Assembly: GCF_051622035.1 (NCBI RefSeq)
Contig: NC_135366.1
Location: forward strand, 5,053,001-5,117,000
Source: Arctopsyche grandis
Taxonomy: Eukaryota; Arthropoda; Insecta; Trichoptera; Hydropsychidae
DNA: 64,000 nucleotides
Reading direction: 5' to 3'
Program-made: the position numbers and the translations under genes
Part shown: positions 1 through 64,000 of the stretch, one piece after another
How the letters are laid out: each line of letters opens with the position of its first letter
Numbering within the stretch: position 1 is the first letter of the stretch
The notes under the pieces: model-generated
Databases searched by the model: none
The model's input: only the letters and a program-made list of their open reading frames with translations
What the model was told of the DNA's origin: nothing

Positions 1-425
1 AATTTCGAGAACTTCTAATCCTGTAAATTATTCGTTTGTCGGTGATGAGGCATTTGGTCTTTAGGAACATATGTTGAGGCCATATTCTGGGAAACATTCG
101 AATTTTGAAAAAAGAATATTTAATTGCTAGGCGATGTATCGAGTGCTCCTTTGGGATATTAACAAATAAGTGGAGAATATTGCACCGCCCCTTAAATGTG
201 TCTATAGATTTCGCTATAGACATTGTAAGGGCATCTTGCATCTTACACAATTTTGTTCGTCTAAGAGATGGTTATAATTTTCACCACACATTGAATTTAA
301 TGGGACTTCATGATACTGACGGCACTGACATGCCATCTCGGCGATCTATCATTACCAGAGATAAATTAAAGGATTACTTCTTAAGCGAAAAAGGAGCTAT
401 ACGTTGGCAAGAAAATGGAATATAA
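1..425 (+). pseudogene. PIF/Harbinger transposase, 3' part
   Basis: This is the C-terminal third of a PIF/Harbinger (HARBI1-like) DDE nuclease, the enzyme that cuts and moves such transposons. From about base 30 one frame reads a GDEAFGL motif followed by MLRPYSGKH. A second frame from about 126 reads RRCIECSFGILTNKWRIL and then an ACILHNFVRL-like block, both signatures of the family. The two stretches are in different frames, so there is a frameshift near 125-131. An in-frame TAG sits at 62-64. The remaining C-terminal frame is open to the stop at 423-425. The gene runs off the left edge. The matching N-terminal part nearby (690-1003) is on the opposite strand, so the copy is rearranged. Family assignment is firm; function is lost. 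Confidence 0.85.
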
Positions 426-463
426 TTTTGTAAATAGATGTAAATACATTTCAAATAAATTAC

Positions 464-651
464 CTGCTTTGTTTTTTTTCGTTCAAATTTTTTTCCTGGA
501 AGTGTGGCACAAATTTTAAACATATTTCCTCCCAGGACTTGGTTTTCGCCAATCTGTCGCTATATACGTTTGAGCGCAAATCCCAAATTGATGGACGCTC
601 TTCGATTTCCGATATAAATGCATCAATATCGATCGATGCCATCCCATACAA
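464..651 (-). pseudogene. MADF domain, N-terminal exon of Harbinger partner
   Basis: Read on the minus strand this gives a MADF-type DNA-binding domain start: a FISEIEERPSIWD block followed by KSWEEICLKF, the two conserved aromatic/acidic patches of MADF (Myb/SANT-like) proteins. Such proteins are encoded next to the transposase in many PIF/Harbinger elements and help bind DNA or carry the transposase to the nucleus. A possible 5' splice donor (CAG then GTAATT) follows at 464-458. The rest of the same protein lies on the opposite strand at 1061-1749, so an inversion seems to have split the gene. It is closely followed by, and in the same orientation as, the N-terminal Harbinger piece at 690-1003. 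Confidence 0.7.
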
Positions 652-689
652 ACTCTATGAGAAATGCATTCCGCAGCTTGTGGCAGTGG

Positions 690-1003
690 CGAGGTGGCTG
701 TGTGTGCGACAGGGCTTATAGTTATAATATAAGGATCCACTTTCTAATGGCTTAATTATCTTAATATGCTTCCCGTCAATTGCACCCAAGCAATTGGGAA
801 AGTTGGCAATCTCTTGAAACCCGCTGGGTATATTTATCCATGTGTCCTCAGTTGTCTCCGGTGTGCAGATATTTTTCAGGTAGTTCCAAATTATTTGTAA
901 CGTTTCTTTTACAATCATTCTTGGAGTAGATGATCCACTGCAATAATCAAATTCAAAATCAACAAATGAGCACCCAGTTGCAAGATACTTGTTAAAAATA
1001 GGA
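690..1003 (-). pseudogene. PIF/Harbinger transposase, N-terminal/central part
   Basis: On the minus strand this reads YLATGCSFVDFEFDY, then a WNYLKNICTPETTEDTW stretch, then NFPNCLGAIDGKHIKI and SGSLYYNYK. The AIDGKH block carries the first catalytic aspartate of the Harbinger DDE nuclease. Homology stops after YYNYK near 715; the remaining residues up to a stop at 655-657 are not recognisable as transposase. The rest of the catalytic domain is missing here, and a C-terminal part lies at 1-425 in the other orientation. I infer either an inversion inside one element or two fragments of sibling elements brought together. Confidence 0.8.
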
Positions 1004-1060
1004 ATACCAAGTTAATGCCGTATGTAATGCTAATGATACTGTTCTTTTTGTTTGTTTTAG

Positions 1061-1749
1061 CTACCCAAATACAACGCAAATGGAAGAGTCTTCGCGATAG
1101 TTACAAAAGAGAAAGAATAAAACAAAAATATGTTAAGAGCGGGGCTGCAGCATCTGGCAGAAAACAATACTTATACTTAAATCAGCTGTCTTTCTTGTCG
1201 GTATTGGCGGAGACTAAACCAGATAGTCTAAATCAAGAGCAAGGGTCACCATCTCCTGCTCCTGTTCCAGGCAAAAACATCAAAAAAAAATCAAGATTGA
1301 TGTCAAATATTGAAAAGACGGAACAAGAGGTGTTGCAAAACATTTCTGAAAACATTAAAATAAAGAAAGCACAAAGTGAGGATGATGCCGATCGCGGTTT
1401 TTTGTTATCTTTATTGCCGTTCATTAAAAATATTCACGTAGACGTTAAATTGGATGCGATGAGAGATATATTACGTCTTTTAAAAAAATATAATATGTAT
1501 AAACCAGTACGTAATCCAAGTGCGCCTTCGCCTCATTGCGGATATCATCCTCAAACACACACGTTTGCTCCAGCTCCTTCACATGAATATGCTTCTACAT
1601 GTACTCCAATTCCAACACCGTCACATCACGCCCTCACTCCATTCGACTCCTCACCTTCATACTGCCCCACAACTCCATCACCGGCTGCTTATTCAAATAG
1701 TTCAAATCATTCTGATAATTCCATAATTGATGATATGTTCTTTGAGTAA
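1061..1749 (+). pseudogene. MADF/BESS protein C-terminal part
   Basis: Starting just after a TTTTAG acceptor at 1055-1060, the frame reads ATQIQRKWKSLRDSY, the end of a MADF domain. A lysine-rich linker follows. Near codons 110-135 comes a BESS-like motif (DRGFLLSLLPFIKNIH followed by KLDAMRDILRLL), then a Pro/Ser/His-rich tail to a stop at 1747-1749. MADF-BESS proteins are the usual second protein of insect Harbinger elements. No start codon in this orientation makes sense because the first half of the MADF domain is on the minus strand at 464-651. Function as a standalone protein is unlikely. Confidence 0.7.
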
Positions 1750-2072
1750 TAAATTTGTAAAATTTCTTGTATTTTTTTCACCCTTGTTTGTTACTTACAA
1801 ATAGCAATCTAACTGAATTTATTGATAAATACAATTCCGAAAGTGATTCCGATGAAGCAAATGTAATTTTACATAAAAAGCGGAAGCCTCCAATGAAACG
1901 ATTGTGAATAAAAAAAACCGAATTTGACACGCGGGAATTGGCGGAAAAGTACGTTATTTCTCTCAAAACGTGGAAAAAACGACATCGTATAACAGTATTA
2001 CTAAAAATGATCAGCTTAGTGAATAGAGTTAATATAATAAGTTCTAAATAGAAATCTATTTTCCATATGTAT
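1750..2072. other. No recognised gene
   Basis: AT-rich sequence between the MADF/BESS remnant and the gypsy LTR. One plus-strand stretch (about 1810-1990) has an acidic SESDSDEAN segment followed by lysine-rich residues, interrupted by a stop. It could be another decayed transposon protein, but I do not recognise it. Confidence 0.4.
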
Positions 2073-2747
2073 TGTTACGTCTACATAAGTCTTTATTTGT
2101 TTTATGTTAGCTGTATTCTTTTCTCACGACCCTGCGAGACAAATTGTGTATATCTAATCAACCATTTCTCGATACATTCAAGACACATATGTTAACACTA
2201 AAAATATCGTTTTTAATTAACTTTATTGCTTATTCCCACGCTATCTGCGTGACAAATTGTGTTTCTCACAAAAATCAAAACCCTTCTTAATCCACACAAC
2301 GAATTGTGTGTAATCTACCCTCAAGGGATACATATGCAAACACTAAAATATTGTCTTTAATTAATTTTATTGTTTTACCAGCATTTTTCACACGACTCGA
2401 GTTCCCCCCTAAAATATTATTTTCTCACGAGCTATGATTGGTTCAAATTGTTACCCCTATTGAATATATACTGATGTTAAACATATGGAAGATGACTTGC
2501 GATCAAACACTCTAACTAATCACTTGCGATTGAACCGTCTAACTAGTGACTTGCGATTAGACAGCCTAACTAGTAACGTGTAATACAAACTTGTACATTA
2601 ATCTCGTGTATACTTACTACTATTAAAGAAGATAATCATCTTATAAAATAAAGTGAGTTTTATTTACGGGGTAGCGTTCCGCAAAAACGCTTGGTAGCAG
2701 CGGAAATATTAATAACAACAAAATACACATCACCCACGAATGTAACA
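2073..2747 (+). repeat. Putative 5' LTR of gypsy element
   Basis: Begins TGTTAC and ends GTAACA, an inverted pair typical of gypsy LTR tips. It is followed by CTGGTGCCATAGCGGTGGGA, which has the same layout as the sequence after the LTR at 11238-11622. An AATAAA-like signal lies near 2645. The right boundary is inferred from the tips, since there is no second LTR to compare; an end near 2692 is also possible. Confidence 0.55.
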
Positions 2748-2772
2748 CTGGTGCCATAGCGGTGGGATCTGC

Positions 2773-2923
2773 TTAACGTCTGGTGGACAACAAGGAAAGC
2801 CAAGCCGAAGGATCAGCAGAACGTGCAACTTCGAGCAGCTACTTCCATTTAACGTCTGGTGGACAACAAGGAAAGCCAAGCCGAAGGATCAGCAGAACGT
2901 GCAACTTCGAGCAGCTACTTCCA
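2773..2923 (+). repeat. 76-bp tandem duplication in gypsy leader
   Basis: Two adjacent, nearly perfect copies of a segment starting TTAACGTCTGGTGG and ending CTACTTCCAT, at about 2773-2848 and 2848-2923. It lies in the untranslated leader between the LTR and gag. Confidence 0.85.
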
Positions 2924-3024
2924 TGATCATCAGGCGGTGGTTACCCTTCAATGAAGATTTGAACCAACGCCCACGACGAGACAGAAGAAAGCAGTTGCAT
3001 CAAAAATCGAACTTCAGCCTAGCC

Positions 3025-6000
3025 CAGGGGTCGGCAACCTTTTGAGTCGGAAGAGCCAAAAATTACAATTTACAAAATTTCAAAGTTTTTAAAGAGCCAC
3101 AAAATTTTTTCTTGCCAACAATAAACAATAAATAAAGTTTTTTTGATAAAAAAAACTAATCTATTTATTCATAAGAAAAAATATCTATTTATTCATACAT
3201 ACATACATAAGTAGTGTTTTCACAACAAATTAGATAATATATATACATATATGGCATTATTAAATAATTACTTATTATTTAAGTAAAAAATTGAAACAAT
3301 TAAAAATTTACTTACAACACTACATAACTTGTACTTCAATAACAAACAATTGAGCAAACAAATTCAATGGGAGCGTTGGCTTTGCATGTTTTTAGAAAGT
3401 TTGGATAAATTTGGCTCATAACTTGTTGTTTTAAGTTTCAAACACGACTCTAAATTTTCATTTGTTAGTTGGCTTCTTATTTTACTTTTAATTATATTCA
3501 TGCTAGAGAACGCTTGCTCGCACGAATATGTCGATCCGAAGATAGTCAGTACTTCAAATGCCAACTTCTTCACCTCACTGTAGCAATCTGGAAGACTATT
3601 CCATGCGTCGAATATAAGTGCCTCAACTCGCGGCATTTCTTTTAAAGCTGTCCACTTTTGTTGCGTTACGTATATATATTTCTGGACCTCCAACTCTTCC
3701 AACTTGCTTTTCAACTCTGTAAATTTTCCACCCCACAAAGCTTTACTTTTTAAATCGATCAATTTTTGTATTTCTAGAGATCCGGTATCAATTCCAAATA
3801 GCTCAATGTGGATTTCGTTACTATTTGTGTTGAGAGGATTTACTATGAATGCTAGAGTGGTTTTGTTGGTTTTGAATTGCTCAAATCTGTCGGCAAATTC
3901 ATCTTTAATTGTTTTTATAACTATGCTGAAGTAATTCGTGTCAACAGTTGCACTGGTTTTATCGCGATATTGCTTTAGAAATTGAAAATGAAGTAATTTA
4001 CCGCTCTGAATATCTTCTGCAAAAATAATTAATTTTTCTTCAAAACAAACCAATCCTTCTACCAAAACATAGGCCGGATTTCCCTTTCCTTGCAGTTTTA
4101 GATTCAGCTCATTTAATTTCGCTGTGATATCCACCATAAAGTAAAATTTTTGCAACCATTTGTCGTTCTCTATTTCAGGGTGATTAATGCCTTTTTCATT
4201 TAGGAATGTGTTTATTTCATTCAAGCACAAAGCAAAAAGTTTCAACACCTTACCTTTGGAAAGCCATCGCACTTTATTGTGAAGAAGGAGGTCGGAATAC
4301 TAAGTCTCCATTTCATTTAAGAATTCTTTAAATTGACGATGGTAGAGTGCTTTTGACAAGATGCCAAAAGCTTGATTACCAAATTCATGACCTCAACTAT
4401 TTCGGCCGGAAATGTTTGGGCACAAAGCGCTTCTTGGTGTATTATGCAGTGAAACGTAAGAATTTCGTGGTTTATTTTGCTCTGAAGAATCGTTGTTGCC
4501 CCTTTATTTTTTCCTGTCATACTTCTGGCTCCATCAGTTGCTATTGAAACGATTTTATTTAAATCGATCTTATTGTCTTCAAGGCATTTTTGCACGGCAT
4601 TCGCTATATCTTCCCCTCTAGTTTGTCCCGAGAGCGGTAACAATCCTAGAAGTTCTTCTTTTGGACCTTGGGATGACATATACCTGACAAAAAGGGCAAC
4701 TTGTGCCGTGTCTTTTATGTCGCAAGACTCATCTATAGCAAGTGATAAGGCAGAAGAAAGTTGAATATCTTCCACCTGCAAATATGTTACATTTGAAGAC
4801 ATTTTAGCTATTCTATCTTGTACTGTTTTAGCGGATAGTGGCAAATCTTTGATTTTTTTCAAGATTTCTGGTTTGTTTTTGAAATCACAAAACAGTTCTT
4901 CAGCTGCACGTATGAAGCAATCTTTGACATACTCACCATCTGTGAATGGCTTACCTTTTTTTGCAATTTCTAGTGATACCGCGAAGCTTGCCAGATTAAC
5001 ATTACATGTAGATTGCGTCCAGTTAATTAATGTAGAACTTGATTGCTGTTTTTGTTTTTGGAGCTCGTCGGCAGCTTTTTTTCGTTCTTCGCCGGCTGGA
5101 TATTTACTAGCAAACTGAGTATGTTTTTTAGTGAAGTGTCTCTCTAAATTTGATTTCTTATTGTGTGCGAGTTTTTCTTGGCAAATGAGACAAGTCGGAA
5201 GGCCATCTGAGTTGCATATGAAAGTGAACGACTCCATCCAATCCCGATGGAATTCTCGATGCTCTTCAGTTCTTATCTTTTTTTTTTGTAGATGCCATGC
5301 TTGCGGTGAAGCTGTAATAAAAAAATTTTAAAATTATTATTTAGGTATCCAAAACAGCAGATGACAAGTTTTGCAATTATTTACTTGCTTGATTAAGTTT
5401 CTCTTGCAAGGACTGTTCAATTTCTAGTTCAACTTTCTCTATTTCATTGTCTATTATTTCTATATCGGGCTCTGAAGTATTTGGACATACATATTTACAA
5501 CCATGTTTATTATTGATAATTTATTCTTCGCTGTATCGAAGAACTGGACATATAAATATTGTAATAAAATGTAATTACATAAAAATAGATAATCTTCGTA
5601 CAATTAACAGAAACAACAGCGTCTTAGCACAACACACACACCGCGTAACGAGATCTAAGCACTTGAAAATCCAAAGTACGACTGAGAAAATCATATTAGA
5701 TTCTAAATAGCACAGGTCACATAAAAAGAAAAAAATGTCAATATATGCTTCGAATATCATTGCAGCTGAGGACAAAATCTGCAACACGATTCGTGGAAGC
5801 GGCGAGCGGATGACGAAACTGCGAGCTGGGGTGAACGCTTCACTGCAAACAAATAAATTATGACTATTGTTATTTGTGGAATTCGAGAGCTTCCGACGGA
5901 CTGACGTCAGTGACGACGCGTGTCACGGGGGAGGGGTGCGGTGAAAAGCGACTACAAGTGACTCGGTGTGATCGAATCGGTGCCTAATCCTCGTTAATCG

Positions 6001-6106
6001 ATTCAGAACGATTTTAAATTTTTTTTTGATAAAATAAATAATATTTGCGTATGGAACTAAAGAGCCGCAGCTTCACATCCAAAGAGCCGCAGGTTGCCGA
6101 CCCCTG
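3025..6106 (-). mobile_element. hAT element (Charlie/GTF2IRD2-like), complete ends
   Basis: A 3,082-bp hAT DNA transposon with inverted tips CAGGGGTCGGCAACC (3025) and its complement (ending 6106). It is flanked by an exact 8-bp target duplication GCCTAGCC (3017-3024 and 6107-6114). It sits in the leader of the gypsy element. Subterminal AGAGCC motifs recur at both ends (3051, 3093, 6061, 6084), a common hAT transposase-binding arrangement. The transposase on the minus strand is damaged. The exact TSD and clean tips suggest a fairly recent cut-and-paste insertion. Confidence 0.95.
3364..5305 (-). pseudogene. hAT transposase (ZBED/GTF2IRD2-like)
   Basis: Transposase of the enclosing hAT element, about 640 residues when all blocks are counted. 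Near its N terminus is a BED-type zinc finger (CLICQEKL, then HFTKKH). Next come the catalytic-core landmarks SLAIDESCD and [12 protein letters not shown], then [11 protein letters not shown]. The C-terminal hAT dimerisation region ends in a [13 protein letters not shown] block. The closest known families are the GTF2IRD2/ZBED5/EPM2AIP1-type hATs. Breaks visible: the poly-A tract near 5278-5288 shifts the frame just after a MASTKK start at 5302, another frameshift lies near 4318-4335, and a TAG stop at 4302-4300 follows. The segments 5237-4317 and 4272-3364 are otherwise long open stretches, so decay is mild. Confidence 0.9.
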
Positions 6107-6187
6107 GCCTAGCCGCATCGAGCATCAGCCTAGCAGTTCCAGCACTAAGCTACAACTTATTTAAAAACCGTGAGTACATAATTCAAT

Positions 6188-7120
6188 ATGTCAGTGATAC
6201 CCAGAAACACTCTCTTTAAACTTATTAATAAACCTTTTGAGAAAAAAAATCCAAATTTCTTCGTCAAATGCTGTGATGAAGCATTTTCATTGGCTTCATC
6301 CAATCAAAAACCCTTATTATTAACATATATTTATACGCAATTGTCCGAAATCTCAAATGAACTAGAGGGAGAACCCATAAAAAATTGGAAAAGACTCCGC
6401 GAATTAATCATTAAAGCCAGTTTCGAACCACAAACATTCATAGACTTTTTATCAGAAATTCAAACGTATGCCCAATTCCCCGAAGAATCAACATTAGATT
6501 ATATTAAAAGATTTAAAGATAAACATCGAGAAATAGTCAGTCGTATCCGCAACGATTCGGATAATCCGTTAACTTTCACTAGATTAGAACATTTTGAAGA
6601 GATTTCATTAAATGCTTATGTAAAAGGATTACGCGACCCAGGAATTAGAACAGTCCTTCGGTCAAAAGACGTCATAACCACGACGCAAGCCTTGGAATAT
6701 TCCGTAATTGAAATGAACTTCGAAAAAAATTACGAAAACAATAATAATGGACTGTGATATATCGAAAGCCCTAATCAACAACCCCGTTTCAATCAACCCC
6801 ATTTTAACCAACAACCTCGATTCAACCAACAAACTCGATTCAACCAACAACCTCAATTCAACCAACAAACTCGATTCAACCAACAACCTCAATTCAACCA
6901 ACAAACTCGATTCAACCAACAACCTCGATTCAACCAACAACCTCGATTCAACCAACAACCCCATTATAATAAACAACTCGAGCTGAATCGACAGCCCCAT
7001 TCCGGTCAACGACCCTACTTTAACCGATATCCGCCGCATAATATAAAACATTGTTCGTATTGCCAAATAAATGGCCATACTGACGAAGAATGTAGAAAGA
7101 AGAAATTTTCAATGAATTGC
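6188..7120 (+). pseudogene. Gypsy gag region (fossil)
   Basis: Gag-type structural polyprotein region of the gypsy element. The N-terminal part has helical capsid-like sequence with a CCDEAF block and a YIKRFKDKH stretch near the middle. It is followed by a Gln/Asn-rich repeat tract and a CCHC zinc knuckle (CSYCQINGHTDEEC) near 7052-7093. It belongs to a broken element. Confidence 0.75.
6775..6965 (+). repeat. Short-unit coding minisatellite in gag
   Basis: About twelve tandem copies of a 15-bp unit like CGATTCAACCAACAA, encoding a glutamine/asparagine/phenylalanine-rich repeat. It lies between the capsid-like part of gag and the zinc knuckle. Units alternate between CTCGATTC and CTCAATTC forms. 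Confidence 0.9.
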
Positions 7121-7189
7121 TTACAAAACGAAAAAAATCAAAGTCATTTAAACTCCCAAATGTCCACGAATGTAGAAGCCGAAATCGTG

Positions 7190-7566
7190 GACAACAACAA
7201 AAAAGGCTATTAAACTCTGAAGATTCCAAACGTCTCTCAATTAAAATTAAATTAAAAAACCAAATTTACGACATTCTAATTGACTCTGGTTCAGATTTAT
7301 CAATATTAAAAAACAATAATTTTAATCTTGAAGCAGAAAAACATTTATTAAAAGGATTTTCAAAATCAGGAGATCCCATTACAACATTAGGAACAATCGA
7401 CTTGAAGTTAAAATTTAACGATAATAATATAATTCATACCTTTCATATCGTCGATGCTAGAGAAATAGATTTAGACTACGACGGAATTTTAGGATTAGAT
7501 TTTTTGGGAAAAAATAAAACAATTTTAGATTTCGACACCTTTGAATTGAAACTAAAACCAAAGTAA
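7190..7566 (+). pseudogene. Gypsy aspartic protease (fossil)
   Basis: Retropepsin-like domain with the active-site triad seen as LIDSGSDLS and the downstream GILGLDFL motif typical of the family's second half. Part of the broken gypsy element. Confidence 0.8.
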
Positions 7567-7970
7567 AAGAGACTACTAATAATAAGGTTATAGATCGCGA
7601 AATTAATGATGTTAAAGTAAATAATCACGTATTCACTTTAAAACCGCGCAGCGAAACTATATTGCGGTTAGATGTAGTAAACCCTGAGATTAACGAAGGA
7701 TTAGTAGAGATCGAAACAGGAATAAACGGAGTGTATGTATCAAACTGCATATCCAAAGTAGACAAAAATAATCAAGTTATTTGTTCCATGTTAAACAATA
7801 ATAACGAAAGTATAGACAAACACCAAACTTCGGAACGGAACATCTAAACCACCAAGAACGACAAAGCCTCTTTGAAATTTGCGAACAATACAATTTTTTA
7901 TTTCATCTGGAAGGTGACATTTTAACAAAAACCAGTTCGGTCCACCACGAAATCGTCACGGCTTATAACT

Positions 7971-8112
7971 AGAGCCCGGAATCTGAAGGGGCTGTTTATT
8001 GTTAAAAGATTGTAAATGCATTGTTAAAGGTTTGCCGAACCTTTTTTACAAAGGATTTACAACAATGGAATAGTAGGCGGCACGTTTCCGGCCCCTTCAG
8101 ATTCCGACCTCT
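7971..8112. mobile_element. Small hairpin MITE inserted in gypsy pol
   Basis: A 142-bp element with inverted ends AGAGCCCGGAATCTGAAG and the matching complement (GAATCTGAAGGGGC shared). Its middle can fold again (TTGTAAATGCATTG ... GATTTACAA). Flanking bases suggest a short duplication, TA or ACT, so it could be of mariner or Harbinger type. A diverged copy with the same core lies at 36045-36170. Confidence 0.8.
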
Positions 8113-8196
8113 ACTAATAACATTCCTCCAATCCACAATAAAACTTACCGGTATCCCCATGTACATAAAGAAGAAGTTAATAAACAAATAAACAGT

Positions 8197-9587
8197 ATGC
8201 TCGAACAAGGAATAATTCGACCTTCATATTCACCTTGGTCTTCGCCCATTTGGGTAGTACCAAAAAAACCTGACTCTTCTGGGAAACCTAAATGGAGAAT
8301 AGTGATAGATTATCGCAACCATAATGACATCACCGTAGGTGATGCTTACCCCCTTCCGAATGTTGATGAAATACTAGATCAACTAGGTAATAGTCATTAC
8401 TTTTCAACCCTCGATCTCGCTAAATTTTTTTTTTTGATTTTTAAATGCTTTTTATTATTACGAAATTATGTTCACAATGGATTCGCTAATGGATTTCACC
8501 AAATCCCCATGAATGATAAAGATATCGCAAAAAAATCTTTTTCTACACCCACTGGACATTACGAATACGTCAGAATGCCTTTTGGACTGAAAAATGCCCC
8601 CGCCACTTTTCAGAGGCTCATGAACAATGTCCTTACTGGTGTTCAAGGACTATATTGCTCTGTATACCTCGACGATATAGTTATCTACTCCCGTACATTA
8701 GAAGATCATTTGTCCCGATTACGTATCATATTTGACAAACTTTCTCAACATAACCTTAAGATCCAACCCGACAAATGCGAATTCCTTCGTAAAGAAGTCG
8801 CGTATCTCGGACATGTAATCACGAAAGACGGTGTATCTCCTAATCCCGACAAAGTAAAAGCAGTAAAAGATTTCCCTACTCCCAAAAATCCAAAAAATAT
8901 CAAATCTTTTATCGGACTTGCCAGTTATTACAGGAAATGTATTGAAAATTTTAGTAAAGTCGTCAAACCACTTACCAAGCTTCTTAGGAAAAATGCTATA
9001 TTCGATTGGAAACCCGTTCAACAAGATGCATTTAATCTTTTAAAAGAAAAACTCACCACAGCTCCTCTTCTTCAATATCCTGATTTTTTCAAAGATTTCA
9101 TCCTTACTACGGATGCCTCGAATTACGCGATTGGTGCTATTTTAAGCCAAGGAGAAGTAGGTAAAGATCTCCCGATTTGTTACGCTTCCCGAACTTTGAA
9201 TCAAGCAGAAACCAATTATAGCGTTATAGAAAGGGAATTGCTGGCTATAGTTTGGTCAGTTAATCATTTCAGGCCATATTTATATGGACGAAAATTCCTA
9301 ATTCTTACGGATCATAGATCCCTAGGAAGTTTAGTCAAAACCAAAGATCCGGGATCAAGGTTATTACGATGGAGGCTCAAATTGATTATAAAATTGATTA
9401 TAAACCGGGAAAAACCAACTCTAACGCAGATTGTCTTTCAAGGATAAAAAAATCTACCTATGAAGACTTTCTTGATTCGGACTTCACTAAAGGTGATACC
9501 GAATTCAAAGAAATAGACGGTATTCTAGAAAAGCAAGAAGACAATATTGCTCTGTGTATCTCCACAGATTTTAAATTAAGGAATTGA
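8197..9587 (+). pseudogene. Gypsy reverse transcriptase and RNase H (fossil)
   Basis: The best preserved part of the element. It contains the PSYSPWSSP entry motif, the FSTLDLA block, the FGLKNAPATFQR motif, the YLDDIVIYS catalytic box, and the RNase H start TTDASNYAIGAILSQ followed by a TDHRSL-like block. The order and spacing are those of Ty3/gypsy pol. A short LINE tail has inserted within it. Confidence 0.9.
8424..8482 (-). mobile_element. Tiny 5'-truncated LINE tail inside RT
   Basis: A 59-bp insertion flanked by TCGCTAA on both sides (8417-8423 and 8483-8489), a target-site duplication. Read on the minus strand it ends with AAAAATCAAAAAAAAA, a poly-A-like tail. The same sequence occurs at 27594-27645, where the copy is longer. 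This is what severe 5' truncation during target-primed reverse transcription produces. Confidence 0.85.
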
Positions 9588-9699
9588 TTTAAAGAAAATT
9601 ATAAACCCAACATTGAAATCATCAAAACCAAAAACCAAATTAAATATCCAAATTTAGTTAACCAATTTAAATACCGGTTAGGAGAAATTAGAAGAAGGG

Positions 9700-9950
9700 G
9701 GCGTGAAAATCAATTGAGAGCCAAAGAAAGATCCAAATTAATTTATGATAAGAATGCAAATGTTCCACCGTATAATTTAGGACAGATGGTGTTACTCAAA
9801 GAACACCATCGCGTCAATCGTAAACTACTCGCGAAATGGAAAGGGCCGTATAAAATCGTTAGAATTCACGATAATCAAAACGTAACGTTGAGAACTGAAT
9901 TTAACAAACATAAGAGAGTTCACGTTAATTTAATTAAGCCAATCAATTGA
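9700..9950 (+). pseudogene. Integrase C-terminal domain (fossil)
   Basis: Contains LLAKWKGPYKIV, the GPY/F-type signature of gypsy integrase C termini, then a basic HKRVHVNLIKPIN end. It closes the recognisable coding part of the gypsy element. Confidence 0.75.
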
Positions 9951-10750
9951 AGAAAAATTGTGTATAAGTATAAGTATATAATAATAAAATTCTTGGGTAT
10001 CTTGTATTGTTCTCGTAGGTGGCAATTACTACTTACGCCATTTATCTGAACTGACAAATTGAGTTATGTGCATTTTTTTACCTACTGTCTGTTTTTAAAA
10101 AAAATTTGATTATAATAATAAAAATATAGTGAAAAAAGTGAAAGAAGTGCAAGTGAAGATAAAAAAGTAACCTATATCGTGTAATAATTCAACAAACAAA
10201 TTATATTTTATAAAATTATTAATTTCTATGTCTTTTATGTATTTTAACTTTTTGAATTTTTTTTAATGTCCTGATGACTTATTTTATGTGATAAGCTAAT
10301 ATCAAATATTTACATGCACTTTAATTTTAATACCAAATAATTTCATTTTTTACCTTATGGCTATTTTGTAACATTATGTATGTTGTATTGATTTTGAAAT
10401 CTATTGTTTATCAACATTTCTTGTATTTTTATGAAAACTTGTATTTTGTAAGAATATGTTTAATTATTTTACAATACTCAATTCTGAGTTATTTTATCAT
10501 GTTCAATTTGACTTTGAAATTTATTGTTTACCAATGTTTTAAATTTTAAATTTATTGTTTACAATAATTAATTATCTAGCGAACTATCAAAATGAAAAAT
10601 ATATATTTTTTCATAATATTTCGCAAATTTTTCACTTTACCACGTATGCTTATAATTCGATTTACAATCGATAGGAAAACATCTGATTATTGATTCCAAT
10701 GCTCACTTTTTCCACAGCAATACTATAATAGATTTTGAATTAAAGTCAAA
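9951..10750. other. AT-rich stretch, no gene seen
   Basis: Very AT-rich with repeated TTTATTGTTTAC-like phrases and no long open frame. It may be the 3' untranslated part of the gypsy element or unrelated spacer. I found no second LTR in it. Confidence 0.4.
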
Positions 10751-11235
10751 ATTTTTCGCACTTGTCGTCTTTTCTGCACGCCAAACATTAAACAGCTCTT
10801 TCCGAGATAAAGACACAGCACAGGTCTTGTTCATCATTTACAATTGATTTCCATAGTGAGCAATATTTTAATATTATGGAGTTGCAATACTTCTCATAAT
10901 TTCTAATGTCCTTATAAATAATTCGGTAATCACAGTTCACAACAACCATTAATACCACGAAAGAGAATCCCTTGTAATAATAATACATCGGTGCAACTGT
11001 GTTGACTATTCAAATGTGTTCCCATCAACTGCTCCTAAGCAATGAGAAAAATTTACTCTTTTTTCGAAAGTTGAAGCAATATCTTCCCACTTTTCTTTTG
11101 TTGGCACGGGTAAGCATTTCAATCTTAGAACATTTCAAAAACATCTCTGACTACGTTACTTATTGCTAAGCCGAGTCTATAGATGTAGTCAGTGAAGGTA
11201 CAGCCACTCGCAAGATATCTGAAACAAACAATAAT
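10751..11235 (-). pseudogene. PIF/Harbinger transposase fragment
   Basis: On the minus strand, pieces in several frames read LASGCTFTDY, then a CLGAVDG-like block (as SHCLGAVDGNTF), then YYYYKGFSFVVLMVVVNCDYR and a KYCSLWKSI phrase, the central DDE region of Harbinger. The spacing matches the first fragment at 690-1003, but this copy extends further past the YYYYK motif. It breaks off near 10751. It directly abuts the LTR that starts at 11238. Multiple frame breaks make it non-functional. Confidence 0.75.
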
Positions 11236-11237
11236 AA

Positions 11238-11622
11238 TGTTACGTACGCCGTGGATTGAGCGAATTGTACTTAGACCAACGGATATCTGTTATCGGATTA
11301 ACTAAATGCATGCACTTACTTCCAAAGATTATATCTGGACTCTAAGTGCATTTAGGCTAAACAATGACCGATATTAGTTATTTCTCAGAATCGGTACGGG
11401 AAGACCCAATGACGTGGAAATACATATCCGAATACGTGACTATTCAACAGGTAAACAGATTAGGCGCCCTGAGAGATCTACCCTTTATAAGGCGGTACGT
11501 AGGCGATATCATGCGATTCTGGATGGAGCAGTGACAGTGTGTGTAACTCCTTAATCATCAATAAATGCTGTGATACGACTGTTGGCCTTTTTCTTGGATC
11601 CTCCACCCACCCCTACGTAACA
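11238..11622 (+). repeat. 385-bp LTR, family X, 5' copy
   Basis: Starts TGTTACGTACGCCG and ends CCCTACGTAACA. Contains an AATAAA signal near 11561. It is the same length as the reverse-oriented solo LTR at 23455-23839, which defines its borders well. A more distant relative lies at 20744-21347. Confidence 0.9.
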
Positions 11623-11856
11623 CTGGTCGTCAGAAGTGGGATCCAAGATGGGCCGTGGAACAAAATCACCAGCGAAGGAAGAGAAGCTACAGCGAAGCCA
11701 TCCTCGGGAGCTGTAGGAGAGAGTTCGAGCCATGGAGACACGAAATAAAAAAATGCAGTTTTCACTGCAACACACAGAATCGGTCATCACATATTCGGTT
11801 GTCGAATTGCAGTTATCACTGCAACTCGACTTTGACATTATCGGTGGTGGCCGCCA

Positions 11857-12330
11857 AGAATTCATCGGGATGACGGAAGGAGGTTACGAAACGGGAGGTT
11901 TCGTACAAGTGCTGCCGGGAGAGGACAACTTGAGGCGTTGTCAAGGGCAACATCGGAGAGCAGCATCCGGCAATGGCAGAGTGATCAAAAGGTCGCAAGT
12001 ACCAAGAATTAGCGGCTGTTGGGGACGACGATCCACGGGAAAGCATCGTCGTCAGAAGAAGAGCGGAGATCAGGAATGCGGAGGAGCAAGAATTCATCGG
12101 GATGACGGAAGGAGGTTACGAAAAGGGAGGTTTCGTACAAGTGCTGCCGGGAGAGGACAACTTGAGGCGTTGTCAAGGGCAACATTGGAGAGCAGCATCC
12201 GGCAATTGCAGAGTCATCCAAAGGGCGACCGGGACGAGGGCAGTTCGCCAATTCGCCGCAAGTAGCAAGAATTAGCGGCTGTAGGTGACGACGATCCACG
12301 GGAAAGCATCGTCGTCAGAAGAGGAGTAGA
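11857..12330 (+). repeat. 232-bp direct repeat, two copies
   Basis: Both copies start AGAATTCATCGGGATGACGG (11857 and 12089) and run through GAGGACAACTTGAGGCG to GGGAAAGCATCGTCGTCAG. They lie in the interior of the LTR element. Open frames across it on either strand are likely by-products of the repeat. Confidence 0.9.
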
Positions 12331-12954
12331 GATCGACTACAACTGAGAGATGTCGATTACAAGCCACTATTCCCTTCAACTGTTTGTTGACGGCAGATGT
12401 CAACAAACTGGAAAAAAAATCTAATTGGAAACTAGTTAACTACCTGTTATGTCACAGGTGGCATCTCGCAAAGAGTCGGAAAGTAAACGGATTGAAATGG
12501 AATTCAATCAATACCATGCAACGGCAGAGAGGCACATCTATCAGATTGGATAATTGTTGGTTGGTCAGTCGGTGGAGTCAATCAAGTCACTTTTGGGAGG
12601 ATAGAGGCACCGCTTCAGAGGGAATGGCAATGGAAGCACGTTCTGGGTGGAACGTTGGTCCGCAGCAGGATGCTGGGACACATGACAGGAAGACGGGGCC
12701 ACCGCAACAAATTTGGACGTTGGGGAAACGAGCGACTTGGATCAACCACGTGAGGGCATTTGAAACCGAAGAAACGCCAGATCGCGACTTCAACGAGAGA
12801 GAGCGGAACAATTGATATACGTCAACATCGAAAAAAATCTAGTTGGAAACTAGTGGAAACACGAGTACCTGAAAAAATACATGGACAGTTGCAGCAGTGT
12901 TTAGATCATCTCGCAGATGTAACGGGAAAATACATCAGAAAGAAATGGATTTCA

Positions 12955-13160
12955 GTTGGGTCAATGGAACGGAAAAGAAGCACATTCAACAGAGTGGCAG
13001 ACTGTTGGGTGCACATTTACCAAGGTCAATGGAACGGAAAAGAAACACAACCAGCAGAGTGGCAGACTGAGGTGTGCACATTTTCCAGGGTCAAGGGAAC
13101 GGAAAAGAAGCACCACCAACAGAGTGGCAGACTGAGGGGTGCACATTTTCCAGGGTCAAC
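12955..13160 (+). repeat. ~62-bp tandem repeat, three copies
   Basis: Three units, each with TGGAACGGAAAAGAA (or close) then CAGAGTGGCAGACTG and GTGCACATTT. Embedded between larger repeats in the same LTR element interior. Confidence 0.85.
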
Positions 13161-13162
13161 CG

Positions 13163-13480
13163 TCATTTTTGTGAGGATGGTGGCGATTCTTGTGGGACAT
13201 GGCTTTGGAGCACGTTCTGGGTTGAACGTTGGTCTGCAGCAGGATGCTGGGCCACATGACATAGGAACACTGGGCCACCGTAGCAAATTTGGACGATGGT
13301 GACACGAGAGACATGGACCAAGTCACTTTTGTGAGGATGGGAGCGATTCTTGTGGGACATGGCTTTGGAGCACGTTCTGGGTTGAACGTTGGTCTGCAGC
13401 AGGATGCTGGGCCACATGACAGGAATACGGGGCTGCCATAGCAAATTTGGACTTTGGTGATACGAGCAACATGGACCAAA
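13163..13480 (+). repeat. ~161-bp tandem repeat, two copies plus a distant one
   Basis: Units begin CATTTTTGTGAGGATGG / CACTTTTGTGAGGATGG (about 13163 and 13324) and contain GGAGCACGTTCTGGGTTG and CAGCAGGATGCTGGGCC. A more diverged unit lies at about 12587-12760. The minus-strand open frames here follow the repeat period and are unlikely to be genes. Confidence 0.85.
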
Positions 13481-13737
13481 CACGTGAGAAATTTTGGACC
13501 GAAGAGCTAACAAATAATGATTTCCAAATGTAGAACATCGGATGACTAATTTTAGGGGATTAGAAATATAACTGTAATTGTTTCCATTGTAAAGGTGTCG
13601 TAAATTGAAGGGAAACTGAAAAAATAATCGGGATCCGGAACTGAAACAGCACCCAATATTCTTTTCTTTTTTCTCTTTGAAATTAGAAATGCTAATATTG
13701 CAATTTCTTCAACGCCCATTCCGCACAGAGTTGCCAG

Positions 13738-14101
13738 GGTGTCACGACAAATCACTCACGGACTTTACACTCAATATAAAGCATTGTCAAAAAAACGAAT
13801 ATGGGTAATACACTCGTCGTCACTAGGGATTACAATACCGGAAGTACCGATACCGGTGGTATCGGTATTTGACCGAAAACAAAATGTTGGTACTACCGGT
13901 ACTATAAACTAAATAAAAGCTTTTGAAAATCCGCAGATTTATCAAAATAATTGATCTGATTGCAATCTTTTACAAACGATTGCAGTGATCATAATTTAAA
14001 CGTTAGTTTGAACTCTATATGATTTGATACATGTGTCATTGCATCGATCAAAAACTATAAACCGTCGAGTGTTAAGTCCGTGAGTGATTTGTCGCGGAAC
14101 C
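13738..14101. mobile_element. MULE-type MITE, family 2
   Basis: A 364-bp element whose ends GGTGTCACGACAAATCAC and GGTTCCGCGACAAATCAC (right end, complement) are inverted repeats of about 35 bp. It is flanked by GAGTTGCCAG (13728-13737) and GGGTTGCCAG (14102-14111), a 10-bp near-duplication (9 of 10). GG...CC tips, a CGACAA block near the tips and a 9-10-bp duplication match the MULE at 42535-48503. The interior has a palindromic ATACCGGTGGTAT core. A related end sits at about 42254-42375. Confidence 0.75.
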
Positions 14102-14533
14102 GGGTTGCCAGACGTCTCTATTTGAACGGGACTGTCCCAGTTCAACAGACAAATCCCGAGTCACGTATTACCTATGAAAATCCCGACTTAACAAAATTTG
14201 TATATGTACAAAACGTACGTATGTAAATAGAAATGGTTTGACTTCAAAAGTAACAAATTTCAATCCATTCAAGTTTTGTCTTTAAACCAAACATGAAAAT
14301 TAAATTTTCTTCAATTGAAGAATTAACTATTATTATTTAATATTATTTGCAATGTTGACCTTCTATACGAAGATGTCTTTTTATTAAACAATTTTTTACT
14401 GAAGCAAACGAGGAAAAAAATGAGAAATGGACAATATTTTTTAAAGATCATTCCGCTTGCAATAATGTGTATAATACTGATACTGCTATAGCACTATCCG
14501 CGTGGCCACCGGTGGTACACGCCGGGTTGAACG

Positions 14534-14591
14534 TGTTAATACATAATTCAGGAAACATGATTATTAAAAGTATGTTGAATTATGTATTAAC
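14534..14591. repeat. Short hairpin
   Basis: A perfect 16-bp inverted repeat, GTTAATACATAATTCA and its complement, with a 26-base loop. It lies upstream of the piggyBac frame. It might be the tip of a decayed piggyBac element or an independent palindrome. Confidence 0.7.
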
Positions 14592-15449
14592 TTGATTTAC
14601 TGAATAAAAATTGAAAAATTGAAAACAAAAAAATAAAAACTAAATTTTGATTTGATTTTGTTTGTATGTACAATAATTTACCAAATTGTTTTAGAAGAAG
14701 ACGACGAAGCCTTATTTGTAACTCCAGAATCAGATGATAGCAGCTTGGAATCGGATTATTCCGATGATGAGGATGAAGAAATTAGTATGGAATATGATTT
14801 GGAAATGAATCCGGTTAACACAGATTTTTTCCAATGGAAATCAGATCCATTCATACCAAAACTTCACGAGTTCGTCGATGGTATCAATTCTGGCGTAAAA
14901 ACTGACATTCCAAGTGATGCACTTAAGCTATTTTTCAACACTGTAATCGAAGAAACAAATCGACAATTTAAATTTTCGACAAAAGATAAAACTACACTTA
15001 GTTGGCGTTTGCAGCAGTGGGTCGATACGGATGTCGACGAAATGTTTTTGTTTTTGGCCGTTATTATGCTATTGCCTCTAAATTCGCGCAATGCCATACA
15101 GGATAATTGGTCCACTGATGAATTACATATTGTATTCACCAATTTTCGGGAATACAATTTCCAGAAACCGCTTCCAAATGCTCCTACGAATGTTGCATTT
15201 CAACGACAACGAGTTGCAACCACCTGGCGATCGATTATATAAAATTCGACCAATATTAGATAAATTAAGCATAACATTTTCGGAACTGTTCTATCCTCAT
15301 CAAAAAATATGCATAGATGAAAGCTTGGTTTTATTCAAGGGGCGTTTAGTGTTCAAGCAATTCATACCGTCCAAAAGATCACGTTTTGGAATAAAACTAT
15401 TTGTGTTGTGTGATTGCAAAAGTGGATATGTGCTAAACATTATCATATC

Positions 15450-15886
15450 ATAGAGCCAGCAGCATAGCTCGGACGTTAAGCTTCTGCTTACCGTCAAGAA
15501 GGTGCCGGGTTCTATCCCTGAATGAAAATGAATTTTTCAGAGTATGCTGTTGGTCAGACCTGGATTTGTGACTCCAGGTTGTTCGTTTCCTATCAGAGTT
15601 TGCCAATTTTCTCTGATTTCATTGTTGAAACGGTTCCCGGAAAAAAAAAATTGGCTAAAAATCCTTCCTACCTACTATGTCACCACTATTTGAAATTTGA
15701 TGGATGTACAATAAGAATTTATGTACAATTCATAGATGTCTCGTTAATTTGCGAGTTTTTTCAGTGTCTCGCAATTCAACGAATTATAATAAAAAATGCT
15801 GCATTTGTATTTGTAATTGGCCAGGAAGGCGCATTGGGATTTTCCTGTAAGGCCTTCCTGGTATATATGTAAAAATAAAATAAAAA
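15450..15886 (+). mobile_element. tRNA-headed SINE in piggyBac gene
   Basis: Starts with a tRNA-like head: AGCCAGCAGCATAGCTCGG with an A-box-like stretch and GGTGCCGGGTTCTATCCC as B box, the two internal RNA polymerase III signals. A body follows (CAGAGTTTGCCAATTTTC, TTGAAACGGTTCC). The 3' end carries the hairpin CCAGGAAGGC ... GCCTTCCTGG and an A-rich tail. The body is shared with the SINE at 23844-24161. The hairpin is shared with LINE fragments elsewhere in the window, which suggests those LINEs supply its reverse transcriptase. Confidence 0.85.
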
Positions 15887-16003
15887 TATACACTGGTGCA
15901 TCTACTGAGATTACACGCATTGAAGAGTTGGAGAGCACGGTCACTACGCTTCTTGAGCCCTATTTAGATCTTGGGCACACATTATATGTGGACAATTATT
16001 ATA

Positions 16004-16810
16004 GGGGACGCGACAATTGGTGCAAGTCCAAAAGGTTCAACGACAAAATGTACCCGAAAATTAGTGCACTGACAAAATGTACCCGCGACAAAATGTTCAC
16101 GCGACAAAATGTTCATGCGACAAAATGTCCACGGAAATAATGTTCAAGCGACAAAATGTTCAAAAATCCTAAATTTTCCTATTTTAATGGAAAAGGTAAC
16201 TTTTTATTGTATTATACATATTTATCGATGTATATGGTACTTTTTATCATATAGATCGCGGATGTTATTAAATTAGTATAAATTACAGGTGTTCTCAACC
16301 GCACCAACATATTCTTATTTAAATTTAACAATTAGGTTTTAAGCGAATGTCATTGTGACTCATTGAATATCATTTTAAGATGTCATTGAATTAGTTTAAA
16401 TGTTAGGGGTTCTTATTTAAATTGAAAAAAAAATACTTTCTAAGCGTATGAACTGCAGATTACATTGAATTAGTTTATATGGCAGGGCTTCTCAACCGTC
16501 TCCAAAATTTTCTTTATTTAAAATGAATAATTTACTTTTTATCGTATACATCGCGGGCGTTATTTAATTAGTATAAATGACAGGTGTTCTCAACCGTATC
16601 CAATATTTACTTATTTAAATTGAAAAATAATAATAATTTAAAATTAACTTTAAAAATGTAGGATTTTTGAACATTTTGTCGCTTGAACATTATTTCCGTG
16701 GTCATTTTGTCGCGTGAACATTTTGTCGCGGGTACATTTTGTCAGTGCACTAATTTTCGGGTACATTTTGTCGTTGAACCTTTTGGACTTGCACCAATTG
16801 TCGTGTAACC
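16004..16810. mobile_element. MULE-type MITE, family 1 (807 bp)
   Basis: Ends GGGGACGCGACAATTGG and, inverted at the right, GGTTACACGACAATTGG. The long inverted arms are built from iterated CGACAAAATGTTC/TACCC motifs. Flanks are ATTATTATA (15995-16003) and ATTATTGTA (16811-16819), a 9-bp duplication with one change. The tips and arms match the autonomous-looking MULE at 42535-48503, so this is an internally deleted or MITE relative. It lies inside the piggyBac gene at the VDNYY codons. Confidence 0.9.
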
Positions 16811-17570
16811 ATTATTGTACAAGCCCAATACTATTTCAAACCCTCCATAATAAAAAAAAACTAATGCCTGTGGCACAGTTCGAAAAAATAGAAAGGGACT
16901 ACCCAAATTAGAAAAAACATTGAAAAAAGAAGAATCTGTGGCATATCATAACGATACCATGATGGTACAGACATGGCATGATAAAAGAGACGTATCGATG
17001 CTCACTACGATGCATGTCGCAGATTTCCAACAAACTGGAAAAATAAACCATAAAACAAAAGAGCCCATTACTAAACCCTGCAGTGCTATAGATTACAGTA
17101 AAAATATGGGAAAAGTCGACAGGAGTGATATGATGATATCGTCCATGAATAATACACGAAAAACGATGAAGTGGTACACTAAATTATTTTTTCATCTTCT
17201 CGATTTGTCCCTTTTCAACGCCCATATAATTTACAAAAAAAGAAAATCAGGAAACAATAAAAGTCTAAAACAATTTCAATTAGAAGTTATAAGGCAACTG
17301 ATATCTAAACACAAAAAAGAAAAAACCCAGAAGAGTAAACGCCCTCGGACCAGTTCATCGCCAGTTTCTCGGTTAGATGGAAACCATTGCTTTGGCGAAT
17401 TTTCACCAGCTAAAAATCGCTCAAATTCGTGGAAGAGATGTCATGTTTGCTCAACAACTAGTATTGGTGAAAAAAAGCGCAAAGAAACAAAATACTTCTG
17501 CAAACAATGTGATGTTCCGTTGTGTGTTGTACCCTGTTATGAATCGTACCATACTAATCAGATATATTGA

Positions 17571-18290
17571 GAAAATTGTATATACGATAAATAATAAAAT
17601 CATCATTAACTATTACAATATTTAAACATTAGTAACTTCCACAAGGATCAATTTTAAAGCTGACACTTTAATATTTAGTTCATTGTTTATAGTTTTAAAC
17701 TTAATGTCGATTTCTGAATTTCCTTCAGTGCCAACAAGTTATACGTGTACATTTAGAGACATCTGTGGCAGAGGTTGTCGAGCCCTGTTCAATCACTACA
17801 TACATCGCGCCGATATTTCATTATATGTTAAAATACTACTACAATTGAAGACATTATATATTAATTCTTACTTATGATATGTGATGCCATCCGACTTTTT
17901 ATGTTTTCTTGAGTAATTGTAACACAACTTCACTGAATACGTTGGCATTTTCGAAAAACGTCAATCGACTTTCCGATTTAGAAGCTAACTAGCTACTGAG
18001 AGAGAGTGTGCATGCACTTTACTTTCCTGTGGGTGTGCATGCACCAAAAGGGTGATCGGCTTAGAGCGTCAGGGCGTATTTATGTATTCTATATCTATGT
18101 ATAAAGCCACTGGCGGACGTAGCGAAATCATTTGAAAAACAATAAAAAAACTTGGACCAAACAAATGCTGCCATTGTGGAAACACCGAGACACTGGTCGT
18201 AAACCGAGGTGCTATGAATCGAGTTCGGTCAACTTTTTGACGTTTTTGTCTGACTTCGACCGAAGAATCGTACTTCCAACAACGTGCACT
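17571..18290. other. Spacer and 5' region of zinc-finger gene A
   Basis: No gene seen from 17571 to about 18100. From about 18105 to 18295 the sequence resembles the region upstream of gene B: a CCACTGG..GGA phrase like the one near 20620, and ACCGAGACACTGGTCGTAAA like the one near 21490. This fits a duplicated promoter and 5' untranslated region. Confidence 0.5.
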
Positions 18291-18299
18291 GTTTTTATG

Positions 18300-19192
18300 A
18301 TGCAGTGCAGGCTTTGTCTTTGTACTGCACCAGTGGACTATTTCGTCTCCATCCATAACAATCCTCGTCCGGTAGTGCAGCACATTTGGACTTGCTGTCA
18401 TCTGCAGGTCAGCTACAGTTAGGCTTACGGTCACTTTTAATCATTTGCTATCTCTTTAGTTCAGTCTCATGAAACTTGTCATTTACAGGTTAAGACATTT
18501 GACGGGTTGCCCGATACAATATGTCTATTGTGTGACCGCAGTTTGAAATTGTTCATCAATTTTCGAAATGTCTGCCTTCAAAGTGACGAAACGTCAAAAC
18601 AGAAGTATAATCACCGTTTGGATATCAAGCCGGAAAAGTTTACTAAAGGATTTAATACGGGAGGGTGATTCAGGTGCTAAAGATATTAAAAAAAAGCCGA
18701 TATCAAGTAATGCAGAATGGAGCAATTCTGCACAAAACATTAATTTGATTGAAAATATGAGTTCGACGGTAAAACGACTTCTTGTCCCAATATATGAATG
18801 TATATTTATTACATGCGTTAAAAATCATATGAAATTTGTTTTATTTTACAGATGCATAGAGGAAACGTTACTCCATGTGATTATAAAGCTGAAGGACTTA
18901 ATGATGATGAATCTCCTAAGATTATTTCCCAAGATATGTGTAGCCAAGTGTCATTCAAATGTGACATTTGTTTAAAATCATTTACTCATAGACGCAAGCT
19001 TGTGAAACATTCAAAATCTCATTGTGAAGGAAAGCCATTCAAATGTGACATTTGTTTAAAATTATTGATTTTTAAACTTATTGACCATGTGGAAATTCAC
19101 AATGAGGTAAAACGGCACAAATGTGACATCTGTTTTAAATTATTGTCTTTAAAAAAAATCTCATGAGACATTTGAGGCGCCATACTAAATAA
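18300..19192 (+). pseudogene. ZAD-C2H2 zinc-finger gene A, decayed copy
   Basis: A dead sister of gene B, 3.3 kb upstream and in the same orientation. Exon 1 (18300-18407) encodes MQCRLCLCTAP and the first half of a ZAD, ending CTGCAG then GT. Exon 2 (from 18489 after ACAG) supplies the other ZAD half, DGLPDTICLLCDRSLKLF, but lacks two bases near 18632-18650 relative to gene B, which shifts the frame into a stop. Exon 3 (from 18852) has only three finger-like units. The second is damaged, and the third shifts frame in a poly-A run (19151-19158) before a stop at 19190. ZAD proteins are arthropod transcription factors that dimerise through this zinc-bound head. This copy is not expected to make one. 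Confidence 0.85.
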
Positions 19193-19632
19193 AAGCAACG
19201 AAAATGTGTTTTAAATCGTTTGTTGGAAACTAATCAAATCTTGCACAACGGTAGAACAATAAAAATGTATACAAACAACATTGAAGAATATTTATTATAG
19301 TAATAGAACCAAACGTCCGAAGACTGGGATTTTAGAAGAAAGCACTCTTTTGAAGAATGAAAATCTCTCAAATGAGTTTTTTTTATATAAACAGCATTTG
19401 CAATAAATTAAATTATCATATGAATAATAATTTTTATGCACCAGTGCCGTAGATAAGGTAATTTTTGTCCGAGGTCAGACATGCTACTGATCCCTCTTAT
19501 TTACTCCGTTTTTCACAATTTTCAAATGCGGTAATTATATAAAATTGTCTTAAATATTTTTGTAAAGATTTTCAAGGCAATAATAATCGAATGTGAATCG
19601 AAAGCTTCTTTAAAATAATTTTTTATTTATTT
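19193..19632. other. Spacer, no gene seen
   Basis: AT-rich sequence after pseudogene A. No open frame or repeat relationship that I can support. Confidence 0.4.
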
Positions 19633-20115
19633 AAAGTTTGGACCATTGTAGCATTACAGGAATTCCTAATGCCCCGCAATGGTCAAAAACATAACAGAAA
19701 AGAAAAGAAACAAAATAATAACCAAAGAAATTAGACATAACGAAAACAAAACATATATATATATATATATACACAAACAACAAATAATAATAATATAAAA
19801 AACAACAAAGAAGGAATGTCTTGAAAAGAGAGAAAAAAAATATATAAATATAAACATATGTACATATATACACAGACAATAATACATTCATACATAATCA
19901 TAAAAAACAATAGCAATTATAATAGCAGATACGTAAAAATATCAAATATAACATTAGGAATGCCTTGCGCCTACAGCCAGTTCCAATAAATAAGAAGCAA
20001 CTGCAAATACAAAACCAAATGGAAGAGAGTTAATCAAAATTCAACTCTTAAATCACAATCAATCGTGAAAACAATGATGAGCGCAGACTACCAGATAAAT
20101 GATATCAGCTACAGT
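19633..20115 (-). mobile_element. LINE 3' fragment
   Basis: On the minus strand it ends in the family hairpin (CCATTGCGGGGCATTAGG ... CTGTAATGCTACAATGG) with an A-rich tail. It starts with sequence matching the LINE at 59747-60480 (AATGGAAGAGAGT and GATGAGCGCAGACTACCAGATAAAT on the plus strand). The middle is simple A/T-rich sequence with a TA run (19752-19771). Confidence 0.7.
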
Positions 20116-20405
20116 TTAACCCTTCTAACTTTAACTTAAGCAAATTCTTTAATTAGGGATGTGTAGTTTAGAGTGGTAGCCAGGGCTTGAAATTAAGATT
20201 TTCACGAATGGGGGCTCTTGATCATTTTCAAAACATGGTTTTTGTTTTTTTAGATTATATTATAATGCATTATAAATATCAGCCGAAATTAGACATTTTG
20301 TCGTCTGAGGGAGAAGGGGAAAATTTACGCCCCCATATAATATTTTTTTGTTTTTATCAGTATTTCTTAAGCAAAACTATAATACACATTTTAATTTTTT
20401 ATTTA

Positions 20406-20455
20406 ACATATTAGCCACAGTGACATTACAGAGTGTTCTAATGCGCCACTGTGGT
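20406..20455 (-). mobile_element. Isolated SINE/LINE 3' hairpin end
   Basis: The minus strand reads CCACAGTGGCGCATTAG, a short loop, and CTGTAATGTCACTGTGG, the same hairpin layout as the SINE and LINE 3' ends but with its own stem sequence. The upstream body is not recognisable. Confidence 0.6.
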
Positions 20456-20743
20456 CAGGCATAAATATAGGTACCTATACAAAACACCTGTGCTCAGCAA
20501 CATTTGTATTTAATAAAATCAACCACGAGCGTTGTTCCACAACCTCTCAATCAGTTCAGCGCAGCTAATGTATAATTTCAATAAAATTATTAAAATAGTA
20601 TTGACAAATGTCACTATAAATCCACTGGTGGAGGTAATGAAATCATCTTAAAAATAATCAAAAGCGGTTCGGTGATTACTGGTCACACAGTCACTAAAAT
20701 CTCTATGACGGAACATCTGGCAGCCGAAAAGTCCATCATACTA

Positions 20744-21347
20744 TTAAAAACACCGTCGAGTAAGTGCAATCAGATTAGGCCGAGTAGCATCCCAGAGACT
20801 GTGTGACCGTTATAATTGGTTTCAAGGATTATCTCTTTACTAAGTGCATGTAGGCTAAACAATGGCCACCGAATTGGCCGCTATCGGTCCCTTCTCAGAA
20901 GTGACCGATACCGTGAGACTGAGTGTCGTGGAAATACATATCCGGGTACGTGCCTGAACAATAGGGGAGTAACCGGACGTCGAAGATGCCCTGAGCGACC
21001 GATCCGTTATTAGGCGGTACTTAGGCGGGTTCGGTGATTACTGGTCACAAATTACTCGTCACAAAGTCACTAAAATCTCTATAACGGAACATCTGGCAGC
21101 CGAAAAGTTCATCATACTAACGATAACTATCATAGTAACGAGAACTTGAGTGCCAAATATTGTGTATTCGCGATTTTCATGACAAAAAATGTCTTTGTGA
21201 CCACCCCAATAGTCCAATTACCACTTAGGCGATATCAAGACATTCTGGACGGAGCACCGCCAGTGCGTGTATCTCCTTAATCACCAATAAATGCTGTGAC
21301 ACGACTTTGGCCTTTTACTTGGATCCTCCATCCACCCCTACGCAACA
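20744..21347 (+). mobile_element. Solo LTR, diverged relative of family X
   Basis: Flanked by ATACTA on both sides (20738-20743, 21348-21353). The interior matches the 385-bp LTR at 11238 in several blocks (AAGTGCATGTAGGCTAAACAA, a TTAGGCGGTAC block, ACTTGGATCCTCCATCCACC) and ends CCCTACGCAACA. It has diverged strongly in its left third. It carries a 195-bp MULE MITE inside (21028-21222). It is a fossil with no internal region left. Confidence 0.75.
21028..21222. mobile_element. MULE-type MITE, family 3, inner copy
   Basis: 195 bp, from GGTTCGGTGATTACTGG to AGTCCAATTACC. It is flanked by an exact 9-bp duplication ACTTAGGCG (21019-21027, 21223-21231), which lies within the LTR sequence. It is the same family as the outer copy that the LTR itself interrupts. 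Confidence 0.92.
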
Positions 21348-21599
21348 ATACTAACGAGAACTTGAGTGCCAAATATTGCATATTCGCGATTTTAATGGCA
21401 AAAATTGTCTTTGTGACCACCGCAATGTGACTAATAATCCAATTACCATCAAAAGCTTAGATTAAAACAAAATTTGCCGTTGTGGCAGCACCGAGACGCT
21501 GGTCGTAAACCGAGGTGTTATGCATCTTGTTCAATCAGCTCTTTGATTCGACGTTCTTCTCTGACTTCGACCGAAGAAGCCCTGCTTCTAGTTTTGATG

Positions 21600-23187
21600 A
21601 TGGAGTGCAGGCTTTGTCTTTGTACTGCTCCAGCGGAGTACTTCGTCTCCATCCATAACAATCCTCATCCATTAGTGCAGCACATTTGGACTTGCTGTCA
21701 TCTGCAGGTCAGCTACAGTCGGGCTTACGGTTACTTTTAATCATTTGCTATATATCATTAGTCCAGTCTCATGAACTTTTTCATTTGCAGATTAAGAAAT
21801 GTGACGGGTTGCCCGATACAATATGTCTTTCGTGTGACAGTAATCTAAAGTTGTTCAGCAATTTCCGAAATGTCTGTCTTCAAAGTGACGAAATGTCGAA
21901 ACAGAGGTCTAATAAGTGTTTGGATATCAAGCTGGAAGAAGTTTTACTGGAGGATTTAAAATGGGAGGATGAGTCGGGTGTTAATTCACCAGCAAATGAT
22001 AATGACAATACAATCAAAATGATACCGAGTGCCGTAGACGTAGAGAGTCGTGATTCTGCACAAAACATCGATTCAATTGAAAATACTAGTTCGAAAGTAA
22101 AACGATTTCTTGTCCCAATATATGTATGAATATTATTATACATTAAAATTGATATGGTATTCGTTTATGTTTTCAGATGCGCGGAGGAAACGTTACTTCA
22201 TGTGATTATAAATCTGAAGCAATTAATGATAATGAACCACATAAAACTATTTCCTGTGATATGTCTACCCAGGTCTCGTTTGAATGTGACATTTGTTTAA
22301 AATCATTTCCTCTTAGATGGAAGCTTGTGAGACATTTAAAATCTCATAGTGTAGTAAAGCCATACATATGTGGCATTTGTTCAAAATCATTCGCTTCTAA
22401 GTGTAACCTTTTGAGACATTATAAAGGGCATTCTGGAGAAAAGTGGTACAAATGTGATATTTGTTTAAAGTCATTTGCTACAAAATCGAACCTTGTTGAT
22501 CACGTTGAATCTCACAACGAGGTAAAACAGCACAAATGTGACATCTGCTCTAAATCACTTTCTACAAAACGTAGTCTTATGAGACATTTGAGGTGCCATA
22601 CTGAAGAAAGGCCGTTCAAATGTGATATGTGTTTAAAATCATTCGTTGCAAAATATTGTCTTGTTGAACATATCAAAACTCACACTATGGTCGAACAATA
22701 CAAATGTAACATTTGTTCAAGGGGGTTTGTCAGAAATGTTAACCTTAAGAGACATTTGAGATCGCATTCTGGAGAAAAACCGTACAAATGTAATACTTGC
22801 TCGAAAGTATTTTCTCAAAAATGTAACCTCGCCGTTCATGAAAGATCTCACACTGGGGAAAAGCCTCATAAATGTGACATTTGTTTAAATTCATTTACTC
22901 ATAAGTATACACTCGCTATACATAAAAGATCTCACGGTGAAGAAAAACCACACAAATGTAACATTTGTATAAAATCATTTGGTACGAAATATGGCTTAAT
23001 GAAACATGTAAGATGTCACACTGAGCTGTATAAATGTGACATTTGTCTAAAATCATTTAATTCAAAATATTCCCTAACATCGCATGAAAGAACTCATACG
23101 GGGGAAAAACCGTACAAATGTGATATTTGTTTGAAATCATTTTCACAAAAGTCTCATCTCGTGAGACATTCGAAATCTCACATCTGA
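21600..23187 (+). CDS. ZAD-C2H2 zinc-finger protein, gene B (11 fingers)
   Basis: A complete three-exon gene, 483 residues, likely a nuclear sequence-specific transcription factor. Exon 1 (21600-21707) and exon 2 (21791-22123) build an N-terminal ZAD, a zinc-bound dimerisation head: MECRLCLCTAP, then GLPDTICLSCDSNLKLF with the second Cys pair. An acidic, serine-rich linker follows. Exon 3 (22177-23187) encodes eleven C2H2 fingers, mostly with short TGEKP-like or variant linkers. Introns are 83 and 53 bp, with GT/AG ends and phase 0. An in-frame ATG three bases upstream (21597) is an alternative start. AATAAA lies at 23213. No stop or frameshift is visible. The upstream DNA is crowded with MITE and LTR insertions. 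The DNA target is unknown. Confidence 0.9.
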
Positions 23188-23279
23188 AAAATCATACAAA
23201 TGTCTGATATCAAATAAACTTGGAAATATACCTGCATACCTATTTACTGTCTAAATTACCATTGTATATACATATGTAC

Positions 23280-23370
23280 ATATATTTATTTATTTTTATT
23301 TTTACATACATATATACAAATATACCAGGAAGGCTTAACAGGTAAACCCCAAATGCGCCTTCCTGGTCCA
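23280..23370 (-). mobile_element. SINE/LINE 3' end with hairpin
   Basis: The minus strand carries CCAGGAAGGCGCATTTGGG, a loop, then CCTGTTAAGCCTTCCTGG (23366 to 23325), followed by a short TATA-rich tail. The stem equals that of the SINE at 15450-15886. The 5' border is unclear. Confidence 0.65.
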
Positions 23371-23454
23371 CATAATTATTACATAGATACATGTAAATCT
23401 AAATATCTGACATATATGGTCAGTATACATATATTACAAACATCGTATTAATAC

Positions 23455-23839
23455 TGTTGCGTAGGGGTGGGTGGAGGATCCAAGTAAAAGGCCAACAGTC
23501 GTAGCACAGCATCTATTGATGATTAAGGAGATACATGCACCGTCACTGCTCAGTCCAGAATGACATGATATCGCCTACGTACCGCCTTATAAAGGGTAGA
23601 TCTCTCAGGACGCCTAATCTGTTTACCTGTTATATAGTCACGTATTCGGATATGTAATTCCACGACATTGGGTCTCCCTGTACCGATTCTGAGAAATAAC
23701 TAATACCGGTCATTGTTTAGCCTAAATGCACTTAGAGTCCAGATATAATCCTTGGAAGTAAGTGCATGCACTTAGTTAATCCGATAACAGATATCCGTTG
23801 GTCTAAGTGCAATTCGCTCAATCCGCGGCGTACGTAACA
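23455..23839 (-). mobile_element. Solo LTR, family X (385 bp)
   Basis: Reverse-oriented full-length copy of the LTR at 11238-11622. It is flanked by ATAC on both sides (23451-23454, 23840-23843), a 4-bp target duplication as gypsy elements make. The internal part has been lost, the usual result of LTR-LTR recombination. About twenty differences from the 11238 copy suggest a moderate age. It landed in the tail of a SINE. Confidence 0.92.
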
Positions 23840-23843
23840 ATAC

Positions 23844-24161
23844 GATAAATAAAGATGAATAACTTTCATGTAACGATACGAATTTTATATTCGATAAACA
23901 ACCACAGAGACATCTATGGTGAGCAATATGGCGAAACCTAAGATATAACAATAACTAAAGGTTCGCAACAGAAAATTGGGAAGGAAACGCCAATTTTACA
24001 GGAATCGTTTCAATGAAAATCAGAAAAATTGGCAAATTCTGATAAGAAACGATCGACCTAGACAAATCAAGGTCTGGCCAACAACGAGACTTAGCGGGGA
24101 ATCGAACTCGTAACATCAAGTACGAAATAATTCAACATTCACCACTAGACCACGCTGCTGG
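23844..24161 (-). mobile_element. tRNA-headed SINE
   Basis: The minus strand starts CCAGCAGCGTGGTCTAGTGG (A box) and has GTTCGATTCCC (B box) about 50 bases later. The body (CAGAATTTGCCAATTTTTC, then a TTGAAACGATTCC block) is shared with the SINE at 15450-15886. The heads differ in the middle, but both begin with CCAGCAGC. The 3' tail runs into the solo LTR. It is a SINE, not a working tRNA gene, as no cloverleaf 3' half is formed. Confidence 0.85.
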
Positions 24162-24174
24162 TTAATATATACTC

Positions 24175-24628
24175 TATATAATGGATATTCGGGGAATTAT
24201 CCATTATGAACTGTTGAAGCCGGGCGATACGATAACTACAGACGTTTATTGTCAACAAATCGATAGATTGAATGAGCAATTAAAAATAAAACGTCCAAAT
24301 TTAACCAACCGAAAAGGAGTGATTCTATTACACGATAAGGCGCGCCCTCGCACTGCAAAGATGACCCGTGAAAAGATAAAGAGCTTAAATTTTGAGGTTT
24401 TGAAGCATCCTCCATATTCGCCAGACCTCGCTCCATCTGATTTTTATCTCTTTAGATCGATGCAACATTCACCTAGGGACAAACAACTTAAAAATCTGAA
24501 GGAAGTCGAAAATCGTTAAAATTCATATTTTAATTCGAATCTGCCAAATTTTTACAAAAAAGGAATCAAAAAATTGCCTGAAAGATGGCAAACAGTGCTA
24601 GATAACGATGGGTATTACATTTTATAAA
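24175..24628 (+). pseudogene. Mariner transposase, C-terminal part
   Basis: The frame reads DIRGIIHYELL, then VILLHDKARPRTAK, then HPPYSPDLAPSDFYLF, the C-terminal catalytic half of a Tc1/mariner transposase. The usual HDNARPH block has Asn and His replaced. A stop at 24517-24519 interrupts, after which LPNFYKKGIKKLPERWQ and a LDNDGYYI end follow in another frame. The N-terminal half is absent; the SINE head ends 14 bp upstream. Confidence 0.88.
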
Positions 24629-24669
24629 TATGTAAGTTAATATGAAGAAAAAAAATCAATAAACGCCTA

Positions 24670-25140
24670 TGATGTTAAAAAAAAGTAGATTTCTTTCCGG
24701 TGCCCCTGATACAATTGGCGATTGACGTAATTCAGAGATGTTTCCGAAGCTCGGAGACCGGTTTACACGTCTGTGTGCGCATGCATGCATATCATATTCC
24801 GATTTACTCGTTTCTTTGAACATTTACGGAAATCTAAGTAAGTCTATTATCATTTATAATGTATAATGTAAAAACAATATTAAGTAATAAATAGAAAGAT
24901 AATTTAATAAAGTAATAAGCCGAGCAAATGTCGTAAATATGTTCGCGACACGCTCTCTGAAATATCGACGACATCCTCCCAAGGCAATCCGATGGGTACT
25001 GCGGGAATTATGGAGGGGCGTGTGGCTCGCCAAAGATTGGAACACGCTGTATTTGCTAGCTCCATCAAATACCGTGGTGGATACCTCTAGTGTTAACGCT
25101 GCCGAAAAACGGTTAGTATAGTAGATCAGTATTAGTATAT
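24670..25140. other. Spacer, no gene seen
   Basis: No recognisable coding sequence. A GC-richer patch at 24905-25110 has short open frames on both strands that do not resemble a known family. Confidence 0.35.
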
Positions 25141-25311
25141 CAGTGGCGTGCCGTAAAAGTCTCTCTCCCCCCCGTCGTACATCCTCACTTAATTTGCGCT
25201 AGTAGGATACAACAGGAACAAGAGGAACAGGCTTTCCCTCCCGCACCCTGCGCGCGCACATTAAACAAGGCTGTATGACAAAAAGAGAGATAATTTCACC
25301 GCATGCCACTG
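25141..25311. mobile_element. hAT-like MITE (171 bp)
   Basis: Left tip CAGTGGCGTGCCGTAAAA and right tip (complement) CAGTGGCATGCGGTGAAA form inverted ends. Flanks are TA-rich (TAGTATAT / ATATATAT), so the 8-bp duplication is suggestive only. A similar tip (complement CAGTGGCGTGTCGTGAC) ends at 27977, so a larger element from 25141 to 27977 is an alternative reading. Confidence 0.55.
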
Positions 25312-25439
25312 ATATATATTATATATACATACATAGTACCGTTTACCATTTTTTTTGATCTTTCGACTTAAGATTTTTCGATCTTTGCCTTCCGATATTT
25401 GCTTTTTCGACCTTTTCACTTTCGGTGCCGTGAGGTAGA

Positions 25440-27565
25440 GTGGAATGTTTAGACTTTTCTTTTCAATTGGAAATTTTCAACGATATCTTTGCGTTGACAG
25501 TGACTGCAGTGGCGTAACTACCGCGCCCGCAGACCCCGCAATGCGGGGGGGCGCCGAGGCTTGGGGGGCGCCCCCCCCGCGGCGGGGTGCCTTTTTTGCA
25601 GATTTTTTAATTTGTTCCGTAATTTCTTTGCAATAAATTTTTTAAAAACCTCCGTTATTTTTTAACTCGTTTTATTGTATTTACATATAGCTGAAAATTC
25701 TCTCTTATTCTTGTATATATTTTTGTTAAAACAATAAAATAAAATTATATGAGGCGTAAAATCGTAAAAATTTATAAATTTTTAGCTGTCAACATTAACA
25801 GGTGGGAAGTTTTTAAGGAAAATTCATCATCAGTTACTTTAAACAGATTGTGCACTGCTTGTTGGTCGTCCAGATTAGACTCTATTAATGTACTTCGATA
25901 TATATGTAGGTACTTACATATATGTAAAGATGTTTTAAAATTTCTTACAGAAATAATTTTAAAAAGTAAAAGAAATGATGAACAATCAAAAGAAAAGTGA
26001 CTAAAAAAGAAAATGGAAAGTTTCGAATTTATTCTCGTACTCGTGCTTCTTGAAAAATTCTTCGGTTTCTCAACTTTGTTTCAAAGTTCCTTCAATCAAA
26101 AAACGCTGATGATATCAGTGCTCAGTCTATGATTAGAAATGCATATTGCGAGATCAGTAATTTTAGAAATAAATTTGAAGGATTCGTAACAATTTCAACA
26201 ATATTAGGGTTGAAGCCAAAATTGAATCTAAAAGCATTTCGATGAACTTAGTCATGATATACGATTCCAGGATTCATTAAAAGAAATTTTGAACAATTTT
26301 TAATGCGGCACTCAACGTAACCCAAGTGCAAATGAAGGTTCGTATCACATTATTTAAACATCGTTTCAAAGTTCGCTTTCCTGCAAAACAATTATCAGAT
26401 GACGATTTACATATATGTATGTACATATGTATATCATGAAGCTCTAGCCAACTAATATGTCAATGATTTTGAAAAATCATTGCCTGATCAGATACTTGAT
26501 TTCCGTTCGTGCTTAAAAGAAAATAAACCTTGTAAAAATAAAGAAGATTTGGCAAAGCTCTTTATTTGTAATTTTTATAATTTAAATTCGTCATTTAAAT
26601 CATCTTGTTCCTCACGCTTCCGGTAACTGTAGCCACTACGGAGCGCTACTTCACAAGTTGAAACTTATTAAAAATTACTTAAGGTCAACTACATATGTCA
26701 CAACATCATCTTAAAGTATTAGCAATGATTAGTATTAAATTTTAACAAAATAGTCGTGTTTGAAAAAAGTTTTTTTTACGTAAAAGAGGTATGAATTATT
26801 AATTTGGAAAGTTATTTTGCTGTAAGGAAATAGTATGAATATATGGGGGGGGGGGGGCGCCTGGAATTCACGCTACACCACTGGTTGACAGACACTTTAT
26901 TTAATATTCTTCAGTCAAAATCTTTTGATATTAAATACTGCATAGATAAAGTTAAAGAAATAATCTATCTTTTAAAAGAAAATAGAAATGATTTCATTTT
27001 AGTTTATACCAAAATAAAAAATGATGTGGAAAGGATGACCAAGAAAAAGACGTGGAGAAGATGATACAGAAAAGTATTTGCGTCTCTATAATGAGATATT
27101 TGACACAATAATAGGGCAAACGTAAGTAAGATTTAATGACTTAAAAGAGCTTGGTTTTATAGAATTAATTAATTTTAAAAAAATTTCTAAATTCATAGCT
27201 TCATTTCCTGATGAACAGTTTTCATCGCCGAAATGAAAGTATCAAAATTTTTTTGATTTGTCGAAATTGCGAAGTGAATTGATGGCCGTGTACAGTCACA
27301 GTCAGATTTTTCAGGCAAAATTGTTGAATTCTTAAAAAAAACAGAACTGGCTGATGAAGCATATTCTGAAATATATAAACTTTCTACCTTGATTTTGACT
27401 ATTCTAGTAAGTACGTCAACAGTTGAACGCACTTTTTCATCTTAAAAGCGCATGAATACGTCAATTCTCAATGCTCAGGGTGAAAGCAGAATATCAATGA
27501 TATCAATTGAAAAAAAATTACATGAAGATATATTATACAAAATCGTAGAAATTTCTACGATATGG
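25440..27565 (+). pseudogene. hAT transposase remnant (outer), split
   Basis: C-terminal part of a ZMYM1/DUF4371-type hAT transposase in decayed form. A short piece upstream (FRLFFSIGNF) and, beyond the inserted element, TDTLFNILQSKSFDIKYC and a KVKEIIYLLKENRNDF block. Much further come STVERTFSS-like and SRISMISIEKKLHEDIL pieces in shifting frames, the hAT dimerisation region. It hosts a second hAT element (25507-26883) between duplicated GTTGACAG octamers. Confidence 0.65.
25507..26883 (+). mobile_element. hAT element nested in a hAT remnant
   Basis: Left tip CAGTGGCGTAACTACCG, right tip (complement) CAGTGGTGTAGCGTGAA, with very G/C-rich runs next to both. The 8-bp GTTGACAG is found at 25493-25500 and 26884-26891. 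Six extra bases lie between the left octamer and the tip, so the insertion site has been slightly altered. Inside are decayed ZMYM1/DUF4371-type pieces such as FLAVNINRWEVFKENSS and CWSSRLDSINVLRY (25780-25910), and a MISIKF-like C-terminal remnant near 26720. Non-functional. Confidence 0.75.
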
Positions 27566-27593
27566 TAGTTCAAAAGTTTGTAGAAAAAGGCGT

Positions 27594-27760
27594 TTTTTTT
27601 GATTTTTAAATGCTTTTTATTATTACGAAATTATGTTCACAATACACCTTATATCTATTTTAATAGCTACTGATCTACTGATCATTTTCTATTTTACAAT
27701 TTTAAATTAATTTTGTTAGTACTCATAGTATTATATTATTATAATGTTAATATGTACAGC
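27594..27760 (-). mobile_element. LINE 3' tail, longer copy
   Basis: The plus strand starts with eight or more T then GATTTTTAAATGCTTTTT and continues ATTACGAAATTATGTTCAC, identical to the 59-bp tail inside the gypsy RT (8424-8482). It then runs on through ACACCTTATATCTATTTT. The left, T-rich edge is the 3' end of the LINE. The other border is not clear. Confidence 0.65.
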
Positions 27761-28006
27761 GTAATAGGAAAAAGAGCTCAAAAACCTATTAAATAGGCGA
27801 TAGGATTGCTATCGCATATAAATGAAACAAATTTGAAAAATCATCGTGAAATTTCATACTATATATGTATTACCCATATAATTTTGTAACTACTTGTAAT
27901 TAAAAATATTTTTATATACATATATATTTTTTTATTATTTTTCCTGTTCCCTTGATTTAAAAGTCACGACACGCCACTGATATATACATATGTAGGGTTG
28001 GTATAT

Positions 28007-29265
28007 CTAGCTGGGTTTTAACCGCTTAGACGCCCAGCCGACGCGCTGAGCGTATAATAGATACGGCTGTTTGCGCCTTAAGGCGCTTTGGGCAGCTAAG
28101 CGGTTAATGTTCGTGGAGACTTGGTTAAGATTTAACGTAGGATCTTTATTTACATATTTTTTACACCGAGTACAAATAGCAATGAAGTCACTTTCACGTC
28201 TTTGTAGCGAATGAGGTAATAACTTTGTGTATAGTAAACGAGTCTGTATAGCTTTAAGTGTTGGTTTTGGTCCAACGTGTGCTATATCATGAAAGCTTTT
28301 GATGAGCGGTATTCGACATGATACTGGTATATACGGTCGTATGTTTCCCGTAGATATATCACACCAAATTGGTCGTTCCACGTTTGATAGCTGGATTTGA
28401 CGTTCGCGATCGGCCTGTTTTTTCTAAATTTGTTTGATTTCAGCTGCCATTTCCACAATATTGGGTTCGGGTGTCCTTCGTTACAGCGTACGTCTCTTGA
28501 TTGTGGTACACCTCCATCAATTGTTGGAGCGTTGGGTCAGGCATGGATTTTAGTATTGCCTGGGCGGGCTTGGGGAGGCTTTGCATCCACAGTGTTTTTA
28601 CTATCTGGGAGTCAGGGTGCTGTGTACCAGCCAATTCTCGCATCTGGCGCAATAAATGCGATGGTTTCTTGTCACCGAGTTGGAGACCAGTGAGTAGGCA
28701 GGTGGTGCGGCGTTCCACTGATTCGCCTAGTCTTTCGAGTAATGCGTTCTTCAATTTTTCGTATTGATCTCCGTTTGTGCGTGGTCCAGTTATGATGTCG
28801 CTAACGAAGGACACGGTTTCGCAGTCCAGGGCTGCGACAAGGCATCCATATTTTGTACAGTCGGATACTATGCCGGCGCCATCAAAGTGAGCTTTTGCAA
28901 TTCCGATTTTCAAGGAGATGTTCTCCTTGAAAATCAGTGGGAGGCGTAGCGCTATGCGTGCTGTCTCCAATGGTGCTGGGGCTTCTTGTACAGGTGCCGG
29001 TTCTAGATCTCCGTTCACTGACATGTTTTTCTAAGTTTGCTTCGGCTGAGGCTGCGGTTGCAGCGACGTTGCAATGTTCTTCGAAGGGGATGATAGTCGT
29101 GAAGGTGTGATGTTTGTTGAAGGAGTCACAAGTTGTAGCCGTGAAGTTGCGATGTTTGTTGACGGGGTCACCAGTTATAGGACGGGAGGTAATGTTGTGA
29201 CCGAAACCCGGCCTATGGAAACTCGTTGTAGTTAACAGAGGAAGTTTATTTACTCCAGTATACAA
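28007..29265 (-). mobile_element. Second gypsy-type LTR fossil, fragment
   Basis: On the minus strand: a leader with CTGGTGACCCCGTCAAC just downstream of what is probably the LTR end (about 29180), then a gag region (29024-28440) with GDKKPSHLLRQMREL and LWMQSLPKPAQAIL blocks, then an integrase zinc-binding region (28381-28007) with HDIAHVGPKPTLKAI and CTRCKKYV. Most of the polymerase is absent. It belongs to a different gypsy lineage from the element at 2073-9950. Broken beyond doubt; LTR borders were not resolved. Confidence 0.75.
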
Positions 29266-29707
29266 ATTTATGGTAAGTACAGAAAATTCACGGGGAAGTG
29301 GGCTAGTATGGGATCACTGTTTTTGCTTCGAAATGGCACAAGTTATGTTATACTCCTACATCGGTAAAATCGTAATTACGAGTATTATTATTAAGAGGTT
29401 TTCCTACGTTTTTTTTCACAGTAAGCTTCCCAGACATGCATACAACAAATCCTGAAAGTTCCATCGTAATTGGTTGAGTGGCTTAGGAGCCTATTTGAGA
29501 CAGACATATAGACATACATCCACCCCCCCCCCCCCCTAGAATGTAATTTCTTACGGGTCAAAAATTTTGCCCCCCACCTGGGAAAAGCTGAAATTGCGCC
29601 CCTATTTAAGGTCCTTATTTTTATAATCTAGTATTTCCTTTCTTTTTTTCCAGTGCATTTGGTTATTATTTTAATATTCGATGTAGTAAAGTAGCCTAAA
29701 GCCACTT
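29266..29707. other. Spacer, possibly LTR remains
   Basis: Contains a run of about fourteen C (29524-29537) and no coding sequence. Part of it may be the LTR of the fragment to its left. The region next to 29707 is the 3' flank of zinc-finger gene C. Confidence 0.35.
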
Positions 29708-31592
29708 CTATAATATTACATTTCTCTGTTTGTGTGGCTTTATCCTAGTATGAGTAACCATATGTGATTTAAGATCATGTTTCGTAATAAATGCTTTTGA
29801 ACAAATGTCACATTTGTGTGGTTTTATCCCCTTATGAATAGCCGTATGTGAATTGAGGTCTGATTTTCTAAGGAATGACTTTGAACAAATGTCACATTTG
29901 TGTGACTTTACCCCAGTATGAATCACAATGTGTGAATTGAGGTCTGCTTTTCTAAGGAATGAATTTGAACAAATGTCACATTTGTATGGCCTTACCCCAG
30001 TATGAATACCCATATGTGCACTGAGTTCACGTTTTGTAATGAATGATTTAAAGCAAACTTCACATTTGTGTGGCTTTAACCCAGTATGAATACCCATATG
30101 CGTTACAAGACTTTGTTTCCTAGTAAATGTTTTTGAACAAATGACACATTTGTGTTGATTCACTCCAGTATGAATTCCCATATGTTCACTGAGTTGCCAT
30201 TTTCTACCGAATGATTTAAAACAAACGTCACATTTGTGTGGCTTCCCAGTATGAATAACCATATGTGTACTGAGACTTTGTTTCGTAGTATATGTTTTTG
30301 AACAAATGTCACATTTGTGTTGATTCACTCCAGTATGAATACCCATATGTTCAAAAAGGTGCCTTTTTCTTCTGAATAATTTTAAACAAATTTCGCATTT
30401 GTGAGGCTTGACCCCACTATGAATACCCATATGAGTACTAAGACTGTGTTTCCTAGTAAATGTTTTTGAACAAATTTCACAATTGTGTTGATACACTCCA
30501 GTATGAATACCCATATGTACACTAAGTTCCGAATTTCTACTGAATAATTTTGAACAAATTTCGCATTTGTGAGGCTTGACCCCACTATGAATAACCATAT
30601 GTGCATTGAGTTCAAATTTTCTAAGGAATGATTTTAAACAAATGTCACATTTGTGTGTCTTTAACCCAGTATGAATCACTATATGTGAACTAAGACCTTG
30701 TTCCGTAGTAAATGATTTAGAACAAACGTCACATCTGTGTGGCTTTACCCCACTATGAACACTCATGTGTCTACTTAGATTGTGTTTCCTGTTAAAAGAC
30801 TTTGAACAAATGTCACACTCATACAGATTTCTTTGAGTATCCGAGATTTTCTGTGTCACACTATTGATTTTATGAGTAAACGAATTGTCTTGGAAATCTG
30901 TTTTATGGTCCAATTCAAAATGTGTAGAGCAACTCTTCACTAAAGGTTTTCGACATGATAATTCTTCGGCTATTATGTGTCTATTGTTATCTATTATTGC
31001 TGCCACATTATCACTCGAAGCAATTTTTCTTCCAGGGGTCTAAAAAAAAAACCGAACGTTATTCAATTAAACATGTGTATTTATAGTGTGATTAGGTGTC
31101 ATTTTACATGTGAATTTATATTTTCTATTAAATGAATGTTTCTCCGAGAATCGATCTAAAGAACTTGAATCCTATTTACTTACCTCGCCGTCGTCTGGTA
31201 AACTAGAAATTTTGGGTGAAAAATCAGCACCCAACTCATCTTCCAACAAAACTTCCTCCGGCTTGACTTTCAAATACTTGTCTAATTCCACCCTCGACGT
31301 TGTGTCATTCCGAAAACAAGCGTTTCGAAAGCTGTCGAACAATTCCAGATTGTTGGCACAAGAAAGACATATCACATCTGGCAGATGGTCACCTTTCTTA
31401 ACCTGCAAATGTGAAAGGTATTGACGATTGCGAGGAGTAGCGAATCAATAGCAATAGTTCAAGTGTAACGTGACTGACCCGCAGCTGACAGCAAGTCCAA
31501 ATGCGCTGCACCAAACGCGGTGGATGAGGGTCGTCGTGGATGGAGACGAAGGAGCCTGCTGGAGCAGAGCAGAGACAAAGTCTGCACTCCAT
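29708..31592 (-). CDS. ZAD-C2H2 zinc-finger protein, gene C (13 fingers)
   Basis: A complete three-exon gene on the minus strand, 554 residues. Exon 1 (31592-31479) encodes MECRLCLCSAPAGSFVS and ends CTGCGG then GTCAG. Exon 2 (31402-31184), after TTTGCAG, completes the ZAD with GDHLPDVICLSCANNLELF and an acidic linker, ending GAG then GTAAGT. Exon 3 (31039-29708), after TTTTTAG, has a short leader and thirteen C2H2 fingers with TGVKPHKC-type linkers. All junctions are phase 0. The linker before finger 8 is two residues short (HTGKPHKC), as in genes E and F. No damage seen. Likely a nuclear DNA-binding regulator; its target is unknown. Confidence 0.92.
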
Positions 31593-31970
31593 TGCTTCTC
31601 GGGAGGGAGAAACACAAACTCCTGGAGAGTGGATAGTAGACAATGGATACCTAGATATAAACGTTTGGAGTTGAGGGTCTTCTCAGGCTCACAAGCAAGT
31701 GGGGCTGGTGACAGAATCGAGAGGGGTTTCCAGAGTGTCGGGTGTCAAAATTAGGGTTGCCAACAACCATAATCTCCTGGAAAATCCAGACATTTGTACG
31801 TTGGCAATAAAAGTCACGCTTACTAAAATCGTTCAAGTTGGAGTCGGAGTTTGAAGTCAGAGTCGGTAAATTTTGATCCGACTCCACAGCTCCGATTTTA
31901 CTAGTTTAATCTTTACTGTTTACATTTTCGGTTTGTGTTTAAATGTGAAGGGTTAGTATTTATATTAACC
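31593..31970 (-). promoter_or_regulatory. Conserved upstream region of gene C
   Basis: On the minus strand upstream of the ATG lies GTTGGCAACCCTAATTTTG followed by ACACCCGACA (about 31760-31735). It is repeated upstream of genes E, F and, weaker, D at a similar distance. Further out, a GTTGGAGTCGGAGT / CGACTCCACAGC block is shared with gene F. It may be the promoter, or a repeat carried along by the duplications. Confidence 0.45.
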
Positions 31971-32055
31971 CTCTCGTATCGATATGGCGTACACCTCAAC
32001 CTCAAAATTGTTTTTTTTTCAAATGACTCATACTGCTCCCATCGTCTGCCATATA

Positions 32056-33170
32056 CAGGTATTCCTAGACTTACGACGGAGATACGTTCCCGAACCTCGG
32101 TCGTAAGTCGAATCCGTCGTAAGTCGAGGAATATATTTATATTTTTTTTCGGTGATTTTACTTACTTTTATTAATACAGTAATTCAAATGAATTCATATT
32201 TAAATTTAAAAAAAATTAAACATCTACATCATCCGTACTTATTAATTATAAATTATACATCCTCATCACTTATCACATAAGTACAATCCATTTCTTCATC
32301 TTCAGTTTGAGATACGTTTGACTGTATGAGTTTTTTTGAAAAATGTGTCTTATTTTGTTTGAACAGTATCCTGTTTTTTTTCTCTATATAATTCTTGGTA
32401 TCATGCGAGATTTTCTTGAATCCTGCGGTTCACATTTGAAAATCATTCAAATGTGAACCTCATTTTTCCTTCTTCTATTGCTTCAATGCCTTGCGCAAAT
32501 GTAATTTTTAAATAATGAGCTTTGAGAGACGCAATGGAATTCGCTTTTCAATCTTGTCATCGATCCAAATCACTAGTAATTTTCCATTTGTTGAATGGGT
32601 CCGAGTCTTTTTTTATTTATTATTTTAGATTTGATTGACAAGGACCCTTTAACGGCTTTTAAAATAGTGGAGACCATTGAATGTGACAATTTCAAATTAT
32701 TTGCCAAGTCCATCACTTTTTTACCACTATCATATTGTTTTATCACTTCAAGTTTCATTTCTAAGTCTATCACCTTTCTCTTTCTTTTAACAAGAGTTTC
32801 TTTATCAGTCATTGTCACGTTTCTATATCACACATTATAAATGTTCTTATAAATAAAAATTTGAGCACTAATCAATACGAAATTGAGAAAATAAACATCC
32901 TAAAACAATAACGAAAAGTTGTAACAAACAGTAACGACCGTATGAGTTTGTTACCGTCGTGCGACTGGTGACGAATCCCAAAAGAATGAGTCATAACTTA
33001 ATTTTTAAAACTACTGCGATGTTTCATTTCTTCCGAAAGAGAATTCTCCGTTTTCATAACTCACGTCTGCTTGAGATTTTTCAATCAATTTTTGAAAAAT
33101 AATTAATAAATAAAAATATATTAGTTTTTTCGGCCGTAAGTGCGAACCGTCGTAAGTCGAGGACTACCTG
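32056..33170 (-). mobile_element. Tigger/pogo-like element, internally deleted
   Basis: 1,115 bp with tips CAGGTATTCCTAGACTTACG and (complement of right) CAGGTAGTCCTCGACTTACG, flanked by TA on both sides, as in Tc1/mariner-pogo elements. On the minus strand at 32818-32573 it keeps only the N-terminal DNA-binding part of a transposase (KRKRKVIDLEMKLEVIKQYD, a CENP-B/Psq-type helix-turn-helix). The catalytic domain is missing. It contains a 13-14-bp hairpin at 32427-32459. Confidence 0.85.
32427..32459. repeat. Perfect short hairpin in Tigger element
   Basis: GGTTCACATTTGA and its complement around a 6-7-base loop. The GGTTCACATTTGA sequence also occurs near 42490 and 49650, in MULE-like ends. 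Confidence 0.7.
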
Positions 33171-34274
33171 TATGTACATATTTATATACATATTTACCGA
33201 CATATCGTTTTTATATATAATTAATATACTTAAACTCCTTGGTGTTAATTTTAAATTAAAAATTTAAGTAAATATTAATTTACTTTCTTCCTTACGTATG
33301 ATAAATAAAAATAAATAAACACTTCAAAAATATGAAAAAATTTTAAGGAAACCAAAATAAGGGTCGAATTTCGGCAACCGCGACATTCGTTGAAAATGGC
33401 ATCTTTTAAGACTTTGAACTTTCTTACCTCGAAGCTTTGACGAATAAGAGGGTTAAAAAAAACGAGTTTTTACGAGAAAAAAGTCGCAAAAAACAGAGCT
33501 TTCGACTGTGGGAAGTTTTGAGATAATGAAACGGGCAGATATAAAAAATTTAACCATTCAATGTCGGAGCTTTTACGAGTGCGATAGCAAGAAATGGTGA
33601 AATTTGCGTGTAAAAGGGCAATAAACAAGTGAGGTTTCAAAATTTTCAGCTTTTGAGTATGGGTCCTTGTTAACATAAAAAATTCGGTCAAGTTTTGACT
33701 CGTGAGCTTTTGATTTATAATATATCATGCATTGAATCCTATAACACTGTTCGACAAATGACGACTTTTTTTTGGTTCAGAGACGAGATATGACTTTTCT
33801 TATAGATTTATGCCCAGTAAACACGAATCTGGTAATAAAAAATGTTGATTGGCTCGAGATTCGGAGATATATGTGTTTTTTAAATCGCGCGATTTTTCTA
33901 TATCTTGGTGTTGTTCGGTCGATGACTCAAAATCTGTCAATTTCCTGTTCAAAATGAATATTGGAATCTATAGTCGGGTATTTTATCTTCCATTTGTAGT
34001 ACTTTTCAGCTTTAAAATCTCTTTAAAGTAGTCGTCCAGTTCAATTAAAAGTCAAAAGTACGTATTTTCACTTGGAATTTTTTCCCATTGGAAAAAATCT
34101 TAAGTGAAAATACTTTTTGTACTAACATAGAGTTGATAAGGTTTTGGTCGGAATTCGTAAGCCGGAAGTAGAACTGTAGTCTTGTGTAAGTTTTCCTACA
34201 TGTGTGTTCAATTTTTATTGAAAATGCTCATAGCCGGTATGTGTGAAAGTGTATGTACATATGTACATACATAT
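33171..34274. other. Spacer, no gene seen
   Basis: No supported gene. It contains an imperfect inverted repeat at 34058-34132 (TATTTTCACTT with TTTTTTCC, mirrored), which could be a small decayed MITE. Confidence 0.45.
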
Positions 34275-34434
34275 TATAGGGGATGAACGAATGAGACGAC
34301 TGGCATGTTGATGCACGTGCTTTTATTATGGAAGCCGAAGGCGGAGTGAGTAGCAACTCTGAAACACGGGCGAGTTGGTCCCAACTCGCAGGAAGGTGAC
34401 CAAGCTCGACCATGTCATATAATGAGCCGCCACA
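34275..34434 (-). mobile_element. Solo LTR of TRIM family (160 bp)
   Basis: Runs from TATAGGGGATGAACG to GAGCCGCCACA and is flanked by ATAT on both sides (34271-34274, 34435-34438). It matches the two LTRs at 54845-55006 and 55752-55913 throughout, with scattered differences. Only one LTR remains. Confidence 0.9.
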
Positions 34435-34743
34435 ATATGTTCGATTATCGAATTTTGATTTTTATCCTTCTTATATTCCTCAAATATATAGATAAAGTCG
34501 TAGGTTGGTCACATCCGAATTATTTACATAAAGTAAATGTAATTGGGGTTTTTTTTTTCATATTAGGTGGATTGTTTCGATGAATAATTACTAGACGGTA
34601 CAAACTACTTGTAAAAAACGAATCAATGAATCAAAACGACGTTTTTCACTTTATTTAATTACATTTGCGGATGTGTTTTATTTAATCTTAGAAATTTATG
34701 GATGCGAACCGAAAATTTAAAGAATGTAGCCAAACTCTCAAAA

Positions 34744-35553
34744 TTAGTACGCCAATATGGGAGTATATTTTGCGTGAACTGATTTTCTAACGAATGATTT
34801 AAAACAAACGTCACATTTGTGTGGCTTTAACCCAGCATGAATACTCATGTCTACTAAGATAACTTTTGTCACACTATTGATTTTATGATCCAATTCAGGA
34901 TTTGTAGAGCACATCTTATCTAAAGCATTTCTAATTGTTAATTCTTCCACTAGAATGTGTGTATTGGTATCTATTATTGCTGCCACATTATCTCTCGAAG
35001 TATTTTTTCTTTCAGGTGTCTAAAATATAAACCGAACGTTATTCAATTAAACATGTATATTTATAGTGTGATTAGATGCCATTTTACATGCCAATTTGTT
35101 TAGAATCGATCTAAAGCTCTAGAAACCTATTTACTTACCTCGCCATCGTCGGGTGAACTAGAAATGTTGGGTGGGCAATCAGCACCCAACTCATCTTCCA
35201 GCAAAACCTCCTCCGGCTTGACTTTCAAATACTGGTCTAATTCCACCCTCGACGTTGTGTCATTCAGAAAACAAGAGTTTCGAAAGCTGTCGAGCAATTC
35301 CAGATTGTTGACACAAGAAAGACATATCGTATCTGGCAGATGGTCGCCTTTCCTAACCTGCAAATGTGAAAGGTATTGGCGATTACGAGGAGTAGCGAAT
35401 TAACAATAGCAATGGCTTACACTTGGTAACGTGACTGACCCGCAGCTGACAGCAGGTTCAAATGCGTTGCACCAAAGGCTGTGGATGAGGGTCGTCATGA
35501 ATGGAGACGAAGGATCCTGCTGGAGCAGAGAAGAGACAAAGTCTGCACTCCAT
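34744..35553 (-). pseudogene. ZAD-C2H2 zinc-finger gene D, collapsed copy
   Basis: The same three-exon plan as genes C, E and F, but dead. Exon 1 (35553-35440) has a TGA (35460-35458) where the others have Trp in the IWTCC motif. Exon 2 (35357-35139) is intact, with GDHLPDTICLSCVNNLELL. Exon 3 (35019-34744) keeps its leader and one finger-like unit (HKCDVCFKSFVRKS) before it runs into a stop, so nearly the whole finger array is deleted. Splice signals are preserved. This points to fairly recent loss by deletion within the array, a common fate of tandem finger genes. Confidence 0.9.
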
Positions 35554-35799
35554 CGTTACTCGAGAGGAAGAAGCACTAACTCGTGAAGAGTCGATAGTCG
35601 ACAATGGATGCCTAGATGTATGTAGATGCTTAAGACGTTTGCAGTTCACGGTCTTGACATACTGACATGCAAGTGGCTCTGATGACCGACTCAAGTGGCG
35701 TGTCTAGATTGTCGGGTATCAAAATTGGGGTTGTCAACTATCATTTTCTCCTGGGAAATCCAGGCATTTGTACGTAGTTAAGAAAAGGTAAACGGACTA

Positions 35800-35885
35800 A
35801 ACCAGTCACAGGACAACCAGTCGCTCTATATCGGTCACACGTCATCACCCGTCACACTAAAACTGGTCACACCCTAAAATCGACT
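35800..35885. repeat. GTCACAC-motif repeat, MULE-like end
   Basis: A run of spaced GTCAC/GTCACAC motifs (CCAGTCACAGG, ATCGGTCACACG, CCCGTCACACT, CTGGTCACACCC). The same block, reverse oriented, is at 49580-49680, and part is at 42455-42525. It resembles the motif-rich ends of the family 3 MITEs but has no partner end here. Confidence 0.55.
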
Positions 35886-36044
35886 AGAAATATGAGCTTC
35901 GCACGTTGATACGGACTTACGAGTTCTTTCCGTCATTGTAGATTCGACGTGTTAAGCATCGATGTGATTATACTTTATAGGTGTTCGAGCCAAAAGCCGT
36001 TGGTGGTGGCCGTCAGGAGTTCGCGGGCATCTCATCACTAAATC

Positions 36045-36170
36045 CCGGCTCCAGAAGGTGCCGCGTATTGTTCAATGTTGTAAATGCATTGTTAAAGGTT
36101 TGCCGAACCTTTTTTACAAAGGATTTACAACAATGGAACAATGAGCGGCACCTTGGCTATCCTACCTCTA
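36045..36170. mobile_element. Hairpin MITE, diverged copy
   Basis: Shares the core TTGTAAATGCATTGTTAAAG ... GGATTTACAACAATGGA with the MITE at 7971-8112. The outer arms (AGGTGCCGC / GCGGCACCT) are still inverted but differ in sequence from the first copy. Confidence 0.75.
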
Positions 36171-37362
36171 CTCATCACTCATCAGAGTCAGCTCATCCGA
36201 CGCTCTCTAGCCATCCGGCTGGCAATCGCTTTTGGGTTCATTTCACTTTGACCGTTCGAGTGTCAAATCACAGTTTAATATTAATTCACCGCGGGAAGGT
36301 GTGTATGAAAGTATCTCAGTCTATGAAAACACTGATTGTGTTATTAAGAGGATCCTTTATTTATGTTCACTTGTTACAATAGTAATTATATGTACAAAGA
36401 AGCTCGTTTCTCAGCTTCGTAGTGATGAATTATTTCTTCTGGAATAGTCAAATGGGACGTTGCCAGAGATTAATTCTGCATGTTTGTACAAGAGCGATGA
36501 TTATGCTATCGTAAGACTTGTGTATTGTCGTGAAATATGTATATGAGATCACTGGCGTTGATTCAGAATAACGTTTGATTTTAATATTGACTTTGCGATG
36601 GAAAGTCATAAACAGACAAACTAATACCGATCATTTGTATGTATTAAAGAAATCCTTGTCGTTATTAAATCTATCGCGTTACAGACAAATCTAAGAAATA
36701 TGATTTTGTGAAAATCTGTTTTCATTTGTACATACATACATATGTATGTTTTCGTTTCATAAACTTACTTATGTACTGAATAGCCGATTTAGAATAAAAC
36801 AATAATTCAGATTTTCAATGAAAATGTTTGTATTGAAAGAATGCAATGAAATGAATTACAGGGTATTGAATATTTTGGTATCAGTCCGATGACAAACTAA
36901 TAACGATTATATGTATGTAAAAGTTTCTAATATCATACATTAAAGAAATCCTTGTCGTTATTAAATTTATCGCGTTACAGACAGATCTAAGAAACATTAT
37001 GAATAATCATCTTTAATATGGACGGTATCTATAAGTGAATTCGTCATTTTATTATGAACTTGTTATATCTCATCTAAATAAATAAATCGTCAGTAACATT
37101 GTTTGTTTATCTTTGTTACATTGTATAACATTTTCTATATGTCATCTATATATTATAATATATATTCAAGAATATGTTTATTTATAATGTGTTGAAAACA
37201 TAATAAATCATTGTATTTACTGTGCATAAAAGGTTTTTTTTTTTAATTTTGTCATACAATTATAATATAGTAGCCACTATTGTCAACAATATTCTTACAG
37301 GTATTTTTTTTATGTATTTGAACCGCTCCGTAAAATGTATTCGAAAGAGCGCTTCTATTATT
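36171..37362. other. Spacer with a direct repeat
   Basis: No gene seen. Two related segments (about 36614-36700 and 36892-36995) share AAAGAAATCCTTGTCGTTATT and a TATCGCGTTACAGACA block, a local duplication. The last 130 bp (37230-37362) is shared with the 3' flank of gene F (49808-49938). Confidence 0.6.
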
Positions 37363-39544
37363 TTAACATTTCTCTGGCTTTACCTCAGTATGAGTAGCCA
37401 TATGTAAACTAAGATTACGTTTCGTAGTAAATGTTTTTGAGCAATTGTCACATTTGTGTGGTTTTAGCCCAATATGAATAAGCATGTGTCTTTTGAGGAC
37501 TGATTTTCCAAAGAATGATTTTAAACAAATGTCACATTTGTATGGCCTTACCCCAGTATGAATACCCATATGTTCACTGAGTTCACGTTTTCTATGGAAT
37601 GATTTGAAACAAATGTCACATTTGTGTAGCTTTACCCCAGTATGCTTATCCATGTGTATACTGAGTCCAGATTTTGAAGGAAATGATTTGAAACAAACGT
37701 CACATTTGTGTGGCTTTACCCCAGTATGAATAAGCATGTGTGAATTGAGGTGTGATTTTCTAACGAATGATTTAAAACAAACGTCACATTTGTGTGGCTT
37801 TAACCTAGTATGAATAAGCATGTGTGAGTTGAGGTGTGATTTTCTAAAGAATGATTTTGAACAAATGTCACATTTGTATGTCCTTACCCCAGTATGAATA
37901 CCCATATGTGCACTGAGTTCACATTTTCTAACGAATGATTTAAAGCAAACTTCACATTTGTGTGGCTTCCCAGTATGAATAATCATATGTGAACTAAGAC
38001 TATGTTTCGTAGTAAATGTTTTTGAACAAACGTCACATTTGTGTTGATTCACTCCAGTATGAATACCTATATGTTCACCAAGTCTGCAATTTCTACTAAA
38101 AGATTTTGAACAAATTTCGCATTTGTGCGGCTTGACCCCACTATGTATAACCATATGTACATTGAGTTGAGATTTTCTAAGAAATGATTTTAAACAAATG
38201 TCACATTTGTATGGCTTTAACCCAGTATGAATACCCTTATGTACATTGAGTTGAAATTTTGTAACGAATGATTTTAAACAAACGTCACATTTGTGTGGCT
38301 TTAACCCATTATGAATAAGCATGTGTAAATCGAGCTCTACTTTTCTAAGGAATGACTTTAAACAATTGTCACATTTGTATGGTTTTAGCCCCATATGAAT
38401 ACCCATATGTGAATTGAGATCTGATTTTCTAAGGAATGATTTTGAACAAATGTCACATTTGTGTGGTGTTAGCCCCTTATGAATACCCACATGTGAATTG
38501 AGGTCTGATTTCCTAAGGTATGATTTTGAACAAATGTCACATTTGTGTGGTTTTAGTTCATTATGACTACCCACATGTGAATTGAGCTCTGCTTTTCTAA
38601 GGAATGACTTTAAACAAATATCACATTTGTGTGACTTTACCCCAGTATGCCTATCCATGTGTTCACTGAGTCTAGATTTTGAAGGGAATGATTTGAAACA
38701 AACGTTACATTTGTGTGGCTTTACCCCAGTATGAACACTCATGTGTTCACTTAGTCTAGCTTTCCTGTTAAAAGATTTTGAACAAATGTCACAATAATGC
38801 AGTTTTCTTCGAGTATCAGAGTTTTTTGGTGTCACACTATTAATTTTATGGTCCAATTCAGAATGTGTAGAGCACATCTTATCTAAAGATTTTCTACACG
38901 GTAATTCTTCCGCTAGAATGTGTCCATTGTTATCTATTATTGCTGTCACATTATCACTCGAAGCAATTTTTCTTCCAGAAGTCTAAAAAATAAACCGAAC
39001 GTTATTCAATTAAACATGTGTACTGATAGTGTGATTAGATGTAATTTCCATGTGAATTTATGTTTTCGATTAAGTAAATGTTTTTTCAAGCATCGATCTA
39101 AGAACTTGAATCCTGTTTACTTACCTCAGCGTCGTCTGGTGAACTAGAAATGTCGGGTGAACAATCAGCACCTAACTCATCTTCCCATATCAAATCTTCC
39201 AGCAAAACTTCCTCTGGCTTGACATTCAAATACTTGTCTAATTTCACCCTCGACGATGTGTCATTCCGAAAACAAGCGTTTCGAAAGCTGTCGAACAATT
39301 CCAGATTATTGACACAAGAAAGGCATATCATATCTGGCAGATGGTCACCTTTCCTAACCTGCAAATGTGAAAGGTATTGACGATTGCGAGGAGTAGTGAA
39401 TTATCAATAGCAATGGTTCACGTGACTGACCCGCAGCTGACAGCAGGCCCAAATGCGTTGCACCAAACACGGTGGATGAGGGTCGTCATGGATGGAGACG
39501 AAGGAGCCTGCTGGAGCAGAGCAGAGACAAAGTCTGCACTCCAT
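37363..39544 (-). CDS. ZAD-C2H2 zinc-finger protein, gene E (17 fingers)
   Basis: A complete three-exon gene, 655 residues, the largest of the group. Exon 1 (39544-39431) encodes MECRLCLCSAPAGSFVS. Exon 2 (39358-39125) completes the ZAD and has an acidic linker that includes LEDLIWEDELGAD, a phrase missing from gene C. Exon 3 (38982-37363) encodes a leader and seventeen C2H2 fingers. GT/AG splice sites are in the same places as in gene C, and all junctions are phase 0. The short HTGKPHKC linker precedes finger 11. Several neighbouring fingers are near-copies (for example fingers 4 and 5, and 12 and 13), so the array has grown by internal duplication. No damage seen. Likely a nuclear regulator of unknown target. 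Confidence 0.93.
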
Positions 39545-39971
39545 TGCTTCTCGGGAGGGAGAAACACAAACTCCTGGAGAGTGGATAGTAGACAATGGAT
39601 ACCTATGTAGATGTAGACGTATAAGACGTTTGGAGTTGAGGGTCTTCTCAGGCTCACAAGCAAGTTGGGGTGGTGACAGACTCGAGAGGGGTTTCCAGAT
39701 TGTCGGGTGTCAAAATTAGGGTTGCCAACAACCATATTCTCCTGGAAATTCCAGGCAATTTTACGTTGGCAAGAAAAGTCCACCTTATGCTGCGTACGGA
39801 CCAAACCAACGACGATTTTGGTCCAACGTTTTAACCAGCAGGATAAAACCAGTAGCGTACAAAATATCAAAATAAAAATTAAATTTAAAAATTGAAATTA
39901 AATATCAAAATTAAAACTATTATTATTATATTAAAATTAAATTCAAATATCAAAATAAAATTATAATCAAT
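39545..39971. other. Upstream region of gene E
   Basis: Contains the GTTGGCAACCCTAATTTTG phrase (minus strand, near 39725) shared with genes C and F. From about 39785 it has an AT-rich stretch that is repeated at 48603-48760 next to the 3' side of gene F. No gene seen. Confidence 0.5.
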
Positions 39972-41681
39972 CAGTGGCGGCTCGTCCTAATGGGCTGCCG
40001 GGCTGCAGACCCTCCTATAAAATTCTAAGATATATGTTTAATATTTTATTTATTAATGATATTTTTTTATTAGTTGGATGGACGAACTATTGGGGCCTTC
40101 GACAGAGTAAATATTACTTACAATATCACCCATATCCAAAAGGGTGACATTGTAAGTAATGTTGACCGTTTCGAAGACCCCACTAACTTGTATGGTGACA
40201 GATGAATTAAAATGTTGCTGTACTGGCTGTAAAGTGTTACAGCGCCGCGCTGAACGCTGCGCAGCCCGGAGTTTCGGAACGAGAAAGAGAAAGAGCTATT
40301 TGCAACTGCAGATAGCTCTTTCTCTTTCACTCACTCTGCCGTTTTGGGCTGGACAGTCGGCAGCCTTCGCCTGTTAAACGACATTCATCTGTCAGTTTGT
40401 TTAAGATTTCGCGCGCTTGATCTTACATTTGATTAGTTGAATCGCACGATCACAGCTTTATTCGTTTTCGTTACTCTTAATTGGTTGTGTACGAGCCCTC
40501 ATCAAATCTTCGGTGAGTCGTTTTCATTTTGATAACAGCAAACTTTTTTCAAATCAGTTTAACTTTTTCTCGTAATTTTTATTTAAATATATTAAGATTT
40601 TTTTTCTTTTCAAAATGAAAGAACAAAAGAATTCAGTAAAATATTTACAAAATTTGCACTTTTCGCGACTAGAACTTAACGAAAAAGTCGCTATAAAAGC
40701 ATTAGGCTGCCTCACGCCCAATTTAATTATTTCACAGCCTGCAACTAGTAGATCTTTTAGTTACTCGCAAAAATTGAATCCAGACATTTATAAAAAATAC
40801 AATTGGTTAACGAGATGTACAGAAAAAAACGCGTTATTTTGTTATCCGTGTCTTTTGTTTGGAGGCGAGTCGCCAGGCGAAGCATCTTGGACGAAAACAG
40901 GAGTTATTGACTTAAAACATTTAAACGATAAATTTAAAAACACGAGGGAAGTGTCGAACACTTAAAAAATGTGTGTAATCTCACGATTTTGGGAAGCTTG
41001 TCGGCGGGAAATAGATAAGCATAACGAAAACGTCAAAAAAAATCGGGATGTTTTATTTAAAATTATTGAAATTTTGCGGTAAATTTGAAATGCCAATGAG
41101 GGGACACGATGAAACAGATAATTCAAAAAATCCAGGAGTTTTTCGGGGGCTTCTAGAATATTCACAAAATTTCGACGATTCTTTAAAAAAACATTTTCAA
41201 ACTTCTTCGGTTTTAAAGGGACATCAAAAACTATCCAAAATGAACTTTTAGATTGTATTTTGAACGTGTGTAGGGAACAAATAAGTGCTGAAATAAAAAA
41301 AGCAACTTATCTAACTGTTATGGCAGATGAAACAACCGATGTATCGATGCATTGTCAACAGGTTAATGTTTTTCGTTACGAATTAGGGGTTTTTTTTAAT
41401 CCGCGTCGCGAAACCAGCAAGAACGATTTTTTTTTAGCTATCTTACTGGAGTACCAGCGTATTTTTCGAAATCTTCATCCCGTTTGGACGCACCCCTTTA
41501 ATGGGTGGTGAATTTTGCTAGTTTTTGTTTCAATAATACTTAAATCCACATGTAAGTGGTCGTACGCCAAAAATTGTACTTATTTTGTCCTGTTATGACA
41601 TGATAGAATAATTATGGTGACATTTAATAGACATCTTTTCAGTGCAGCCCCGCCACTAAAAATTATCACGAGCCGCCACTG
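39972..41681 (+). mobile_element. hAT element, ZMYM1-like, deleted copy 1
   Basis: 1,710 bp with tips CAGTGGCGGCTCGTCC and its partner ending CGAGCCGCCACTG. It has an exact 8-bp duplication TAATCAAT (39964-39971, 41682-41689). It carries transposase pieces: a start MKEQKNSVKYLQNLHF (40615), a TTF-type zinc finger (LFCYPCLLFGGES), and the MADETTDVSMHCQQ start of the catalytic region (41320). The last piece breaks off early, and frames do not connect, so it is not autonomous. It has two strong hairpins near its left end. A sister copy is at 54310-57170. Confidence 0.93.
40092..40181. repeat. Subterminal hairpin of hAT copy 1
   Basis: Arms of about 40 bp: GGGGCCTTCGACAGAG and TACTTACAATATCACCC pair with GGGTGACATTGTAAGTA and TTTCGAAGACCCC. 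A second hairpin (GAAAGAGCTATTTGC / GCAGATAGCTCTTTC) follows at about 40281-40328. Both recur in copy 2 (about 54444-54534 and 54633-54680). Confidence 0.85.
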
Positions 41682-41689
41682 TAATCAAT

Positions 41690-42525
41690 ATATCAAAATT
41701 AAAATAAAATATTGAAAGTTAAAACAGAACATGCCCAATTTAAATAAATTTTCGAGATCGACCTAAAATTAGATCATCAACAATCACATACAGGTAATCC
41801 TCGACTTTTGTTTGTCGAAGATGTTTTGACTTACGAAGATACGCACTAATATCGAAAAAAAAAATCAAAGAATTATTATTTTAACTTCCCCGTAATGCGC
41901 AGTTACTGAGAATATCTCATGTATAAGTATGGGTGACCGAGCGATGGTTCCAATCCGGTAGGTTGTCGGTTTATCAAACGAAATTTTTTTAGTCTTCAAT
42001 TGTTTCTCTCGTCGAAATAAATCAATTAATTAAATCATTTCAGAGGTAAATTTTATCGGATAATGTCTTCAATTGTTTCTCTCGTCGAAATAAATCAAAT
42101 AATTAAATCCATCTCAGAGGTAAAATTTATCGGATAATGTGTGATTATTAATTTTATTTCGACGAATGAAAAAAAAACCCTTTGACAAATCACCGACAGT
42201 TTTTTTGTTTAATGTCTCATCGGAATAACGTTTTTGTACGCTATTTTAATAATTCCGTGAGTGATTTATCTGTGAGTGTATTGGCCGTGAGCCAGTTTTC
42301 GCGTGAGTGATTAGTCGCTGAATTTCGTGCTCGGAACGCCGTTGAGTGTAAAGTCTATGAGTGATTTGTCGCGGAACCATATTGGAGTACGCAAGACGCC
42401 CACTATCGGAATACTTTTGAGGACTGGCGTACAATTTAGAACAACATATTGGAAACCTATTTCTACGTGCGACCGGTTATCCTGTTAGTGGTTCACATTT
42501 GACGAGTAATCACCGAAAATCGAGT
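41690..42525. other. Spacer with decayed repeats
   Basis: No gene seen. It contains a Tigger-like tip (CAGGTAATCCTCGACTT near 41794), a 70-bp near-duplication (AATTGTTTCTCTCGTCGAA at about 41998 and 42068), a GTGAGTGATT-rich stretch (42254-42375) like the family 2 MITE end, and a piece of the GTCACAC-type repeat (42470-42525). Parts are repeated at 48700-49690. Confidence 0.55.
42254..42375. repeat. Iterated GTGAGTGATT motifs, family 2 MULE end
   Basis: Five or more spaced copies of (C)GTGAGTGATT or close variants, ending GAGTGATTTGTCGCGGAACC, which equals the right tip of the MITE at 13738-14101. The arm is longer and more repetitive than in that MITE. No partner arm is seen. Confidence 0.6.
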
Positions 42526-42534
42526 CTCTCTGCT

Positions 42535-42652
42535 GGTTACACGACAATTGGTGCAAGTCCAAAATGTTCAACGACAAAATGTACCCGAAAATTAGTGCAC
42601 TGACAAAATGTACCCGCGACAAAATGTTCAAAAATGTTCAAAATGTTCAACC
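42535..42652. repeat. Left inverted arm of MULE
   Basis: Contains ACAAAATGTACCC twice, then GACAAAATGTTCAAAAATG and further short TGTTCAAAA repeats. The right arm is 48390-48503 and pairs with it almost base for base. Confidence 0.9.
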
Positions 42653-43344
42653 GTATCCAATATTTTCTTATTTAAATTGAAAAAAAAAAACTTTCTGAGC
42701 GTGTGAACTGCAGATTACATTGCATTAGTTTATATGGCAGGGCTTCTCAACCGTCTCCAAAATTTACTTTATTTCAAATGAATAATTTACTTTTTATCGT
42801 ACACATCGCGGGCGTTATTAAATTAGTATAAATGACAGGGGTTCCCAACCGTATCCAATATTTACGTATTTAAATTGAAAAAAAAAACTTTCCGAGCGTA
42901 TGAACTGCAGATTACATTGCATTAGTTTATATGGCAGGGCTTCTCAACCGTCTCCAAAATTTTCTTTATTTCAAATGAATAATTTACTTTTTATCGTACA
43001 CATCGCGGGCGTTATTAAATTAGTATAAATGACAGGGGTTCTCAACCGTATCCAATATTTATGTATTTAAATTGAAAAAAAAAACTTTCCGAGCGTATGA
43101 ACTCCAGATTACATTGCATTAGTTTATATGGCAGGGCTTCTCAACCGTCTCCAAAATTTACTTTATTTCAAATGAATAATTTACTTTTTATCGTACACAT
43201 CGCGGGCGTTATTAAATTAGTATAAATGTCAGGGGTTCTCAACCGTATCCAATATTTTCTTATTTAAATTGAAAAAAAAAACTTTCTGAGCGTATGAACT
43301 GCAGATTACATTGCATTAGTTTATATGGCAGGGCTTCTCAACCG
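42653..43344 (+). repeat. 197-bp tandem array inside MULE
   Basis: About 3.5 copies, starting GTATCCAATATTT at 42653, 42851, 43048 and 43245. Each unit has GAACTGCAGATTACATTGC, GGCAGGGCTTCTCAACCG and TCGTACACATCGCGGGCG. Copies differ by only a few bases. One inverted unit is found at 48010-48170, and single units are in the MITE at 16004-16810. Confidence 0.93.
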
Positions 43345-44313
43345 TAATATAAAATCTTATAATGAAAATAAATAAATAAAAGCCAAAATTACAAATCTTT
43401 TCTTCATATGAAATAAGTTGTATTCAGTTGAAAACAAAACAAAAATCATTTAAACATAATATGAGCATACAAAATAGATCATCATTTGACATGTATTTTT
43501 AAAATCATTTTTAAATTTATTACTTAATTTTGTAATAATATTTATTTTAATAAATAAACAATATTCAATTAAAATAATACATCATTAATTGTAAGATTAA
43601 AAGTGATCTGCTCTCAAATAATGGAATCATCATAGTTCGAACTGTTGAAATGCACATGTCATTAAATTTAAAACATTAAAACACAAAATTTATCAATTTT
43701 CAGATTAAAACAATAATTGTTAAATTAAAAATTTAAAATACCTAACATCAGTGACAAATTTAGTTATAATATAATTGCTTATCAACAGCTACCGCTGCAT
43801 AAAAATATTGATGTCATTTAAAAAATTTGAGTATATTATGACTTAATTTATACATTCTTAAATAATAAGAAATAAATAAGCAAAAAGTTGTGCATTTGAT
43901 GGAATATCGATAATAAGAGGAAGCTTTTATAAAAAAAAGATACAAAAAATGTACTAAAAGGAAATAAAAATATTGTATATAATATTAAAAAATCCATAAT
44001 TAGTAAGATTAAAAAATGGTATGACAGTATTTAAATAATGTAGATACATACATACATATGTACATTAAAAGGAATTTAATATTTTTCATATTAAATAAGT
44101 TTAGTTTAGTTTTAAAATACAAGGATTTAAAATTAATAACTAAATATAATATACATAAGTATGTGACTAGATATATAAACTAGAACCCTGTTCGCCCTTG
44201 ACTTGACTGCTGCGAGAAAAATATCCTGTGTACGCACCTGAAAATGAATGTTATATATTATTTTATATACAAAATTTTAACGAAATAATATTTTAGAATA
44301 AAAACTAACGTGT

Positions 44314-45777
44314 TTAAAAATTATACGATATTCCTCTTAGGTATGTCTCCAAACTTTGTCGATTAGCCCAATTGGCTGTGACGTTTTTTATCCTCTCTGC
44401 CAATTGTACGTATTTCGGCCGCTGTTGTCTTCCCATAACTCCGGAGTTTAGTTCTTCTACTAACTTCTCGGTCTCGGCTTGGAGACCTTGAAGGGCTTTC
44501 AAAAATTTCCAGAGGTTTGGAAATTGGGCTCCAATTGTATAGCCAACTTTCATATGGAAGCCTTCCACTTCGTTATCTGTTTTTCCATAATTATGTATTA
44601 TTCGGTCTCGAACATTCCATATGTCTATGGAAGCTACCCGAGGTTCACGCCTTACATTCGCTATGATTTTCCCAATATAATTTACCTCAAAATAAATGAG
44701 GAAATCATCGACCTTTTGTTGGATTTCTCGCTCTTGTTCCAATAGCCAAGGGTTGAGAATTTGGAGGAGTTCCTCCCAGCTTTCGACTACATTTTCTGGA
44801 GGAACGAATGCTAAAGCCAACACCATTTTAAATTTAATTGCATTTTCCTGATTATCATAAAATTCCGTTAATCCCAATTCCTGGATTTTTCTATAGATAC
44901 TTTGGGACAGATGGAAAAAGCAACCCGTTACTTGCGCATTTGGCCATTGGTTTTGAACGGCATTGATGGCTGCCCTCTCGAAATCCATCATTACCCTATT
45001 AGGTTCCCAATCTTGAATATACATTTTTAATTGACTAAAGAGTCTATTGTATGTGGTTCCACTTTTATCTGGAAGCAGACAAAATATTAAGGGAACCGCC
45101 TTCCCCGGCTTTTGGTCAGTGCCCTCCAGTCGCGTGCCATGTATAAAATATAGCTGCGTGAATAGTGGTGGAGCAGTTTTGAATGTACCGTCCATTAGTA
45201 TGCTCTGGCAACTTTTTAAAAATTCTAAATTCTTTCTCGTTGTGAACATTAAAATTCTTTCTTCAGAACCAGAGCCTGAATCCCAAAATAAAAATTGCTC
45301 CGGTGTAGTTGTGCTACCTGTTATTTGATACTCTGTAGGTACATCTATGTCGCTCCTTGTTATTGGCAGAGGAAGTGGTACTTGTGCTTTATTCCTCTGC
45401 CTTTGTACATTTCTCTTCAAATGATTTATCGAAGGCAATCTTGCCCTGGCTACATCAGTCGCTGCCATTAACGATCTTTGCACTATGCTAGTGGTGGTGC
45501 TGGCACCGATAGCGTTCGATGCCGCTTGCTGCATAAAGCCTTGAATTTGGCGTATCTCACGCCTTAGCCTATCGGGCAAGTGGCTGTGCTCCTTAGTTTG
45601 CCGAAACTCGCGTCTGTTAGATTTTGTGATTGCACGTCCATTGCATATTTTTCGGTTTTCGCAAACCCAATACTCCGTTTCAGTATCTATACCCGATCGA
45701 TGACGCGTGTAGCAGAATCCATCGCATATTAATAAAACTCCATTCTTTTGCGTCCTTTCAAATGTCATATCCTGCAT
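44314..45777 (-). CDS. MULE transposase with FLYWCH zinc finger
   Basis: A single open frame of 487 residues with no internal stop. Residues 10-66 form a FLYWCH-type zinc finger (YWVCENRKICNGRAIT, then a KEHSH pair), a DNA-binding module common in animal MULE transposases. Residues 185-300 carry the MULE core: ILMDGTFKTAP with D196, RVMMDFERAA with D265, then a CFFHL motif (C286, H289). The final acid is in the NEVEGFH motif (E405), so the DDE set and the C/H motif are all present. The enzyme would cut element ends and join them to a new site. The ATG at 45777 is directly preceded by TTTATACAG, so an upstream 5' exon is possible. It sits centrally between matched arms of the element. Confidence 0.92.
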   Translation of the reverse strand: MQDMTFERTQKNGVLLICDGFCYTRHRSGIDTETEYWVCENRKICNGRAITKSNRREFRQTKEHSHLPDRLRREIRQIQGFMQQAASNAIGASTTTSIVQRSLMAATDVARARLPSINHLKRNVQRQRNKAQVPLPLPITRSDIDVPTEYQITGSTTTPEQFLFWDSGSGSEERILMFTTRKNLEFLKSCQSILMDGTFKTAPPLFTQLYFIHGTRLEGTDQKPGKAVPLIFCLLPDKSGTTYNRLFSQLKMYIQDWEPNRVMMDFERAAINAVQNQWPNAQVTGCFFHLSQSIYRKIQELGLTEFYDNQENAIKFKMVLALAFVPPENVVESWEELLQILNPWLLEQEREIQQKVDDFLIYFEVNYIGKIIANVRREPRVASIDIWNVRDRIIHNYGKTDNEVEGFHMKVGYTIGAQFPNLWKFLKALQGLQAETEKLVEELNSGVMGRQQRPKYVQLAERIKNVTANWANRQSLETYLRGISYNF

Positions 45778-45779
45778 CT

Positions 45780-48000
45780 GTATAAAGAAATAAATAAATT
45801 ATAAATAATTTTACTAACTAGAGAAATTATAATATAATTATTATTTCACTTTAAGGCCGATCGAGCCCATTTTTGGCAAATATCGCGCGCGCCTACGAGT
45901 TGCGCTATTTTATTATTTTTTCCCTCGTAGATAATCTACAATAATATCCAAGATTTTTAACAAAATGAAAAATAGATATCCTTCTTATTGTTTTTTTTTT
46001 AGGTTTTAAAAATGAATCTATAATTGAAATAATGAACGCTAAACATAACTTAAATTTATAAGTTTGGCTTTAGTTAAATTAGGCTTTACTGTGAAGCTAT
46101 TTACGAGTTCGTCGATCTGTAACATCTCTCATAACAATAAAACAATAACAACAAAATATTTCTTAACAATAACAATAAAACTTGACTCTTTGTTGTTTTA
46201 ACCAACAGCTGCAATATTTCCGGGTAAGTTTAAGAAATAAATACTCATTTGAAACGACATATGCCATTCATAAATAAACAGACAAAGCTGTTTTTTGCGT
46301 AAAGGGCTGTAGTGCACACAATATTGACTGTGACTAATTACTACTTTTTATGTACGTACGTATCTTAGGGTTGCCATAATTGTCGAACCACCGAAGGGGA
46401 CTTCCCCCCCAAAAAAAAAAAACACTCATAGCTTTCATAGCTTTATACACTCGAAATTCATAGCTTTGTTATAAAAAATTGTGCAATCTTTTAAAACAAT
46501 GCATCTGTACCAAATCTAAAATCAAACAATATAGATTAATAGGCGATTCAATTTAATAAAACCAAATAGAACCTTACCTTAACATTTTAATTCATACGTT
46601 CTTCTCTCGCCTTTACTCTTCTTTGAATTGGGCGACTTCATGTTTTCGTTTTTTGGAGCAGCTCTTTTTCCCCTTTTATATAATTATATAGTTCAATGCA
46701 CGACATTTTATAATACATACACTTTTTTATAACACGCTTTTCACTGTGTCAATATAATGCGAATTGCGCTCATCTGTTCAGTGAGCTTTATGTAATTAAT
46801 GAGAACACACGTTCAACATAGGCATTTTGCGGTGGGATGGTGAACAAGTATTGTTAACTTGATAACCTTATTAGAACTTTATAATACCAGAGAAATTATA
46901 AATTTATTACATAGATATATGTATATTTTTCTATAATAAATGTGATCGAGCTTATCAACTGTGAATAGCTAAAAATTATTATTCTAATGCTACAAACCGA
47001 AGTTGAAGAGGACATTGAAGAGATTTCGAACCCACCATTTGCCTATTGTCCTAGGGTTTTACGCAAAGAAAAAAATGCATTCAATAGCCTCTAACATGAG
47101 GGTAGTAAAATTTTATAACCCATTTGTCTTTTTACATATTTTCGTCCATTTGTGTAGACAATTCATCTGTCAATCATAGAACTAATTTCAAAATATATTA
47201 TTGTTTTGCCATCTCTATTCAACGCGCGTGATTTTTTTTACATTTACATTTTAATTGCATTTTACATCAATCGTGTGTCTTTTACATGTCAAAATGAAAT
47301 TTTGTATGCAACTCTTACGCATAATAGTTAGTTGTAAATGATGCAATATTAATGTGAAACATAAAGGAGGTATGTAAAAATAATTTTAGCTGGGGATTAA
47401 GGAACCCGTTGCCCAAAAAAAAAAGGTTGACTATTGTAAATTTCTAATGTCTGCCTTTTTTACATACCTCCTTTTTTCTCCAATACAATGTCCGATTCAT
47501 ACATTTGTTTTTTGTTAAACAATAAGTAAAATCTCTCCATCATAAATCCTAATAGTCGTAATTCGAGACTTGATTGTAAAATAATACATTAAATTTATCT
47601 AAATTAATATTTGATATTCTTGCCTTATAATTGTATAATGAAATATTAAGTTTAAAAAAAACTTTCATTTTACATATAGCTTGCAAATGTACACTAGAAG
47701 ACTTATTTGCAGAAGAAATAAAATAATTGCATTTTTAAACAAAATTTTGGAAAAAAATTATGTGAATTTGATTTAGAGACGCCGTAAAGGTCACATTCAA
47801 TGTTAAAACTCGAAGTACACGTGACCGCTGGCTGGGAACTGTTTTATCAAAATAAAACGTGGCGATCAACGTTTATTTATTTATATATTATCTTAGCTAT
47901 CAAGCTAATTTTAAAATTACTTAACTCTAAAATTTATAATTATCTTATATGTACTGTCCCTCACAGAGGTCTTCGGTGTTAAACTAATTCAATGACATAC
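45780..48000. other. MULE interior, no second gene seen
   Basis: AT-rich. A stretch at 47340-47480 contains the phrase GGAGGTATGTAAAAA and, inverted, TTTTTTACATACCTCC about 100 bases on, a weak hairpin. No open frame of convincing composition. Confidence 0.5.
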
Positions 48001-48512
48001 GCTTAAAAACTAAATTATTCATTTGAAATAAAGTAAATTTTGGAGACGGTTGAGAAGCCCTGCCATATAAACTAATGCAATGTAATCTGCAGTTCATACG
48101 CTCGGAAAGTTTTTTTTTTCAATTTAAATACGTAAATATTGGATACGGTTGGGAACCCCTGTCATTTATACTAATTCAATGACATCTTAAAATGATATTC
48201 AATGAGTCACAATGACATTCGCTTAAAATGTAATTGTTCAATTTAAATAAGTATATGTTGGTACGGTTGAGAACACCTTTAATTTATAATAATTTAATAA
48301 CATCCGCGATCTATACGATAAAAAGTACCATATACATCGATAAATATAATACAATAAAAAGTTACTTTTGCCATTAAAATAGGATAATTTAGGATTTTTG
48401 AACATTTTGAACATTTTGTCGCGGGTACATTTTGTCAGTGCACTAATTTTCGGGTACATTTTGTCGTTGAACATTTTGGCCTTGCACCAATTGTCGCGTC
48501 CCCCTCTCTGCT

Positions 48513-49938
48513 ACTGCGTGTATATGCGTATTATGTATGGCGGGAAGGTTATACATACAATGAAAGAGTTTGTAAATCTGTTTGTGAAGTTTATTTAATG
48601 GTGCGTACGCACCAAACCAACGAAGGGCACACAGGCCAACTTTGCTGAAACCAGTAGCGTACAAATATCGAAATAAAAATTAAATTAAATACCATAATTA
48701 AAACTATTATTATTATATTAAAATTAAATTCAAATATAAAAATAAAAAATCAAATTAAATATTGGAAGTAAAATACACAATTTAAATAAATTTTAGAGAT
48801 TGAGCTTAAATTAGATCATCATTGATGTTTTGAATTACAACAATGTCTTGAATTACGACGATAAGCATTTATAACGAAAATTTTTTTTGTTATTATTTCT
48901 TAAAAGTCGTCACGATATCCACTATCCTTTGAGAAAACAATTATACGGTATCACACTTTAGCCTATATATGGTTGTAAGAGTTGATTTGAGATTGTATTT
49001 GTATATTTATGAATTCGCTCCCATTCGATCAAGTTTTTCTCAAAAATGAAACAAAAAGAACTTTTTTGTTATCTAAATTTATTTATATCTATAAAAGTAG
49101 TAATTTTGTCAATTATTGAAATAAGTAATTTTTCTGGAATTTTGAAACGGAATTGACGGGTTTTTTTGGATTATTATCTAGTTTTGCGGAGGGAAATACC
49201 GGAGCGCACATGCCGCACCACTACATCATGCACGACTGTATTATACCTATACTTTTACATTGTTGATAAAAATAACAAACAATTTTTTTTATATTACTTA
49301 TGTGTTGGGAACTTCGTAACCACCGTGTATGAAAAAGCGAAGATACGTCCTCCTACGTCGAACGCCGAAGCGAAACTAATGACCACTGCATGTATATACA
49401 CTAATACTGTCACCCAGGTCGCTCGTTTCTTGAACAGACTCGGTTTCTTGAACATTCATCGGATAATGTGTGCTTTTTATTTTGTTTTTCTTTGTGATTG
49501 CCGACCGACTCAAAAATATAGAATTCTCTATTAATTTTATTTCGCCGAAAAAAAAAAAAAAACGACAACTCTAATTGTTGGGTGTGACCAGTTTTAGTGT
49601 GACGGGTAACGACGTGTGACCGATCTAGTGCGACCGGTTATCCTGTTCCCGGTTCACATTTGACTAGTAATCACCGAACCGAATGTCGGTACGGTTTTTT
49701 TTTTGGGGGGGGGGGGGGGAGGGTGCCCCTGTCGGTCGGCCGACAATTGTGGCAGCCCTAATTTAGCCTTGTATGAATACCCATATGTGAATTGAGCTCT
49801 GATTTTTTAAGTTTTTTTTTAATTTTGTCATACAATTATAATATAGTAGCCACTATTGTCAACAATATTCTTACAGGTATTTTTTTTATGTATTTGAACC
49901 GCTCCGTAAAATATATTCGAAAGAGCGCTTCTATTATT
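48513..49938. other. Spacer between MULE and gene F
   Basis: No gene. 48603-48870 repeats the AT-rich block seen at 39785-41860 but lacks the hAT element. 49430-49680 repeats 42060-42525, including the ATCGGATAATGTGTG phrase and the GTCACAC-type block (49580-49680). A minus-strand zinc-finger scrap (ending near 49765) lies just before the 3' flank of gene F. Confidence 0.6.
49580..49680. repeat. GTGTGAC-motif block, MULE-like
   Basis: Starts GGTGTGACCAGTTTTAG and ends AGTAATCACCGAACC, that is, GG...CC tips. The right tip equals the left tip of the family 3 MITEs, complemented. About 95 bp, with no clear duplication at its flanks. Confidence 0.5.
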
Positions 49939-52308
49939 TTAACATTTCTCTGGCTTTACCTCAGTATGAGTAGTACATGTTTTTGAGCAATTGTCACATT
50001 TGTGTGGTTTTAGCCCCTTATGAATACCCATATGTAAATTGAAGTCTGATTTTCTAAGGTATGTTTTTGAACAAGTGTCACATTTGTAGGGCTTTACCCG
50101 AATATGAGTAACCATATGTAAACTAACATTATGTTTCGTAGCAAATGTTTTTGAACAAATGTCACATTGGTGTGGCTTTAACCCAATATGAATAAGCATG
50201 TGTCTTTTGAGGACTGATTTTCCAAAGAATGATTTTAAACAAATGTCACATTTGTATGGCCTTACCCCAGTATGAATACCCATATGTTCACTGAGTTCAT
50301 GTTTTCTATGGAATGATTTGAAACAAATGTCACATTTGTGTGGCTTTACCCCAGAATGAATAAACATGTGTGAATTAAGGTGTGATTTTCTAAGGAATGA
50401 TTTTGAACAAATGTCACATTTGTGTGGTGCTAGCCCCTTATGAATACCCACATGTGAATTGAGGTCTGATTTTCTAACGAATGATTTTGAACAAATGTCG
50501 CATTTGTGTGGCTTTAACCCATTATGACTACCCACATGGGAATTGAGGTCTGATTTTCTAACGAATGATTTTGAACAAACGTCACATTTGTGTGGCTTCC
50601 CAGTATGAATAATCATATGTGAACTAAGACTATATTTCGTAGTAAATGTTTTTGAACAAACGTCACATTTGTGTTGTTTCACTCCAGTATGAATACGTAT
50701 ATGTTCACCAAGTCTCCAATTTCTAGTAAAAGATTTTGAACAAATTTCGCATTTGTGCGGCTTGACCCCAGTATGTATAACCATATGTTCATTGAGTTGA
50801 GATTTTCTAAGAAATGATTTTAAACAAATGTCACATTTGTATGGCTTTAACCCAGTATGAATACCCTTATGTAAAATGAGTTGAAATCTTGTAACGAATG
50901 ATTTTAAACAAACGTCACATTTGTGTGGTTTTAGCCCCTTATGAATAACCATATGTGAATTGAGATCTGATTTTCTAAGGAATGATTTTGAACAAATGTC
51001 ACATTTGTGTGACTTTACCCTAGTATGAATCAAAATGTGTGAATAGAGTTGTGATTTTCTAAGGAATGAATTTGAACAAATGTCACATTCGTATGGCCTT
51101 ACCCCAGTATGAATACCCATATGTACACTGAGTTGACGTTTTCTACCGAATGATTTAAAGCAAACTTCACATTTGTGTGGCTTTACCCCAGTATGAACAT
51201 TCATGTGTTCACTTAGTCTAGCTTTCCTGTTAAAAGATTTTGAACAAATGTCACAATAATGCAGTTTTCTTCGAGTATCACAGTTTTTTGGTGTCACACT
51301 ATTGATTTTATGGTCCACTTCAGAATGTGTAGAGCACATCTTATCTGAAGCTTTTCTACACGGTAATTCTTCCGCTAGAATGTGTCTATTGTTATCTATT
51401 ATTGCTGTCACATTATCACTGGAAGCAATTTTTCTTCCAGAAGTCTAAAATATAAACCGAACGTTATTCAATTAAACATGAGTACTGATAGTGTGATTAG
51501 ATGTAATTTTACATGTGCATTTATGTTTTCGATTAAGTAGATGTTTTTTTAAGAATCGATCTAAAGAACTTGAATCCTATTTACTAACCTCGACGTCGTC
51601 TGGTGAATTAGAAATGTTGGGTGAACAATCGGCACCTAACTCATCTTCCCATATCAAATCTTCCAGCCAAACTTCCTCTGGCTTGACTTTCAAATTATTT
51701 ATTATTGCTGCCTTATTATCTCTTGAAGTAATTTTTCTTCCAGGGTTCTAAAAAATGAACCGAACGTTATTCAATTAAACATCTGTATTTAGTGTGATTA
51801 GATGTCATTTTACATGTGAATTTATATTATCGAATAAGTGGATGTTTCGCTAATAATCGATCTAAAGAACTTAAATCATACCTCGCCATGGTCTGGTGAA
51901 CTAGAAATATTGGGTGGGCAATCAGCACCCAACTCATCTTCCCATATTAAATCTTTCAGCAAAACTTCCTCTGGCTTGATTTTCAAATACTTGTCTAATT
52001 CCACCCTCGACGTTGTGTCATTCCGAAAACAAGCCTTTCGAAAGCTGTCGAACAATTCCAGATTGTTGACACAAGAAAGGCATATCATATCTGGCAGATG
52101 GTCTCCTTTCCTAACCTGCAAATGTGAAAGGTATTGACGACTACGAGGAGTAGCGAATTTACAATAGCAATGGTTCAAGTTTAACGTGACTGACCCGCAG
52201 CTGACAGCACGTCCAAATGCGTTGCACCAAACGCGTTGGATGAGGGTCGTCATGGATGGAGACGAAGGACTCTGCTGGAGCAGAGCAGAGGCAAAGTCTG
52301 CACTCCAT
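49939..52308 (-). CDS. ZAD-C2H2 zinc-finger protein, gene F (15 fingers, fusion gene)
   Basis: Exon 1 (52308-52195) encodes MECRLCLCSAPAESFVS. Exon 2 (52115-51882) completes the ZAD and acidic linker. The finger exon (51444-49939) has a leader and fifteen full C2H2 fingers, plus a sixteenth that is cut short (HKCDNCSKTCTTH) before the same TEVKPEKC tail as gene E. The protein is 617 residues, or 670 if the extra in-frame exon at 51589-51747 is used. Splice sites match the other genes, except that exon 2 ends GAG then GTATGA. Short HTGKPHKC linker before finger 9. No stop inside. Because the ZAD exons and the finger exon are separated by a chimeric exon, this gene looks like a fusion of two tandem ancestors. 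Likely a nuclear DNA-binding regulator. Confidence 0.88.
51589..51747 (-). other. Chimeric cassette exon in gene F
   Basis: 159 bp, 53 codons, open and phase 0 on both sides, after a TTTTTTAG acceptor and before GAG then GTTAGT. Its first 20 or so codons (NPGRKITSRDNKAAIINN) match the start of the finger exon. The rest (LKVKPEEVWLEDLIWEDE onward) matches the end of ZAD exon 2. Both flanking introns are copies of the same intron 2. It may be spliced in, giving a repeated linker, or skipped. Confidence 0.85.
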
Positions 52309-53399
52309 CGCTTCTCTTGAGGGAGAAGCACAAACTCCCGGAGAGTGGATAGTGGACAATGGAGGCCTAGATGTGGGGTTTCCAGATTTCGCGTGTCATA
52401 TTTAGGGTTGCCAACCATAATTTCACCTGGAAAATCCAGGCATTTGTACGATGGCAAGAAAAGACCAACTTACTGAAATCATTCATTAAGTTGGAGTCGG
52501 AGTCGGTAAATTTTAATCTGACTCCACAGCCCCGATTTCACTAGTCTGTATTTTTGGTGTTTACATTTTTGGTCTTTGTTTAAATATGACGGGTTAGTAT
52601 TTACGAGTATATTATACGGTTAATCATAGGCGGATTCAAGGGGAGTGACATGGGTGCTATTGCGCCCCCCTTGGGACGAATTTAATTTCATATATATTGT
52701 AAATTTTTCATATTTAAATATATATTATATATATCGGATTTATATTTTTATAAATATGTATTAAGTTCCATTTATTTTAAACGTACACTGTTGCACGAGT
52801 TTTCTACCTACATGTAAGTCGTCGACCATCGATATTTAGCAATAACTGGAAGAAATTGAGCGGGTTGAGCGAGCTCGGTGCGGACGTGCGTTTGTTTGTT
52901 GTCCCGATAAGTATGTAGAATTTTGTGTTAAATTGGAGCTAAAGAGGAGGTGCTGGGATGAGTATTTAGCTCTTCTGGCGCCTCGCAAGTTAGTACATAT
53001 TCAGAATCATTACCTATGCTTGATTTCATATATTTTTTAAATGGAATTTAAATTTATAATATTTTCATATTTACATAATTACTCACATAATTTCGATCAC
53101 ATTTCTTTTGATAATATATTATTATTAACGTCGATTGATTTATTAATGAAAGTATTGATAATATTTTACGTTGAATTATTTCATATTTAATATTGAGTGT
53201 TGAATGGTTTATATTTCAATGTTGAATTATTTCATAATTGATTATTTAATATTGAGTGTGAATTTTATTTAATGTTGATAATTTAATATATTGGATACTT
53301 GTACTCAACGTTAACGTTATTGTTTGGTACTAATTTCATAAATATTATGATTGTGAATAAACTGTCAATATATGTAAATATATCATAAATGGAAACACA
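52309..53399. other. Upstream of gene F and spacer
   Basis: 52370-52620 resembles the upstream region of gene C (GGTTGGCAACCCTAAAT and a GTTGGAGTCGGAGTCGG / CTGACTCCACAGC block). From 52620 to 53399 no gene is seen; 53130-53290 has repeated TTGAATTATTTCATA phrases. Confidence 0.5.
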
Positions 53400-54309
53400 C
53401 GTCCGTCCGCACGGAGTAATTACTAAGCTCAGAGCAGAGCTCCATGCAACCGCTCAGGTCCCCAAGTTGCAAATAGGGGAACGACTCTTGTAGTCAACTA
53501 CCATGGCGACATGGTGGTCCTGGAGAAGGAGCGCTGAGATAAGAGTGGTGATGAGTGAATCCGTGGTAAGTTTCACTCTATAAAATGTCACACAACACTA
53601 TGACGGTCTCAGGTCAGCGGCGAGTAAGTGCCGCCGCTTATCAAAAGCACAACCCGGTTTTGAAAGGTACCGTAACACCTTTCATAGAGAAGGAAACTCC
53701 ATAAAAAATTCGCTGGTAGTGGGCAGCAGCTCTGTCAGTACCATCCACGGCGGAAGTATATGCAATATACTAAAACGACAAAAAATGGAAGATTCAAAGC
53801 GACGTGGTAGCCACTCAATCGGTTTGAATTCTGCGGAGCAGAAGGTTTGGGGAAAACTACTGTGCTCTCATATCCCTAGTATAACCACCATGAAGAGAAA
53901 ACCTAAAACCACGGCCCGAGTCTCCGGCGTCCCTTCAATGGGACAGGGGTGCTAAGAATCCCCGGACTCAAAGTGGTGAACATACGAAAAATTGGTACAT
54001 GGAACGTTAGGACCATGTATCAAGCAGGTAAAATTGAAAATCTGCAAATAGAAATGAAAAAAAACCAAATACAGATGCTCGGCATAAGCGAAGCTAGATG
54101 GCCTGAAGCAGGAAAAACGATGCATTGCAATGGATATACGAATTACTACTCGGGATCGCTTGACGGCACTCATAAGAATGGTGTTGCTGTGATTCTGGAA
54201 GACGACATCAGTAAAAGTGTGAGAAACTTTATTCCGTTATCTGAACGAGTCATGATGATACAATTAGTTGGAAAACCTATAAATGTTAACATAATACAAG
54301 TATATGCCC
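53400..54309 (+). mobile_element. RTE-like LINE, 5' part with endonuclease
   Basis: Starts with a GC-richer 5' region. Then, from about 53964, a frame reads KIGTWNVRTMYQAGKIEN, LGISEARWPEAGK, a GVAVILEDDIS stretch and VNIIQVYAP. These are the N and E motifs of the apurinic-like endonuclease of RTE-type LINEs (often annotated as craniofacial development protein 2-like). The frame is cut by the hAT tip at 54310, and the reverse transcriptase does not resume on the far side. A short upstream frame (53719-53955) may be part of the same protein in another frame. Confidence 0.85.
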
Positions 54310-57170
54310 CAGTGGCGGCTCGTCCTAATGGGCTGCCGGGCTGCAGCCCCTCCTATAAAATTCTAAGATATATGTTTAATAATACATTTAATATTTTATT
54401 TATTAATTATATTTTTTTTATTAGTTGGATGGACGAACTATTGGGGCCTTCGACAGAGTAAATATTACTTACAATATCACCCATATCCAAAAGGGTGATA
54501 TTGTAAGTAATATTGACCGTTTCGAAGACCCCACTAACTTGTATGGTGACAGATGAATTAAAATGTTGCTGTACTGGCTGTAAAGTTTTACAGCGCCGCC
54601 CTGAACGCCGCGCAGCCCGGAGTTTCGGAACGAGAAAGAGAAAGAGCTATTTGCAACTGCAGATAGCTCTTTCTCTTTCACTCACTCTGCCGTTTTGGGC
54701 TGGATAGTCGGCAGCCTTCGCCTGTTAAACAACATTCATCTGTCAGTTTGTTTAAGATTTCGCGCTTGATCTTACATTTGATTAGTTGAATCGCACGATC
54801 ACAGCTTTATTCGTTTTCTAATTTTTCATAATTTTTATTTAAATTATGGAGGATGAACGAATGAGACGACTGGCATGTTAATGCACGTGTTTATTATATG
54901 ACAGCTGAAGACAGAGTGAGTAGTAGCTCTCCGAACCCAGCCGAGTTGGTTCCCACTCGCAGGAAGGCAACCAAACTCGACCATGTCGTATAAGCGAGCC
55001 GCCACATCACTCCCCCCCCAGCATCAGCGATACCAAAATTACAAAGAAACAAATTTTACAAAAGAAAAAAATTATTGTTACACAAAGAGAAAAAAAATTA
55101 TTACGTGGGGAGAAAAAAATTGTTGACGTGGGTCATCCGCTGTGTACATAGGTGTACCGCCCTGAATGGTCGGTAGATTCGAGGGCGGTGACGTCGCGAG
55201 CAGGACGGTGGGTGGTCCGATGGTCGCGCCGATGCGATGCGATGCTGCGGCGGCGCCGCTCTTCCGAGGCTGATGTCGGTTGGTGGGGCGGCGGGGGCGG
55301 CAGGGGCATCGATGTGGTTGATGATACTCCGAGCTGGACTGTGAGTCGTTGTGGCTCGTGGAGGTGTTGTAGCGCTACCGCCCGTCTCGGCGTGACGACG
55401 CTCGTGGGGACGGACGGGGCCTTGATGATGATGATGATGATGGTGCTGAGGTGGTGTGTGATGAATCTTGTGGTGCTGGATGACCGTTCTATGTGTAGTG
55501 GATCGCGCATGACTCCACATCCAGCTGTCAAGATCGTCGTCTCATTCGCTCCCCTATTTTTTTAAGCACCTGTCATCGACGTTGTGGCTGGACGTCGGTA
55601 GGTAGGTAGGTAGGTAGCCGTGTCTGCTCGTTTATTGTCACCCGCGGGCCGCGGCGTGCTGTGTTGATGGCGATGGGGGCGCGGCGAGGCAGGGATGAGC
55701 GGCATGTTGAAATTGATCGAGGCTGCGTGACTCGATGTCGGGGGTCACCAGTATGGAGGATGAACGAATGAGACGACTGGCATGTTAATGCACGTGTTTA
55801 TTATATGACAGCTGAAGACAGAGTGAGTAGTAGCTCTCCGAACCCAGCCGAGTTGGTTCCCACTCGCAGGAAGGCAACCAAACTCGACCATGTCGTATAA
55901 GCGAGCCGCCACAAAATATATTAAGATTTTTTTTCTTTTAAAAATGGAAGAACAAAAGAATTCAGTAAAATATTTACAAAATTTGCACTTTTCGCGACTA
56001 GAACTTAACGAAAAAGTCGCTATAAAAGCATTAGGCTGCCCCACGCCCAATTTAATTATTTCACAGCCTGCAACCAGTAGATCTTTTAGTTACTCGCGAA
56101 AATTTAATGCAGACATTTATAAAACAGGAGTTATTGACTTAAAACATTTAAACGATAAAATTAAATAACACGAGGGAAGTGTCGAAAACTTAAAAAATGT
56201 GTGTAATCTCACAATTTTGGGATTAGCTAACATAAAAACCCATTTAAGCGAAGCTTGTCGGCGGGAAATAGATAAGCATAACGAAAACGTAAAAAAAAAT
56301 CGGGATGTTTTATTTAAAATTATTGATTAAATTTTGCGGTAAATTTGAAATGCCAATGAGGGGACACGATGAAACAGATAATTCAAAAAAATCCAGGAGT
56401 TTTTCGGGGGTTTCTAGAATATTCACAAAATTTCAACGATTCTTTAAAAAAACATTTTCAAACTTCTTCGGTTTTTAAAGGGACATCAAAAACTATTCAA
56501 AATGAACTTTTAGATTTTATTTTGAACGTGTGTAGGGAACAAATAAGTGCTGAAATAAAACAAAGCAACTTATCTAGCTGTTATGGCAGATGAAACAACC
56601 GATGTACATATATATGTACATTGTCAACAGGTTAATGTTTTTCGTTACGAATTAGGGGGTAAAGTTTTTGGGGTTTTTTTTAATCTGGAAAATAAGTGCG
56701 CATGCATTACTGAACAATTAAAACTAGTTTTAAACGATGACAAAGAAAAACTTATTGCTCAAACTTACGACGGTGCCGCTGTAATGAACGGAGAGAGGGG
56801 AAGTGTACAGAAAATTTTGAAACAAACTTATAAAAATGCACACTTCGTTCACTGTTATGCTCATCAACTTAATTTAGTTGTTGAGAAAGCCGGGTCGCGA
56901 AACCAGCAAGCGCGAATTTTTTTTAGCAATCTTACTGGAGTAGCAGCGTATTTTTCGAAATCTTCATCGCGTTTGGACGCACCCCTTTAATGGGTGGTGA
57001 ATTTTGCTAGTTTTTTTTTCAATAGTACTTAAATCCACATGTAAGTGGTCGTACGCTAAAAATTGTGCTCATTTTGTCCTGTTATGACATGATAGAACAA
57101 TTATGGTGACATTTTTTAGACATCTTTTCAGTGCAGCCCCGCCACTAAAAATTATCACGAGCCGCCACTG
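54310..57170 (+). mobile_element. hAT element, ZMYM1-like, copy 2
   Basis: Tips identical to copy 1 (CAGTGGCGGCTCGTCC ... CGAGCCGCCACTG). It keeps more of the catalytic region than copy 1 (ADETTDVHIYVHCQQ, TYDGAAVMNGERGS, FVHCYAHQLNLVVEKAG; 56583-56990), but lacks the CYPC finger segment. Frames are broken in several places (for example after 56168 and near 56590). It contains a TRIM element (54845-55913). No 8-bp duplication is seen: the left flank is ATATGCCC and the right AATGTGAC, which suggests a rearrangement after insertion. Confidence 0.9.
54845..55913 (-). mobile_element. TRIM-type LTR element, looks whole
   Basis: 1,069 bp with two 162-bp LTRs (54845-55006, 55752-55913) that appear identical, and an exact 4-bp duplication AAAT (54841-54844, 55914-55917). 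On the minus strand the interior begins ACTGGTGACCCCCGAC, a typical primer-site region, and ends with a purine-rich GGGGGGGGAGTGA tract. It has no gag or pol. A histidine-rich open frame in the interior follows a GATGAT simple repeat. The identical LTRs point to a recent insertion, made by enzymes of another element. Confidence 0.93.
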
Positions 57171-57589
57171 AATGTGACCCAATACAATGTATATGGGATC
57201 GGTCATTTTGCATTTTCAGAACGACACGTCGCACCAACCGAGTCGTTCGCAAGTCGAGCGGTGCGACCCAGCCCTAAATCATTAAATGGGGTGAATGCGC
57301 AACGACCGGAGAAATGCACTCCGCGCAATAACTTTCGCCAACTTTCCGACAAGCAATGAGCATCCCATCCTGCCCAAAGAATTGCTGCACTCCTACAAAG
57401 TGATTAACTTTTCAACAAGCAATCTCACAACTCGTGGGCCATTATTATATCGGAAGTTGGCGTCAATGGAAAGTAACGTTCGCACTTGGACACCTTCAGG
57501 TTGGTAGCCCGAGTGTCAGTCGCCCCGGCTGTCATGTGCCGGTGAGACGGGCGACAGCGGTAGCGAGTGACGATCTGAAGTGACAGGTG
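57171..57589 (+). promoter_or_regulatory. Upstream region of USP30-like gene
   Basis: Single-copy-looking sequence that becomes GC-rich towards the ATG (57500-57589). No TATA box at a sensible distance is obvious. It probably holds the promoter and 5' untranslated region. The hAT element ends only 420 bp before the ATG. Confidence 0.4.
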
Positions 57590-57863
57590 ATGATGGAGAG
57601 CGGCGAGCGAGTGCTGGTGGCCGCGGGGCTGGCCGCGGCCGTAGTCGTCGGCGCGTTCGTCCTGTGGAGGCCCGTGGGGGGGGCGCGCGCTCGCAGGGGC
57701 AGAGTCGCCGGCCTGCAGAATCTGGGACGCACTTGTTTCCTGAACACACTGCTGCAAGCGTTAGCCGCAAGCCCGCGCTTTTCCACATGGCTGAAGCAGC
57801 GCGCCACTCAAGGACCCACCCAAGCCACCACCATGACCACCACTCTATCCACAGTCATTGAAG
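57590..57863 (+). CDS. USP30: USP30-like deubiquitinase, exon 1
   Basis: First coding exon (ATG 57590 or 57593) of a ubiquitin-specific protease. Residues 8-26 (VLVAAGLAAAVVVGAFVLW) form a membrane anchor. A basic stretch follows (RPVGGARARRGR), as in USP30 of the outer mitochondrial membrane. The Cys box NLGRTCFLNTLLQAL contains the catalytic cysteine. USP30 removes ubiquitin from mitochondrial proteins and opposes PINK1/Parkin mitophagy; this role is carried over from the family. The exon ends GAAG then GTCACA in phase 1 and joins the exon at 63148 across a 5.3-kb intron. It is strikingly GC-rich compared with its surroundings. Confidence 0.85.
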
Positions 57864-58319
57864 GTCACAATCATAATATAACACATACATACAGGGCCGC
57901 CGAGAGGGGAGGGAGGGGGAGACCGGAGTAAAGTTCCAAGGCCTGGACTTCTCTAGGGACCCCGTGTCGAAAATCATACCTATTAATCATAACCTTTCTT
58001 ATTCAGTTATTTAAAAAAATAACAACCGACATATAGGTATTTTTCCGATATATTTTTCGCATATTAAAAATATATCTATAAGACATTTTTTTCAAATTTT
58101 TTATAGGGACTGGATTTATTTTTCTCAGGGCTCGGGATTCCTCTCGGCGGCCTGCATACATACATATATACAAATCTTGATGATATATTTTATTGTATTT
58201 TTTTACATAATTTATCAAACTATACTCTTATCAATTGACATATCATTAATTGCACTAACTTTAATATATAGTCATTGAAGTATAATGTATAGAATAGTCA
58301 TTCCTAACAAAAGTATCGC

Positions 58320-58760
58320 TTAAAAGCGAGCCATCGAAGAGAGAGACGGAAAGTCAGAAGAGAGACAAAAGAGTGAGGAAAAAAAATTCGTCCCTTACAA
58401 CAACTGGACAAAACAGCTGACATCTCCGGGCACACGGATTTTTTGTGGCAACATTTTTAGGGGCTGAGAGCAATTCTTTGCATACTACTTCAATGTAGTT
58501 AAAGTAATAATAACTGTTTTTCAATGAGTGAGGCTGGTCCGAACATCTAGCACGTGCACATACAGATGTTCGGACTTTGTCGAACTAATACTACCACACA
58601 ATTTCACTAGTAGAGCCTATTTCAAAGAGATCCTACTACAACTGAGGAAAACAGCCGAAATCTCCGTCTGCACGGAGTTTTAGTAGCAACATTTTTGGAA
58701 GCTGAAGGCGCTTCTACCCATTCTACTTCAATGTATATAGTACATACCGTGATGTTTCTT
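58320..58760. repeat. Two-copy degenerate repeat in USP30 intron 1
   Basis: Two related blocks (about 58400-58500 and 58625-58735) share CTACAACTG..AAAACAGC, AGCAACATTTTT, GGAGCTGA-like and TACTTCAATGTA phrases. Origin unknown, with no coding sequence. Confidence 0.6.
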
Positions 58761-58944
58761 ACATAGAATATTTTTTTGCAAAACTATACTAAATACTGCG
58801 TTTTACCCATAGATATATAATACATAGATCCGCCCTCACGGTTTATACTGGTCTCCCTTTTGGCGCATGCACACTTTTCTCTCAGTAGGTTAGTAGCTTC
58901 TAAGTAGGAAAGGTCGATTGCGGAGATCTTGTTGATAGATATGC

Positions 58945-59116
58945 GGAGATCTTTTCATCTTTTCGTCACTAACTGAGGGGTGCGGGGAATTTAACTAGCG
59001 GGGGAAGTGAAAAAAACGCCAACCGCTGCGTCGTAGGGAAAAAAACCTTTTTTTCCCCAACTTCCCCCCGCTAGTTAAACCCCCCGCACCCCTCAGTTAG
59101 TGGCGACAAGATCTCC
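58945..59116. mobile_element. Long-armed hairpin MITE in USP30 intron 1
   Basis: 172 bp with arms of about 60 bp: GGAGATCTT at the left, then CACTAACTGAGGGGTGCGGGG and AACTAGCGGGGGAAG, mirrored at the right by CTTCCCCCCGCTAGTT, CCCGCACCCCTCAGTTAGTG and AAGATCTCC. The loop of about 45 bp is poly-A/T rich. No clear target duplication. Strong fold-back potential in an RNA of the intron. Confidence 0.85.
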
Positions 59117-59746
59117 AACGAAATTTGTATGTAATGCCATATCTAGGTTATTCTAGATCTATGGTTTTACCCTACCACATGTCACAATAAACCATTCAAA
59201 GAAAATTTACAAAAAGAGAATGTATAGCAGTTGTAAATCATCCACTGTTACATATGTACCAGAAAAAAATACATTAATTCCTTTCGCAGGAAAATGAATC
59301 ATAATCTATTGGAAGAAGATTCGTGACATATGTTTTGAAATTGCACCATCTGTTCCGATCTTTGATGATCTCAATTGCATTGTTAGGAGTTGAGATGTGG
59401 ATGTTAAAAAAAGAGAGAGACATGTTAGATGCCTTTGTTAGATACGTTTTCCCAACTTTTTCGGTGTACTTCGTCGTCGAGTTTGTATATATACAAAACA
59501 CATATACGAAAATGTTATACATAGAGAAATAATTATTTTACGAGATAAACATTAAATATTTCAAAGGTGTGTTAATAGCTTAAAAATCAATGAATGTTCA
59601 CAATAATGTCTCGTATTTTGAAGATATTACATACTACATGTATACAAAAACCATTTTTGTGTACAATATACAAACTCCTGTTTAAGCAGACGAAAAGTTG
59701 AGAAAACGAGTTTCGAGATATTGCGAGTTTTTTTTATTTAATAATT

Positions 59747-60480
59747 TTGGACCATTGTGGCATTACAGGAAGAACCTAATGCGCCACAATGGCCTACATT
59801 TGAAAAATATATAAAAACAAGTAAACTGTAAATAAAGGAAAAAAGCAAAAGCAGAAAACATGGTAGAATAAAATAATAAAAAAAAAAGTAACAAAAGGAA
59901 AATAATACATCATTCAGAGAGAAAAAAAAATAACAAAAGTGTAAAAATTAAAAATAAAATCCATAAATCCCATTCTTTGTTTACACTGAACAAAATTAAA
60001 ATAGTATATAAAAATGTACAAAGGAGAAAGAAAAAGTAAAATAAAATAAAACAAAATATGAATAAAAAATAAAATCACAGCGAGGCCCAAATGGAAGAGA
60101 GTAGATTAAGATTCCACTCATTCATCACATTCAAATTAAGAATGTAATGATGAGCGCAGGTTACCAGATAAATATGTTAAGATAATATCCGATAATCTAC
60201 GCTCCCCAAGGTGGAAAATATCACATTCAGGGACAGCAGCAACGATTTCATTGAGAAGTCGAATAGCTCTTGGAATAGGAGCCATTCGAAAAAGAAGTGT
60301 GCGAGCAGCAGGTACAACCATCAAATGATGATGTCTACCACGCACATAATTATTAGGGACATAAAGTCCTAACTGTTCCAGCAACAACGGGCATTACGTA
60401 TTACCACGCAATAGCTGGAGAACGAAACGAATTAACGAGAAGTTTCTCCGAAGTTCAAGGGAATTATACCCAAGCATGCC
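59747..60480 (-). mobile_element. LINE 3' end (Jockey/R1-like ORF2 C terminus)
   Basis: The minus strand encodes LGLYVPNNYVRGRHHHLMV, then PAARTLLFRMAPIPRAIRLLNE and CDIFHLGERRLSDIILTYL (60387-60136), a pattern typical of the C terminus of Jockey/R1-type LINE ORF2 proteins. After an A-rich 3' UTR it ends with the hairpin CCATTGTGGCGCATTAGG ... CCTGTAATGCCACAATGG and an A-rich tail at 59747. Heavily 5'-truncated. A frame break or stop precedes 60387. Confidence 0.8.
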
Positions 60481-60735
60481 CAATGATTTTGAGTTGATAG
60501 AATGGAGCGCACCGCTTTAAAATGTGATGCTAGAAATGGATGTTGAACATTCCATGGACCGCAAGACGTACGAACGTCTCCATCCTCAAAGAACTGGCAG
60601 TTTCAGAGAGACTCTACTTGTAGAAGAATTATTCTGTCCTACTTTGGCCATATTGCCAGGAAGAATGTGGAGAATCTCAAGAAGTTGGTAGTTATCGGAA
60701 TACTAGAGAGAGGACGGTCTTCTACAGGATGGTCA
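60480..60735 (+). mobile_element. RTE-like LINE ORF2 3' scrap
   Basis: The plus strand reads, in shifting frames, RTSPSSKNW, IILSYFGHIARKNVENLKKLVV and GRSSTGWSDR. This is the final part of RTE-like ORF2 (compare ILSYFGHIARK and RSPTRWSDQ types). Probably the same LINE group as 53400-54309 and the satellite at 61258-63055. Confidence 0.7.
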
Positions 60736-60739
60736 GATC

Positions 60740-60858
60740 GTGTGGTGTGGTTTAATGCATGCTATTTAATGTGACGGCCGGGAAGGTAAAGTAAAATGGT
60801 AGCCACCAACGTGGTCCCAAATCACGGGATGGCGACCCAAAATCTACCATACGCTACA
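60740..60858 (-). repeat. Diverged TRIM-family LTR remnant
   Basis: GTGGTCCCAAATCACGGGA, a TGGCGACC block and CTACCATACGCTACA line up with GTTGGTCCCAACTCGCAGGA, AGGTGACC and CGACCATGTC..GCCACA of the TRIM LTRs, and TTTAATGCATGCTATTTAATG with their left part. The left border is uncertain. It appears to represent an older subfamily. Confidence 0.5.
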
Positions 60859-61257
60859 ATATAATATCAACAGATATACAGTGTTGTCTAAATTAAAATT
60901 AACACATTTTCAAGGTGAAAGATAATAAACATTTCAATTGAACCTTAATTGATTCATTATTCATTGGGCTTGCTTCTTCGTATTCGTATGTTTTAAGCGT
61001 TCATGGAAAATTTACATTTGTACATACATACTATACTTTATATTGAACTTCTGTTAGGTAATTCAACGTCGCTTTCCTGTTGTCTGACTTCCACACAGTT
61101 TACACTGACTCGACTACCATTTGCCCAGTGGCAGCCCTGACCTAGTCACTCCATCTTGTTCAAGATGTTTCTCTTTCTATGCTTCCCAAAAAGACCAATC
61201 TTTCCAGGCTGTTCTGGTTTCGCTTCGCGATTTGCTCCACAGGACTAGAGGATGCAC

Positions 61258-63055
61258 CTAAGATGAATCGCCAACCCTCGGCTCTTGCAAGATGGAGACA
61301 TTGGTTCTGAAAGTATTCTCTGCCTCTGTCGAGCTTGCACCGTCCATGTTTTCACTGTGTATAGAAATACGGGGAAGATCAAAGCTCAAACTAAACGCAT
61401 TTTTGTAGACGTGGTGATGCCCTGGTCTTTCCAAATTCGACGTTGAGCTTTTCACCATGTCGATCCGCCTTTTTATTACAATCTCACATCCTCTGTCGGC
61501 TATCATTCACCTAAGATGAATGATAGCCTATCGCCAACCGTCAGCTCTTGCAAGATGGACATATTGGTTCTTCTCGCTGTCCATGAGATTCCAAGCATCC
61601 CTCTCCAGCACCACATCTCAAAAGTATTCTCTGCCTCTGTCGAGCTTGCACCGTCCATGTTTTCACTGTGTATAGAAATACGGGGAAGATCAAAGCTCAA
61701 ACTAGACCCATTTTCGTAGACGTGGTGATGCCCTGGTCATTCCAAATTCGAGATTGAGCTTTTCACCATGTCGATCCGCCTTTTTATTACAATCTCACAT
61801 CCTCTGTCGGCTATCATTCACCTAAGATGAATGATAGCCTATCGCCAACCGTCAGCTCTTGCAAGATGGAGACATTGGTTCTTCTCGCTGTCCATGAGAT
61901 TCCAAGCATCCCTCTCCAGCACCACATCTCAAAAGTATTCTCTGCCTCTGTCGAGCTTGCACCGTCCATGTTTTCACTGTGTATAGAAATACGGGGAAGA
62001 TCAAAGCTCAAACTAAACGCATTTTTGTAGACGTGGTGATGCCCTGGTCTTTCCAAATTCGACGTTGAGCTTTTCACCATGTCGATCCGCCTTTTTATTA
62101 CAATCTCACATCCTCTGTCGGCTATCATTCACCTAAGATGAATGATAGCCTATCGCCAACCGTCAGCTCTTGCAAGATGGACATATTGGTTCTTCTCGCT
62201 GTCCATGAGATTCCAAGCATCCCTCTCCAGCACCACATCTCAAAAGTATTCTCTGCCTCTGTCGAGCTTGCACCGTCCATGTTTTCACTGTGTATAGAAA
62301 TACGGGGAAGATCAAAGCTCAAACTAGACCCATTTTCGTAGACGTGGTGATGCCCTGGTCATTCCAAATTCGAGATTGAGCTTTTCACCATGTCGATCCG
62401 CCTTTTTATTACAATCTCACATCCTCTGTCGGCTATCATTCACCTAAGATGAATGATAGCCTATCGCCAACCGTCAGCTCTTGCAAGATGGAGACATTGG
62501 TTCTTCTCGCTGTCCATGAGATTCCAAGCATCCCTCTCCAGCACCACATCTCAAAAGTATTCTCTGCCTCTGTCGAGCTTGCACCGTCCATGTTTTCACT
62601 GTGTATAGAAATACGGGGAAGATCAAAGCTCAAACTAAACGCATTTTTGTAGACGTGGTGATGCCCTGGTCTTTCCAAATTCGACGTTGAGCTTTTCACC
62701 ATGTCGATCCGCCTTTTTATTACAATCTCACATCCTCTGTCGGCTATCATTCACCTAAGATGAATGATAGCCTATCGCCAACCGTCAGCTCTTGCAAGAT
62801 GGACATATTGGTTCTTCTCGCTGTCCATGAGATTCCAAGCATCCCTCTCCAGCACCACATCTCAAAAGTATTCTCTGCCTCTGTCGAGCTTGCACCGTCC
62901 ATGTTTTCACTCTGTATAGAAATACGGGGAAGATCAAAGCTCAAACTAAACGCATTTTTGTAGACGTGGTGATGCCCTGGTCTTTCCAAATTCGAGATTG
63001 AGCTTTTCACCATGTCGATCCGCCTTTTTATTACAATCTCACATCCTCTGTCATA
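61258..63055 (-). repeat. 311-bp satellite with 622-bp higher-order unit
   Basis: Five full 311-bp units (starting near 61511, 61822, 62133, 62444, 62755) plus a shortened one at 61258. Units alternate between two types: A with GATGGACATATTGG and ACTAGACCCATTTTCG, B with GATGGAGACATTGG and ACTAAACGCATTTTTG. So the true period is 622 bp. The last unit mixes A and B marks. On the minus strand each unit encodes FEMWCWRGMLGISWTARRT and SILQELTVGDRLS, a piece of RTE-like LINE ORF2. The satellite was therefore born from a LINE. The junction holds a short palindrome, CATTCACCTAAGATGAATG. Confidence 0.92.
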
Positions 63056-63147
63056 TGATAACATTTATCCGGGATAAATTAACTCGGGTATAACTTCAAT
63101 ATGTATACTTAGATAATTTTAATGTTTTTTTTTAAATATATTTCTAG

Positions 63148-63323
63148 TCGTTAACGGAAGTCACGAGAACGCAAGAGGAGCCGGTCCAGTATGTCCGCTA
63201 GGAGTTTTACGCTGTCTAGGAGCTCTCGGTTGGGTTGTACCCGAAGATCAACACGACGCCCACGAATTGTTACACGTCTTATTTTCCTGCATTGATGAAG
63301 AAAATCAAGCCGCTTCTAAACGA
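63148..63323 (+). CDS. USP30: USP30-like deubiquitinase, exon 2
   Basis: Follows a TATTTCTAG acceptor. Its two leading bases complete the codon begun at 57863, so the phase fits exactly. It reads VVNGSHENARGAGPVCPLG, then LGALGWVVPEDQHDAHELLHVLF and SCIDEENQAASKR. The DQHDAHELLH block is the conserved QQDAHE box of ubiquitin-specific proteases, and the order after the Cys box matches USP30. The likely donor is CGA then GTAATG at 63324. The His box and the rest lie beyond the right edge. No stop or frame change in what is visible. Confidence 0.85.
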
Positions 63324-63415
63324 GTAATGAATCATTTTTTATAACAAACAATATATCCGGGGGGTGTTTTAATTTTATTTATTTTTATTTAAAGTTCCGA
63401 ATAAAAGAGGTTTGT

Positions 63416-63941
63416 TTAACCCTTTGCCCGCGGCAATAAATGTAGCGAACAAGCCCTGTAGGCGGCGACACCTTTTTCGCGAATTTGGCAATCGAGTTTT
63501 CGACCTTAAATACAGATTTTAATATTTACTCAAGTAACCAGATATGTTAATAAACACATAAAGTTTTATTTTAAACAATAAAATACATAATATATCTCGT
63601 AGTTTTGGCTTAATTGTCATATAATCGTTCTTCATACAATTGAGACGTATCGTCGCCATTGTTCAACAGACGTGACGTCACATAAACGAGGTTTCATTAT
63701 GGTTCCACAAAAAACTAATTTTGACTAGTATATGTATAGTATATGCATTTTAAGCAAATTGAATAGATGGCATTCAACTCTCAGTAATATATTCAACCAA
63801 TTTTGAGCCTTAAAACAGTTGAAATAGGCGCATATAAGGCTCAAAATCTCGTGCAAAGTTCAGAAATTCTATGGAAGACAGCCGCGCTACAGACTTGTCG
63901 CGCAAAGCTTCCATAGAAGACAGCCACTGGCAAACGGATAA
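63416..63941. mobile_element. Possible piggyBac-type MITE in USP30 intron 2
   Basis: Starts TTAACCCTTTGCCCGCGGC, a layout typical of piggyBac tips next to a TTAA target. The right side has GCCACTGGCAAACGGATAA, which matches the complement of the left at 14 of 19 positions, with TTAA decayed to ATAA. No coding sequence is seen. A tandem GGAAGACAGCC / GAAGACAGCC phrase lies near its right end. Confidence 0.35.
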
Positions 63942-64000
63942 CACTGAATCCTTATATTATATTTAAAAATATACACTTTTAACTATCGCTAATATATTCG

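Follow-up and report, generated by a model that had tools for sequence, protein, structure and literature searches.

The 64-kb window (the whole stretch of DNA that was analysed) contains a 5,969-bp element at 42535-48503, hereafter copy 1, whose borders were set from a target-site duplication and from matched terminal arms. The 9-bp duplication CTCTCTGCT is present at 42526-42534 and, as an exact match, at 48504-48512; these are the only two sites on the forward strand of the window, they fall exactly at the borders, and the other strand has none. The terminal arms of copy 1 are identical at 91 of the first 95 positions, with three of the four mismatches within the outermost 7 bases, and the segments 42539-42644 and 48394-48499 form a gapless inverted pair of 106 nt (93%). 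Thus, both the exact duplication and the matched arms of about 100 bp, claimed in a preliminary description of this DNA, were confirmed. The two ends do not share their terminal 7 bases: the left tip, GGTTACA (42535-42541, plus strand), and the right tip, GGGGACG when read inward (48497-48503, minus strand), lie outside the perfect inverted repeat. The left outer arm (42542-42646, plus strand) starts with the core CGACAATTGGTGCAAG and continues with inward CAAAATG motifs, and the right outer arm (48394-48496, minus strand) is its inverted counterpart. The same tips recur in a second, non-autonomous element of 807 bp (copy 2, 16004-16810), which is inverted relative to copy 1, so that GGTTACA forms its right end and GGGGACG its left end.

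Next to the left outer arm lies a tandem array of 3.5 copies of a 197-bp unit (42647-43345, plus strand), identified with TRF (period 197, 96% matches) and with a half-unit matrix, in which each unit is made of two diverged halves of ~98 bp. The array had been described previously as standing beside one arm. The array itself was upheld; its restriction to one arm was not, because an inverted 197-bp unit is present at the opposite end (48004-48183, minus strand; 180 nt, 98% complementary to 42814-42993), with diverged sequence of the same kind further out. One 99-bp half-unit within 48004-48183 is identical to 42845-42943, and the other three left half-units of this type match at 95-97%. By half-unit comparison, one or more diverged half-units occupy the interval between the inverted unit and the right arm (48184-48340, minus strand): the half-unit starting at 48270 shows 72-76% identity to the seven left half-units versus 93% to the copy 2 half-unit at 16295, and an inverted match of 76 nt at 48262-48337 reaches 83-84%. 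Note that this comparison omits the stretch at 43338, which is beyond the array (50-60%), and the copy 2 stretch at 16590 (53-63%), where the unit covers only the first ~44 bases. Since the ~197-bp repeat is present at both ends in inverted orientation, the foldback arm extends for about 0.5 kb, and the element displays the long inverted arms of tandem motifs in varying copy number that characterise the foldback class, with 197-bp units at both ends, unequal in number. The array also contains GACAGGGGTTCTCAACCG, which may resemble hAT transposon ends; the exact sequence CAGGGGTTCTCAA occurs in two places only.

Between these arms, copy 1 carries an open reading frame of 487 residues on the minus strand (44314-45777), as the preliminary description had reported. 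Read from stop to stop, the longest open stretch in the element spans 494 codons, compared to no more than 155 in 200 single-base shuffles. The encoded protein has an N-terminal FLYWCH domain (PF04500, residues 6-66, E = 7.7e-10, above the curated cut-off) ahead of a MULE domain (PF10551, residues 193-292, E = 1.1e-13, with 51.9 bits where the cut-off is 27.6). The FLYWCH finger and the residues D196, D265, C286/H289 and E405, which had been assigned to MULE positions from the sequence and to which we add W387, are all as originally stated, and the profile search proposed at that time recovered the MULE domain above its cut-off. The protein therefore displays the DDE transposase domain expected of a MULE (PF10551 with D196, D265 and E405, plus the CxxH). 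The other three of the five Pfam matches (ISL3, ZSWIM and spectrin) were under their own cut-offs, and none of the five is a NOF-named family. NCBIfam returned three weak matches, far under the cut-off (IS1249, ISL3 and IS256), while the PDB search found the FLYWCH domain 2rpr_A (0.00038), the remaining four of its five matches being weak and, judged by their names, unrelated. A structure predicted from the sequence alone reached a pLDDT of only 35 and was set aside. Zinc fingers can follow a C2H2 pattern, and in the FLYWCH domain Cys39, Cys45, His64 and His66 could be the candidate finger ligands. Motif inspection also revealed a candidate 5' intron (45778-46577, minus strand), with an AAG/GTAAGG donor and a TTCTTTATACAG acceptor immediately 5' of the ATG, and a candidate TATA box, the motif match TATATAAA (46675-46682, minus strand), located ~100 bases 5' of the candidate donor. 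No relatives of the protein were confirmed among viral contigs (two pattern matches with the whole protein and six with an 80-residue piece, none of them relatives) or prokaryote genomes (46 pattern matches, 0 relatives), and phages gave no match; as these collections are not animal, this means little. Matches to the tip 16-mer at 12 loci in viral contigs were judged to be chance, since all 12 lack the arm motif GACAAAATGTACCCG.

Copy 2 is flanked by the duplications ATTATTATA (15995-16003) and ATTATTGTA (16811-16819), which agree at 8 of 9 positions. When its flanks are joined minus one duplication they read as the uninterrupted sequence LYVDNYYTSPILFQ, and the ORFs on either side match Pfam DDE_Tnp_1_7 (8.5e-30 and 1.7e-14), copy 2 interrupting a piggyBac-type gene. 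Given this clean join and the DDE_Tnp_1_7 matches on both flanks, copy 2 looks like a true insertion. It has no match to the transposase gene; thus, the window holds two copies, of which one carries the gene. The comparable half-units of the two copies are about 92-96% identical, and this, together with the mismatch in the copy 2 duplication, indicates that the history of the family is not confined to the very recent past. The duplications of 9 bp, exact in copy 1 and with one mismatch in copy 2, fall in the 8-10 bp range of MULEs, and the terminal inverted repeats common to both copies are a second MULE trait. The preliminary description had accepted that its reading would fail if other copies were absent or had other tips; within the window, copy 2 has the same ones.

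The core CGACAATTGGTGCAAG is found in exact form at the four ends of the two copies only, the nearest other sites in the window carrying 4 mismatches. Across both strands of the window there are 38 CAAAATG sites, and 21 of these are inside the four arms (5, 5, 6 and 5 per arm), where every one of them points inward. The arms had been described as iterations of a motif, which is correct as far as a repeated motif goes; in copy 1, the form then written, ACAAAATG, is present three times per arm and CAAAATG five times.

Taken together, the domains, arms and ORF bear out the original view: the element is of MULE type, its arms are foldback-style and its FLYWCH transposase frame is open. We are highly confident that copy 1 is a cut-and-paste DNA transposon of the MULE superfamily that is complete in structure and probably autonomous, belonging to the animal Phantom/Muta type and having foldback (composite) arms, and that copy 2 is an internally deleted non-autonomous relative; this confidence applies to the explanation as a whole. 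The many transposon-like ORFs in the window could suggest that unrelated repeats came together by chance, or that the assembly is faulty here, but the same tips at two sites, each with 9-bp duplications, and the clean join across copy 2 make this exceedingly improbable. Another possibility could be that the ORF is a domesticated host gene derived from a MULE, retained for a host function, with the arms as remnants. Transposon-derived transcription factors have been reported across animals, in a source that mentions FLYWCH (PMC10027918). However, the DDE residues are retained, and the exact duplication, the long matched arms and the related copy elsewhere argue that copy 1 moved as a transposon, so we consider domestication very unlikely.

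A far more serious contender, to which we give not quite an even chance, is that the element is dead but well preserved, its structure intact, the transposase silenced or no longer produced, and the family persisting as deletion derivatives. The content of the window (a single full copy beside a single deletion derivative), the mismatched duplication of copy 2 and the report that Tm1, a nematode element, is senescent with a single gene-bearing copy (PMC3169594) are all consistent with this. Against it, copy 1 retains the 487-codon frame, the five key residues and an exact duplication, and the 99-bp half-unit that is identical on left and right suggests that change has been recent.

If copy 1 is a functional transposon, the minus-strand gene would produce the FLYWCH-MULE transposase, whose zinc finger (or else a host factor) may bind the inward CAAAATG array of each outer arm. 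The D/D/E core, aided by the conserved CxxH histidine and the tryptophan, would cut at the tips, and the transposase would then join the element to its target with a 9-base stagger, generating the 9-bp duplications. The inner 197-bp units would expand, contract and swap sequence from one arm to the other; the outermost bases, by contrast, would keep the difference between the ends, which may serve to mark each end. In both copies the outermost bases differ between the ends (GGTTACA versus GGGGACG), and the bases at tip positions 3, 4 and 7 depend on which end they lie at, whichever copy is considered. Position 31, by contrast, goes with the copy: both arms of copy 1 have T there and both arms of copy 2 have G. 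From the sequence, the two inner arms of a copy seem to have been homogenised with each other, and we infer that exchange between arms is the cause of the common 99-bp half-unit. The difference between the tips may have some role, and may be a small clue to how such elements might tell left from right; note that the common tips of the two copies could reflect plain descent rather than selection. A speculative and rather unlikely extension is that the ends are functionally different: the arms would be homogenised repeatedly by exchange, but the outermost 7 bases would escape this because the transposase needs one GGTTACA and one GGGGACG end, for example as a fixed first-cut end. On this reading it would be a general rule of Phantom-type foldback MULEs, since in most nematode Tm1 elements, too, the two ends have different tip motifs, one of each of two kinds (PMC3169594). 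Whether asymmetric tips are a functional left/right code is thus a testable question.

The locus is also informative about how composite arms may be built, since one place holds a gene-bearing foldback MULE and its short derivative, and the build is visible: a short array of polarised motifs forms the outer part and a long tandem unit the inner part, with traces of end-to-end exchange. Drosophila Foldback/NOF elements have motif-built foldback arms. Compared by description, our element resembles Drosophila Foldback in its motif-built arms and duplications of 9-10 bp, and FB4, which is non-autonomous, has been argued to be MULE-like from 9-10 bp duplications and arms of ~700 bp (PMC8277862). 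These likenesses could place the element in the Drosophila FB/NOF lineage proper, but the protein size and domain layout fit Tm1 and Muta (PMC3169594, PMC5225508), and we regard this placement as quite unlikely. In the layout of its arms the element is also like Tetris/DAIBAM of Drosophila virilis, whose foldback arms combine an outer domain with tandem units of ~220 bp, with duplications of 8-10 bp and a short relative with the same ends (PMC4079207). Unlike Tetris, for which a transposase-bearing copy was not found in the published account (PMC4079207), the gene is inside the element here, which thus provides a gene-bearing example of that layout.

The closest parallels, as far as the available descriptions go, are Tm1 and Muta1. 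These already show the combination of tandem arms with a FLYWCH-MULE (PMC3169594, PMC5225508), which the preliminary description had thought rarely described; we regard our element as a probable new member of the Phantom-type foldback MULEs. Tm1-A of Meloidogyne (root-knot nematodes) encodes 496 residues, with FLYWCH at 5-66, lacking the last histidine, and MULE at 197-294, in 2,593 bp and seven predicted exons; Tm1 elements have 9-bp duplications, composite arms with a variable count of the 13-15 bp motif CGATTCAGTATCCGC, 7-bp tips that are asymmetric and not part of the inverted repeat, and short non-autonomous relatives (PMC3169594). The near-equal domain positions, 9-bp duplications, composite arms and asymmetric 7-bp tips are all shared with copy 1, and short non-autonomous relatives occur in both cases. 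Unlike Tm1-A, copy 1 has a single open exon in a 6.0-kb element, and the available Tm1 description has no counterpart to the 197-bp array. Nor is the element Tm1 itself, which has CGGTTAA/CCTACCC tips and motif C CGATTCAGTATCCGC in place of GGTTACA/GGGGACG and CAAAATG; the letters GGTTA that one of our tips has in common with Tm1 motif A1 are too short a match to be meaningful.

The literature places such elements, by their descriptions, closer to Phantom/Muta than to Drosophila FB/NOF. The Phantom clade, group 20 of Dupeyron et al. (2019), comprises MULEs of arthropods, other invertebrates and an ichnovirus, and includes Muta; its members have duplications of 8-10 bp, arms of 18-613 bp or none, and in aphids a minisatellite 3' of the transposase ORF (PMC6446971). 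The N-terminal FLYWCH ahead of the MULE domain is typical of group 20, although not decisive, because the group is listed as having FLYWCH, SWIM or no finger at all (PMC6446971). Membership of the clade is defined by a tree (PMC6446971), and our Phantom-type placement goes by layout, residue spacing and published descriptions. Muta1 of Aedes aegypti, a mosquito MULE active in yeast, is 3,198 bp long and encodes a 504-residue FLYWCH protein; it has 145-bp arms with nine copies of a 12-bp repeat (type 2 foldback), duplications of 8-9 bp, a tip consisting of a 10-bp imperfect palindromic motif, and many non-autonomous derivatives, and membership of its family goes by sequence similarity above 95% (PMC5225508). 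By these descriptions, copy 1 shares with it the FLYWCH-MULE protein, the repeat-built arms and a non-autonomous derivative; unlike Muta1, it is 5,969 bp long and has a long internal array that the available Muta1 description does not include. In Muta1, alanine at any of five residues (D, D, H, W and E) abolishes or nearly abolishes transposition, and E373, termed non-conserved, is the sixth essential residue (PMC5225508). At the ungapped position of E373, counted back from W, our protein has F359 and no glutamate, the nearest being E364. D196, D265, H289, W387 and E405 correspond, in order, to five of the six essential residues of Muta1, and three of the four intervals between them (D-D, D-H, H-W and W-E) are identical: 69, 24, 98 and 18 here versus 69, 24, 94 and 18 in Muta1.

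The gene-bearing element, copy 1, occupies positions 42535-48503 (5,969 bp) and is bounded by two identical copies of CTCTCTGCT, in agreement with the exact 9-bp duplication reported in the preliminary description. Its ends match at 91 of the 95 outermost bases, with mismatches at positions 3, 4, 7 and 24, and each arm carries five CAAAATG motifs, all directed inward, within the first ~110 bases (the outer arm). Our results indicate, with high confidence, that this element is a foldback MULE of the Phantom/Muta type with a non-autonomous partner, copy 2. Note that membership of Phantom was assigned from layout and residues, not from a tree.

As previously claimed, copy 1 contains a single open frame of 487 residues (44314-45777, minus strand), with an N-terminal FLYWCH domain (6-66) followed by a MULE domain (193-292). 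The best PDB match of this frame was a solved FLYWCH domain (2rpr_A, 0.00038), and its Cys39, Cys45, His64 and His66 are candidate finger residues. Residues D196, D265, H289, W387 and E405 are separated by intervals of 69, 24, 98 and 18. In the excerpts of the Muta1 study, the essential residues D214, D283, H307, W401 and E419 are separated by 69, 24, 94 and 18 (PMC5225508); three of the four intervals are thus shared. A sixth essential residue of Muta1, E373, is termed non-conserved by its authors (PMC5225508); no glutamate is present at the ungapped position (F359), the nearest being E364. No relatives of the protein were found in the collections searched, all of which are without animal genomes. 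Motif inspection placed TTCTTTATACAG, a possible splice acceptor, immediately before the ATG, and a donor-like AAGGTAAGG at 46580 and TATATAAA at 46682, motifs that would give the gene a short, probably untranslated first exon.

The arms proved longer than the 100 bp originally proposed, and the tandem array is not restricted to one of them. A 197-bp unit, repeated 3.5 times (42647-43345), adjoins the left arm, each unit consisting of two ~98-bp halves with a mutual similarity of 64-69%. The same unit is present, inverted, at the right end (48004-48183; 180 nt, 98% complementary), with an older, diverged half-unit between it and the right outer arm. Since 42539-42993 pairs with 48499-48004 at 78% in a gapped comparison, the inverted arm is ~0.5 kb. 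Moreover, over a 99-bp stretch, the right half-unit from 48152 is identical to the left one from 42845, and both contain the variant CCAACCG, which the six remaining left half-units lack; three of these six belong to the 42845 type and are 95-97% like it. The simplest reading of this identity would be recent copying between the ends of copy 1. Two half-unit junctions of the array (43033 and 43230) carry CAGGGGTTCTCAA, which we take to resemble hAT transposon ends; a captured hAT end may have been the origin of the array.

Comparison of copy 1 with the rest of the window revealed copy 2 (16004-16810, 807 bp), in the opposite orientation, which contains both outer arms and some inner units; the transposase gene had no match in it in this comparison. 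The core CGACAATTGGTGCAAG is exact at all four ends of the two copies and at no other site in the window; with 4 mismatches, nine further sites appear, four of them inside the arms. CAAAATG occurs 38 times in the whole window, both strands considered, and the 21 occurrences lying in the four arms all point inward.

Copy 2 is flanked by ATTATTATA and ATTATTGTA (8/9 identical), and joining the flanks minus one duplication gives the reading frame ...TLYVDNYYTSPILFQT... across the join. The ORFs on either side carry the Pfam domain DDE_Tnp_1_7 (15091-15453, 8.5e-30; 16920-17570, 1.7e-14), which was below cut-off in a third ORF nearby (14652-15242). We take both this transposase domain and the motif VDNYYTS to be piggyBac-type. 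Thus, copy 2 is an insertion with a 9-bp duplication. It sits within a piggyBac-type gene (14652-17570), which is broken elsewhere as well, the longest open stretch around the join being 92 residues. Since copy 2 interrupts this gene, we infer that the MULE family was mobile after the gene inserted. The odds that it is still mobile seem to us roughly balanced.

In both copies, one tip reads GGTTACA and the other GGGGACG. Across the 95-bp arms, positions 3, 4 and 7 vary by end and position 31 varies by copy, being T at either end of copy 1 and G at either end of copy 2. Position 24 deviates at a single one of the four ends, copy 1's GGGG end. Extra motif units are common to both copy 2 arms and absent from copy 1, one copy 2 arm being one unit shorter. 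These differences fit sequence exchange between the two arms of a single element, with the outermost bases either beyond its reach or kept free of it by selection; in these two copies, they can also be explained by simple descent. In the proposed mechanism, the MULE transposase would mobilise the element by cut-and-paste after recognising the arms through their motif arrays, with insertion at a 9-base stagger.

Other features were observed in the window. Four long C2H2 zinc-finger ORFs (22177-23187, 29708-31006, 37363-38949 and 49939-51411) are alike by eye, the domain scan covering the last of them; with a zf-AD domain near one of them (51876-52457), they probably represent a cluster of neighbouring zf-AD/C2H2 transcription factor genes. 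As zf-AD is typical of insects, the DNA probably comes from an insect host. Two adjoining hAT-type transposase ORFs lie at 3364-5237 (minus strand; Dimer_Tnp_hAT above cut-off, DUF4371 below). ORFs at 6188-9447 resemble, by eye alone, a Gypsy-type retrotransposon (gag, protease, reverse transcriptase). The ORF at 57587-57931, with a partial ubiquitin hydrolase (UCH) domain behind an N-terminal hydrophobic stretch, is USP30-like by eye and possibly a host gene exon.

Every single part of the element is already known. Contrary to the suggestion that tandem arms with a FLYWCH MULE are rarely described as a whole, short-motif arms with such a gene have been published, as excerpts of two studies indicate. 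Tm1-A of root-knot nematodes (FLYWCH 5-66, MULE 197-294, 496 aa; PMC3169594) has in common with copy 1 the domain layout, 9-bp duplications, short-motif arms of varying copy number and asymmetric 7-bp tips. One tip motif per end occurs in 24/39 and 20/22 Tm1 elements of two species, the rest being arranged otherwise, and one element with the same motif at both ends is without duplication (PMC3169594). Muta1 of Aedes aegypti, a FLYWCH MULE with tandem-repeat arms termed a type 2 foldback element, moves in yeast; in this mosquito, a FLYWCH finger is predicted in 13 of 14 MULE families, and subterminal tandem repeats occur in 10 of the 12 families with long TIRs (PMC5225508). Tetris, as far as the excerpts go, has ~220-bp tandem units in its arms and 8-10 bp duplications, with no transposase-bearing copy (PMC4079207). 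In the portions of the literature examined, we found no description of a two-level arm, a short motif array plus ~200-bp units, together with the gene. The aphid Phantom elements may have such an arm too. Dupeyron et al., in the part consulted, assign the Muta elements to Phantom and record for its aphid members a minisatellite that follows the transposase ORF (PMC6446971); likewise, the larger array of copy 1 lies 3' of its gene.
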